From Physcomitrium patens (Eukaryota > Streptophyta > Bryopsida > Funariales > Funariaceae): 64,000 nt of DNA. The stretch lies in NCBI RefSeq assembly GCF_000002425.4, contig NC_037270.1:15399178-15463177 (forward strand), written 5' to 3'. The translations under genes were made by a program, and so were the position numbers. The notes beneath the pieces are model-generated. The model was not told the DNA's origin, made no database searches, and was given only the letters and a program-made list of their open reading frames with translations. Position 1 is the first letter of the stretch. The number at the start of each line of letters is the position of its first letter. Shown one piece after another: positions 1 through 64,000 of the stretch.

Positions 1-142
1 GGATTACCCTCCTCTAAACTGATACTTCTTTTGTTACAATATTGGAGTCTTATTCTTCTTGGAGAGAGTGGATTACTCTTTTTCTTGAAGCTCTTAAGGC
101 ATTTTAGAGGTTGCGGAGTACCCTCCTCTAAACCAATATTGT
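1..142 (+). repeat. Leader repeat modules of element B
   Basis: Positions 1-25 are the tail of one module and 36-142 a full 107-bp module. The full module is closed by a perfect 10-bp inverted repeat, ACAATATTGG (36-45) against CCAATATTGT (133-142). Inside are two hairpins. The second has arms TTTAGAGG and CCTCTAAA around a loop containing TTGCGGAGTACC. The same plan is seen three times in X and once in Y, with other stem sequences. Confidence 0.75.
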
Positions 143-176
143 CTTCTTATAGAGTCATTTCTATTCTTCTCTTAGA

Positions 177-1209
177 ATGGTCGGGGGCCAAGACATTAGT
201 ATGACGGAAAGTTCGGAGTCCAAGTTGGATGCTATCATGAATGCCCTTGCTACGTTATCGCAAAGAACTACAGAGATTGAAAGAGTCGTGGCAAGGCTTC
301 ATAATGATGGAGCATCTGGGATGGCACAATCTAGGTTGCACCAGCCTCAAATTTCTGCACTTGGAGAAGCAACTTTGCCTCAGGTTCGATAAGCACTGCT
401 GGTTCTACAACAAAAAGAGCCCCGAGTTAGCCTTCCAGACAAGTTCGATGGTACGCGTTCCAAGTTTCGAAGATTCGTCAACCAAATTAGGTTGATAATA
501 GTTTTACAACCCAAACGCTATCCAACGGAGGAATCATGTGTTGGGCTTGTTGGAACCTTACTTACAGGATAAGCTCTATCATGCTTTGCTCCTTTGTTTG
601 AGAAACGATCATCCATACTAAACAACTTTGAAACCTTTTTGGAGGCGTTTTTGGAAGCATTTGGTAAATATGACAAGGTTCGATGGACTACAACAAAGAT
701 CCGGTCACTACGACAAGGGATGCGCTCTACATCAGTCTATGTATCGGACTTCAGGCAATTAGCGTGCGACATCAATTGGAACGAAGAAGCGTTAATGAGT
801 CAATTCTATTGGGGTTTAAGGGACGATGTGAAGGATTTGCTGTTAACTCTTCCTGATCCACAAACGCTCAATGAAGCTATTAGCCAAGCTGTGAAGTGCG
901 ATAACCGCCTATTCCAATGTCGCCAAGACTAACGTTCAAGACAACATACAGTTTGCCACGCCCCAACTATGTCGGCAAGCAGCGTGAATTCACATTCAGA
1001 GGTAGAAGACATGTAAATTGATGCGGTATGTGTCAAATCTCTTACTCTAGAAGAAAAAAAGTGGCGTATGGAGGAAGGTCTATACTTGTATTGCGGTGAA
1101 GAAGGCCACAAAGTTGGAAACTGTCCCAAGAAGCAAAATTGACGTATTGTCAAGACTAGGGGCACGTTTATTCAGGAAAACGAGGATGCCCAGCCACAAT
1201 AAGAACCGT
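177..1209 (+). pseudogene. gag of element B, degraded
   Basis: This is a Gag-like reading frame: an N-terminal segment from the ATG at 177, then a frame break and a long open stretch at 594-932 with the capsid-like motif YWGLRDDVKDLLLTLP, matching X gag. A zinc-knuckle relic follows at about 1088-1130 (YCGEEGHKVGNC). Its first cysteine is replaced by tyrosine (TGC to TAC fits), so the CX2CX4HX4C motif is broken. The frame ends against the outer M LTR at 1210, at the place where X gag ends. Gag would package element RNA into particles; this copy cannot make a full protein. Confidence 0.8.
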
Positions 1210-2411
1210 TGTCGTATTACGTACTTTCCTACTCGAGAACGCGTCGAGCGTCTGGCTGTAGAAGGTAGTATGGAGATTTGTTAATATTCAAGCAGTCTAT
1301 CAATTTTTGATTGTTGAAATATAAACAACTACAAGAATATACTGTAAATCTATACGGATGTCCTTTGACTACTCGCCGAAATCCTTTTTGCCCCAGTTGA
1401 TAGGTCTTTAGACATTACAGAGAACTCGAACAATCCAATCTACTAATCTCCGATACCGCTTTATACTCACGACCTTGTATCCACTGACTGTCTTATTAGA
1501 TTAACCCAAAAATTTTCATTCACTCCGCATACTCAATCCTATAGACATCCTTTTAATTCTTCAATCATAGACGTAACTTCGATTTCACAAAACAGTCAAG
1601 AGTAATCACACCTACTTCATTAAAAATCCCGATTCACTAGTACAATATTGACTTCAGCAATGATTGCCTGAGTGTTCCCAAAATCCTATGAAGAAAAAAC
1701 CCCAATTCTCTGTCCTTTTTCCGCCTCCGAAGCATGAAGCTAGTTCTCCGACCCTTAAAACCCTGATTTTTCCTCTTTCATTTCTTAACCTATCCTCTCC
1801 TTTAACCCTAATTCTTCCCCTCTTTCAAACCCTAGCCTCTGAATTTCTTCAATCTTTCGTCTTCGTTCCAGAATTGGCTCCACCGTCAGAGCTTTCTCCT
1901 CCATTTTTTGCCTTTTAAAAGGTTCTTTTTTTTAGAAACAACGTTTCCTGAAACGGCGCAGAGAACAAGATAGCCTGAAATGGAATCGAACTCCCGTAAT
2001 CGGGACCACATTGAATCGCCCGACCAATTCAGGTCTCATATTGGCTAAGAGGCCCGTAATAAGACCTGGATGTTCCCGTAATTGGGTCAAATTGGCCCTT
2101 CACGTCAGATTGGTTGAGAGGCCCGTAGTAAGACCTGGATGTTCTCGTAATTGGGTCAAATTGGTCCTTCGCGTCAGCTCGCTCAATCATCGATTTAGTC
2201 CTTTCAATTTTGTTGACTCCCACTATTGGACTCGAATGGAGCATTTTGTTATTGGTAAGTATGCCCTGACCGACTGTGACGGAGTGTCTGAACGGGCCCC
2301 TGAATATTGGCACTGGAATCGGTCGTTGCTCCCAATATTCAAGGTAACTGAATATTAATAAAAGTCCCCTTTCTTTATATTTTCACGGTATACTCGTGTT
2401 ACAACATGACA
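1210..2411 (-). repeat. 3' LTR of outer M
   Basis: The 1202-bp LTR reads TGTCGTATTACG at its left end and TTACAACATGACA at its right end on the plus strand. It pairs with 17075-18277 (1203 bp). It lacks the long T run and the C-rich block of the inner M LTRs. A purine tract (plus strand TTTATCCCCTCT, 2412-2423) follows it, as expected next to a minus-strand 3' LTR. Confidence 0.85.
2041..2178. repeat. Two tandem 69-bp units inside M LTR
   Basis: Units start at 2041 and 2110, each beginning TTGGYTRAGAGGCCCGTA and containing GGTCAAATTGG. The partner LTR has the same pair at 17907-18044 with the same 69-bp period. Sub-repeats in the U3 part of an LTR often carry regulatory sites; no factor can be named here. 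Confidence 0.8.
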
Positions 2412-2473
2412 TTTATCCCCTCTGAACCTGTGCATCCTCCGGTATGCACCAATTTATCCAATTGCTGTTTGAT

Positions 2474-2713
2474 TTATAATATATTCTCTATGTCTTTGTC
2501 TAGTTCGTCTTCGTCACCTTCATTATCCAAATCACTTTCATCTTCTTGCTGCGGAATCTCTATACCTTCATTATGGTCTTCCATATTCATCTCCGCATGT
2601 CTTCGTTTAAATATTTTTACTCGCTTTCCAGCAATTGGTATTTTCAATTTTGTACCATCTAACTCCCGTAATGAATAAGTAGCATTATCATGAACAATCG
2701 TTATCACATACGG
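2474..2713 (-). pseudogene. C-terminal end of outer M pol, cut off by inner M
   Basis: This encodes the end of the integrase region: the PYVITIVHDNATYSLRELDG segment, then a basic KRVKIFKRRH patch and a strongly acidic tail (QQEDESDLDNEGDEDELDKD). It corresponds to residues after KRWFGPYVIT in the inner copy. The frame is interrupted exactly where the inner M LTR begins. The remainder of the same gene resumes at 11394. Confidence 0.85.
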
Positions 2714-4063
2714 TGTCATATTACGTGCTTTCCTGCTCGAGAACGCGCCGGGCGTTTGGCTGTAGAAGGTAGTATGGAGATTTGCTGATAGTCAAGCAGT
2801 CTATCAGTTTTTGACTGCTGGAATATAAACAACTGCAACAATGTACCGTAAATCTATACGGATGCTCTTCGACTGCTTGTCGAAGTCTTTTTTTTTTTTT
2901 TTTTTTTTTTCCCAGCCGATAGGTCTCTAGACGTTACAGAGAACCTCGAACATCCCAAACTGTTAATCTTCAATATCCCTTTGTACTTACGATCTTGTAT
3001 CCACTGACTGTCATGTTAGATTAACCCAATAAATTTCATTCACTCCGCATACTCAATCCTATAGACACCTCTTTAATCCTTCAATCATAGACGTAACTCA
3101 ATTTTACAAAACAGTCAAGAGTATTCAAATCCACTTCATTTAAAAATCCCGATTCACCATTACAACACTGACTTCAGCAGTGATTGCCTTAGTCGTCCCA
3201 AAACTCTACGAAGAAGAAAAATCCAAATTCTATGTCTTTCCTTCCCCGACCCGAAGCATGAAGCTTTTCTCTCTAATTTCCCTGATCTTCTAAAAACCTC
3301 CAATGAAAAACCGAACTGGTAACCTTGCAAAAGCTTGAAAACTCGCTCCCCCCGATTTCCCCCCGAAAAAAAACCTTCCCCCCTCAAAACTATATCCCCC
3401 CCTAACCTTATCCTCTGAATCTCTTCAATCTTCCGTCTTAGATCCGGAATTGGCTCCCACCTCAAGCTTGGATCCGAAATTGGCTCTCGCCGTCAAACTT
3501 TCTCCTCCGTTTTTACCTTTAAGAAATCCATTTACCGAAAACAATGTTCCCTGAAATGGCACAGAGAATAGGACAGCCTGAAACAGAATCGAACCCTGTA
3601 ATCGGGACCACATTGAGTCGCCCAACCAATTCAGGTCCCATATTGGGTAAGATGCTCGTACTAACCTGGATGTTCCCGTAATTGGGTCAAATTGGTCCTC
3701 GCGTCAGATTGGCTAAGACCCGTAGTAAGACCTGGATTTCCAGTAATTAGACTGCATTGGGTTGACCGGCCAATTCAGGTCTCATATTGGTTAAGAGGAC
3801 CCGAATTGGATTATCAAAATTAGATCCAATTGGCTCCTCGAACCCGTCGTGTGAATTGGTCCTTCTCTTTCTGCTGACTCCCGTTATTGGAATCGAATGG
3901 AGCATTTCAGTATGCCCCGGCTGACTGTAACGGAGTGACTGAACCTGACCACTGAGTATTTGTACTGGAGTTGGTTGATGCTCTCAATATTCGAGATAAC
4001 TGAATATTAATAAAATTCCCCTTTCTTTTTATTTTCACTGTATACTCGTGTTACAACACGACA
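2714..4063 (-). repeat. 3' LTR of inner M
   Basis: The 1350-bp LTR includes a run of 23 T at 2888-2910 and a C-rich block near 3358-3410. Neither is in the outer M LTRs, and together they account for most of the length difference. An AGCAGTC/GACTGCT inverted pair lies near its left end. Confidence 0.9.
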
Positions 4064-4076
4064 TCCACCCCCTCTG
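4064..4076 (-). promoter_or_regulatory. Polypurine tract of inner M
   Basis: The minus strand reads CAGAGGGGGTGGA directly before the 3' LTR. This is where plus-strand DNA synthesis would be primed. The outer copy has AGAGGGGATAAA at the same place. Confidence 0.75.
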
Positions 4077-4125
4077 AACCTGTGCATCCTCCGGTATGCA
4101 CCAATTTACCCAATTGTTGTTTGAT

Positions 4126-7100
4126 TCAGAATATATCCCCTACGTCTTTGTCCAGTTCGTCTTCGTCACCTTCATTATCCATATCACTTTCATCTTCTTG
4201 CTGCGGAATCTCTGTACCTTCATTAAGGTCTTCCATATTCATCTCTGTGTGTCTTCGTTTAAATATTTTTACTCGCTTCCCAGCAATTGGTATTTTCAAT
4301 TTTGTACCATCTAACTCCCGTAATGAGTAAGTCGCATTATCATCAACAGTTGTTATAACATATGGTCCAAACCAACGTTTTGAAAATTTCCGCAAAGTAC
4401 TATGTTGATTATCCAGACTATTGTCATAAACAAGTACCCAGTCACCTTCTTCGATTGCTTTTGGTCTCAAACGATGTTGCTTATTGAATCGCGCCTTGTT
4501 TTGTAACCTTGCTCTTTTTAACCTTTCTATTACTATCTGGATATCTTCCGTTCTTTGCTCCAATTGTTGAATCCTAATAGTCAGAAGTTCTTCTCTTGTC
4601 AATCTATCTTCCCATGGTAGCATACTCCAAGTAAATACCTTTTCTTCAATTGGCATAATTGGTTTTCGACCTGTCATAAGTTCTACTGGCATATATCCTG
4701 TCATTGAACTATGTATTGTTCGATCAACCCATAATGCAAATGACAAAAGCCGTGGCCACTCTCTAACTTTCCCATTACAAGCTTTAACTAATACTTTCAC
4801 AATCGGTGGGTGACCACGTTCGCTTTTTGCATTCCCTTCCGGATTATAAGCAGTAGTCAGTGATAGTTTAACTCCACATCTTTTAAAGAACTTACGAGCT
4901 TTTTGTGCATTTAATTTTCCACGATGTGCAGTGATTTTTCCTATGCATCCGTAGCGGCAAATGACATCTTCAAGCAAAAACCTACAAATCTCCCCTATAG
5001 ATTTTGTCCTCAATGCTCTTCCTTCTACTTGATTTGATAAATCTTCATGAGCTAAGACCAAATATTTCATCTGCCATAACCCAACTGGCATAATAACCAA
5101 ATCAACAACCCATTTAAAAAGAATAGCCAGAGGATACGTAGGATGAAGACCATCTCGATGTCGGATATTAGAATACGATTGACATATTTCACATGACTCT
5201 ACAAATGAGAGCACATCTCGATACATATTTTTCTACCAATATCGTTCCTTGAGTTTAGCAAAAGTAGCCCAGATTCCTCTATGCCCTGCCCATAAACTAT
5301 CATGAAACTCCTTTAATAATTTTAGTTTTTCTTCTTTTTTGCCTATCACTCGTTGTGGCATCCCAATTCCTTTCTTTGGTCTCTTCCATAAGAATCCATC
5401 TCGAAGCAAAAATCCATATGCTTTTTTTCTTATTTGTTTGAATTTTTCTGTAGACCAATTCCCCTGCTTAGACAAGGTATTCAAATAATGACCAATATCC
5501 AATAATTCTCCTTCATAAGATTCTTCAAGAAATAGCTTGTCTTCTCTGTTGAGATTCGATATTGAATAGAATTTCAATCTGACATCATCAATGTCTTCAA
5601 CCATTTCGTCCTCCCTCTCGTATCTTGCTCGAGATAGCATGTCTGCTACTAAATTGTCCTTTCCAGTGATATGCTTAAATTCTAGATTTAGTGACTTAAT
5701 ATAAACAATCCATCTCAACATTGCAATATCTGGCGTTGAACAGTTAATAATCATTCCAAGCAATGGCAAGCAATCTGTTTCAATTACTACTACTGCCCCA
5801 ATCAAATAGTCCTTTTCAGCTTTCATAGCCGAAACGACTTCCCAAAGTTTTCTTTTGACTTGCGAATATGCATGCTGACGAATATTTAAAACTTTAGCCC
5901 CAAATCGAACTGCAAATCTACTCCCATTTGAATCATCTTGACCCACCGCCCATCCAACGGCAATTGGACTAGCGTCTACAGTAAGAATCACTGGTCTATT
6001 GCACTTATAATCAACCTTCCTCAATATTGGAGGTGACATCAATAATTTCTTCAATCTTTGCATTGCCTGAATATGCCTTTCTTTCCATTCAAATCGGTAA
6101 CCCTTGCGTAACAGTTCATATAATGGATCCGCTATATGAGTAAAATGAGGGATCCAGATTCGATAAAATATACATGCACCCAAAAACCTGCGAACCTCTG
6201 TTAAAGAACCACAATCCTCTTTTATCCTTCCAATTGCATCAACTTTAGTCGGATCTGGTTTTCTTCCGTAAGATCCGCATAAATGTCCAACAATTACAAC
6301 CTCTCGCACTCCAAATACGGACTTCATACCCGATAATGTAAGATGAACTTCTCCAAGCCGAGTTAAAATCTTTTCACAATCTTGTATATGATCAACAACA
6401 TATCTGCGACACCCCCTCGTATCTAAAGTTTCATCCTTCTCTCCTTCTCTGCACCCTTTTATAGGAACATCATCCAGAAAAGGCATAGTCTTTTCCGGAA
6501 TAAAATCTCTCAATACCTTATTCATCCTATTCATCATATGCGCAACCGAGTTGGTCGCGCCTTGAGGAAGAGTGTACATTCTAACCAATCCAAGCAGTGT
6601 CCTCATCGTTGTCATATCTCTACTTCCTTTGACAAGTTGAAATTGATCATAACCTGAATACAAATCACCCATTGAATAGATCGCCCTTCCAGCAAACGCC
6701 TCAGCAAATTCATCCACAATAGGTCCAATTCCTGCATTCTTGACAGTTACAGCATTCACCGGCTGCATATCTTGAATAAACCGTAGTGACCCATTCTTCT
6801 TAGGTACCGTAAACCATCGACTAGAATATGGCGCAAATGAAGGTTCTAATATTTTCATCTTTATCTTTTCTTTCAATAGTTCGATCAATTTAGGTAAATG
6901 TGCCCTCGGTACTCGAATCGGTCTTAGATTCCAAGGTACATGCGGTACAGTGAAGATAACCATAAGTATTATAATATTTGGATCCACACACCCAATTTCA
7001 TGAGATTCGAAGGCAAACGATCTACCTTGTTTAGCCAACATCTTTTTGAAGCAAGTAATTTCCTCCGGCAATAAAGAACCATCAGAACCAATCTTCAATT

Positions 7101-7470
7101 CTTCAAAAGTCTCTTCAGTAAACTGATGTCCAATACTCATTGGATCTCTTAAACTTGCTTCTTTTGATGCTTCTCCCATTTGTTCTTTAGAATCCTCTAG
7201 TAATGGTCCGGCAACAGGCTTTACCTTCTTATCTGCCGTTTTATATCTCGTCTCTACTGTGACTTCTGGTGCTTGAAAAGATTCAAGCATGGTATAAACC
7301 TCTCTTGAATGAATCTCAACAATCTTATCATAATCCCCTAACCCAATAGATGTAATCAATTCCAATGAATCTTCCAGTCCATTTTCTTCATAAATACCTA
7401 AAATCCTCTCATCATCTTGCAATGTACCTAACTTGCGTAATTCTCCTTCAATATTATATATTTTTTTTTT
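4126..7470 (-). pseudogene. pol of inner M: RT, RNase H, integrase; one stop, one lost catalytic residue
   Basis: Read from high to low coordinates. RT motifs are SMGDLYSGYDQF, LPQGATNSVAHMMNRM and FLDD (an F form of YxDD). RNase H starts around ILTVDASPIAVGWAV. The integrase zinc region (HDSLWAGHRG, then ESCEICQ) is followed by the core and an acidic C-terminus. A TAG stop at 5233-5235 replaces what is probably a second Trp of a WW pair (TGG to TAG) and splits the zinc region. In the integrase core the second catalytic Asp position reads TAHRG, with His in place of Asp. The final Glu (KSERG) is kept. The frame is open upstream of 7422 to about 7470, with no obvious ATG, so Pol was probably released from a larger product. 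Confidence 0.88.
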
Positions 7471-7598
7471 TTTTTTTTAAAAATCATTAACTTTCTTATA
7501 CATAATATTTCAATTCTCCAAAATATCAATAAAACTCGCATCAAAGGTACCTTCATCTCGCGAGAGTACCTCCTCTTTTGTACCTCCATAATCTCGCT

Positions 7599-8267
7599 TT
7601 ACAGTGGTACCTCCCCAAAATCCTTAAATCCTTCAACAATCTTTGGCAATGATTTCTCCCTCAACCTATCTCGATTCCGTTCATGGTTAGGAGGTACTGT
7701 TAGAAATTGTACAGCTTTCCTCCCATCTTCGCTCCGTACCCTTGCATAAGCAGAACCATCGTCAAGTACCTTTGTTTCCATCCGTGTTGTCGTGATATAA
7801 GGTTGTCCTAAAATCAACGGATAAGACGTTGTATCTTGAACGAAGAAATGTTGCTCCGTCGCAACATCCCCAATCCGAATTTTGACATCTGGACAAGCTC
7901 CATATAATTTGCCTCATGTGTTATTAGCTGCTCGTATTGCCCATCCATGTTCCATATCAATTGGCCATTTTTGCTTCTTATAAAGATCTTTAGACATGAG
8001 ATTTATTTCAGAACCATGGTCCACCAAAGCAACAATTGGTTCTTCTATATCTCCTACTTTCATTAATATCTCTGTAGTTGCCCTTGCTCAATGCTTTCGA
8101 GTATAATGGCTCAAAGTTTCCATTTCATTATTACTATAATCTTCGAAACGTACTCGTTGATTATACCCATTTTTTTCATTTGTTCATTGCTTGTAACCAA
8201 TATCAACCTCTTCTTCATCTTTATATATTCTTGCATCAATAGCATGACTCATTCCGGTTTCGCCCAT
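7599..8267 (-). pseudogene. Protease region of inner M, three TGA stops
   Basis: The frame begins at an ATG (8265-8267), 3 bp past the gag stop. It contains an aspartic-protease-like site ALVDHGSEINLMS, then ILGQPYITTTRMETKVLDDG. DHG stands where D-T/S-G is usual. TGA stops lie at 8184, 8088 and 7914 (plus-strand TCA), each fitting a single transition from Trp or Arg codons. All three are shared with the outer copy at 15217, 15121 and 14947. The protein would cut Gag-Pol; this copy cannot produce it whole. Confidence 0.7.
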
Positions 8268-8270
8268 TAA

Positions 8271-9971
8271 TTACCTCTTTCGCACAATGCTGTCAATGAT
8301 AACATCATGAAACTCCTTCTTTGCAATTCCCAAGACTTCTTTCAATGTGAATTCCACCTTAGCGTTTAATATATGTTCTTCCAATATCCCTTTCAAATTT
8401 GTTGCCGCTTCAATATCAGAAAGTAGCTTATAAGCAATTGATTTGCCCTTATCTTTTGTCTCCGTTGTTTTTTCTCCCAATGATGCTGAGGTATCCTCTA
8501 CAGGCAATTCTTGTGAAGCTGCCTCCCGAGCCTTGTCTCCTCAAGTTTGCCTCTTAAAAGAATTTCCTTCTCTAGTATCATCAAAATTTCCTCGTCTTTT
8601 TTCTTCCATCAAAGCTTCATGTTGGCTCTTAGTAATATATGCATGAACTGAAAGAGACTCAACACGATCCTCCCAACCTGTTGCACCTCGTATTGTAGGT
8701 ACAATCCTCAATAACGCTTCTCGAGGTAATTTCCCTTCTTGCATTGTAGAAACGGCAGAAGCCCAAAACTCACTAGTTTTCGTACTTCCACCAATTTTAT
8801 CATCTACTCTAGCACCATAACTTGCACTTTCTCGTACTACTGTTTCATGCTCTTTTAAGTAATCTTGAACCAATGCTCTCATTCCTCCCTTGCCAAAATT
8901 GGTTTGAAGAAGATCCTCCCTATCTTTCAATGCTATCTTTCCATCTTTCCAGCAAATAATTTCCTGCCGTATCATATTATTAAATTCATTGCAATCATTT
9001 CTAGTGTGTGAAGCATCATCACACCAAATGCATCTTTGTACATATCCTTGTTTTGAAACATTCTTCGAATTGTTTATAGAAGTATTCTCTTCAAGTCTTG
9101 CTAATTTGATTTGAAGATCTCGCATTCCTCGTATAATTTCTTCCATATCCATATCTGCTTTCTTTGACAAGGATGTCGAAGCTTGAACTGTAGGCATTGT
9201 CAGTAGTGTTGTACGTATTGGAGCTTTGGGTGCTTGTACTGTTTTCGGAATATTGCTCCTATCCTTCCTCCTTTCTTTTTTTGTAAGCAACTCCACCGCA
9301 TCTTCAACGTTCTTCCACTTCGTTGTCAATCCTTCATCTTTTTCTTTGTCTTCAAGAAGGGGTTCTAATTTCTCTTGCAATTCTCCATGAGCAGCTTGAA
9401 GAAATAGATCAACTTTGTTCGGCTCCAATGTCAATTTTTCTACCTTCGATAATTGAGAGTACTGCCTCTCAAATTCCCTTAGTAGCTCTGTTGCTTGCAA
9501 ATTCTTATTGGGCCGTTCAATCCATCCCACAAACAGCTTCTTAGTAACGCGATCAGCATCTTCCAAGAAATATTTGTCTTTCAATGCATGTAAAAAAACC
9601 TCCCATGAATTCCTATAATGATCCGTAATCCATGTAATATGGTCTCTTATCTCCGGTATTGTGGCAAGTCCAAATAATTCAACCATTTTCTTCTCAGAAA
9701 CCTGATTTAATTCCATTTCACGAACATAACATCTTAAATAGCTTGAAACATTCCTTCCATCAAATTGATCAATTTTATTGACCACTGCTTGGAATGCTTT
9801 GGTTGCCAAAGCTTCCTTTTGATCATTGCTTTGTTGTTGCTGCATTGACAATGAGAAGGCTTGAAACAAACTAGCAATAGACAGATCCATGTGCATACCT
9901 TGTCTTTTAGAAGACTCCCCACCAGAAACTTCTCCCAAAAATCCTTCAAAATTTTTATTTTTGTTTTCCAT
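8271..9971 (-). pseudogene. gag of inner M with one nonsense codon
   Basis: An open frame of 476 codons runs from the ATG at 9971 to a TGA at 8541-8543, then continues in the same frame to TAA at 8271 (about 566 codons in all). At the stop the outer copy has CGA, so this is a CpG C-to-T change. The zinc knuckle CIWCDDASHTRNDC (CX2CX4HX4C) sits about two thirds along. The N-terminus is Gln-rich (MQQQQSND). It is the capsid/nucleocapsid precursor of the M family. The leader between gag and the 5' LTR is only about 70 bp. Confidence 0.85.
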
Positions 9972-10025
9972 AAAAATAAAGATAAAATCAACCGAAATCC
10001 AATACCTTCTACCACAAGCTTTCAG

Positions 10026-10038
10026 GTCGGGTTCACCA
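10026..10038 (-). promoter_or_regulatory. Primer binding site of inner M
   Basis: The minus strand reads TGGTGAACCCGAC, 4 nt from the 5' LTR. It starts with TGG, the complement of a tRNA CCA end. I cannot name the tRNA. The outer copy has decayed to TCGTGAATTCGAC. Confidence 0.6.
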
Positions 10039-10042
10039 CTTA

Positions 10043-11393
10043 TGTCGTATTACGTGCTTTCCTGCTCGAGAACGCGCCGGGCGTCTGGCTGTAGAAGGTT
10101 GTATGGAGATTTGCCGATAGTCAAGCAGTCTATCAGTTTTTGACTGCTGGAATATAAACAACTGCAACAATGTACCGTAAATCTATACGGATGCTCTTCG
10201 ACTGCTTGTCGAAGTCTTTTTTTTTTTTTTTTTTTTTTTTCCCAGCCGATAGGTCTCTAGACGTTACAGAGAACCCCGAACATCCCAAACTGTTAATCTT
10301 CAATACCCCTTTGTACTTATGATCTTGTATCCACTGACTGTCATGTTAGATTAACCCAATAAATTTCATTCACTCCGCATACTCAATCCTATAGACACCC
10401 CTTTAATCCTTCAATCACAGACGTAACTCGATTTTACAAAACAGTCAAGAGTATTCAAACCCACTTCATTTAAAAATCTCGATTCACCATTACAACACTG
10501 ACTTCAGCAGTGATTGCCTCAGTCGTCCCAAAACTCTACGAAGAAGAAAAATCCAAATTCTATGTCTTTCCTTCCCCGACCCGAAGCATGAAGCTCCTCT
10601 CTCTAATTCCCCTGATCTTCTAAAAACCTCCAATGAAAAACCGAACTGGTAACCTTGCAAAAGCTTGAAAACTCGCTCCCCCCGATTCCCCCCCGAAAAA
10701 AAACCTTCCCCCCTCAAAACTATATCCCCCTCTAACCTTATCCTCTGAATTTCTTCAATCTTCCGTCTTAGATCCGGAATTGGCTCCCACCTCAAGCTTG
10801 GATCCAAAATTGGCTCTCGCCGTCAAGCTTTCTCCTCCGTTTTTACCTTTAAGAAATCCATTTACCGAAAACAACGTTCCCTGAAACGGCACAGAGAATA
10901 GGACAGCCTGAAACAGAATCGAACCCCGTAATCGGGACCACATTGAGTCGCCCGACCAATTCAGGTCCCATATTGGGTAAGATGCTCGTACTAATCTGGA
11001 TGTTCCCGTAATTGGGTCAAATTGGTCCTCGCGTCAGATTGGCTAAGATCCGTAGTAAGACCTGGATTTCCAGTAATTAGACTGCATTGGGTTGACCGGC
11101 CAATTCAGGTCTCATATTGGTTAAGAGGACCCGGATTGGATTATCGAAATTAGATCCAATTGGCTCCTCGAACCCGTCGTGTGAATTAGTCCTTCTCTTT
11201 CTGCTGACTCCCGTTATTGGAATCGAATGGAGCATTTCAGTATGCCCCGGCTGACTGTAACGGAGTGACTGAACCTGACCACTGAGTATTTGTACTGGAG
11301 TTGGTTGATGCTCCCAATATTCGAGGTAACTGAATATTAATAAAATTCCCCTTTCTTTTTATTTTCACTGTATACTCGTGTTACAACACGACA
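10043..11393 (-). repeat. 5' LTR of inner M
   Basis: This is the 1351-bp partner of 2714-4063, with a run of 24 T at 10217-10240. Most differences from the 3' LTR are C here and T there. It ends at 11393 and is followed by the duplicated ACGG. Confidence 0.9.
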
Positions 11394-14300
11394 ACGGTCC
11401 AAACCAACGTTTTGAAAACTTTCGTAAACTGCTATATTGGTTGTTCAAACTACTATCATAAACAAGTACCCAATCACCTTCTTCAATTGCTTTAGGTCTG
11501 AATCGATGTTGCTTATCGAATCGTGCCTTGTTTTGTAACCTTGCTCTTTTTAACCTTTCCAATGCTATCTGCACACCTTCCGATCTTTGCTTCAATTGTT
11601 GAATCCTAATAGTCAGAAGTTCTTCTCTTGTCAATCCATCTTCCCATGGTAGCATACTCCAAGTAAATACCTTTTCTTCAATTGGCATAATTGGTTTTCG
11701 ACCTGTCATAAGTTCTACTGGCATATATCCTGTCATTGAACTATGTATTGTTCGATCAACCCATAATGCAAATGACAAAAGCCGTGGCCACTCTCTAACT
11801 TTCCCATTACAAGCTTTAACTAATACTTTCACAATCGGTGGGTGACCACGTTCGCTTTTTGCATTCCCTTCCGGATTATAAGCAGTAGTCAGTGATAGTT
11901 TAACTCCACATCTTTTAAAGAACTTACGAGCTTTTTGTGCATTTAATTTTCCACGATGTGCAGTGATTTTTCCTATGCATCCGTAGCGGCAAATGACATC
12001 TTCAAGCAAAAACCTACAAATCTCCCCTATAGATTTTGTCCTCAATGCTCTTCCTTCTACTTGATTTGATAAATCTTCATGAGCTAAGACCAAATATTTC
12101 ATCTGCCATAACCCAACTGGCATAATAACCAAATCAACAACCCATTTAAAAAGAATAGCCAGAGGATACGTAGGATGAAGACCATCTCGATGTCGGATAT
12201 TAGAATACGATTGACATATTTCACATGACTCTACAAATGAGAGCACATCTCGATACATATTTTTCTACCAATATCGTTCCTTGAGTTTAGCAAAAGTAGC
12301 CCAGATTCCTCTATGCCCTGCCCATAAACTATCATGAAACTCCTTTAATAATTTTAGTTTTTCTTCTTTTTTGCCTATCACTCGTTGTGGCATCCCAATT
12401 CCTTTCTTTGGTCTCTTCCATAAGAATCCATCTCGAAGCAAAAATCCATATGCTTTTTTTCTTATTTGTTTGAATTTTTCTGTAGACCAATTCCCCTGCT
12501 TAGACAAGGTATTCAAATAATGACCAATATCCAATAATTCTCCTTCATAAGATTCTTCAAGAAATAGCTTGTCTTCTCTGTTGAGATTCGATATTGAATA
12601 GAATTTCAATCTGACATCATCAATGTCTTCAACCATTTCGTCCTCCCTCTCGTATCTTGCTCGAGATAGCATGTCTGCTACTAAATTGTCCTTTCCAGTG
12701 ATATGCTTAAATTCTAGATTTAGTGACTTAATATAAACAATCCATCTCAACATTGCAATATCTGGCGTTGAACAGTTAATAATCATTCCAAGCAATGGCA
12801 AGCAATCTGTTTCAATTACTACTACTGCCCCAATCAAATAGTCCTTTTCAGCTTTCATAGCCGAAACGACTTCCCAAAGTTTTCTTTTGACTTGCGAATA
12901 TGCATGCTGACGAATATTTAAAACTTTAGCCCCAAATCGAACTGCAAATCTACTCCCATTTGAATCATCTTGACCCACCGCCCATCCAACGGCAATTGGA
13001 CTAGCGTCTACAGTAAGAATCACTGGTCTATTGCACTTATAATCAACCTTCCTCAATATTGGAGGTGACATCAATAATTTCTTCAATCTTTGCATTGCCT
13101 GAATATGCCTTTCTTTCCATTCAAATCGGTAACCCTTGCGTAACAGTTCATATAATGGATCCGCTATATGAGTAAAATGAGGGATCCAGATTCGATAAAA
13201 TATACATGCACCCAAAAACCTGCGAACCTCTGTTAAAGAACCACAATCCTCTTTTATCCTTCCAATTGCATCAACTTTAGTCGGATCTGGTTTTCTTCCG
13301 TAAGATCCGCATAAATGTCCAACAATTACAACCTCTCGCACTCCAAATACGGACTTCATACCCGATAATGTAAGATGAACTTCTCCAAGCCGAGTTAAAA
13401 TCTTTTCACAATCTTGTATATGATCAACAACATATCTGCGACACCCCCTCGTATCTAAAGTTTCATCCTTCTCTCCTTCTCTGCACCCTTTTATAGGAAC
13501 ATCATCCAGAAAAGGCATAGTCTTTTCCGGAATAAAATCTCTCAATACCTTATTCATCCTATTCATCATATGCGCAACCGAGTTGGTCGCGCCTTGAGGA
13601 AGAGTGTACATTCTAACCAATCCAAGCAGTGTCCTCATCGTTGTCATATCTCTACTTCCTTTGACAAGTTGAAATTGATCATAACCTGAATACAAATCAC
13701 CCATTGAATAGATCGCCCTTCCAGCAAACGCCTCAGCAAATTCATCCACAATAGGTCCAATTCCTGCATTCTTGACAGTTACAGCATTCACCGGCTGCAT
13801 ATCTTGAATAAACCGTAGTGACCCATTCTTCTTAGGTACCGTAAACCATCGACTAGAATATGGCGCAAATGAAGGTTCTAATATTTTCATCTTTATCTTT
13901 TCTTTCAATAGTTCGATCAATTTAGGTAAATGTGCCCTCGGTACTCGAATCGGTCTTAGATTCCAAGGTACATGCGGTACAGTGAAGATAACCATAAGTA
14001 TTATAATATTTGGATCCACACACCCAATTTCATGAGATTCGAAGGCAAACGATCTACCTTGTTTAGCCAACATCTTTTTGAAGCAAGTAATTTCCTCCGG
14101 CAATAAAGAACCATCAGAACCAATCTTCAATTCTTCAAAAGTCTCTTCAGTAAACTGATGTCCAATACTCATTGGATCTCTTAAACTTGCTTCTTTTGAT
14201 GCTTCTCCCATTTGTTCTTTAGAATCCTCTAGTAATGGTCCGGCAACAGGCTTTACCTTCTTATCTGCCGTTTTATATCTCGTCTCTACTGTGACTTCTG

Positions 14301-14502
14301 GTGCTTGAAAAGATTCAAGCATGGTATAAACCTCTCTTGAATGAATCTCAACAATCTTATCATAATCCCCTAACCCAATAGATGTAATCAATTCCAATGA
14401 ATCTTCCAGTCCATTTTCTTCATAAATACCTAAAATCCTCTCATCATCTTGCAATGTACCTAACTTGCGTAATTCTCCTTCAATATTATATATTTTTTTT
14501 TT
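11394..14502 (-). pseudogene. pol of outer M, interrupted by inner M
   Basis: It has the same RT-RNase H-integrase order as the inner copy, and the 729-residue main segment (12265-14454) is identical in translation. The TAG stop at 12265-12267 and the His at the second integrase catalytic position are shared. Upstream of the shared tract, 11394-11637 differs from the inner copy at roughly one base in eight. At 11394 the frame breaks off at KRWFGP, and its continuation is 2474-2713. Confidence 0.87.
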
Positions 14503-14630
14503 TTTTTTTTAAAAATCATTAACTTTCTTATACATAATATTTCAATTCTCCAAAATATCAATAAAACTCGCATCAAAGGTACCTTCATCTCGCGAGAGTA
14601 CCTCCTCTTTTGTACCACCATAATCTCGCT

Positions 14631-15300
14631 TTACAATAGTACCTCTCCAAAATCCTTAAATCCTTCAACAATCTTTGGCAATGGTTTCTCCCTCAACATA
14701 TCTCGATTCCGTTCATGGTTAGGAGGTACTGTTAGAAATTGTACAGCTTTCCTCCCATCTTCGCTACGTACTCTTGCATAAGCAGAACCATCGTCAAGTA
14801 CTTTTTTTTTCCATCCGTATTGCCGTGATATAAGGTTGTCCTAAAATCAACGGATAAGACATTGTATCTTGAACAAAGAAATGTTGCTCTGTCGCAACAT
14901 CCTCAATCTAAATTTTGACATCTGGACAAGCTCCATATAATTTGCCTCATGTGTTATTAGCTGCTCGTATTGCCCATCCATGTTCCATATCAATTGGCCA
15001 TTTTTGCTTCTTATAAAGATCTTTAGACATGAGATTTATTTCAGAACCATGGTCGACTAAAGCAACAATTGGTTCTTCTATATCTCCTACTTTCATTAAT
15101 ATCTCTGTAGTTGCCCTTGCTCAATGCTTTCGAGTATAATGGCTCAAAGTTTCCATTTCATTATTACTATAATCTTCGAAACGTACTCGTTGATTATACC
15201 CATTTTTTTCATTTGTTCATTGCTTGTAACCAATATCAACCTCTTCTTCATCTTTATATATTCTTGCATCAATAGCATGACTCATTCCGGTTTCGCCCAT
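14631..15300 (-). pseudogene. Protease region of outer M
   Basis: It matches the inner protease, including the DHG active-site variant and three TGA stops. A T run near 14803-14812 has one extra base compared with the inner copy and shifts the frame; the coordinate offset between copies changes from 7032 to 7033 there. It cannot encode a working enzyme. Confidence 0.7.
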
Positions 15301-15303
15301 TAA

Positions 15304-17004
15304 TTACCTCTTTCGCACAATGCTGTCAATGATAACATCATGAAATTCCTTCTTTGCAATTTCCAAAACTTCTTTCAATGTGAATTCCACCTTAGCATTT
15401 AATATACATTCTTCCAACACCCCTTTCAAATTTTTTGCCGCTTCAATGTCAGAAAGTAGCTTATAAGTAATTAATTTGCCCTTATCTTTTGTTTCCTTTG
15501 TTTTTTCTTCCAATGATGCTGAGGTATCCTTTACATGCAATTTTTGTGAAGTTGCCTCCCGAGCCTTGTCTCCTCGAGTTTGCCTCTTAGAAGAATTTCC
15601 TTCTCTAGTATCATCAAAATTTCCTCGTCTCTTTTCTTCCATCAAAGCTTCATGTTGGCTCTTAGCAATATATGCATGAACTGAAAGAGACTCAACACGA
15701 TCCTCCCAACCTGTTGCACCTCGTATTGTAGGTACAGTCCTCAATAACGCTTCTCGAGGTAATTTCCCTTCTTGTATTGTAGAAATGGCAGAAGCCCAAA
15801 ACTCACTAGTTTTCGTACTTCCACCAAGTTCATCATCTACTCTAGCACCATAACTTGCACTTTTTCGTGCTGCTGTTTCATGCTCTTTTAAGTAATCTTG
15901 AACCAATGCTCTCATTCCTCTCTTGCCAAAATTGGTTTAAAGAAGATCCTCCCTATCTTTTAATGCTATCTTTCCATCTTTCCTGCAAATAATTCCTTGC
16001 CGTATCATATTATTAACTTCATTGCAATCATTTCTAGTGTGTGAAGCATTATTACACCAAATGCATCTTTGTACATATCCTTGTTTTGAAACATTCTTCA
16101 AATTATTTGTAGAAGTATTCTCTTCAAGTCTTGCCAATTTGATTTGAAGATCTTGCATTTCTCGTATAATTTCTTCCATCCTCATATCTGCCTTCTTTGA
16201 TAAGGATGTCGAAAGTTGAACTGTAGGCATTGTTGGTGCTGTTGTACGTACTGGAGCTTTGGGTGCTTGTACTATTTTCGGAATATTGCTCCTATCCTTC
16301 CTCCTTTCTCTTTTTGTAAGCAATCCCATTGCATCTTCAACGTTCTTCCACTTTGTTGTCAATCCTTCATCTTCTTCTTTGTCTTCAAGAAGGAATTCTA
16401 ATTTTCCTTGCTATTCTCCATGAGCAGCTTGAAGAAATAGATCAACTTTGTTCGGCTCCAATGTCAATTTTTCTACCTTCGATAATTGAGAGTACTGCCT
16501 CTCAAATTCCCTTAGAAGCTCTGTTGCTTGTAAATTCTTATTAGGCCGTTCAATCCATTCCAGAAACAGCTTCTTAGTAATGCGATCAGCATCTTCCAAG
16601 AAATATTTGTCTTTCAATGCATGTGAAAAAATCTCCCATGAATTCCCATAACAATCCGTAATCCATGTAATATGGTCTCTTATCTCCGGTATTGTGGCAA
16701 GTCCAAATAATTCAACCATTTTCTTCTCAGAAACCTGATTTAATTCCATTTCATGAACATAACATCTTAAATAGCTTGAAACATTCCTTCCATCAAATTG
16801 ATCAATTTTATTGACCACTGCTTGGAATGCTTTGGTTGCCAAAGCTTCCTTTCGATCATTGCTTTGTTGTTGCTGCATTGATAATGAGAAGGCTTGAAAC
16901 ATACTAGCAATAGACGGATCCATGTGCATATCTTGTCCTTTAGAAGAACCCCCACCAGAAACTCCTCCCAAAGATCCTTCAAAATTTTTATTTTTGTTCT
17001 CCAT
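15304..17004 (-). pseudogene. gag of outer M, several breaks
   Basis: Open pieces at 16411-17004 (N-terminal, MENKNKNFEG start), 15937-16362 (zinc knuckle CIWCNNASHTRNDC) and 15304-15915 (C-terminal, ending SIVRKR) together match the inner gag end to end. Between them lie stop codons near 16410 and 15936. The divergence from inner gag is several percent, much higher than in the adjoining pol. Confidence 0.83.
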
Positions 17005-17074
17005 AAAATAAAAATCAAATCAAACGAAATCCAATACCTTCCACCTCAAGCTTTCACGTCGAATTCACGACTTG

Positions 17075-18277
17075 TATCGTATTACGTGCTTTCTTGCTCG
17101 AGGATGCACCAAACGTCTAGCTGTAGAAGGTAGTATAGAGATTTGTTAATATTCAAGCAGTCTGTCAGTTTTTGACTGTTGAAATATAAACGATTGCAAG
17201 AATATATCGTAAATCTATATGGATGTCCTTCGACTGCTTGCTAAAATCCTTTTTGTTCTAGCCGGTAGGTCTCCAGACATTACAGAGAATCCCAAACAAC
17301 CCAATCTGCTAATCTCCGATACTGCTTTATACTTACAACCTTGTATCCACTGACTGTTTTGTTAGATTAACCCAAAAATTTTCATTCACTCCGCATACTC
17401 AATCCTATAGACACCTTTTTAATTCTTCAATCACAAATATAACTTCGATTTTACAAAACAATCAAGAGTAATCACACCTACTTCATTAAAAATCCTGATT
17501 CACAAGTACAACACTGATTTCAGCAATGATTGCCTCAGTCTTTTCAAAATCCTATGAAGAAAAAACTCCAATTCTCTGTCTTTTTTTCCCCTCAGAAGCA
17601 TGAAGCTAGCTCTCCGACCCTTAAAACCCTGATTCTCCATCTTTCATTTCTTAACCTATCTTCCCCTTTAATCCTAATTCTCCTCCTCTTTCAAATCCTA
17701 GCCTCTGAATTTCTTCAATCTTTCGTCTTGGATCTAGAATTGGCTCCATCGTCAGAGCTTTCTCCTCTATTTTTTGCCTTTTAAAAGGTTCTTTTTTTCG
17801 GAAACAACGTTCCCTGAAATGGCACAAAGAACATGACAGCCTGAAACGGAATCGAACTCCCATAATCGGGACCACATTGAGTCGCCCGACCAATTCAGGT
17901 CTCATATTGGTTAAGAGTCTTGTAATAAGACCTGGATGTTCCCGTAATTGGGTCAAATTGGTCCTTCACGTCAGATTGGCTAAGAGGCCCGTAGTAAGAC
18001 CTGGATGTTCTCGTAATTGGGTCAAATTAGTCCTTCGCATCAGCTCGCTCAATCATCGATTTAGTCCTTTCAATTCTATTGACTCCCACTATTGGACTCG
18101 AATGGAGCATTTTGTTACTGGTAAGTATGCCCTGACCGACTGTGATGGAGTGTCTGAACTGGCCCCTGAATATTGGCACTGGAATCGGTCGTTGCTCCCA
18201 ATATTCAAGGTAACTGAATATTAATAAAAGTCCCCTTTCTTTATATTTTCATGGTATACTCATGTTACAACAGGACA
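17075..18277 (-). repeat. 5' LTR of outer M
   Basis: This 1203-bp partner of 1210-2411 starts TATCG where TGTCG is expected (G to A) and ends GTTACAACAGGACA. It contains the paired 69-bp sub-repeats at 17907-18044. Protease sequence of chromovirus B resumes just after it. Confidence 0.85.
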
Positions 18278-21200
18278 CATTGCGCTTGGACAGTGAAACA
18301 TCGCAACAACAACCACATTCCTTTCTTTCCGCTCAAACTGCCCTTTGTTTTACAATCCCTTTGCTTATTGGCCCTCAAAAACTGAGAACCTTAGCATTAT
18401 TAGATTCAGGAGCATCTGCTTCTTTCTTAGACGAAGAATTTGCAAAGCATCATAAGATCCCTTTAGTACAAAAATCCAAACCTGTTCATGTTGAGGTCAT
18501 AGATGGACGACCTTTATTGTCTGGTAGTGTCACCCATGAATCAGAACCTATAGAAGTGATATTTAAGGGCCATAGTAGTCATATTATTTTCAATATTATT
18601 AAAACCCCATCAAATCCTGTTATTCTTGGTCTTTCTTGGTTGAAAAAGCATAACCCATCCATAGATTGGAAGTTGCGGAAGATGACCTTTCTCACAAAAC
18701 CACCCAAGAACAAGCCTAGTAGAAAATCCTGAATAGAGAAATCTTTATTTATTGGAGCAAGAGCGTTTATAAGATCGTCCAAGGAAGGCACACCGTTTGT
18801 CATTTATGCGGCTCCATCTACTCGGAAGAAGATCTCGACAACAAGTATACCGGAGCAATATAAGGATTTTAAAGACGTGTTTCAAAAGAAAAATACGGAC
18901 ATGCTACTGGAACACAGACCATATGATTGTGCCATAGACTTACAGGAAGGAGCACAACCGCCTTTTGGCCCAATCTACAATCTATCGCAGATACAGTTGG
19001 CGGAGTTGCGAAAGTACATCGACAAGAATCTAGCCAAGAACTTCATCCGTCATTCAAAATCGTCAGCTGGAGCACCTATCTTATTTGTGAAGAAGAAAGA
19101 TGGCTCATTGCAGATGTGCGTGGACTATCGAGGCCTCAACAAGGTAACAAAGAAGAATCGTTACCCGTTACCCTTGATTTTTGGTCTCTTAGAACAACTT
19201 GGACGTGCAAGGATTTTTACAAAAATTGATCTAAGGAGAGCTTACAACCTCGTACATATCAAGGAAGGAGATGAGTGGAAGACAGCGTTCCGTACAAGGT
19301 ATGACCATTTTGAGTATAATGTCATGCCCTTTGATCCTACCAATGCTCCAGCGGTCTTTCAACATATGATAAATGCCATTTTCCGAGAGTACCTTGACGA
19401 TTTTGTTGTCATCTATTTGGATGATATTTTGATATTCTCCAAAAATGAGGAAGAGCATGAAAAGCACGTTCGTTTGGTCTTGGAGAAACTACGCGAGCAA
19501 GGACTATATGCCAAGTTGGAAAAGTGTTTATTTCACCAAATAGAGATGGAGTTTTTGGGATTCGTTGTGACTACGGAAGGCTTGAAGATGGATGCCAAGA
19601 AGGTGGAAGCAATCGTGTCCTTAGAGGTTCCAAAGACAGTGAGAGACGTACATTGCTTTCTTGGCTTTGTAAACTTTTATCGGATTTTCATCAAGAATTA
19701 CTCTCAAGTTGCTGCTCTTGTCACTCAATTGACATGCAAGGATAAGCTGGAATGGGGACTTCTAGCGGAGAAGGCGTTTCAAGACCTAAAAATTGCATTT
19801 ATTACGGCTCCAATCTAGGTACATCCAGAGTTTACAAAAGCCTTTTATTTAGAAACTGATGCTTCGGATTTTTCTTTGGGAGTTGTACTTTCACAAATGG
19901 GAGAAGACAAGAAGCTCCATCTGGTTGCATTCTATTCTCAAAAGTTCTCTGCTGCTGAAATCAATTATGAGATCTACGATAAGGAACTTCTTACTATAGT
20001 GGATTCTTTCCAAGAATGGCGTCACTTTCTTGAAGGAGCTATATATCCAGTGACCGTTTATACAGATCACAAGAATTTGGAGTATTTCATGTCGGCTCAA
20101 GTTCTAAATCGATGTCAAGCTCGGTGGAGTATGTCGCTATCTAGGTTTGATTTTGTTATCACTTATCGACTTGAAAAGTAGCAAGGACTATTTGATGCCT
20201 TATCAAGGAGATCGTATCTTGTACCAAAGGTTGGAGAAGCAGCGTTTGATCAACAATGTACGATGTTGTTGAAGCCAAAGCAATTTTGGCTTTGCGCTAC
20301 TATTGTGCCAATTGATGTGACTTCCTGAATCAGGTATGTGCTGTGACCATTAAAGATTCAGTAGCCATTGATATCAAGCAGCGTGCCAATGATGACAAGT
20401 TCAAGGTGGAAGAAGATCTTTTATACTTTGAGGAGCAGTTGTAAATCTCGAAAGGACCAGCACGACTCCGAGTTCTTCAATCTCGCCATGATTTTCTAAC
20501 TGCGGGACATTTTAGATTCAACAAGACCTTGGAGCTTATTTCTCGAGATTTTTGGTGGCTCCAAATGTGGAAGGATGTGAAAGATTTTGTCCTCTCCTGC
20601 AACATTTTCTCAAGATCCAAGAATCCTCGGCATCGCCCATATGGACTCCTAGAGCCATTGCCGATTCCACGTTGACCATGGTCTTCAGTTTCCATGGACT
20701 TCATCACGGACCTTCCATCATCAAACTCATTTGACAACATCTTTGTCATAGTAGATCGGCTTACAAAGATGGTACACTTTGTTCCTTGCAAGAAGACATC
20801 CTCCAGTGAAGTCACAGCAAGGCTCTTTCTCAATAATGTGTATGGATATCATGGACTTCCAGATGATATCGTATCAGATTGAGGAACCCTATTCGTATCA
20901 AAGTTTTGGAGATCTCTCTTTGAGATACTGAAGGTGGATATCAAGCTTTCTTCGGCTTTTCATCCTCAAACTGATGGCCAAACGGGACGGGTGAACCAAG
21001 TCTTGAAAAAATACTTACGATACAGCATCAACTATCAGCAAGACGATTGGACCACATATCTGTTGCTAGTCGAGTTTGCATATAACAACACCTTCCATGC
21101 GTCGACTCAATACACACCATTCTTTTCCAACTTTGGGTATCATCCGAAGCTTGATTTATTGAGTCCGTCAACAAATAACAATCCAGCAGCTGAAAGATTT

Positions 21201-21753
21201 GTGAAACAACTATCAGAGCTTCAAAATACGTTGAAGCTTCAATTATAATCTGCTCAAGAATCCTACAAGGCGTCTACAGATAGATTTCAGAATCAAGGAC
21301 ATCCTTTCAAAATTAGAGATAAAGCATGGCTTCTTCGACGGAATATCAAGACCAAGCGACCATGTGATAAGTTGGACTATCGAAGATTGGGACCATTTAT
21401 CATCCAAAAGTAAATCAATCAAGTAGCATACCGTCTGGAATTACCGGCTTCTATGAAGGTACATCCAGTCTTTCATGTTTCTCTGTCAGAGCCTTATCGA
21501 GAGTCGTCTTTTCTTGAAAGAGTACAATGTCCGCCACCTAGTATTGAGATCGAGAACCACGAGGAATACGAGATTAAAAAGGTACTGGATTCACGGCAAA
21601 GGTGGAGTAAGTTGGAGTATCTTGTTCTTTGGTGCGGCTACGACATTAATGAGCGAACGTGGGAGCCAGCTGAAAATCTCGCCAATGCACCACAAAAAGG
21701 TACAAGAGTTTCATCAACAACATCCTCATAAACCTAAGCTAGTTCGATGATAG
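18278..21753 (+). pseudogene. pol of chromovirus B (PR-RT-RH-INT-chromodomain), many stops
   Basis: Protease LLDSGASASFLDEEF (about 18400-18440) gives DSG. RT shows KIDLRRAYNLV, MPFDPTNAPAVFQ and YLDD. RNase H begins ETDASDFSLGVVLSQ. Integrase has [11 protein letters not shown] and HPQTDGQTGRVNQV (the Glu of the catalytic triad is Gly here). The chromodomain is LEYLVLWCGYDINERTWEP. Stops include TGA 18730, TAG 19816, TAG 20179, TGA at the integrase SDRG site near 20880, and TAA 21246. Most fit C-to-T; a few need T-to-A. Alignment to X shows the same order and length. Confidence 0.88.
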
Positions 21754-21884
21754 CTTCCTTCTGAAGCTTGTTCACCCAAGAATATAAGAAAGGGAGAGAG
21801 CACCACCAAAATTCGTAGTTGATGTAGTTATTTTCTCCAAGTTAAAATAGAATTTTTTCAGTAGCCATAGTTTGGTCTTCTGAT

Positions 21885-22238
21885 ATGGATAGCTAAGAGA
21901 TAGATACTATGCCAGTCAGATTATTTCAATCGACTAGCTCACAAAGGCAACCTTCATATGAAGAACTGCCTACATCACGACAACGACGGAGGATATCAAG
22001 TAACCGATCACTGGTGATTGTATTTTAGTCCGAGCCTGCTTACGATGGTCAGCCTGAAGACGTATTTGAAAGTCAATTTCATAATGAGGACACGGAAGTT
22101 CTTGCTTGGTCAGAAGTTGAAGGAGTGGGCCACTACCGTTGGCTTCAAAGGCCGATGAACCACTTGCCTCACGAACAACAGTTGGAGTTCATAACAGACA
22201 TTATGCGACAGATCTTCATTTTCTTGCGTTGGTACTGA
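21885..22238 (+). pseudogene. ORF3 of chromovirus B, two stops
   Basis: A 118-codon frame sits between pol and the polypurine tract, with stops at codon 4 (TAA) and near the middle (TAG). The C-terminal part is almost unchanged from X: NRSLVIVF, then HNEDTEV, AWSEVEGVGHYRWL and RQIFIFLRWY. Many nucleotide differences from X are silent, which suggests past selection on the protein. The Arg-rich stretch of X is partly kept (RQRRR). Function unknown; no family recognised. Confidence 0.75.
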
Positions 22239-22270
22239 TCAACAACATTGCTTCTCAGAGACCACGAAGC

Positions 22271-22285
22271 TAAAGGAGGAGGTGA
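22271..22285 (+). promoter_or_regulatory. Polypurine tract of B
   Basis: TAAAGGAGGAGGTGA lies directly before the 3' LTR. The same sequence with minor change precedes the X 3' LTR. Confidence 0.75.
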
Positions 22286-22677
22286 TGTTAGGGACATAAT
22301 TCTTAGAACCTTCTTGAGACAAGTTTCTAGAACCTTTTAGAAGCCTAAATCTGGAACCTTCTAGAAGCTTCTTAGTTGGTAGAAGATATTAAGGTCATAG
22401 TCCTTAGAACCTTCTAGAGATAAGTTTCTAGAACTTTCTAGAAGAAAGTCTCAGGAACCTTCTAGAATCTTCTTAGTTGATAGAAGTTATTTGAGAAGCT
22501 TCCTAAATAGAAGTATACATTGGAATCGAGGCTGAAGAGTTCTTCAGTCTCGACAACACATCTCTTGGAGCTCTAGCTCACCTCTTTGGTGTTGTTCTCA
22601 TCTGATTAATCTAGTTCTTGCCAGTTCTTCTTGAACTTCTTGTTAGATCTTGATTCTGTATTTCTGTGTCCGTGACA
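22286..22677 (+). repeat. 3' LTR of chromovirus B
   Basis: The 392-bp LTR starts TGTTAGGGACATA and ends GTCCGTGACA, like the X LTR. It contains the inverted repeat TCGAGGCTGAAGA / TCTTCAGTCTCGA around the expected transcription start (about 22535-22562). Confidence 0.88.
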
Positions 22678-22867
22678 ATAGTCTATACATTTAGAAGTCA
22701 TAGATGGTTACATTTTTTCTTTTAGAAATATTATCTATAGAAACATTTTAATAGATATAAGAATAAATAATCAAAATAGCTTAGTGATATTTAATAGTAT
22801 TAGATCTCTATCTAACTTAGTTATATTATATTTATCATAGCTAAAAATAGATAAGCCTTAGATAGAT
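22678..22867 (+). pseudogene. Protease fragment of old element W (left piece)
   Basis: It matches the protease region of Y (27810-27990) base by base with many changes: TTAGAAGTCATAGATGG, then ATTTAATA, TTAGATCTC and a decayed TAGATT end. The continuation of the same gene is found at 40082, after element Z. No open frame remains. Confidence 0.7.
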
Positions 22868-23290
22868 TGTGAAATAAAACTAGACTATTTCAAAAACCTA
22901 AGATTCTTCTAATATGGAGAAACGTAAAGCCTCATTGCAAAATATGACAAAACAAACCATAAAAAAACTAAATGGAATTAAATTGAATACAATAAAAAAG
23001 ATAAAATTGAATAAACAGAAATATAGTAGAACAAATTTGAATAAAAAGATGTAAAAATAAATTTTACTAAGAAAAAAGATCCAAAGCCATATCTAATCAA
23101 ATGCCCCAAAAGGCCATAGCTAGTCATATATATAGCTTATCCTATCACCTTCGACTTTCTAAAATATTCTTAGATAATGGGCTCTACCTAGATAACCACC
23201 CTAAGCCTTATCTAGAAGGTTCTATGATGGATCCTACCTAAATAACTACCTTAAATTCTTTCTAGAATGTTCCATGGTGGATCCTCCCTA
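22868..23290 (-). repeat. LTR-like end of Z (3' side)
   Basis: It shares long stretches with 39578-40000: the CTATTTCAAAAA start, the ATATCTAATCAAATGCCCCA block and the repeated TCTAGAATGTTC and GATCCTACCTAAATAACYAC motifs. It seems shortened on the inner side compared with the other copy. Confidence 0.65.
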
Positions 23291-23849
23291 TACTAATGTG
23301 GAACATCCTCATTTTACTTTTGATACTATATCTAAATTGTCTCTTGGCTATGAGTGAGATTTTGTGCAAGTTCTCACATTGCATCATAAATATGATAACC
23401 TTTCCAAAAAACTTTGTATTGAAGTTGTAGACATCTACTGCCACAACAAAGGTAGCAATGCTCCAAAATGCTATCCACTTCATATTCTTCTTGGTCATCA
23501 ATTATAACTGGTGGTAGTGGTGGTTGGTTTTGATTCGAAAAGAGCTTTTGCTAGGTATGAAATTCCTTCAATTGCAAAACATAGAAGACTATATGGACCC
23601 AAATATGTGGCAAAAGCTCAAGGCGATATGCGACATCAAAAATCACTACAAAAATGTAGAACAATTCAAGCTACTAAGGTGCTAGTTTACGGATTTGGAT
23701 TGATGTAGCAAGTGGCAAGTTGGTGTTGAAGAGCAACACCTGATCACTCTCTTAGAAGATCTTGTGTTGTTGATAGTTATCCGCATATTGCTTCTATCAA
23801 TTCTGTGCAGTAAGGAAGTCGTGCCATGTATCTTGTAAGGCCGTTCTAA

Positions 23850-25330
23850 GCCATTATATAAATTCTTCCATTGTCAAGTTGTTGGTGTTGATGGAACGAT
23901 GGAGAGTTACTAGCATAATTAGATGTTGAGTGGTATTAAAGAAAAATGGTGAATGATCAATACTTGCTTGAATACTATCATTATAAATAAACTCCAAGGA
24001 TATCAAGTATTTATCCCAATTATTATGATGAACCGCTACAAATGCCCGCACCATATCTGGTCTGATTTGCACACTATGTTTATCTATTTATTTAGAGATG
24101 GAAGGCTATAAATATGAAAATTTATGTATCTAATAGCTTAAATAAGGCTTACCAAAAACTTCTTTTCAAGCCTGGATTTCAATCTGAAATGATGACACAA
24201 GATAATCCATGGTGATAAAAGACACTATCAAAGGAGACTTGTACAAATACTAAGGCATTAATATTCAAGCACACCACGACCAAGTGAAGTTTCTTTGAGA
24301 ATTGATCAATAAAGACAATAATTATGGTATAATTATAAAGCGTCTGTGGCAAATACATAATGAGATCTATAGTCACTTGCTTTCAACATGTTGTAAGTAG
24401 TAAAATTGGCTATAATAGTCTAAGAGACAATATGTTGTATGATTTATTACGTTGGCATAATTCATAGAAGCATACAAAGGCTTGAACATCACAATCCAAA
24501 CCTGTCCAAAATCATGTCCTTGAGAACTATTCTAAAGTCTTTTCTTGTCCCAGATGTCCAAAAATTGGGATGACATGTCTTTCTTGAAGTATACACGTTT
24601 GGAGTATAGCATTGTTGGATACATAAATTCTCTTCTTGAAATAGAGCAAGCCATCACTAAAAATGTAATCTTAATATTGTATATTATCCACCTTTAATTG
24701 ATTGCTAATCATCTTCAAATAAGCATCTTGATACATAGCTTCTTTCTATTCTATCTCTTTTATTAGATTTGAAATGAAACTATTAGTGGTTTCAAATTTT
24801 GTCTTGTCTTCAAATTTGTCTTTCAAGTCTAGTCTCCATAATAAGCTATTTGATACAATATATTGTTGCCTTTGCTCGTACTTAAGATGAATATCAAAAA
24901 AGTGCAACTATTCTTCATAACAATGATGTTGCAAATTCATATTTTTTAAATGTAAATCATGTAGTAAGGATCAATAGTCAGTCAAAACAACCATTGACTT
25001 TTCCAATAGATAGTGTTTCCACATCTTTGTGGCATATACAATTGCTATTTGTTCTCGAGTACATGTAAAGTAATTGCGTTCTTCCCTTCTGAGCTTGCAT
25101 GATTCATATGCGACATGTTGAAAGCCCCTACTAAAGTCTTATTGAAGGACCACTTTAATAGTAAAGTTTGAACTATCAATGTTAAGCATAAAAAGGAGTT
25201 TAGGATCATTTGATTGCAATATTGGAATAGTAATGAGTGCCTCCTTCAACTTATTAAAGGCATTTTGCTGCTCCAATTTCCATTCAAATGAAATATCTTT
25301 CTTCAATATGTTTGTTAATGAGACAACAAT
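23850..25330 (-). pseudogene. RNase H and integrase of Z
   Basis: Reading down from 25330, the RT/RNase H junction (FEWKLEQQNAFNKLKEAL), an RNase H segment, an integrase zinc-region relic (FGHLGQEKTL) and two open pieces of integrase core are visible. These are 24179-24376 (IIIVFIDQFSKKLHLV, ending CVIISD, the second-Asp region) and 23854-24072 (WDKYLISLEFIYNDSIQASI). Stops and frameshifts are frequent. Sequence between 23290 and 23850 is not clearly assignable and holds no gene I recognise. Confidence 0.65.
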
Positions 25331-25365
25331 GTGAATAAATTCTCAATATTAAGATCAATATAAGG

Positions 25366-25488
25366 TCAATATTAGGGATATCTTAATATGGTGGTTCCAA
25401 AAGTTGTATTAGTGGTGGAAAAGACAACCAAAAAGATAGAATGGATAGAGCAACTTATACGAGAATATTAAGATATCCCTAATATTGA
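25366..25488. repeat. 24-bp perfect inverted repeat in Z
   Basis: The arms at 25366-25389 and 25465-25488 are exact reverse complements of each other. They contain ATTAGGGATATC and are separated by 75 bp. A third partial copy (TATCCCTAATATTGGCC) follows at 25490. The stretch lies where Z's RT core should be. It may be a small foldback element or the scar of a rearrangement. Confidence 0.7.
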
Positions 25489-25509
25489 TATCCCTAATAT
25501 TGGCCTTTG

Positions 25510-25829
25510 ACGCCTTTACTAGACAGCATCATTTTTTTTGCTTTGACTCATTATCCACTTGATGAGTTTTAAGACTATGAATCTATCTTATCTTACTCGT
25601 GCTTAAATTATAAAATTTTTAACAACCTAGAATCTAATGACTTGATTCTCAATAATATAAACACAATCCCTTTTACACCAATATTTGTCATCTTTGTCGT
25701 GTCAATGATCCTTATAAGGCATCAATCTCTATTGGCATTGATAATTATCCTATAGTATTAGATAGTAGCATAAGACTTTGTATTATGAGTTAAGTTCCAT
25801 GATTTTTGAAATCTATGGCATCGACCTTC
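25510..25829 (-). pseudogene. C-terminal gag piece of Z
   Basis: Reading down from 25829, the translation continues the gag of 38797-39577 after removal of Y. Around the junction it reads LQTFEETI...DFKN, resembling the TLNEAISQAVKCDN region of B gag. Heavy decay leaves no open frame. The short stretch to 25510 is AT-rich. Confidence 0.5.
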
Positions 25830-26379
25830 TGTCACGGACATATATTTACTATAATTGTTATCTAGGTGATATGAATAGGTAGAAGTAGATAAAAGTAGAT
25901 TAATTTCATAATACCTTCTAGGAAAGCTTTCTAAAAGCTTTATAGATGCTGTTTTGATTTTATATGTATTTATACTTGATTGGTAGGTTAGAAGCTTGGT
26001 CATCAAGTTAATCACATGCCACACGTGTTGATAGCTTGTAGAACAAGCTAATTATATGGTACACACATAGAAAATTTACCTTGCAAGTTAAGATATTTAT
26101 TGTGCAAAGTCAACACATTTTTGGAGGTCCTATAGAACGTCACCATGTAGCTCTTAGGTAGATAGTATATATTGAGGCAAGAGTGAAGCCTTCTTCACTC
26201 TTGTCAACTCCTTTCTTGCTTGTAGTCTAGTTTCAAGGGTCTTTAGTTTTTTTGTCTTTTGGCAATAACCATTCCAGTTTCTTTCTTAATATATATATTT
26301 AATTAATTTTATTTTGTCATCTTTCTTGGAAAAAAGTTTCACTTGTTTATTTATTTTTATCAACTTCTTATTCATGATA
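25830..26379 (+). repeat. 5' LTR of Y
   Basis: The LTR begins TGTCACGGACATA and ends TTCATGATA. The TATA-like TATATATT is at 26166-26173, followed by an inverted repeat GGCAAGAGTGAAG / CTTCACTCTTGTC (26177-26205). Its second arm lies where the RNA should start, about 31 nt after TATA. Confidence 0.87.
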
Positions 26380-26381
26380 GA

Positions 26382-26393
26382 TTGACAAGAATG
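26382..26393 (+). promoter_or_regulatory. Self-primer binding site of Y
   Basis: TTGACAAGAATG lies 2 nt after the 5' LTR. It is the reverse complement of CACTCTTGTCAA (26196-26207) at 11 of 12 positions, and the mismatch is a G-to-A change. This fits Tf1/sushi-type priming by the element's own RNA 5' end. Confidence 0.7.
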
Positions 26394-26398
26394 CACTT

Positions 26399-26508
26399 AC
26401 AATATTAGAGCTTTGTCTACTCTTGATTAAGAGCCGATTATTCCTTTCTCTTGATAAGACATGAGCATATTAAAAGTTACAGATTACCCTCTTCTAAACT
26501 AATATTGT
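26399..26508 (+). repeat. Leader module of Y (single copy)
   Basis: The module is closed by ACAATATTAG (26399-26408) and CTAATATTGT (26499-26508), 10 of 10 paired. The inner hairpins are AAGAG/CTCTT around CCGATTATTCC, and TTAAAAG/CTTCTAA around TTACAGATTACCCT. It has the same plan as the modules of X and B. Confidence 0.72.
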
Positions 26509-26591
26509 TCTTAATATTTTCTTTATTTTCAAGTCCTTTCTTCTATTTGTATTGAGTGATATTAAACATCTTCTCTTTTTTAAGAGTTAAC

Positions 26592-27596
26592 ATGTCAGAA
26601 TTTAGTGAAATAAAGAGTGCAATGGCACAAATGTAAGAATAATTGAAGGATTTAATGCTTACGATGTATCAACTCAATTTACCACCACAAGCAGCAACAA
26701 GATTGGCAGGAAGTGAAGATATAGAAATAATTGGAGCTGCTTCAACATCTGCACCAAATCATGTTCCTTCTCCTATGATGGAACGCCCTTCCAATATTAG
26801 AGAACCAAAAATTACCCTACACGAGAAGTTTGACTACACCAAATCAAAGTTTAGAAGATTTATCAATCAAGTACAACTTGTGATTGAACTTCAACTCCAA
26901 AGCTATCAAACTCTAAGATCGCAAGTTAAATTTATTGGTACGCTTCTTTCAAGTTTAGCATTAACATGGTTTTTATCTTTTCTTGAATGATGAGATCCAA
27001 TATTGGATAATTTGGAGACGTTTTTGGTAGAGTTTCGATCCGTGTATGGAGAGCATGATGCAATTCATGTTGCAACTAATGAAATCCATATTTTGCAACA
27101 AGATAATTAATCAGTAATATTATATTCTTTATAGTTTCAACAACTTGCAACTGATATTAAGTGGAATGATGTTGTACTTATTAACCAATTTTTCTACCGA
27201 TTACAATATGAGGTAAAAAAATCAATGCTCAACTTACTTGATCTTCATACATTCAGTCAAGCAATTGACTTTGTTGTGAAGTATGACAATCATTTTTTTG
27301 AATTTCAATATGAGAATTGTATAAGTAGATCCCAACGTTACTATAAATCAATAGCAACACCAACATCTCTTCAACACATACATTTGGAAGTAGAGGATAT
27401 GCAAATTGATGTGGTATGTTTCAAACCTCTTATTGAGTAAAAAAAGATTAGTCATTGTTAGGAAGGATAATGCTTATATTGTGGAGAACCTAAGTACATT
27501 GTTCAACATTGTCCAAAGAAACGATACAACTATAAAATAAGAAGTATGGCTATCAAAGAAGATAGTATGTTGAAAAATGAGTTTGTCTAGCTACAA
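26592..27596 (+). pseudogene. gag of Y, degraded
   Basis: The ATG at 26592 (MSEFSEIKSAMAQM) is followed by an early stop. A long open piece runs 26643-26990 and another 27225-27440 (TFSQAIDFVVKYDNHFFEFQ). The zinc knuckle near 27475-27520 reads CLYCGEPKYIVQHC. The His position is replaced by Tyr, so metal binding is probably lost. The layout follows X gag. Confidence 0.8.
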
Positions 27597-29387
27597 TAGG
27601 GACCACGTGGCAGGAACCTTATACAACACCTAGTGAAGGTCCTATTCTTTCCTTAGAACCCTCTCTTTATTTTACGATAAATGTTATTTTAGGACCTAAA
27701 TATCACAAAGCCTCTACCTTATTAGATTTAGGAGCCTCAACATGTTTCTTAGATGAAGGATTTGCTAAAAGACATAGCATATTTTTAATGAAGAAAACTA
27801 AACATATTCATGTAGAAGTCATAGATGGTTGTCCGTTGTCTTTAGGAGATGTTACTCATGAAATCTTTCCTATAGAAGTAGCAACTAATGGTCATAGTAG
27901 CTTTGTAATATTTAATATCATTAGATCTCCCTCTAATCTAGTGATTTTAGATTTATCATGGCTAAAAAAATATAATCCTAAAATAGATTAGACTTCTCGT
28001 AGTCTTGATTTTTTTGAAAGTATAATTAAGAACATAGTTAATCAAGTAGAAAGTTATAAGTCTAATACAATTAAACCTGTATTTGTAGGTGCAAGAGCTT
28101 TCTTGCATGCTACAAAAGAAGGATCACCTTGTGTCATCTATGATACATTTGTTTCTATTGATGGAAAGACTTCAAGTAAAATTCCAAGCTAATATCAAGA
28201 TTTTCAAGATGTATTTGATATGAAGAATGTGAATATTCTTCTGGAGCATCATTCCTATGACTGCTTAATTGACCTTCAAGAAGGAGCACAACAACCATTT
28301 GGACCAATCTACAATTTATCACAAAATGAATTGGCTGAACTCAAGGAGTATATTAAAGAGAATTTGGCCAAGAACTTCATATGCTATTCCAAATCACCAG
28401 CAAGAGCTCTAATTTTATTTGTGAAGAAAAATGATGGATCATTACAGATGTGTGTCGATTATTGAGGATTCAACAAAATCACCATCAAGAATAAAAACCC
28501 GCTATCTTTGATATCTGGACTCTTTGATCAATTGAATCAAGCTAAGATTTATACAAAAATAGATCTACAAAGAGCATACATTTTGATATGCATCAAAGAA
28601 GAAGATGAATGGAAGACTGCATTTTAAACAAGGTATGGACATTTTGAATACAATGTCATGCCTTTTGGACTTACAAATGCACTAGTAGCATTCCAAAATC
28701 TAATGAATGATGTCTTTTGGGAGTTTTTAGATGATTTTGTTGTTTGTTACCTAGACAATATCTTAATCTATTTTAAAAATACAGAAGAATATGAACTTCA
28801 TATTCGTTGTGTATTACAAAAACTAAGAGATGTGGGACTCTATGCCAAGATAAAAAAGTGTGTATTTCACACTACTCAAGTCGACTTCTTAAGATACATC
28901 ATTTCAAATGATGGACTTATGATGGATCCTAAAAAATTTCAAGCTATTATGGATTGAAAGTTCCAAAAAACGGTAAGAGATGTCTAATTTTTTTGGGATT
29001 TGCCAACTAATATCGGATCTTCATGAAAGACTTCCCTCAAGTTGCAGCTCCACTTACACGTTTGACTTATAAAGACAATCTTCAATGGAATCAAGAAGCA
29101 ACAGTAGCATTTGAAGGTTTGAAAACAGACTTTGATTTTGCACCAAACTTGTATTGCATCAATTTTTCTAAGCCATTTTCTATGGAAACAAATGCATCAG
29201 ACTTTGCTTTGAGTGCCGTATTGTCACAAATAGAAAAAAATGAAAAACTTCATCCAATAGCTTTTCATTCTAGAAAATTTTTAGCAGCCGAGATCAACTA
29301 AGAGATTCATAAGAAAGAACTTCTTGCAATCATAGATTTGTTTCAAGAATGGTGACATTATCTAGAAGGTGCTCCTAGTCTAGTCAC
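27597..29387 (+). pseudogene. Protease, RT and RNase H start of Y pol
   Basis: Protease LLDLGASTCFLDEGF (Ser of DSG changed to Leu) lies around 27720-27760. RT shows NFICYSKSPARALILFVKK, MPFGLTNALVAFQ and a YLDN in place of YLDD at 28749-28760. RNase H begins METNASDFALSAVLSQ. Stops occur near 28461, 28627 and 28957. The gene is cut at 29387 by X inside RNase H (LEGAPSLVT) and resumes at 35892. Confidence 0.85.
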
Positions 29388-29850
29388 TGTTAGGGACATA
29401 GTCCTTAGACCTTTCTAGAGACAAGTTTCTAGAACCTTCTAGAAAGAAGTCTCTAGAAACTTCTAGAAGATTCCTTGAATATTCTCTTAGAATATTCTTT
29501 AAAGATTCCCTAAAGATTCCCTAAAGATTCTCTTAGAAGGCTCTAGAAGATTCTTAGAATATTCTAATAGATTCTAGGAAGTTACTTGAGAAGCTTCCTA
29601 GCTCTTGGGTAGTTGCTCGAGAAGCTTCATAGTTCTTGGGAAGCTTCTTAATGCGCTTCCTTAGAACCATAGGCCAGTAGTATATATAGGAATCGAGGCT
29701 GAAGAGTTCTTCAGTCTCGACAATACATCTCTTGAAGCTCTAGCTCAATTCTCTTGGCGTTGCTCTTGTACTCATCTGATAATCTAGTACTTGTCATTTC
29801 TTCTTGAACTTCTTGTTTAGATTTCTTGTTTGTATTTTTGGTCCGTGACA
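29388..29850 (+). repeat. 5' LTR of X
   Basis: This 463-bp LTR has one more copy of an 11-bp unit (CCTAAAGATTC, near 29508-29530) than the 3' LTR, which explains the full length difference. TATATATAGG is at 29681-29690. Repeated TTCTAGAA and AGATTC motifs fill the U3 part. Confidence 0.93.
29681..29723 (+). promoter_or_regulatory. X core promoter and start-site inverted repeat
   Basis: The TATA box is at 29681. Then TCGAGGCTGAAGA (U3 side) and TCTTCAGTCTCGA form a 13-bp inverted repeat with one G-T mismatch (a G-U pair in RNA). AGTCTCGACAA starts 32 nt after TATA and is the likely first sequence of the RNA. It is complementary to the site at 29853-29863. Confidence 0.68.
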
Positions 29851-29852
29851 GT

Positions 29853-29863
29853 TTGTCGAGACT
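29853..29863 (+). promoter_or_regulatory. Self-primer binding site of X
   Basis: TTGTCGAGACT lies 2 nt after the 5' LTR. It is a perfect 11-nt reverse complement of AGTCTCGACAA (29713-29723) in the same LTR. Tf1/sushi-type elements prime reverse transcription with the first 11 or so nucleotides of their own RNA; position and length fit that mechanism. Confidence 0.78.
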
Positions 29864-29874
29864 ACCTTTATTTT

Positions 29875-30248
29875 AATATCAGAGCTGAATCCTTCTTGTT
29901 TGAGAGCGGATTACCCCTCTTCTTGAAGGTATTCTAGCGCTTTAGGGGTTGCGGATTACCTTCCTCTAAACTGATATTTTCTCAATCACAATATCAGAGC
30001 TTAGTTCTTTGAGGCAGAGAGTGGACTACCCCTTTCCTTGGAGATACTTGAGCATTCTAAGGGTTGCGGATTACCCTCTCTTGGACTGATATTAATTCCT
30101 TCTTTTTGTTTAGCATAGCTAGTTAAAAAGACTGTTAACATCGATTTCAGAGCTTTGCCTTCTTGATAGAGTGCGGATTACCCCTCTTCTCGAAAGCATT
30201 GAGGCATTTTTAGAGGTTGCGGATTATCCTCCTCTAAAACTGAAATCG
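29875..30248 (+). repeat. Three leader modules of X
   Basis: The modules are at 29875-29978, 29990-30093 and 30142-30248 (104, 104 and 107 bp). The closing stems are AATATCAG/CTGATATT twice and CGATTTCAG/CTGAAATCG in the third, a paired change. Each contains a short hairpin around CGGATTACCC (or TGGACTACCC) and an 8-bp hairpin around TTGCGGATTACC. The second-hairpin arms are TTTAGGGG/CCTCTAAA, TCTAAGGG/CTCTTGGA and TTTAGAGG/CCTCTAAA. Confidence 0.8.
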
Positions 30249-30367
30249 TTTAGTGTTTTTTTTCTTTTCTCCGAGTAGGTTTTAGTGACAGGTAGTGCTA
30301 CAATTTTCTCCAAGAGACTTAGCAATTTCTTCTTCTCTCAAAATTTTAATCCATCTATTCTCTAAAT

Positions 30368-31417
30368 ATGGAAGTAGACCAGATCATAGACAGTGCATCT
30401 CCACAAGTAGACAATAGAGTGGCAACTCTTGTAGATCTTCAAGCTCTTATGAATAGTGTACGAAAGGAGATTGCATTTCTTCGCAATCCAAGTAAAGAAC
30501 CTCAAATTGATCTAGTGACCGAAGAAGCTAGACGCGAAATTCATAGCCTACAACAAGAGATTATTCGACTGAGAGAAGCAAGACATGTATTACATATGAC
30601 CTCTATGGATATTTCAAAGATTAGTACGAAAGAACCAAAAGCGAGTATGCCAGACAAGTTTGACGGAATAAGAGCCAACTTTCGAGGTTTTGTGCAACAA
30701 GTACGGCTTTACCTACGCCTATACCCTTCTCGTTATCCGAATGGATTTACCCAGGTTGCTTTCATAGGTACTCTTCTATCAGGAAATGCTCGCTCTTGGT
30801 TTGCTCCACTATTGGAGAAGGATTCTCCAATATTGTACGATCTAGAGGCTTTCATAGAGAGACTTACTACTGCGTTTGGAGATAGTGATCGAGAAAGAGT
30901 GGCTGAAAGAAAGATACAAAATCTGCGACAAGGATCACGTTCTACTGCAATCTATGCTGCAGAATTTCAACAGCTTACATGTGATCTTGATTGGAATGAT
31001 AAGGCATTCATGACACGATTTCGATATGGACTGAGAGATGATATCAAGAACTTATTGATCACCATGCCTAGGGCGGATACTTTAGAAGAACTTATATCTC
31101 AGGCAATTATTTGTGACAACTGCCTCTTTGAATTACGACAAGAAAGACGATCAGGCTGGAGAAATGATGGAGCATTTGCTACATTTTCAAAAGGTCCAGA
31201 GAATCACTCCACAAATCTTGAACCCATGCAAATTGATGCGGTACGTTTCAAACCCCTCACAGTTGAGGAAAAGAAGCGACGGTTTGAACAAAACTTGTGT
31301 TTATATTGTGGAGAAGCGGGCCATAAAGCTGTAGATTGTCGGAAGAAACAGAAGCCTCAAACAACAAGACTCAGGAGTACAAGCATGCAGGAAAACAAGG
31401 ACGCCCAGCCACAATAG
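30368..31417 (+). CDS. Gag polyprotein of X (intact)
   Basis: 349 codons run from ATG to TAG without a stop. The N-terminal third has a heptad-like segment (EIHSLQQEIIRLREAR) that may form a coiled coil. The middle is a retrotransposon Gag capsid-like region (GFVQQVRLYLRLYP, FIGTLLSGNARSWF, LRDDIKNLLITMP). A perfect zinc knuckle CLYCGEAGHKAVDC spans residues 311-324. Gag would form particles and bind the RNA, perhaps the leader modules. The last 91 nt overlap the pol frame, which lies in -1. It is the only intact gag in the window. The ATG follows the leader directly, and the length agrees with B and Y gag. Confidence 0.9.
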   Translation: MEVDQIIDSASPQVDNRVATLVDLQALMNSVRKEIAFLRNPSKEPQIDLVTEEARREIHSLQQEIIRLREARHVLHMTSMDISKISTKEPKASMPDKFDGIRANFRGFVQQVRLYLRLYPSRYPNGFTQVAFIGTLLSGNARSWFAPLLEKDSPILYDLEAFIERLTTAFGDSDRERVAERKIQNLRQGSRSTAIYAAEFQQLTCDLDWNDKAFMTRFRYGLRDDIKNLLITMPRADTLEELISQAIICDNCLFELRQERRSGWRNDGAFATFSKGPENHSTNLEPMQIDAVRFKPLTVEEKKRRFEQNLCLYCGEAGHKAVDCRKKQKPQTTRLRSTSMQENKDAQPQ

Positions 31418-34400
31418 GGACCGTGCAGCTGAACATCTCAACATCCAAAATTAATCAAGGTCCCTTTCTCTCAGTTCAACCTTCAGATTGTTTTATGGTA
31501 CCTTTACATCTGGGTATTCAAGAACTACAAGTCGATGCTTTATTAGACTCGGGTGCATCCGCTTGCTTTATAGATGAAGAGTTTGCCAAGCTTCACAATA
31601 TTTCTCTTGTAAAGAAACTTAAGCCTGTCCATGTAGAAGTCATAGACGGACGACCATTGTCTTCGGGCAATGTTATCCATGAAACTAAACCATTGAAGGT
31701 ACGTCTTGAAAACCATGAGAGCAATATTGTGTTTAATGTTATCAAGACCCCTTCATGTCCTATCATTTTGGGACTATCTTGGCTTGATAGATATAATCCA
31801 TTCATAGATTGGAAGTTGCGGAAAGTGACATTTCCAACAAACTCCTTGAAGGTGGAATCTGCCAAAACAATGTCTAGAAACAAATTCTTGTTTATAGGTG
31901 CAAGGGCTTTCATGAAGGAAGCCAAGCAAAATACACCTCTTGTCATCTTCGCAACTCCGACTCGAGAAGATGCAACTCCGACTTTGGTTATTCCAAAGCA
32001 GTATGAAGAATTCAAAGATGTCTTTGAAAAGAAGAATGCTGATATGCTGCCAGAGCATTGACCCTATGACTGTGCCATTGAATTACAAGAAGGAGCACAA
32101 CCACCTTTTGGACCAATCTACAATTTGTCGTAGACAGAGTTGACTGAGTTGCGGAAGTACATTGACGAGAATCTAGCCAAGAACTTCATCCATCATTCGA
32201 AGTCGCCAGTTGGGGCACCAATCTTATTTGTGAAGAAGAAGGATGGCTCACTACGGATGTGCGTGGACTATCGAGGTCTCAACAAGGTGACAAAAAAGAA
32301 TCGCTACCCACTGTCTTTGATCTCTGGTCTTCTAGAACAACTTAGGCGTGCAAGGATCTTTACAAAGATTGACCTAAGGGGAGCTTATAACCTTGTGCGA
32401 ATTAAGGAAGGAGATGAATGGAAGACAGCGTTCCGAACAAGGTATGGCCATTTTGAATACAATGTCATGCCATTTGGTCTTACTAATGTTCCAGCGGTCT
32501 TTCAACATATGATGAATGACATCTTTCGAGAGCATCTAGATGATTTTGTTGTCATCTATCTAGATGATATTTTGATATTTTCTAAGAACGAGGAAGAACA
32601 TGAGAAGCACGTTCGTCTGGTACTCAAAAAACTACGGGAACGAGGACTCTATGCCAAATTGGAGAAGTGCTTATTTCACCAAACTGAGATGGAGTTTTTG
32701 GGATTCATCGCGACTATGGAAGGCTTGAAGATGGATCCAAAGAAGGTGGAAGCAATCATGTCTTGGGAAGTTCCGAAGACGGTTAGGAACGTACAATGTT
32801 TTCTTGGATTTGCTAACTACTATCAGATCTTCATCAAAAATTATTCTCAAGTTGCTGCCCCCCTCACTCGGTTAACGCGTAAGGACAAGCTCAAATGGAG
32901 ACCTATCGCAGAAAAAGCATTTCAAGATTTGAAGATGGTATTTACTACAGCTCCAATCTTGGTACATCCGGACTTTACAAAGGCCTTTTATTTGGAGACA
33001 GATGCTTCGGATTTTGCTTTGGGAGCTGTACTTTCACAGATGGGCGTAGATGAGAAGCTCCATCCAGTTGCGTTCTATTCTCAAAAATTCTCTGCTGCTG
33101 AGATCAACTATGAGATCCACGATAAGGAACTCCTTGCTATAGTAGATTCTTTCCAAGAGTGGCGCCACTTTCTCGAAGGAACTGCACATCCAGTGACCGT
33201 GTATACGGATCACAAGAATTTGGAATATTTTATGTCGGCTCGGATTTTGAATCGGCGTCAAGCTTGATGGAGTATGTCGCTATCCAGGTTTGACTTTGTT
33301 ATTACTTATCGGCCTGGGAAGCAATAAGGGTTGTCCGATGCATTATCAAGGAGATCATATCTCGTGCCAAAGGCTAGAGATGCAGCATTTGATCAACAGT
33401 GCATGACATTGTTGAAGCCAGAGAAATTTCGGCTCAACACAGCTATTGTACCAATTGATGCTGACTTCCTCGACTAGGTACGGGCCGCAACCATTGAAGA
33501 TTCTCTAGCCCTTGATATCAAGCAACATGCTAGTGATGATAAATTCAAGATGGAAGGAGATCTAGTATATTTTGAAGAGCAGTTGTATATCCCAAAAGGG
33601 CCAACACGACTCCGAGTTCTTCAATCTCGTCATGACTTTCCAGCTACGGGACATTTTGGATTCAATAAGACCTTGGAACTTATTTCCCGCAATTTCTAGT
33701 AGCCTCAAATGTGGAAGGATGTGAAAGATTTTGTTGTATCTTGTGACATTTGTTCAAGATCCAAAAACCCTCGACATCGGCCTTATGGACTTCTACAGCC
33801 ATTGCCTATTCCGCGCCGACCATGGTCTTCGGTTTCCATGGACTTTATTATGGATCTACCACCATCGAATTCATTTGACAGCATTTTTGTTGTCGTAGAC
33901 CGGCTTACAAAGATGGCGTATTTTGTCCCTTGCAAGAAGACATCGTCAAGCGAAGACACAGCAAGACTCTTTCTTGATAATGTGTATCGATATCATGGTC
34001 TACCAGATGATATCGTATCGGATCGAGGAACCCAGTTTGTGTCAAAGTTTTGGAAATCTCTTTTTGAAATATTGAAGGTAGATATCAAGCTTTCTTCGAC
34101 ATTTCATCCTCAAACGGACGGCCAAACAGAACGGGTGAATCAAGTTTTAGAGCAATATTTACGTTGCACCATCAACTATCAACAAGATGATTGGGTCGCA
34201 TATCTACCGCTAGCCGAGTTCGCATATAACAACACCCTTCATGCGTCAACTCAACAAACGCCATTCTTTTCCAATTATGGATACCATCCGAAGCTTGACT
34301 TATGCAGTTCGTCAACGATTAACAATCCGGCAGCTGAAGGATTGGTGAAGGAGCTTTCGCAGCTTCAAACTACATTGAAGCTTCAATTGCAAATTGCCCA

Positions 34401-34896
34401 AGAATCTTACAAGGCATCCGCGGACAAATTTCGGAATCAGACACCTAAATTCACGATTGGAGACAAAGTTTGGCTGCTTCGACGAAATATTAAGACCAAG
34501 CGGCCATGTGACAAATTGGACTATCAAAGATTGGGACCATTTGTTATCCAGAAGCAGATCAATCCTGTAGCGTATCGTCTGGAGTTACCAGCTACTATGA
34601 AGGTACATCCTGTCTTTCATGTTTTTTTGTTGGAGCCTTATCGAGAATCGTCTTTTCCTGGAAGAGTACAATGTCCACCACCTAGCATAGAAATAGAGAA
34701 CCACAAAGAATACGAGGTGGAAAAGGTCCTGGATTCACGGCAAAGACGGGATAAATTAGAATACTTTGTGCATTGGAGCGGTTACGATATTAATGAACGA
34801 ACATGGGAGCCGGCCGAAAATCTCGCAAATGCACCGCAAAAGGTACAGGAGTTTCATCGACGATATCCTGAGAAACCCAAGCCAGTTCGACGATAG
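31327..34896 (+). pseudogene. pol of X: PR-RT-RH-INT-chromodomain in one frame with seven stops
   Basis: A single reading frame (-1 to gag) runs 3570 nt with no indel. Protease is LLDSGASACFIDEEF. RT has KIDLRGAYNLV, MPFGLTNVPAVFQ and YLDD. RNase H begins ETDASDFALGAVLSQ. Integrase has a zinc region (ATGHFGFNKTLEL, SCDICSRSK) and catalytic MDFIMDLPP, SDRGTQF and QTERVNQ. The chromodomain is LEYFVHWSGYDINERTWEP near the end. Stops are TGA 32059, TAG 32131, TGA 33265, TAA 33325, TAG 33475, TAG 33697 and TAG 33700. Each fits one C-to-T or G-to-A change. The chromodomain would steer integration to marked chromatin. Confidence 0.92.
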
Positions 34897-35041
34897 CTTC
34901 TTACTGAAGCTTGTTCATCCAGAAAACAGAAAAGAGGAGAGAGCACCACCAAAATCCATAGTTGATGTAGTCATTCTCTCCAAGATAGCGTAGAACTTTG
35001 TTAGTAGCCCAAGTTTGTTCTTATTGTTTTAGCCTTTGAAT

Positions 35042-35389
35042 ATGGATAGCCAAGATACTACACTTGTCATGTCATCTCAAGCAACTAGCTCACGAAGACG
35101 ACCGCGAGATGAAGAACCGCTTGCACCACGACGACGTCGAAGGATTCCGAGCAACAGATCGCTGGTGATTGTATTTGAGGTCGAACCTGCCTACAATGGT
35201 CAACCAGAAGGAGTGTTTGCAAGACAATTTCACAATGAAGACACGGAGGTTCATGCTTGGTCAGAAGTTGAAGGCGTGGGCCACTACCGTTGGCTTCAAG
35301 GACCATTGAATCACTTGCCTCGTGAACAACAATTGGAGTTCATAGCAGAGGTTATGCGACAGATCTTCATTTTCTTGCGTTGGTATTGA
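35042..35389 (+). CDS. ORF3 of X: small conserved protein of unknown function
   Basis: 115 codons run from ATG to TGA, 145 nt after the pol stop and 36 nt before the polypurine tract. The N-terminal third is basic (SSRRRPRDEEP, APRRRRR) and could be a nuclear signal or bind nucleic acid. The C-terminal two thirds carry LVIVFEVEPAYNGQPE, HNEDTEVHAWSEVEG, GHYRWLQGPLNHLPREQQ and FIFLRWY. Counterparts occur in B (21885), Y (37784), W (43168) and U (57718, minus), so the ORF is an inherited part of this lineage. No signal peptide or membrane span is visible, so an envelope role is unlikely. I do not recognise the family. Confidence 0.75.
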   Translation: MDSQDTTLVMSSQATSSRRRPRDEEPLAPRRRRRIPSNRSLVIVFEVEPAYNGQPEGVFARQFHNEDTEVHAWSEVEGVGHYRWLQGPLNHLPREQQLEFIAEVMRQIFIFLRWY

Positions 35390-35425
35390 CTGACGATAAC
35401 ATTACTTCTCGGAGACCTCGAAGCT

Positions 35426-35439
35426 AAAAGAGGAGGTGA
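35426..35439 (+). promoter_or_regulatory. Polypurine tract of X
   Basis: AAAAGAGGAGGTGA lies directly before the 3' LTR and would prime plus-strand DNA synthesis. Confidence 0.85.
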
Positions 35440-35891
35440 TGTTAGGGACATAGTCCTTAGACCTTTCTAGAGACAAGTTTCTAGAACCTTCTAGAAAGAA
35501 GTCTCTAGAAACTTCCAGAAGATTCTTTGAATATTCTCTTAGAATATTCTTTAAAGATTCCCTAAAGATTCTCTTAGAAGACTCTAGAAGATTCTTAGAA
35601 TATTCTAATAGATTCTAGGAAGTTACTTGAGAAGCTTCCTAGCTCTTGGGTAGTTGCTCGAGAAGCTTCATAGTTCTTGGGAAGCTTCTTAATGCGCTTC
35701 CTTAGAACCATAGGCCAGTAGTATATATAGGAGTCGAGGCTGAAGAGTTCTTCAGTCTCGACAACACATCTCTTGAAGCTCTAGCTCAATTCTCTTGGCG
35801 TTGCTCTTGTACTCATCTGATAATCTAGTACTTGTCATTTCTTCTTGAACTTCTTGTTTAGATTTCTTGTTTGTATTTTCGGTCCGTGACA
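35440..35891 (+). repeat. 3' LTR of X
   Basis: The 452-bp LTR is followed by GTCAC, the second copy of the target duplication. Compared with the 5' LTR it has six transitions and lacks one 11-bp unit. AGTCTCGACAA is at 35754-35764. Confidence 0.94.
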
Positions 35892-37690
35892 GTCACCGTA
35901 TATACGGATCATAAGAACCTTAATTATTTTATGTCAATATATTTTTTAAATTGTTGCCAAGCCCATTGGAGTATGTCTTTGTCAAGATTCGAATTCAAGA
36001 TCACTTATCGACTGAAAAAATAATAAGGTTTGTCAAATGCGCTCTCTAGATGAACTTACTTTGTACCAAAAGAAGGAGATGCTACTTTTAATCAACAATG
36101 GACAATTCTCTTGAAGCTAGAGCATCTTCATCTTTGAGCAATAAAATCAACACTAACTATTGATTTAACTTTTATTAAACAAGTTCAGTCAAGTATGTCT
36201 TTTCATCTTCTTATTCATGATATTAAGGGATATCCTTCAAAGTCTCATGATACTTTCAAGTTTGAATTCAAGAACAATCTACTATATTTTGAAGATTGCC
36301 TATATGTTCCAGAAGGTGAAGTTTGATTATGTATTCTTCAAGCTCATCATGACTTTCTAGTAGCAAGATATTTTGGATACAATAAAACTTTGAAACTAAT
36401 ATCTAGAGAGTTTTGGTGATTACAAATGTGGAAAGATGTAAATTTTTTTGTTCAATCATGCGATGTTTGTTCAAGATCAAAAACTTGTCATCATTGACTT
36501 TATGAACTTATTCAACCATTATCTATTCCAAAACAACCATGGTCTTTTGTTTCTATGGATTTCATCACAAATCTTCGAATCTCAAGTGCTTATGACTCTA
36601 TATTCATGATTGTAAATCGTTTTATCAAGATGATATATTTTGTACCATGTACAAAATCTATCATAGGTGAAGAAACAACTTAGCCTTTTCTTGACAACAT
36701 CTATTTTTACCATGGATTATCCAAAGATATTATATCAGATAAGAGAACTCAGTTTGCATGAAGATTTTGGTAGACTCTTTTCAAGATTTTAAAAGTAGAT
36801 ATAAAACTATCTTCGGCATTCCATCCTCAAACTGATGGACAAATGGAGCGAGTTAATCAAGTTTTGGAATAGTATTTAAAATACACCATCAACTACCAAC
36901 AAGATGATTGTACAACTCTTTTGCCATTGGTAGAGTTTGCTTATAATAACATGGTACATTCTTCTACAAAATAAACACATTTTTTTGTCAATTATGGTTA
37001 TCATCCATAACTTGATACTTTTGACTTTTTGAAAGTTGATAAATCTGCAAAAAAAGATATGACAGATCATTTATTAGAGCTACATGCAACAATGAAGGTG
37101 TAATGAAAAGAAATTCAAGAACAACAAAAGATCAATGTAGATGTTTATCGAAAGGAACAACCACCATTCCACGCGGGTAACAAGGTATAGTTACTTTGTC
37201 GTAATATCAAGACCACTTGTCTTTGTGACAAGTTGGACTATCGAAGGCTTAGACCATTTTCTATTTTTATATAAATTAATCCAGTTGCATATCGTTTACA
37301 CCTATCGGAGTCAATAAAAATCCATCCAGTGTTCCACATGTCTCTTCTAAGACCATACAAGACAGTGTCATACTATACAAGACACTGAGTCAATGAAAAA
37401 CCATACAAGACAGTGGACATACCAAGAAAATCTATCATAAAAATCCATCCAATATTCCACATGTCTCTTCCAAGACAGTGGACATACGAAGAAGAAGACA
37501 AGCTCCACCTCCTCCTATTGAAGTGGAAGAAGTCTTAGATTCAAGGCGGCACCAAAATAAATTGGAATATCTTATGCATTGACATAGATATGATATTAGT
37601 CATATACATGGAAGCTAGTAAAGAATCTTGCAAATGTAGCAAAGGCAATGGAGGATTTTTAGTGATGACATCCATCAAAATTAAGATAAA
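35892..37690 (+). pseudogene. RNase H, integrase and chromodomain of Y (right piece)
   Basis: It resumes with [14 protein letters not shown] (RNase H), directly continuing 29387. Integrase shows a zinc region (LISREF, then SCDVCSRSK), a catalytic MDFIT stretch near 36560 and HPQTDGQMERVNQV. The chromodomain relic VLDSRRHQNKLEYLMH lies around 37525-37580. Between 37340 and 37500 a segment (CATACAAGACAGTG and neighbours) is repeated two to three times, a local duplication. Stops are frequent, mostly TAG, TAA or TGA where X has Gln, Trp or Arg. Confidence 0.85.
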
Positions 37691-37783
37691 AACCTTTTCT
37701 GTAAAAGAAACAAGATCTAGGTAAGATAAAATTATACTCTCAATCCTTATTTATAGCTTCTTTATAGTTGTGATGCTAACAAG

Positions 37784-38206
37784 ATGGAGAACCAATAACC
37801 AGCAGGATCGATTGAAGAGCCTTTGTTTGCTGATCTACTAGACAAGACATTACGATTGTCACAACCTTCAAGTCGATGCAATCGAGATGAAGATCCTCAA
37901 GGACGACATATTCTTCCTCAAATAAATGGCAAAATATAATGCGTTTGATATCACAACGTTGGAAGAGACTCCCGATGTTTATTGATTTTAATAGAGGTAA
38001 GAATAACTCTTGACGGTATTCCAAATGTTTTATTTGAAGGAAGTTATGAAAGCCTCAACAACGATCAAATAATTAGGTAGTCTTCCCACCTTAGTATGGA
38101 ACCCTATCGATGGTTGATAAGCCCTATCAATCATCTTTGAAGAGAACAAAGATCAAAGTATGTGGCAAATATAATTTGTGGTATCTTAGACTTCCTTGAT
38201 ATGTGA
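37784..38206 (+). pseudogene. ORF3 of Y, stops but same frame throughout
   Basis: A 141-codon frame with several stops and no net indel. It shares DLLDKTLRLSQPSS with U and the C-terminal pattern EV....DG.P, then YRWLISPINHL and REQRSKYVANII with X and U. The TAG before SSHLSMEP stands at the Trp of the X motif AWSE. The N-terminus is longer than in X and less basic. Confidence 0.7.
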
Positions 38207-38247
38207 TCACTGCTCCTCGTGGAACTCGTCCCTAAAAAGGGGGATAA

Positions 38248-38796
38248 TGTCATGGACATATATTTACTGTAATTGCTACCTAAGTGATATGAATAGATAG
38301 AAGTAAGTAAAAGTAGATTAATTTCATAATATCTTCTAGAGAAGCTTTCTAAAAGCTTTATAGATGCTGCTTTAACTTTACATGTATTTATACTTGATTG
38401 ATAGGTTAGAAGCTTGGTCATCAAGTTAACCACATGCCACACGTGTTGGTAGCTTGTGGAACAAGCTAATTATGTGGTGCACACATAGAAAATTTGCCTT
38501 GCAAGTTAAGATATTTGTTGTGCATAGTCAACACATTTTTGGAGGTCCTATAGAATGTCGCCACGTAGATCCTAGGTAGATAGTATATGTAGAGGCAAGA
38601 GTGAAGCTTTCTTTACTCTTGTCAATTCCTTTCTTGCTTATAGTCTAGTTTCAAGGGTCTTTGTTTTTTTATCTTTTGGCAATAACCATTCAAGTTTCTT
38701 TCTTAATATACATGTTTAGTTATTTTTATTTTTTCATCTTTCTTTGAAAAAAGTCTCACTTGTTTATTTGTTTTTATGAAGTTCTTGTCCTTGATA
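38248..38796 (+). repeat. 3' LTR of Y, with polypurine tract
   Basis: The 549-bp LTR starts TGTCATGGACATA and ends CCTTGATA. It is preceded by AAAAAGGGGGATAA (38234-38247) and followed by the CCTTC duplication. The start-site inverted repeat is GGCAAGAGTGAAG / CTTTACTCTTGTC. Its change to T in the second arm still pairs as G-U. Confidence 0.87.
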
Positions 38797-39577
38797 CCTT
38801 CTCTACAATTAAAATTGTTTCTTCAAATGTTTGTAGATCCTTTAATTCTATCTCTTGCTAAAGTCTAGATTTCAAATCTCATAAGAATCAATCCATGATC
38901 TCTGCCTGTAAAACATTGTCAATTTGGAAATATAGGGACTTGAATCGAGAGACATAATCTTGTACAGACTTAAGTTGTGTAAGATTTGCCAACTGATTGC
39001 ATGCTATCTTCTCTACATTGATGGGCCAAAATTGATTCCTAAACTCATTTTCAAACTCCCTCCAATCACAAAATCCATCTTGAGCTCCATAGCTTTGAAT
39101 TTAATGTCGCTATCAAATGGCTGTTTCATCTTTCAAATAACTAGCTGCATATATAATTTCTTTAGTGGTATTTATCCCAAATAGTTGAAAATATTGTCTC
39201 ATGTTGAAGAACCATTGACATGCATTTTCTTGTCTTGAAGTTCCGGAGTATGTACTAGGCTTATTCAATTTCAACCTAGCAGATGTCAACTTTCTTGTCC
39301 TTGAGGCTTCTATTTGACCTTACAAAGTAGCCATCTAGCCTAAGATGTATTATATTTGAGCTTCCATTTGGGATTGCTCTGCCATATCTTCCATATTGTA
39401 ATTTCTCCGCCAGACTCTACTATTAGAATATATTTTCACCTCCTGATTGACTTTTTAAGAGTAGCTTGTGGTAGCCTCAGCATAATACCTAGTATGACCA
39501 CAACAACTGACCTTGGATTAGATGATGACTATTGTCATACTACCAAAAGTAAATAATCTGACACTCACTCTAATACT
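38797..39577 (-). pseudogene. gag of Z (N-terminal and middle part)
   Basis: On the minus strand the region reads as a Gag capsid domain, including the WREFENEF-like stretch near 39040-39070 (plus-strand TCATTTTCAAACTCCCTCC). Stops and frameshifts break it. It continues at 25829 downward once Y is removed. Assignment rests on translated resemblance only. Confidence 0.55.
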
Positions 39578-40081
39578 AATGAAACATGACTAAACTATTT
39601 CAAAAATCCAAGGTCCTTAATTTACAGCAACATAAAGTTTCATCACAAAATAAGACAAAAAAAATCATAACAAAATTGAATAGAATTAAACAAAATAGAA
39701 CATGAAAGAGAAAATTGAGCAAATAAAAACAGAACAAAATAAATCTGAATAGAAATATACAAAATCAAATTTTACGAAGAGAAAAGGTCTAAAACCATAT
39801 CTAATCAAATGCCCCAAAAGGCCATGGCTAGTCCTATTTGTACCTTATTCCACTACCTTGGACTTTCTAGAATGTTCTTAGATAGTAGACTCCACTTAAA
39901 TAATTATCTTAAGCCTTTTTTAGAAGGTTCTATGGTAGGCCCTACTTAAATAACCACCTTAAATTCTTTTTAGAATATTCTATGATAGATCCTATATGAT
40001 CCACTAACCAAACCCTAATTCTAGAAACTTCCATGGTTCTAACTATCTATATAATTATTTCATCTATACCTTGTTACAAAT
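39578..40081 (-). repeat. LTR-like end of Z (5' side)
   Basis: It is about 500 bp and homologous to 22868-23290. Beyond the shared part it continues through TTCTAGAAACTTCC to GTTACAAAT. The following TAGAT (40082-40086) repeats 22863-22867. Confidence 0.6.
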
Positions 40082-43040
40082 TAGATTTATTAAAATTTTA
40101 ATTTTTTTATAACATAAACATGTCTATTGATAATAAAGTAAAAAGACATAAATCTAGTATAATCAAACTGTTATATAGAGATGTATAAATTTTTATGTAT
40201 GGTGCAAAAAAGAGGTCAATTATTTATTTTTATCATATCTATTTTTAATAGTAGAAAGATTTCAACTAGTATTCTAATCTAATATAAGAATTATCAAGAA
40301 ATTTTTATAATATATATTTATATATTTATTCTTCTAAAATATTATCATTATGAATGTTCAATCAATCTTTAAGAAGAAGCTTAAATGCCATTTGGACCAA
40401 TCTTTAGGTTATTATAAAATAAATTGGCTTTATTCAAAGAATGTATTCTTATGAATTTTACCAAAAATATTATACACTATTCAAAATCTCTAATAAAAAA
40501 TCTTATCTTGTTTGTAAGGAAAAAAAAATAAATCTTTATGGATATATATTGATTACCAAAAATTTACTAACATTACTATAAAGAATAGGTACCTTCTACA
40601 TTTGATATCAAGTTTTTTTGCTCAATTAAATCAAACAAAGATATATACGAAAATAGGTCTATATAAATTATATAACTTGATATACATTAAAAAAAGATAT
40701 GAATGCAAGAGTGCATTTTGAACCAAGTATAAGAATTTTTAATATAATATCATGCTTTTTAAATTCAAAAATATACTAATTGCTTTTCAATATTTAATAA
40801 ATAATTTTTTTAAAGAATTTTTAAATAGTATTTTCTTATCATTATTTAGATAAAATTTTAATCTATTCTAAAAATTTTAAAAAATATAAATTTTTATATT
40901 TTTAGTATATAACAAAAACTCAAAGATGTAAGACTATAAACTAAAATGAAGAAGTGCATATTTTTGAAACTCGAGTTAATTTCATAATATACATTATTTC
41001 AAATGATAGCCTTGTGATGGATTCTAAAAATATTTAAACTAAGATGGATTAAAAGGTTCTAAAAATAATAAATGACGTCCAATATGTTTTAAATTTTTTT
41101 AATTATTATTAGATTTAATTTTTTTTTCTTTAATTTATATATTTTTTATACATTTCACTTATATAAAAAAACTCAAATGAAATAAAGAAGCTAAAGTAAT
41201 ATTTGAAGTTTTAATATTAATTTTTATTTCAATATTTGAAGTTTTAATACTAATCTTACATTTTATTGATTTTTTCAATGCAATTCTTTTAGCGCAATGT
41301 TATTACAAATAGGATTAGATAAAAAAATTCACCTTATAATTTTTTATTGAAGAAAAAAGTCAACAACCAAGTTCAATGACAAGATTTGTAATAAAGTGCT
41401 TCTTCTAATTATGGATTTATTTTAAGAATGATACTATTATTTAAAAGATACTTTTAATTTAGTGATTTTTTATACATATCAATAGAATTTTGAGTTTTTT
41501 ATATTTGCATGCATTTTGAATTATCTTTAAGCTTTATAGAGCATATCTTTATCAAGATTTGTATTTAATATCCCTTATTGGGTTAAAAAAAATATATATT
41601 GGATGTTCTTGAAATTTTTATCTTGTACCAAAAAAAAGACATGTAACTTTTAATAAATATAAAAATAATTCTTTTGGAGCCAAATTGTTTTTATCTTCAA
41701 ATAATAAAATCAATATTAACTATTGATTAATTATTTTAAATCAAATTCAATCAAGTATATTTTAAGATCCTATTATTCATGATATTAGGAATGATTATTT
41801 TAAATCTCATGATACTTTGAATTTAAATACAATCTTTTTTTTTTTATTTTGATGGATGCATATATGTTCCAAAAGATAAAGCACAAATACATATTCTTTA
41901 AACTTATTATAATTTTTTAGCTACATAAAATTATAAATATAGTAAGATCTTGAAATTAATTTTAAAAGATTTTTAGTGGCTTTACATGTAGAAGGTACTT
42001 AAAGACTTCATACAATCATGTGATATTTTTTTAAGATAAACAATTCCTTATTATCGATCTTATAGACTTTTTTAACCACTATTTATACTAAAACAACAAA
42101 AATCATTTGCTTTTATGGATTTTATGATGGATCTTTCAATCTTAAGTTTTTTTGACTCTATATTTGTAAGAATAGATTTTTTTTACTAAAATGACATATT
42201 TTATATTATATACAAAAACTGTCATAAGAAAAAAAATAATTAGATTTATTTTTGATAATATTTATTTCTATTTTTATTTTTTGATTTTTAAATTAATGGA
42301 AAAATAAAACAACTAAATCAAGTCTAAAGCACTATTTAAGATGTATCAACAACTACTATCAAGGTAATTAGATAATTGTTTTACTGATAAATGTTTTTTA
42401 CTTATAATAAAATAATATATTTTTCTACTTAATAATCACCATTTTATACTAATTATGGTTATCATATATTTTTTAATATTTTTTAATTTTTAAAAATTGA
42501 TAATCTTATGGTAGAAGATTAAAGTTTTTTTTATTAGAGTTATATGTAGTAATGAAGGAACAATTAAATAAAACTTAAGAATAACAAAAAAATAATAAAA
42601 ATATGTATTGCAAGGAACAAATTTAATTTTACATTCATATAAAGGTGTAGTTATTTTATTTTAATATCAAGATTATTCACTCTTATATCAAATTGGATTA
42701 ATTTAGATTTGGACCATTTTTTAAATTTTGAAATAAATCAATCAAACCACATATTTATTATACTTATTAAATTCTATAAAAATCCATCTTATGTTCCATG
42801 TATCTCTTCTTAAACTATATAAAATAATAGATACATCAAAAGAAAGACAAATGCCATCTACTCTTATAGAAGTAAAGAACAATCAAAAGTTTAAAGTAGA
42901 AGTGGTCTTAGATTTAAAACAATACTAAATTGGTTGAAATATCTTGTACATTGGCACAAATATGATAGTAGTAAACACATAAAAGAGCCATCCATAAATA
43001 TTGTAAATGCAACAAAAAATGTTAATGCTTTTCATTGACA
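40082..43040 (+). pseudogene. pol of oldest element W (right piece)
   Basis: Very AT-rich, with no long open frame, but alignable to Y throughout. The protease tail (AAATCTAGTATAATCAAAC, 40156) is followed by RT start (GCCATTTGGACCAATCT, 40387), RT palm (about 40600-40860), RNase H (41270-41540), integrase (41860-42600) and a chromodomain relic (42890-43030). It continues the protease fragment at 22678-22867. This is the most decayed chromovirus copy in the window and marks the oldest layer of the pile. Confidence 0.7.
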
Positions 43041-43167
43041 TCATTTATAAAAAATTAAAAAAAAGAATCAAAAAATTTATTGCCATAAAATAAAGCAATT
43101 TTACTGAAGATTTCATTCTATCTTTTACTATTGTTTTTGGTTTCTTTGTACTTGTAGTGTTCAAAAG

Positions 43168-43295
43168 ATAAAAATCAATAACAAGAAAATTCAACTCAAG
43201 AGCTATTTTTTGCTGAGTTATTAAATGAGCCATCGAGATTGTTACAATCTTTAAGATAATGTAATAGAAATTAAGATCCTTAGAAACAACATGTT
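43168..43295 (+). pseudogene. ORF3 relic of W, truncated
   Basis: It matches Y ORF3 from its start codon position (ATA where Y has ATG). AAAAATCAATAACAAG is followed by a TTTGCTGAGTTATTAAATGA stretch (LFFAELLNEPSRLLQS) and CAACATGTTTTT. Similarity stops near 43295, where low-complexity A/T sequence begins. No 3' LTR of W was found beyond. Confidence 0.6.
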
Positions 43296-43452
43296 TTTTT
43301 TAAAAAAAAATTATTATTTTTTATTATTAAAAAGAATATTATAAAAAAAAATCTTTCTAATAATAAAAGAGTCATTTGAATTTTTGATTTTTTTATGATT
43401 TATATCTTTGAAAAAAATAATTTCTAATATATAATTCAAAAAGTATAATTTG

Positions 43453-43455
<3 letters not shown>

Positions 43456-43483
<28 letters not shown>
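43456..43483. repeat. AT dinucleotide microsatellite
   Basis: This is a run of 14 AT units. Confidence 0.95.
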
Positions 43484-44860
43484 CCAAATAAATAATTCAA
43501 AAAAATATAATTTTTTTATGTATACATTAAAAGATCTACAATGAGATAGCAACAATTGATGAGTATAGCCAATACAAGAATAAATAATGTTATTTATGTG
43601 ATCTTTAAGAAAAATTTAAAAAATAGGTCATTGTTGAGATATTAAAATTAAGAATGTTTGTTATTTATGTGATCTAATTGAGAGTATTGCAGTCTATATT
43701 ATAGTAAGGAGAATAAATGATAATAAAAAATACATAAAAATTACATTGTTGAAATTTAGTGATGTATCTAAGGCCATTGTAGAAACTCTCTACTTTATTA
43801 ATTGCATAGCAATTCATCAAAATATCTACAACCAAAATTACAAATTGGAGATAGAAACTCTTCTTGAATGGCAACCAATCAAAACTTTATTAGATATTTT
43901 TATTAAAAAATAAATAAAACATGATGTCAAATTAAAAATAGAAAATAGAAAATTTATGCAATTCTTCATTGTACCAAAAACTACTAAAGACATTGCTAAA
44001 GTTCAGTCATAAAACTTTGTCAATCTTTCTAAATATACTTATATGACAAACAAAAAATCTTTTCAATTCTAAAAGATGATAATGTATTAATTTTTTTTAT
44101 TTCATTGTTATTCATTTTTTATTATTTATATATTAAACATATATCAAATATTTTTATTACATGAGACAAGATTTTTTTTCTACAATTTTGATTTTCTTAT
44201 TATATTTTTGTTCTATAAATGATATTAGAATGGCATTTTAGATGGATCTTATAATAAGTAAAAAATAATTTAGTATTTATTTATTTATTAAGATGGTTGT
44301 TATATTATATTATAATTATTAGGTATAAAAATAAATAATGATCAAAGTATATAAGATTTGGTTGAGAGATTAGTAAAACTTTCTTTGAAAATTATAAGTA
44401 ATACTTAACAAATATTAGAAGTTTTAAGATTAAATGCTTTTATAAAAAAAAATAAAAAATAAAAATACTTCTACTTTCTATGTATAGCCATGAATAAAAT
44501 AAGAAATTATAGAATAGGCATAAAATAAATAAATAAAATTTGAATAAACTACATAAGTAATTTTTAGCAAAAATTACCAAAAAATAAGTAGATTGATATC
44601 CAAGGATTTACAATTCTACAAATTTTATTTTCCAACATACTATTAAATACAATTTTTGCCAAAAGCTATTTTTTATTTTCATCTAAAGATGTCTATAATA
44701 TTACTTTTGCTAATGTACTTTATTTTGACTTATTTATGATCCTAAAAAGTATATAGAAGTTTATTTTACCAAAAGGTAGCATTAACATTAAATGTTTTTC
44801 AACCTCCATATCTTTTATCTATGTTTTGTATAGCAATTTGTTACTATGTTTTCAACTAAG

Positions 44861-44914
44861 CTCTCTCTCTATCTATCTATCTATCTATCTATATATATAT
44901 ATATATATATATAT
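44861..44914. repeat. Compound CT / ATCT / AT microsatellite
   Basis: Five CT units are followed by five ATCT units and twelve AT units. A short ORF across it is an artefact of the repeat. Confidence 0.95.
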
Positions 44915-45300
44915 TCCTTTCACAAATAGCCATGTTACAATACAACAACAAACTTCTACAAGCATTAGTAGCTATACAAACCTATTATTTTTGTCTCCAA
45001 CTCTATTGAACAAAGACAACCAAAAATGACGTATACAAACTTTCACAAATGCTTGATAAAAATTACATAAGGCATTAGAATTTTCTCTCTCACTAGAAAG
45101 TTATCATAAAGAAGCAATTCTTGCACTAAATTTTGATGTTGTGTGCAAAATATTCAATCTAACATGAAGCTATACTTGTGGACAACTCTCTTGAAGTTCA
45201 ACTGATAGAGACCCTTCTAGAACAAAATTGATAGATGGGAAGAACTAGAAGAACAAAAAAATGTGGGGATTGTAACAGTTGCTCCACACATGCCTTATTT

Positions 45301-47694
45301 GTAGAACTTATTTAACAAGTGTACAAGATCCATTGGATGGTATTGGTATGCAATATGAGGCATGTGTGGACATTTAGAATGTGCATCTCGACAGAGCGGG
45401 CACCCAGCTCCCCACCAGCTGCTATGTCGGAATGGACGGTTTCGGAGAACACAGCGATGCGGTGAGCTTGAGCGAGGGAGCAGAAGGAGAAGCAGGAGGG
45501 GAAGCTCGAATGCACATGCAAATGTCACGAGTGGATCCGCACGGCTCTGGAACAGCAATGGCAGAGCAGTGTAATGCCCAGTTGCCCTTGTCCCTTTCGC
45601 TGGTGCACGTGAACTGCATGGTGGGCCCCTGTTCGACCTCGCATTGTTGCGGCCACATGCCGACACCACAGCCACTCTGAAGGCGTTCGCCCCTGAATTG
45701 TGGGAAAGCATCTCTACGATGGGAAAGCCGAAGAGAGACACACACAGAGAGAAGGTGTCTGTTTTCTAGAGCTCAGTGGCACAGTAGGCTACCTTTCAAC
45801 GCGAGACAGCAAGAGAGAGAAAGCGAGAGCGAGAGAGAGATTCCGCGGAGGGCCCAGGAGGCGTCTATAATTTCACGATCGTCAATTTTTTCAAAGATCT
45901 CGCTACGTGGGGAAAACTCCTGTGAGTGTGGGTTGCACCAAGTGGCGTTGCTACGAGGGTTCCAGCAATCATGAAGCAAGGCAAGGGTAGCAGTTCTCCA
46001 CATCCGGCGCTTGTAACCTTTGGCCTTCAAGTTCAGGTGTTTGCAGACTTTAATACGGCGTTGCTTTTTTAAAACATTCAATGAGTTGATCGCCATTGCC
46101 GGAGTGCAGCTCCACTTGTCGGGAGCCGAATGGTTTCGCATATTCTTTCGAAGTGGTCAGAATTGGGATGAATTTCTGTGACTGATATTGATTTTTTTTG
46201 TTTTTTTGATTTTTTCCGTTTCACTTTCATTCTTTTTTTGGTGTGTTCTGTAATTAGTCATATTCACTCTATCCGAAGATTCAAGAAGTTTGAAGGGGAC
46301 TTGTGCTGTTGAGGGTTCACGTTCATTCTGTACGAAAAGGACCGGCTGGGACACGCTTGCCGAGGATTTCTGTTCATACCCAATTCTTTCGAACTTACAG
46401 CACTCCGATGATTGAATAGGCGTAGTGAGAAATTCCAGGAGTTTCGAAGTGGAGGATCCGTCGGAACTTGCCAGGGTTCCATTACTAATTGTAAGTGGGT
46501 TGTCCAGTTAACTGCGCCAGTGACTTAGAATGGTTTTACTGGGTTATGGATTCCCAGGTTTCGTCACCCAAACTGTAGCTCCAATCGCATCTTTATAAAC
46601 AGGAATCGTGCAAGTACAGCGCAATCCTTGCTGTGTTCACTATGCTGACGGTCAGACTCTCTCGTCAGACTTTCACAGACTAGTATCTCCTTTTGGTGTT
46701 CCTGGGGGTTAGTCCAGTGGGTAATTTGGATTCTGCGAGAGAGCAAAGAGAATACAGGCAGAGTGGGGGTTCTGGTGTAGCAAAATCTCAGTTCAGTTGA
46801 GGTATGCAGGCACTTCGTGAGTCAAAAGGTGGCAACCTTGATGAATATTGTGCCAAAGTACGGGAAATTAACGAGTTTGAGATTCGTTCGGGATCGTGCG
46901 TACTATTGCGGTTCGGCTGAGAAGCAGACTCCAGGTCCAAATTTTCCTGAGATGTTATGTTTATGCGTCTTTCCAATTGTAGTTGGTATACGTGCCTTAC
47001 ATGTAGCTTTGGTGAATTAGTTAAAAAAATCTCGGTCAGCAATGAGACTCATCTTTTCAAGCTATTTTCATCATGTCGATTTCTGCGGCCTCGCCTTGTT
47101 TGAGACAATGCATGTCAGCTCATACCAGTCATGTTGATAGTTGTTTTTTCAACTTTTCAGTTATATTTTGCGATTTTAGGTGCATCAAATATTCAAATCA
47201 TCCATGTAAGGTGCATTGGTCGGAAGTTATATGGCAATTTCATGCATTTTTTTGAGGTTTTAACTCTTCATCTGCTAGTGAAGTACTTGAATTTCCGTAT
47301 GCTCAAGCTGCTTGTGTGGAAGTGTTTTGGCCGTAGTCAGACGAGAATTACTTACAGCTCGCTTGTCAGCAGAACGCCGTTCCAGTCCTGTCATGTGCGC
47401 TTTTGTTGAATTGCTTTTGTAGATAAAATCTTGCGTTGCTTTCGCGTGCTGGACGGGTATAGCCGTGGAGGATAGGAACAGAGCAGCTCTCTAACAGAAC
47501 AGAGCATCTGATGCTGGGAAAATTCCTCTGTGCACAGGAGTGGCAAATTTCTTGAATTTCGATTTCGGTTTTAGAGATTAGAATTGGAACGTCGGGCTGA
47601 GCGGGAGACGCTGACATTGAGAACGAGGGCTCGTCTGCAGTTGTTTAAGGCGACTCATATAATTTGGGCACATTGGTAGGGGATCAGCAGCGAC
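45301..47694 (+). other. Upstream region and probable 5' UTR of the AMT1 gene
   Basis: GC content rises sharply near 45360. A GA-rich run lies at 45811-45841 and a TATA-like TTTATAAA near 46590. Possible 5' UTR splice signals are GTAAGT near 46491, GTAAGG near 47206 and a pyrimidine-rich acceptor ending TTTTGTAG at about 47421. Short ORFs on both strands show no recognisable domain. I see no second gene here. Confidence 0.45.
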
Positions 47695-49230
47695 ATGTCA
47701 ACATTCGGGTGTAGCGCTGAGGATGTGACCACTCTGCAAGGGTTTCTGGGCAACACGGCGAACGCCGCTGGATTGAGCAGTTTCCTCTGCAAAAAGCTAG
47801 ATGACGTTTCTTCGCAGTTGGATGCCACAACCCTGGCAGTGGATAATACGTATCTGCTCTTCTCAGCGTATCTCGTGTTTGCTATGCAGCTAGGATTCGC
47901 CATGCTATGCGCAGGGTCTGTCCGAGCCAAGAACACCATGAACATCATGCTCACAAACGTGCTGGACGCAGCCTGCGGCGGTCTTTCCTACTACATCTTC
48001 GGTTTTGCTTTCGCGTTCGGCATAGGATCCAAAACTAATGGCTTTATCGGCCACTACAACTGGGCCCTGAGAGGATACCCGAATGAATCATTCGACTACA
48101 GCTACTTCTTATTCCAGTGGGCCTTCGCCATCGCCGCGGCGGGGATCACATCTGGATCTATTGCAGAGCGGACGCAGTTTGTTGCTTACCTGATATACTC
48201 GTCTGTGTTGACAGGATTCGTGTATCCAATCGTCTCTCACTGGCTGTGGTCTACTGACGGATGGCTGTCTGCGTCGAAATCTGTGGGACCAGGGTCGCTA
48301 CTGTTCGGTAGCGGCGCCATCGACTTCGCAGGCAGCGGCGTCGTGCACATGGTGGGCGGCATTGCAGGGTTCTGGGGCGCTTTCATCGAGGGTCCTCGTA
48401 TAGGCCGTTTCGATAAGACAGGGAACCCCATGGTCTTCCGGGGGCACAGCGCGACGCTGGTAGTGCTCGGAACTTTTCTGCTGTGGTTCGGATGGTATGG
48501 GTTCAACCCTGGCAGCTTTGTTAATATCTTGGTTCCGTATTCGGGCAACCGCGGTGCCTGGACTGGGGTCGGCAGAACGGCGGTGACGACCACGTTGTCT
48601 GGGTGCACTGCCGCAGTTACGACCTTGTTTGCGAAACGCCTCCTCCACAATCACTGGAGTGTGCTTGACGTGTGCAATGGCTTGTTGGGCGGATTCGCTG
48701 CCATCACTGCTGGCTGCGCCGTAGTAGCACCTTGGGCTAGCATCATCTGCGGGTTTGTCTCCGCGTGGGTCCTCATCGGGCTCAACAAACTCGCAGCTCG
48801 TGTGCACTATGACGACCCTTTGGAAGCGGCCCAGCTTCACGCCGGGTGCGGTGCCTGGGGCCTCATCTTCGTCGGTCTCTTTGCGCAACAGAACTACATC
48901 CTGCAGATCTATGATGGAGCTGGCGACCGACCCCATGGACTATTCATGGGCGGCGGGGGAAAGCTCCTGGCAGCCCAGATTATCGAAATTCTGGCCATCT
49001 TCGGCTGGGTTACCGTCACCATGGGGCCCCTCTTCTTTCTTCTGAAGCTGTTTAATCTGCTGCGCATCTCCCCCGAAGATGAAATGGCTGGACTGGACCT
49101 AACCCGGCACGGCGGCACAGCCTACATCCACCATGATGGTTCCGATCACCCCATGCACATGCACTCCATGAACGGCCAGAAACGACCCAATGAAGGACCT
49201 GGAGGCAACTATGACGGTACCAATGTGTAA
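47695..49230 (+). CDS. AMT1: AMT1-type high-affinity ammonium transporter
   Basis: 511 codons in one exon. An in-frame TAG 18 nt upstream fixes the ATG. The protein imports ammonium across the plasma membrane, works as a trimer, and is expected to have 11 membrane spans with the N-terminus outside. Visible landmarks are the first span [35 protein letters not shown] with pore His218, the second pore His382 in [22 protein letters not shown], and the cytosolic [13 protein letters not shown]. In that last motif Thr470 is the residue whose phosphorylation closes plant AMT1 trimers. Length and N-terminal Cys (CSAEDV) fit AMT1 rather than AMT2. The C-terminal tail is rich in His, Met, Asn and Gly. 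Its codon and base composition is far more GC-rich than the flanks. Confidence 0.96.
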
Positions 49231-49752
49231 GCTGTGTGTTAGAATTCCACAGATCAGTTATAATGCGCCTCCTTCAAGCACTTGAAGACCCTGAATATGT
49301 AGGTAATAGATACGAAGCCACAGGCAAATCCAACTGTACTTTTTTGTTCGATAGATTGGACAGTGCATGGTCGCGCACCGTAGATACTTAATTAGATGAA
49401 AACATAGCGAAGTTCGTTGTTGTCGGTCTGCCAGTCATGCAGCAGCGATCCATTTGCCGAAGAACGTGGTTACAAAGAGAATTTATTGATCGGACCAGTT
49501 GAAGCGATGGAGTTCGTAGGATCTTATTGAAGTTCATGTAGAAACGAAGATCGTGTGACACAGTCCCCTGGATCAGACATTGTAAAGTAAGGGTTGTGAT
49601 GTATCTGCAGCAGGACAGTCAAGTGAGGAAAGCTTTGTAATAGAATCCATATCCATGCTCAATGTGAGGTTGACAGTATTGCAAGATAACCTGCACAACC
49701 AGGATGTAAGGTGAAGTGCATCATTGTGAGACGAATGCTGTATATATCGTGC

Positions 49753-49775
49753 AATAAACGGTGATTTATATCACC
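49753..49775 (+). terminator. Polyadenylation signal of AMT1 and adjoining hairpin
   Basis: AATAAA at 49753-49758, about 520 nt after the stop codon, is followed by GGTGATTTATATCACC, a 6-bp hairpin. The 3' UTR (49231-49752) has no other feature I can support. Confidence 0.5.
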
Positions 49776-51513
49776 CTGTTGCTCGTGCTGCTGCTGTATG
49801 GTCTTGTGGTCACCACGCTTCATCTCTACGATACACCTGCTGGCATGTATTTGTGGATGAGAGGATATTGTTTCTCCATCCATGTGGATCAACTTTTAAA
49901 CTGAGAAGCCAAGTAAAAGATTTGAAAGTTGTGGTCTGTCACCTTCTCCACTGATTGTGAAGACCTTCCATGCAGTTCGCAGTGAAGAATTTATTGGGAC
50001 TGTGCCAAAGCAGTCTATAAGTCAACTCCCTCATTGCATTCTCTCTTTCTGTTTCTCATATTTGTTTATTTCTATTTTACTTACGATAGGTTTCTGAGAT
50101 AATACAAAGCCTTATGTACACAATAAACTCTAAATACAACTCAAAGTCCATGAGATACAGCTGGACTAAAATCAAGAATCCTAGTCAAACAACCCGACTG
50201 GTGTATCATTAAAATTTTGTTAGTTTATCAAGCATTTGTTAAAAGTCTATGAGGCCCTTGATGTGGTTTGATTTACATGAGTATTTCAGCGTTATTTACT
50301 ACTAGTCTTCTTAAATGTGTGTTGGTATTGCTTCTTGATCAAACAATCTTCATAGAAAGCATCAATAAGCTATTTAAATTTCATAGGTAGCCCATTAATC
50401 AAAATTTCTTAATGTATCTTTTCTATTGCAATCAAATTTAGATGTAATAGTTGTTGATGCCATAGCATGAGATCCCCACTTGCATTGGGTGATCCCATTA
50501 TAGAGCTAGTAATATAAATTGATAATGATCTTTTAATATTGCCATTTAAAAATTTTATTATACTTGAGACAACTATAAGGATCTTCAACTTGTAGATCTT
50601 AGACTTAGAAACTCTTTTTATTAATACATTTTACTTATGGTTGATTGTCTTGCAACTATCTCTTGAGTAATTTGTTATCAATTCTTTTATCAAAAAATCA
50701 ACCAATAGAGAATAAATTCTTCTTTAGCTTAAGAATAAATAAAACATTCTAAAAGATTGATGTCTCATATCTCACATTTAATCAACAGATGATGGCAATA
50801 TCTCTTTTTTCTAATGTCTATAGCTTATAGTTATAAAAAATTATAAAAAATGATGTCTATTTTTAAATTAGATCTAAAGTTTCAAATAACATATAATAAT
50901 TAATCATATATTTATTAGCATTGCTATTACATTACGTAAAAATTAACCTAAGAATATACTTGATAGTTTGTTGTAAAAAGATTTAAACTTACATTTAAGT
51001 TTGATTTATACTCTAAAATAATACATAAGGTATTTAAAAACACCCTTTTGTAACCTTGAATAATCTAGTATGCTTCTAATTATCTTAAGTACATCCTATT
51101 AATCTTAGAAAATTTTAGATATATCTTATTACATTCTAATTAATTAAAAATATATCCTAAAAAATATTTATCATACTTTAAGAAAATCCTAACAAACTCT
51201 AAATATCTATAACCAAATCTTAATAATATTTTAATAAAATCTTGATGAAATATTGATAAAATTCTAATGAATTTTTAGAAGAATCTTAATTTAATCTTAA
51301 TCAAATTCTAATAAAATTTTAATAAATTTTTAAGTAATCCTAAGAAAAATTAAATAAAATACAATAATAGATTCAAAACCTCTATAAAATTTTATTTAAC
51401 CATTTATCTTAATTTAAAAATCTTAATCTTTTGGTTGAAAAAAAACACAACAAATTTGGAGAAAATCAAACAAATCAAATGGTAAATAACATCATAATTT
51501 GTTTAAAAGTCAA
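49776..51513. other. AT-rich intergenic DNA, nothing recognised
   Basis: A plant-like 3' flank turns into AT-rich sequence with many degenerate TCTTAATAAAATT-type repeats at 51040-51400. No frame, LTR or RNA gene is recognised. Confidence 0.6.
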
Positions 51514-52050
51514 TGTCATGGACATACATATTCACTTCAATAATTACTCATATGATTAGATAGAAATGATAAAATAAATTATTTTCATAATATCTTCTAA
51601 ATAAGCTTCTTAGAAGCTTCATAGATGCCATTTTAACTTTATAAATATTTATAGTTGATTGATAGGTTAAAAAATTGGTCAACAAGTTAACAATATATTA
51701 TACATGTTGATAGCTTATGGAACAAGTTAACTATGTGGCGTACATATAGAAAATTTGCTTTGTAAGTTGAAACATGTGTCTTACGAAGTCAACACATATT
51801 AGAAGTCTTATAGAACATTGTCATATAGCTCCAAGTTAGATAGTATATATGAAGGCAAGAATAAAGCTTTCTTTACTCTTATCAATGTCTTTTTAGTCCT
51901 TGGTCTTATTTTTAGACTCTTTAGTCTTTTTATCTTTGGCAATAGTCATTCTAATCCAATATATTATTATCTTTGAATAACTTTTTAATTTTTTTGAATA
52001 ACAAAAGAATGTATTGAGTTTTCTTTTTTAAAAATTTTATGTCTTAAATA
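51514..52050 (+). repeat. 5' LTR of V
   Basis: The LTR starts TGTCATGGACATA and ends GTCTTAAATA. The start-site inverted repeat near 51855-51885 (GGCAAGAATAAAG / CTTTACTCTTATC) has two mismatches, as expected for decay. Confidence 0.8.
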
Positions 52051-52052
52051 GT

Positions 52053-52064
52053 CTAATAAGAGTG
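52053..52064 (+). promoter_or_regulatory. Decayed self-primer site of V
   Basis: CTAATAAGAGTG lies 2 nt after the LTR, the same spacing as in X and Y. It matches the reverse complement of its own LTR start (TACTCTTATCAA) at 9 of 12 positions. Confidence 0.5.
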
Positions 52065-52129
52065 CTAATTTATTATTTTTATCTTATTTCAGAAGTAAAT
52101 GAATCACTCTACTTTTATTATTGTGTGTA

Positions 52130-52870
52130 GAACAAGTAAATATACTTTGTGGTAAGTTACTGGTTGATTATTGATAACCTTAAGAATTAGACTGATGCTT
52201 AGGTAGTTTAGTTGATAACAATAGGTTGCTAGTGGAATAAATGGTTAAGAATTCAAAGGATCATAACCTTTGGAATCTGCTGGCCGACGGATCATCTTTT
52301 GGTAGGATAAAGAGGTTAAGGAAAGAGAGATCGGAGCTAGACTATGATAGTCATAAGCCAAGGCAAGCTTGATGCTACCTCTTTTTGTTTCTTTGTTGTT
52401 GATGAGTAATGGATAGTTTTTCAATACTGAGAAGTTAGTCTGGAGTGCCAGATTGTGAGAGTCGTAAGCCGAGAGCTAGACTGTGAGAGTCATAATTCTG
52501 TGTGATGAATTGAGAAATTGAATACAATAGGTAAGCTGGAGATTAGTAATTGAATATATCTAAATCACAAAGAGAGTAAGTGGGAGATGAATGGATAAGA
52601 ATATGGAAGTATTGTTGAATTGATAGTCGTAGAATGGATTATGGATTGAATTAAGATGAAAGTAGTAAGCCTTGGTATTTTATAATTTGATAATTGATTT
52701 CAGATAGCTAGAGTATAGTCAATTGTGACATTAACAGACCCAATTCATATAACCAGTCTTTCCCCATGTTCGAACCCACCTCTATTAGTTCAATTGCTTT
52801 GCTATATTGAAGCTTGAATACAACAAGAACAACATTGAATTTTGAAGGTTTTGGACTATTGACTTTTAAA
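52130..52870. other. Foreign insert in the V leader
   Basis: It is less AT-rich than its surroundings and absent from the leaders of X and Y. It contains the motif GAGCTAGACTRTGAKAGTCATAA three times with changes (about 52335-52500). A sequence fitting an RNA polymerase III B box, GTTCGAACC, is near 52777. Ends and identity are unknown; it could be a solo LTR or a SINE-like piece. Confidence 0.4.
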
Positions 52871-53004
52871 CAAATAGTTTAGTTTTCTAATATTGATTTT
52901 TTTCTAAAAGAGAGTGGATTATTCCTCTTTGTGGAAATTTTTAAAGTATCCTCCTCTAATTTAGCTTTTTGAACTTATTTGAATTTTCTATAGAAGAAAA
53001 AACT

Positions 53005-53520
53005 ATGGATGCTACTCTTGGTGGAAGTAAGAATAGATTTGTAACTATTAGAGATCTTCATGGCTTTATTAACATTTTTAAGGTAGAAATTTTACATCTT
53101 TCAAATGTGAATCGTAGAAGTACTATTCCTACAGTCATAAAAAAAGTCAAAAATAAAATTCAAAGTCTATGCCAAGAAATTATGCAATTAAGAGAAGTAA
53201 ATAGCTCAAGTTTATAATTAAATCTGAAGAATCATACTACTATAAGTATAAAGGAGATAAAGATAAGTATGCTTGAGAAGTTTGATAGAAAAAAAAATGA
53301 AGATTTTGAGGACTTTTACAACAAGTAAAGTTCTATCTAAGGTTGCATCCTTCTCAAATACCTTAATGGATTTACTCAAATTGGATTTATAAGAGCATTT
53401 TTTTTTCTAAAAGTATTCTTTTTTAATTTGTACCTTTGATGAAAAAAGATTCATGACTATTCTATAATTTGAATTCATTCTTCAAAGTATTTATGAGTAC
53501 ATTTGGAAAAAGTGAAGACT
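53005..53520 (+). pseudogene. gag of V, truncated
   Basis: From ATG 53005 (MDATLGGSKNRF) the frame is open to 53217 and shows the same coiled-coil-like stretch as X (KIQSLCQEIMQLREVN). It decays afterwards and is joined near 53520 directly to RT sequence, so the zinc knuckle is missing. Confidence 0.7.
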
Positions 53521-55950
53521 ATGGTCTACATGAAAGAAGGAGATGAATGAAAGACTACTTTTTGAACTAGGTATGGACATTTTGAATACAATATCACACT
53601 TTTTGGAGTCACAAATATACCAACCACTTTTCAACATCTCATGAATGACATTTTTTGTGAATTTCTTGATGATTTTATTGTATGCTATTTAGATGACATT
53701 CTGATCTATTTTAAGAACATAAAAGAAGATGAAAAATTATATGCCAAGATAGAAAAGTATGTAATCTACACTATTTAAGTTGTTTTTCTAGGATACACCA
53801 TTTTTAATGAAGGACTAATGATAAATCCAAAGAAAATCTAAATTATCATAGTTTAAAAGATTTCAAAAATAATAAGAGATGTATAATATTTTTTGGGCTT
53901 TGCCAATTACTGTAAGATCTTTATCAAGAACTTTTTTCAAGTTGTAGCTCCACTTATATATTTGGCTTATAAAGACAAACTTGAATAGAATAAAGAAGCC
54001 AAAGTATTATTTGATGCTTTGAAAAAAGAATTTATTTCTACACCAATTTTATATTGCATTGACTTCTCTAAGGTATTTTTCATAGAAATAGAAGCATCAA
54101 AATTTGCATTGGATGCAATATTATCACAAATGTGAGTAGATGAAAAATTCCATCTAGTAGCTTTTTATTCTAGAAAATTTTCAACAGCAGAAGCAACTAC
54201 AAAATCCATAATAAATAACTTTTTGTAATTGTGAATTCTTTTCAAGAATGGTGTCATTATTTTGAAGGTGCTTTCAATCTAGTTAGCATATACATAGATT
54301 ACAAGAACTTCCAATACTTCATATCAACAAGGATGTTGAATTATTGTTAGGCTAATTGAAGTATGTTATCATCAAGATTTGATTTTAAGATCACATATTA
54401 ATTTAAAAAATAATAAGGTTTATTTGACATACTTTCTATACATTCTTATCTTGTACCAAAGGAGATATATTTTAAATCAACAAAGAATGATTTTTTTGAA
54501 GCTTAAGCAATTTCATCTTTGAGCAATGAAATCAATATTGACTATTGATTCAACATTTGTCTAACAAATCCAATCAAGTATTTTTTTTAATTATTTTATT
54601 CATTATATCAAGAATACTTCTTTTAAGTTTTATAATACTTTCAAATTCAAATTCAAGAACAACCTATTCTATTTTGAAGGAGAAATATGTTTATGAGTTC
54701 TTTAAGCATGTCATGACTTTTTAATAGAAGGATATATTGGATACAACAAGACTTTGGAACTTATATTTAGAGATTTTTCGTGGCTACAAATATCAAAGGC
54801 TATGAAAGACTATGAATAATCATGTGACATTTAATTAAGATTAAAAACTCTTCATCATCAATCCTATGGACTTTTTCAACTATTGCTTATGTTGGCACAA
54901 CTATGGTCTATTATTTCTATGGATTTTATTACAAATCTTCCAAGTTCAAGTTCATATGACTCTATATTTGTAATTCTAGACTACTTCACCAAAATGGCAT
55001 ATTTTGAACTATATAAAAAATCTATTTTTAATAAAAAAAAATAACTAAGCTTTTCTTTGATAATATTTATTACTATTATGGATTATGAAAGGATATTATA
55101 TCAAATAGAAGGATATAATTTGTATCAAGATTTTAAAAAATTCTTTTTAAAGATATTAAAAATAGATATAAAACTATCTTTAACTTTTCATCCTCAAATT
55201 AACGGATAAATAGAATAGGTGAATCAAGTTCTAGAGCAATATGTAAGAAGTACCATCAACTATCATCAAGATGATTGAACAACTCTTTTGCCATTAGTAG
55301 AGATTGTATAAAATAATTTGATACATTTTTCTATTAAACAAATATCCCTCTTTACGGATTATGGTTATCATCCATAACTTGATACTTTTGACTTTTCAAA
55401 TTTTAATAATCTTGTGGCAAAAGATTTGGCAAGTCATTTGCCATAACTATATGCAACAATAAAGGTGCTAGTTGAAGAAAGCTAAAGAAGAACAAAAGAT
55501 TGATGTGGATGCCTATCACAAGAAACAACCATAATTCAACATGGATGACAAAGTATAATTACTTTGTTATAATATCAAGACTATGCATTCTTATGATAAA
55601 TAAAACTATCATAGACTTAGATCTTTTGTTATTTATAAAAAAGTCAATTATGTTGCTTACAAATTATATTTATTGGAGTCTATGAAGATCCATCATATAT
55701 TTTATATGTCTTTTTATAAAGCATATTAAATAGTGAATATCTTAGAAAGAAGACAAATGTCACCTTTTCATATAGAAGTCAATAATAATCAAAAGTTTGA
55801 AATAGAAGAAGTCTTAGATTCAAGGAAACACCAAAATAGATTAGAATATCTTGTTTATTAATATAGATATAATATTAGTGAATATACATGAAAGCCAGTA
55901 AAAAATCTTCCAAATGCAACAAAGAAGATTGAGGCTTCTTACCAATGACA
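53521..55950 (+). pseudogene. RT, RNase H, integrase and chromodomain relic of V
   Basis: RT enters at KEGDEWKT-like sequence (53535) and passes a YLDD-like site near 53685-53700. RNase H is around 54080-54320 (EIEASKFALDAILSQM). Integrase spans about 54660-55560, with the HPQIN stretch at 55190. The chromodomain relic is at 55790-55945 (EIEEVLDSRKHQNRLEYLV). No ORF3 lies between it and the 3' LTR. Stops and frameshifts occur throughout. Confidence 0.75.
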
Positions 55951-56037
55951 TCCATCAAAACAAAGATGAAGAATAACAAGATCAATATAAGATGATGATC
56001 ATTTCTTGTAGAATTTGTCTCTAGAAGGAGACAGCAA

Positions 56038-56575
56038 TATCATGAACAAATGTATTTATACCAATAATTATCTATATAAATAAGAAAAAATAGATAAAAA
56101 TAAATTAATTTCATAATATCTTCTAAAGAAACTTTCTAAAAGCTTCATAAACACAATTCTGACCTTACACATATTTGTATTAAGACAATAGGTTAGAAAC
56201 TTAATCAATAAATTAACTACATGTTATACATGTTCGTAGCTTGTGAAACAAGTTAATTATATGTACACATATAAATAACTTACCTTGCAAGTTAAGATGT
56301 GTGTCTTACAAAGTCAGCATGCGTTGGAAGTCTTATAGAATATCACTACATAGCTCTTAGTTAGATAATATATATAGAAGCAAGAGTGAAGCTTTCTTTA
56401 CTCTTGCCAATGTCTTTTGAGTCTTTAGTCTTATTTCAAGGTTTTTTAGTCTTCTTGTCTTTAGCAATAGCCATTCTAGTTCAATACATTACCATCTTTG
56501 AGTGATTTTCTAATCTTTTGAAGTGACACAAGAATATATGGAGTTTTCTTTCTTTGAGATTTCATATCCTTCATA
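56038..56575 (+). repeat. 3' LTR of V
   Basis: The LTR starts TATCATGAAC for TGTCATGGAC and ends TCCTTCATA. AGAAGGAGACAGCAA (polypurine relic) precedes it. The start-site inverted repeat is better kept here (GCAAGAGTGAAG / CTTTACTCTTGC). Confidence 0.8.
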
Positions 56576-56580
56576 ATCAA

Positions 56581-57130
56581 CTAGCATCCATTTTGAAGCT
56601 TAATATCAATTTTAAATTGCCAATATTTCTCATTTTTATTATCTAATTATTCTTAAAATTTCTAAAGTTTTTTAAAATCAAGTCTAATATTAATGCCCCA
56701 AATTTTACTGTAATCCAATTGGCGATTTGTTGCACTCATTAATTCTTAAAAATCCAATTTTTGAGTATCCAAATTAATTAAATTTTAATAATTTATACTT
56801 TAATTTTTTTATCAAGCTCAAACTTACAACATAGGTTTAATACAACTACAATCATAGGCCTACAAAATTTCATCTATTGATCAACTAATAATTTTATAAA
56901 GTACTTTAAAATATATTTTTATTTTTATTTTTTTAAATTAAGATTTTTTCAAAAAAATCATGACTTTGCAAAGATCTTACAAAGTTATTTGAGACTCATA
57001 TTATTCTAAATTAATACCTAAAGATTTTTTTTTATTTTATTATTAGATTCTATTATTTGATTAACAAAAATCTTAAATTTGCTATAAAGTTATATTTTTG
57101 TGCTTGAAGATGTAATTTTAAAATAGATAC
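56581..57130. other. AT-rich spacer, nothing recognised
   Basis: No open frame, LTR or structured repeat was found between element V and relic U. Confidence 0.6.
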
Positions 57131-57676
57131 TATTAAAGATATGAACTCAAAGAAGATGCATAAACTTATGAAATCCATGTTAAAAAAATAGTGAAAAAAT
57201 AGAAATAAAGAAGTATGTATTTAAAAAAAAATTAGAATAGCTATTGCTAATAAACAAAGAAACTAGAGACTCTTGGATCTAAATTAGAAGAAAAGGAGTT
57301 GACAAGAGTGAAGAAGGCTTCATTTTTGCTTCTATATATACTATCTACCTAAGATCTATGTGGCAATGTTCTAAGGAACCTCCAAAAACATGTTGACTTT
57401 ATATGACACATATTTTAACTTATAAGGCAAGTTTTTTATATGGGCGCTACATAGTTAGCTTGTTCTACTAGTTACCAAGACATGTAGCATGTGGTTAGCT
57501 TGTTGATTAAGTTTTTAACCTATCAATCAACAACAAATACATGTAAAGTCAAAACAACATCAAAAAACCTCTAAAAAACTTTTTATAGAAGGTATTATAT
57601 AATTAATATACTTTTATTTATTTCTATCTATTCATATTACCTAAGTAATAATCACAATAGATATATATCTATGACA
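57131..57676 (-). repeat. 3' LTR of U
   Basis: About 546 bp; on the minus strand it starts TGTCATAGATATA. It carries the start-site inverted repeat (GCAAAAATGAAG / CTTCACTCTTGTC, partly decayed). The far end is placed by comparison with V and may be off by several bases. Confidence 0.7.
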
Positions 57677-57717
57677 TTATTCTTCCTTCTAGGTATGAGT
57701 TCGACAAGGAGTAGTAA

Positions 57718-58143
57718 TCATATGTTGAAGAAGTCTAAGACATCGCAAATTGTATTTGCTACATATTTTGATCTTTGTTCCCTTCGAAGATAATTGATAG
57801 GTCTTCTCAATTATCGATAATGTTGCATTCCATGGCAAGAAGATCATTTTGTAATTTGATCATTATTAAAACCTTCATAACTTTCTTCAAATAAAATATT
57901 TATAATACCATCAAAAGTCATACCTACCTCTAATAAAATCACCAAATATAGAGAGTCTTTTCTCAAGTCATGATATCAAACACATTCTATCTCATTATCT
58001 ATTCAAGGAAGAATGTGTCATTCTTCAAGGTCTTCATTTTTATTACATTAGCTTGAAGGCTGTGATAATCACAATGTCTTGTCCAATAAATCAACAAATG
58101 ATGTTTTTTGAGTTGAATCGGCTGGCTCTTGATTCTCTATCAT
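57718..58143 (-). pseudogene. ORF3 of U
   Basis: 142 codons in one frame with a few stops, from ATG at 58143 to TGA at 57718. It shares DLLDKTL.LSQPSS with Y, and in the C-terminus RRPINYLRREQRSKYVAN and VLDFFNI with Y and X. The equal length and uninterrupted frame in Y and U show that this was a real gene. Confidence 0.7.
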
Positions 58144-58159
58144 CTTAACACCACAATTA

Positions 58160-58790
58160 TGCAAAAATTACAAACAAGGATAGAAAGTAGAATGCAATCT
58201 TTTTTGAATTATATTTTTTTTATATCAAAGATTTGCTATCCTTCATCTTGATTTTGATGGATGTCATTGATGAAAAGCTTTGATCTTTTATGTTGTATTT
58301 ATAAGATTTTTTGTTGGCTCCTATGTGCATTCATTAATATCATATTTTTATCAATAGACAAGATATTTCAATTTATTTGGCTCCACTTTGAGTCTAGAAC
58401 TTCTTCCTCTTCAAAGTCTTTATTATTGTCCACTTCTATAAGAAGAGATTAGACTTGTCTTCTTTTTGGCATGTTTTAGCCTTGTATGATTGAAGAAGAG
58501 ATATGTAGAATACATGACAGATTCTTATTAATTTCGATAGATATAATCAATAAGAAATTGGATTATTTGTCCACAAATAAGAAAAGAACCAATCTTGCGA
58601 TAGTCTAACTTATCACAAGGATAAATAGTCTTAATATTATAATAAAATAACCATATCTTATTACCTAGATTGAATTATATTTTTTTCTTTTTAATAGATA
58701 TTTATATTGATTTTTTATATTATTGGCCGTCATTTAATTGTACCTTTGTTGTTGCATATAGCTCTGGGCTTCTAATTGTCACTAATTTCT
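58160..58790 (-). pseudogene. Chromodomain and integrase C-terminus of U
   Basis: Minus-strand chromodomain relic (VLDSK, then DINECT.EPTKNL) at about 58270-58440, then integrase C-terminal sequence up to 58790, ending at the ATGCAACAACAAAGG motif shared with Y. Not open. Confidence 0.6.
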
Positions 58791-59981
58791 CAATCAAGCC
58801 TAAAGATTTAATAAAACACCAATTTTATATATTAAAATGGTCCCTATAGAGGCAATTATATCAATAAATAATCCTTAAATACCAAAGATCACCAAAAATA
58901 TGATAAAAATATAAAATAAACTTGTATATCCTTAAGGTGAATTTTTCTTGAACTTCAACAGCTCATATCTTATAATTGGACTATTCAAATAAATCCAAAT
59001 TTTACATGAAGTAGTGATATTTTTTAAAAAATTACTATTGTAGATTTCAATTCCAAATTCGTTACAAATCTTGAAATATTGCTAAAATTCTAAGAGTAGC
59101 TTTAAACCCTTGCTTACATATATCCATATGCAAATTTCTTTATATCTCACAAATTAAATATTTAAATACCATATATTTTGATATATAGCTTTTTAACTTA
59201 ATAATATCTTTTTTTGAAAATTTTAAGCCAAAAATTCATCCAAAAACTTAAGATATGGCTCCAACCAATACTATCAATAAAATAATTCACTTATTGCCTT
59301 TGAATTACATGTGTTGTCTTCAATGCTCTATAACTTCTTCATATAATTTCCAAAGAAAAAAATTCTTTCATAAGAAATATAGATATTAAAATCATCATTA
59401 TAGTCGCAACTTTTGATCTCTAAAATCTATCATAAAGCTCTTTGTATCCTCAAAATAGCAATAATTTATTTCAAAAAGATATCTTAACTTCAAACGGCTA
59501 TAATTTCATTATTCTAGTTCCAAATATTCTAAAATTTGTACTTAAATTGTAGCTCAAATTCTAAAACTTACAATCTTAGCTTCTAATTCTCAAATACTTC
59601 TTTTGAAGTTGCAAAAATTCTTGTTATGGTCACAGACAGCCTGTTGAATGCCTATTGGACATGGCCTTGGATCAATAGGGATAAAGATCTTTATTCTTTG
59701 CCTTCATCTATCTATATCTTGCTTTCATCCTTCTAAATAAATTCCTTAAAGATTTGGATCTTTATCTTTAAGCTCTAATCTTTTTTTAAAATTTTATACT
59801 AAATATCTAAATTTTATATAATTTAAACACTATAATCAACATAAGTAAACTTCAAAATAAATTTTCTTACATCAAATCTCTTTAAATTAACCTACTAACT
59901 ACTTTAATATATATCAATACTTATAAATATATTATATGTTATAATTAATTTTTACATACTATAAAAAATTATAATATGACA
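58791..59981 (-). other. AT-rich stretch, right end probably LTR of relic N
   Basis: It ends ATAATATGACA at 59981, which corresponds to the CACGACA end of M LTRs, and is followed by TCCACTCTCCTTCGAAC, matching the M polypurine side. An LTR of about 1.2 kb would fill most of this stretch, but I could not align its other end. No gene seen. Confidence 0.4.
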
Positions 59982-62900
59982 TCCACTCTCCTTCGAACTT
60001 GTACATCCTCTAATATGTGTGACGTATTACTCCTCTTCTTCCTCTTGAGATGTCTTTGAATCATTCATATGCTCTTTTGCTTCATATTCTTAGTCCAAAT
60101 ATTGAAGTAAGAATTCTTCAAGGTCTTTTATTTTGAACCGCCTATCTCTTCTTTTAAAAGCCATGACCTTCTTCTTTCCTATTGGAATTTTAATGATAGC
60201 TACATCTAACTCATATAAGGTTTATATAACATTATCATGGACTATAACTACCGCATATGTTCTAAATTACCTTTTTACAAATTTCTTTACAGTACTATGT
60301 TGATATTTAAGATTGCTATCATAAACTAGAATGCAATCTCTAATCATTATAGGCTTAGGCCTCAACCTATGAATTCTATCAAACTTTTTTTTATTTTTCA
60401 ATCTTGCTTCTTTTAACTTCTTACCTACAATTTGTAGGTCTTTAGATAACCTTCTCAATTATTGGATCCAAAGCTCTAATAATATTTTTTTATTAATATT
60501 ATCTTTCATAAATAAAAACATCCATATAAGATAGATTTTTTTAACTGGCATCATAAGTTTTTGTCCTAATATTAACTCCATAGGCATATAACGAATGACA
60601 ATATTGTGAATAGTTTTATTAGTCTATAAAGCAAATGAAAGTAGTTTATACCATTGAATTGGCTTATCCTTACATGCTTTATAGATTAATAAAATGCATG
60701 AATAATAGGAGGATAATTCCTTTCACTTTTTTCATTGGCTTTAGGATGATAAGAAGTACTCAAATTTATTTGAATTCCATACCTATTAAATAATTCTCTT
60801 ACTTCAATAGCATTCAATTATCTTCTATCAGATCTCTTCCTTCGAATGCTACCATATTTGCTCAAAATGCCTTCTAGTATAAATTTACATACTGCTTCTG
60901 TGAACTTGGTTCTCAAAGCCATTCCTTCTATATAATTTGATAACTCTTCTCTCGCCAAAATCAAGTATTTCATACTCCAAAGTCCTAATGGCATAGCTAC
61001 CAAATCAATTACCTATTCAAAATTTATAAAAGGTAGATAAGTAGGATGTAATCCATCTCTATATCTAACCTTAGATTGTAGTTGATACTCTATGCATAAA
61101 TTCACAAATTCTTCTACATCCTTATACAAGTCCTTCTACCAATAACTTTCTTTGAACTTAATATATGTAGTCTAAACATCCCTGTATCATGTCCAAAATA
61201 TATCATAATATTTTTTTAAAACTTTTAATTTAATTTTAAGGTCTCCTAGTACCATCAATGGAATATTTTTACCTCTTTTTGGCTTCTTCCATAGAAATCT
61301 ATTTTTAAGCAATTATCTATAGGATTGATGTCTAATATCTTTGAAGGTTTTATCCATCTATCCATCTTGCTTCTTAATTGTATTCAAATAAATTCCAATA
61401 TCTTTTGATTTGCCTTCATACAAACTTTCATAGAAATTTTAAACCTCATCACTAAAATCCATTCTACTAATAGCAAATGAATTTCCATAGCTCTTTTCTT
61501 CTTGATTTTTGTTTCTTTCATATACCATTATCTCTTCTTCAAAGATATACCTAGCTATAGATAATATATATGCCACCAAGTTCTCTTTACTAATAACATG
61601 TATTAAAACATGATTCAATATTCTTATATAGGCTATTCATCTTAGCATGATAATGTCTAGAGTAGTGTAATTAATTATCATCCCAAGTAATGGCAAAAAA
61701 TTTGTTTTCAAAACCATACTTATTCTAATGAAATAATTCCTCTAGGCCTTTAAAGTAGTAAGTATTCTCACAACTTTCTTTTAACTTGTCGATAAGTTTT
61801 TTGCCTTTGTAAGAATCTTGGCTCCAAATCTTATAGCAAATCTTTTTCGTTCTACATTATCTTATCCAATAGTCCATCCAATTGCTATGGGACTTGTATC
61901 TACTATTACAACTACTAGTCTTGTATATTGATAATCTACTTGTTTAAACACAAGTTGTGAACTCAATATCTTTTTTAGATTTTTCGTAGCTATTTCTTAT
62001 TCTTCTTCTCAAGCAAATTTCTTGCCTTTCTTTAATAAATTGTATAGTAGTTTTGAGATATGAGTAAAGTGAAGCATTCAAATGTAATAGAATATACATG
62101 CTTCTAAAAACCTTCTGATTTCTATAACACTTTTACAAGCCTTTATTCTAGATATAGCATCAACTTCATTAGGATTTGATTTCTTGTTATATCTACTACA
62201 CATGTGTTCTATAATAAGAATCTCATTAATCCAAAAGCTTGATTTTTCCAAAGATAATGTGAGATGAAGTGACCCCAATCTCTCCAATATTCTAGTTACA
62301 TCTTTAATATGCCTTTTGATAAACTTTTTGCAACTTCTAACTTTGATGGTCTCATCCTTGTCTTATTCTTTATTTCTTTTTATAGGTATATCAACTAAAA
62401 ATAGAATAGTTTTTTAAGCATAAATTCTTTTAATATTTGATTCATAGTATTTTACATATGAGTCACTGAGTTGGTTGCCCCTTGAGGTAAGATACACATC
62501 TTCATTAAACCCAAAAGAGTTTTCATGGTGGTTAAATTCCTATATCTTTAATCAATTGAAATTAGTCATATCTAGAATATAAGTCTCTAATAGAATAAAT
62601 GCCATGACTTATAAATTCTCAGTCACTTCATTTATTATAGGACCTTATTCCATGTTTTGAATAGTGACTTTTTTTGCTAGTTGCATATCATAAATGAATC
62701 TTAATGCTCCTAATTTCTTAGATACTTTGAACCATCTATTAGAATAAGGAGAAATTGAAGGTTCCAAAATACCTATTTTCATCTTTTTTTTTTTAATAAT
62801 TCTATTAATTTTGGAAATAAAGCTTTAGGCACAAGTATAGGCTTTAAATTCTATGAAATATGTGACATCATAAAAATTATTATAGGTATTACAATGCTAG

Positions 62901-63400
62901 GATCTACACATCCAATTTCATTAGAAGTTAAGACAAATGCTTTACCATGTTCAGTAAACATCTTTTGAACTCTATTTTCCTCCATTGATATCAAGAAATC
63001 ACCTCCTCCAATATTTAGCTTAAATAATGATTTTTGAATAAACTCCTGCTTAATTTTGTGGTATTCTCTTAAACTTGGCTCTTTATTTGCTTGCTCAATA
63101 TGTTCTATAGTATCAATTGGTAATTGGATAGCTATAGGTTTTACCTTTTTTATGATAATTTTATATTTAGTTTAAACTTTTGCCTCATATTTCAATCCAT
63201 AGGTTATAGCAAATTTACTATTTTCTACCATCTCTTTTAACTCTACAGAAGTCCTTCTTGAGTGTATTTCTACTATAGCATCCGTACTTTTAGCTAAATT
63301 TTTTAGAATTTTTATCAAATCATCTTCTAAATCTATTTCTTCTATTATTCCAACTATAGCTTTATCATTTAAAATTTAATCCACTCTTTTTAGGTTTTTT
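59982..63400 (-). pseudogene. pol of M-like relic N
   Basis: Minus-strand integrase C-terminus (short open piece 60267-60458, KKKFDRIHRLRPKPI and CILVYDSNLKYQHSTVKKF) matches M. Integrase core relics are at 60818-61003 (MPLGLWSMKYLILAREELSN). RNase H and RT follow upward (62078-62287, MERLGSLHLTLSLEKSSFW), and the RT N-terminus lies near 62500-62900. Many stops. The layout and spacing agree with the M elements, but divergence is far greater, so N is an old member of that lineage. Confidence 0.75.
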
Positions 63401-64000
63401 TCTTGTTTCTTTATTCTTCTTTTATTTATAGAATTTAAATCTTTAATCTTTTAAATACTTAAAAATCCATTACTAATTAAGTTTAAAATTTTAAAATTCA
63501 TGTTATCAACATTGGATTTTACAGATGATTCATTTACATCCATGTATCTCTATTCTATAAGGGTAAACTTTATTAAGAATTGAATATCTATTACTTACCA
63601 TTCTATCATTATCACATTTAGAGCAAGTATTTACTCATGCTTCTTATCCAACCTTCTTTATCTTTGTAGATTTCAAAGATGTGCATTCTATTTGATGTTT
63701 TTTTATAACCTCAACATAATTAAATGAAGTCTCATCCTCCATATTAGCCTTACTTCTAATTTTTGGCATTGCAAACTATGCAAATACATGTTTTATTTTT
63801 TCTTCTTCATCTATATTTATCTGTATATTCAATGCTTCTATTATAATAGCTTCACCTATCATCTATCTCTTCATCTATACCACATTGATAATCAACTCAT
63901 GAAAATCCTTTTTGGATATACTAAAAATCTCTCTTAGAGTGAATTTAATTTTGGCATCTAAGATTCTCTCTTTTAAAATACTTTTGATATTTCTAAATAT
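63401..64000 (-). pseudogene. Protease/gag end of relic N, cut by the window edge
   Basis: The C-terminal gag sequence of the M type is recognisable at 63858-64000 (plus-strand AACTCATGAAAATCC and GAGTGAATTTAATTTTGG). Between 63400 and 63858 the sequence should hold protease but is too decayed to identify. The element continues past the window. Confidence 0.55.

Follow-up and report, generated by a model that had tools for sequence, protein, structure and literature searches.

Matched changes in the predicted RNA 5' end and in the primer-binding site point to probable self-priming in Tcn1-like chromoviruses of the moss Physcomitrium patens

The window analyzed here is a 64,000-nt stretch of the Physcomitrium patens genome (NC_037270.1, positions 15,399,178 to 15,463,177, forward strand). 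It contains one LTR retrotransposon, X (29388-35891), inserted within another, Y (25830-38796), and each has its own 5-bp target duplication. A third element, V, is, to judge from its letters, a decayed member of a Y-like family. The features of the three elements are as follows.

25830-26379, plus strand: Y 5' LTR, with the 5-bp duplication CCTTC
26176-26207, plus strand: Y start-site hairpin and R arm
26196-26207, plus strand: Y R arm
26382-26393, plus strand: Y primer-binding site, TTGACAAGAATG, with one letter that is probably decayed
29388-29850, plus strand: X 5' LTR, with TG...CA ends and the target duplication GTCAC at 29383-29387
29681-29688, plus strand: X TATA box, 32 nt upstream of the R arm
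29694-29724, plus strand: X start-site hairpin, composed of the U3 arm (29694-29705), the loop (29706-29709), the 3' arm (29710-29721) and then the remainder of the R arm
29713-29723, plus strand: X R arm, AGTCTCGACAA, the predicted RNA 5' end and self-primer
29853-29863, plus strand: X primer-binding site, TTGTCGAGACT, beginning 2 nt past the 5' LTR
29875-30242, plus strand: X leader, with three copies of a unit of about 105 nt that folds as a three-way junction
30368-31417, plus strand: X gag (Retrotrans_gag, Ty3_capsid)
31486-34896, plus strand: X pol, encoding protease, reverse transcriptase (RT), RNase H, integrase and chromodomain, broken by in-frame stops in this copy
35042-35389, plus strand: small extra X ORF of 115 amino acids, between the chromodomain and the 3' LTR
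35440-35891, plus strand: X 3' LTR, followed by GTCAC at 35892-35896 and carrying a complete copy of the U3-R hairpin at 35734-35764
38248-38796, plus strand: Y 3' LTR
51874-52064, plus strand: V R arm (at 51874) and primer-binding site (52053-52064)

Aligned with each other over 452 positions, the two X LTRs show 6 differences, every one a transition; the two Y LTRs show 50 over 549, of which 40 are transitions. A further Y-family LTR lies on the minus strand at 57299-57700. Other LTR retrotransposon copies occupy about 1-18300, also on the minus strand, with repeats about 7.03 kb apart; the leader of this family has GTGGTGAACCC (also GTGGTGAACCCGACC) after a plausible LTR end, which resembles a tRNA-type primer site. 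On the plus strand at about 47690-49230 there is an ammonium-transporter-like gene, by reading seemingly intronless, with a GC content of 45-52% against 19-33% in the adjoining 2-kb bins.

X is a chromovirus, that is, a Ty3/gypsy LTR retrotransposon with a chromodomain, as the sequence-only reading of this DNA had stated. Pfam searches, run for pol in pieces, identify gag, protease, RT, RNase H, integrase and chromodomain, the last lying 3' of the integrase (RVT_1, 2.9e-39; rve, 3.5e-10; Chromo, 2.6e-17). A Tf2-1-like SH3 domain is present besides the chromodomain, and the closest solved structure to the RT is that of Ty3 (2.1e-78). The 115-residue ORF has no Pfam match. Y, W and Y of the X chromodomain align with the CDYL residues of the aromatic cage, the cage-forming positions being those that we take from HP1. 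Of the 120 best among 7960 RT hits, those with a name come from fungi, amphibians, algae, amoebae or a metagenome bin, and none is from a seed plant. A search of viral contigs for relatives gave seven pattern matches, none of which was confirmed.

The R arm and the primer-binding site of X, AGTCTCGACAA and TTGTCGAGACT, are exact reverse complements over 11 of 11 positions. In Y a different primer pairs with its site at 11 of 12 positions, and in V 9 of 12 are kept, as is seen by direct reading. All three pairings had been claimed by the sequence-only reading, together with the 32-nt distance from the X TATA box and the 2-nt distance from LTR to site, and all were found as described. AGTCTCGACAA occurs again at 35754, in the X 3' LTR, and at 22546, in another LTR. 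The mismatch in the Y copy of the window is probably decay, because the commonest letters of the Y family pair at all 11 positions. The duplex has a predicted energy of -16.2 kcal/mol in X. In the Y family the commonest pair reaches -17.0, and that of the copy in the window -11.1. The RNA starts of X and Y are predicted from their spacing to the TATA box (30-32 nt).

The X pairing was equaled in none of 10,000 dinucleotide-shuffled LTRs. With Y, 11 of 12 pairs are reached anywhere in the LTR by 46 of 10,000 shuffles, and at +25 to +40 of the TATA box by 2 of 10,000. Control leader sites match their own LTR equally well in 0 of 600 cases for X and in 6 of 600 for Y, so that the Y copy of the window is weak evidence when taken alone. 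The positions can also be left free: any 11-mer lying 26-37 nt past a TATA box was accepted if its exact complement lay 90-330 nt downstream. Over the window and 68 loci, which had been picked as relatives of X and Y, this rule returned four pairs, all of them either that of X or that of Y read in overlapping frames, and one pair in a reversed, uncomplemented control.

Copies of the elements were collected from the whole genome (470,438,890 bases in 101 contigs). There are 336 exact occurrences of the 14-mer TTGTCGAGACTACC, whose first letters are the X site, against two of its reversed control. The X sample comprises 38 copies including that of the window: 30 are the best by similarity (40 scored, from 2955 first-look candidates) and 8 were chosen by the exact site and are thus no independent evidence for that site. 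Complementarity of R arm and site is 11 of 11 in 34 of the 38 copies; its loss in other intact copies had been named by the earlier reading as evidence against self-priming. The Y sample comprises 31 copies including that of the window, from 30 loci (40 scored, from 6746 first-look candidates). Here 12 of 12 positions pair in 4 of 31 copies and 11 of 11 in 8 of 29 distinct copies, and the commonest letter of each column pairs at 11 of 11 columns. None of the 20 V copies, taken from 40 scored places, pairs at 11 of 11, the best reaching 10, as would be expected of copies that look old and decayed. All three samples are biased toward well-preserved copies by the way in which they were found. V was considered as a third primer type and rejected: by eye it retains the Y primer, with unmatched changes on the two sides.

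Alignment of 73 distinct copies (24 X, 29 Y and 20 V, identical copies omitted) allows the R arm and the site to be compared column by column. Standard pairs fill 92.9% of 803 cells. Sliding one strand by 1-3 columns lowers this to 33.0-42.5%, and shuffling lowers it to 83.6%, with none of 500 shuffles as high as the observed value. The covariation statistic, suggested by the sequence-only reading as a check, gives a score of 0.266 against 0.120 in shuffles, again reached by none of 500. Two other counts do not stand out: six pairs changed on both sides, against 4.5 in shuffles (15 of 500 reach six), and further pair types, where 494 of 500 shuffles reach the observed value. Between X and Y three columns differ, and all three are double changes (G-C to C-G, C-G to U-A and A-U to U-A), which bears out the earlier statement that both partners changed together. 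The X primer matches the Y site at only 8 of 11 positions, and the Y primer matches the X site likewise at 8 of 11. The change from X to Y counts as a single evolutionary contrast between two families rather than as a series of independent events. If plus-strand synthesis copied the primer into the site, that alone could hold R and site in step; in that case the R arm would still be the primer.

These features suggest, with a probability of roughly 0.88, that X, Y and V prime reverse transcription with their own RNA, that is, by self-priming of the Tf1/sushi type in a Tcn1-like chromovirus. Transcription would begin about 30 nt past the TATA box, and the RNA would start with the R arm (AGTCTCGACAA in X and ACTCTTGTCAA in Y). 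This 5' end would fold back and pair over 11 bp with the site located 2 nt past the 5' LTR, the RNase H of the element, a domain present in X pol, would cut after nucleotide 11, and the freed 3' end would be extended into U5 to give minus-strand strong-stop DNA. What is seen in the sequences themselves is that R arm and site are complementary, where they lie, that most X copies keep the match, that both sides changed between families, that a standard tRNA site is missing and that the domains are those of a chromovirus; where the RNA begins, its cleavage by RNase H and priming as such are inferred from Tf1. Predicted folds of the RNAs weigh on the other side. The fold of a 164-nt X RNA, which is only moderately good, contains the primer helix, with 9 of 200 shuffles as good; in the 658-nt X leader the helix is present in the centroid and absent from the minimum-energy fold; and the fold of the Y RNA does not stand out from shuffles (65 of 200).

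Downstream of the site, the leader unit of about 105 nt is predicted to fold as a three-way junction with two GCGGATTACC hairpins. X has three copies and Y one, at the corresponding place from about 26401, and units are also present in loci L001-L068. Of 200 shuffles, 199 fold less well than a single X unit. In a set of 30 units, out of 116 distinct ones, changes on both sides are seen at 8 of the 16 predicted pairs. A search of 29600-30400 against Rfam gave no known RNA family up to E = 1. The unit is perhaps a packaging or Gag-binding signal. Four matches to it at unexpected places were considered as further families; one proved to be another Y copy and three are not leaders.

The leader also bears on whether copying might be primed by a tRNA of the host, or by a fragment of one, at the self-primer site or at the run TATCAGAGC, 14-17 nt beyond it. 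The usual plant initiator-tRNA site is TGGTATCAGAGC, and TGG is required for the tRNA 3' end. TATCAGAGC resembles that site; the X leader has it in two places and most Y copies in one. Against this, TGG is missing near the LTR junction in 72 of the 73 copies, and the TATCAGAG run forms the conserved outer stem of the leader unit and covaries with the strand that it pairs with. On the latter ground the idea that TATCAGAGC is a relic of a tRNA site was set aside as the less likely reading. The tRNA search that the earlier reading had called for gave no convincing fit among 18 tRNA genes (of 20 fetched from 63 scored and 25,691 first-look candidates), a set that does not include the initiator tRNA. 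The best of them matches the X site at 9 of 11 positions (a tRNA-Asp on a contig of organellar size, the match being internal) and the Y site at 8 of 12. Priming by a tRNA is thus judged very improbable. tRNA genes also lie on two contigs that look organellar, 105,340 and 112,500 bases long.

The R arm also takes part in a second predicted helix, a hairpin formed with U3 across the predicted transcription start. In X it has 12 bp and a predicted energy of -18.9 kcal/mol, and its complementarity is reached by 3 of 5000 shuffles; in Y it has 13 bp and -19.7 kcal/mol, with 2 of 5000. The stretch from TATA box to R is the sole alignment between X and Y LTRs with E below 0.01 (57 columns, 72%, E = 1.5e-5). 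In the same 73 copies U3 and R are paired in 92.9% of 875 cells, against 41.9-52.2% when slid, and the covariation score is 0.289 against 0.151 in shuffles, reached by none of 500. By two further counts, pairs with changes on both sides (5 against 5.2) and kinds of pair (17 against 16.5), the copies look like shuffles. Of the R columns that differ between X and Y, 26 and 30 have matching changes in the U3 arm and in the site. At column 32 the site matches the change in R, and the U3 pair only passes from U-A to G-U. The title of the sequence-only reading had the U3 arm co-varying, and the score and the two matched columns uphold it.

A scan for hairpins after TATA boxes on both strands of 579,378 bases, at loci mainly chosen as relatives of X, Y and V, returned 129 hits including overlaps (72 X-like, 47 Y- or V-like and 10 other); its mirror control returned 9, of which 8 are at one simple repeat. 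A third LTR type, seen in one copy (L028, 2861-2940), has a TATA box and a 12-bp start-site hairpin with other U3 letters. One of its pairs upstream of the start is G-C where X has A-U. No primer site was seen for it within the 3230-base piece.

Could the pairing of R and site be purely structural, serving packaging, dimerization or translation control, with some other primer starting the copying? The covarying helices of the U3 arm and the leader indicate that the whole 5' region is structured, as this explanation would have it. It must also account for a site that lies in X, Y and V at the position required of a primer, 2 nt past the LTR, and for a junction at which nothing else resembles a primer site, and it is given as little credence as priming by a tRNA. 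The least likely explanation is that a promoter DNA palindrome (a protein-binding or start-site element) is the main conserved feature and the pairing with the site follows since R is part of it: the hairpin core is indeed the sole X-Y LTR alignment with E below 0.01, but this leaves unexplained a site outside the LTR that followed the changes in R, at column 32:219 too, where U3 went only from U-A to G-U.

If the elements do prime with their own RNA, the hairpin may tentatively be given a role in a three-part lock, a proposal that we regard as rather doubtful. The self-primer would sit inside the hairpin across the transcription start. The 5' copy in the RNA would begin within the 3' arm of the hairpin and so be free to pair with the primer site. 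The copy in the 3' LTR would keep the hairpin entire and be locked, unable to compete or mis-prime, since prediction gives the hairpin (-18.9 kcal/mol in X) greater stability than the primer duplex (-16.2). Relevant to this are the changes in the U3 arm, which match R at two of the three positions that changed in both R and site, and the A-U to G-C double change that L028 adds, wholly upstream of the start. Should the hairpin hold up, the lock would suggest how an RNA with two copies of the primer uses only the 5' one.

The published systems are compared here as described in the excerpts of the cited papers that were available. Tf1 of fission yeast resembles X in that its RNA 5' end, which in X is a predicted one, is complementary over 11 nt to a site beside the 5' LTR, in that it has no tRNA site, and in its chromodomain integrase (PMC7175516, PMC10085805). 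The Tf1 primer is 11 nt long and is released by a cut (PMC7175516). Two further duplexes flank the primer duplex of Tf1 in a "pretzel" (PMC10085805), and these were not found in X and Y: in a simple duplex test of the two window copies and five Y relatives the 14 best duplexes beat few shuffles (23, 26 and 32 of 300 shuffles in the best cases; 264 and 128 of 300 in X). The hairpin across the predicted start site is described here for X and Y. Tj1 of Schizosaccharomyces japonicus also has a site complementary to the mRNA 5' end (again predicted in X), and self-priming has been proposed for it (PMC4600332); unlike X, which is known here from sequence alone, Tj1 has been shown to be active.

Self-priming has been predicted in plants in the TAR lineage of Ty1/copia elements (Houba, Osr-1; PMC6317226), which, unlike X, belong to another superfamily. 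SM-Tcn1 of Selaginella is a Tcn1-type element, as X probably is, and like X has TG...CA LTRs; for it, unlike X, neither a tRNA site nor evidence of self-priming is given in the available text of Novikova et al. 2010 (PMC2864245). In host and mechanism X resembles the Tcn1-clade chromoviruses of mosses and club mosses, which share with it a moss host, a chromodomain with an aromatic cage and predicted self-priming (PMC6317226). According to the part of Neumann et al. 2019 available, most of these elements are without tRNA sites and self-priming is predicted for them from a stretch of the 5' LTR complementary to at least 10 bp beginning 0-5 bp after the LTR (PMC6317226). Such a stretch is present in X (11 bp, 2 nt after the LTR) and likewise in Y and V. 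The sequence-only reading, of Tf1/sushi-like self-priming in a plant chromovirus, is thus strengthened as to the pairing, by the paired changes between families and the tRNA site missing in 72 of 73 copies, and it does not stand as a new proposal for plants. For plant Tcn1 elements the mechanism has already been published as a prediction; what is added here is the family-level covariation and the predicted start-site hairpin. Neither was recognized for such elements in a literature search made largely among papers outside subscription. RLG1 of P. patens is an abundant, chromodomain-bearing element that is expressed in protonema (PMC7466625). Plant self-priming has so far rested, in the text available, on a search for complementarity (PMC6317226); paired changes between families are stronger evidence of true pairing, and they single out the exact nucleotides to test in laboratory moss.
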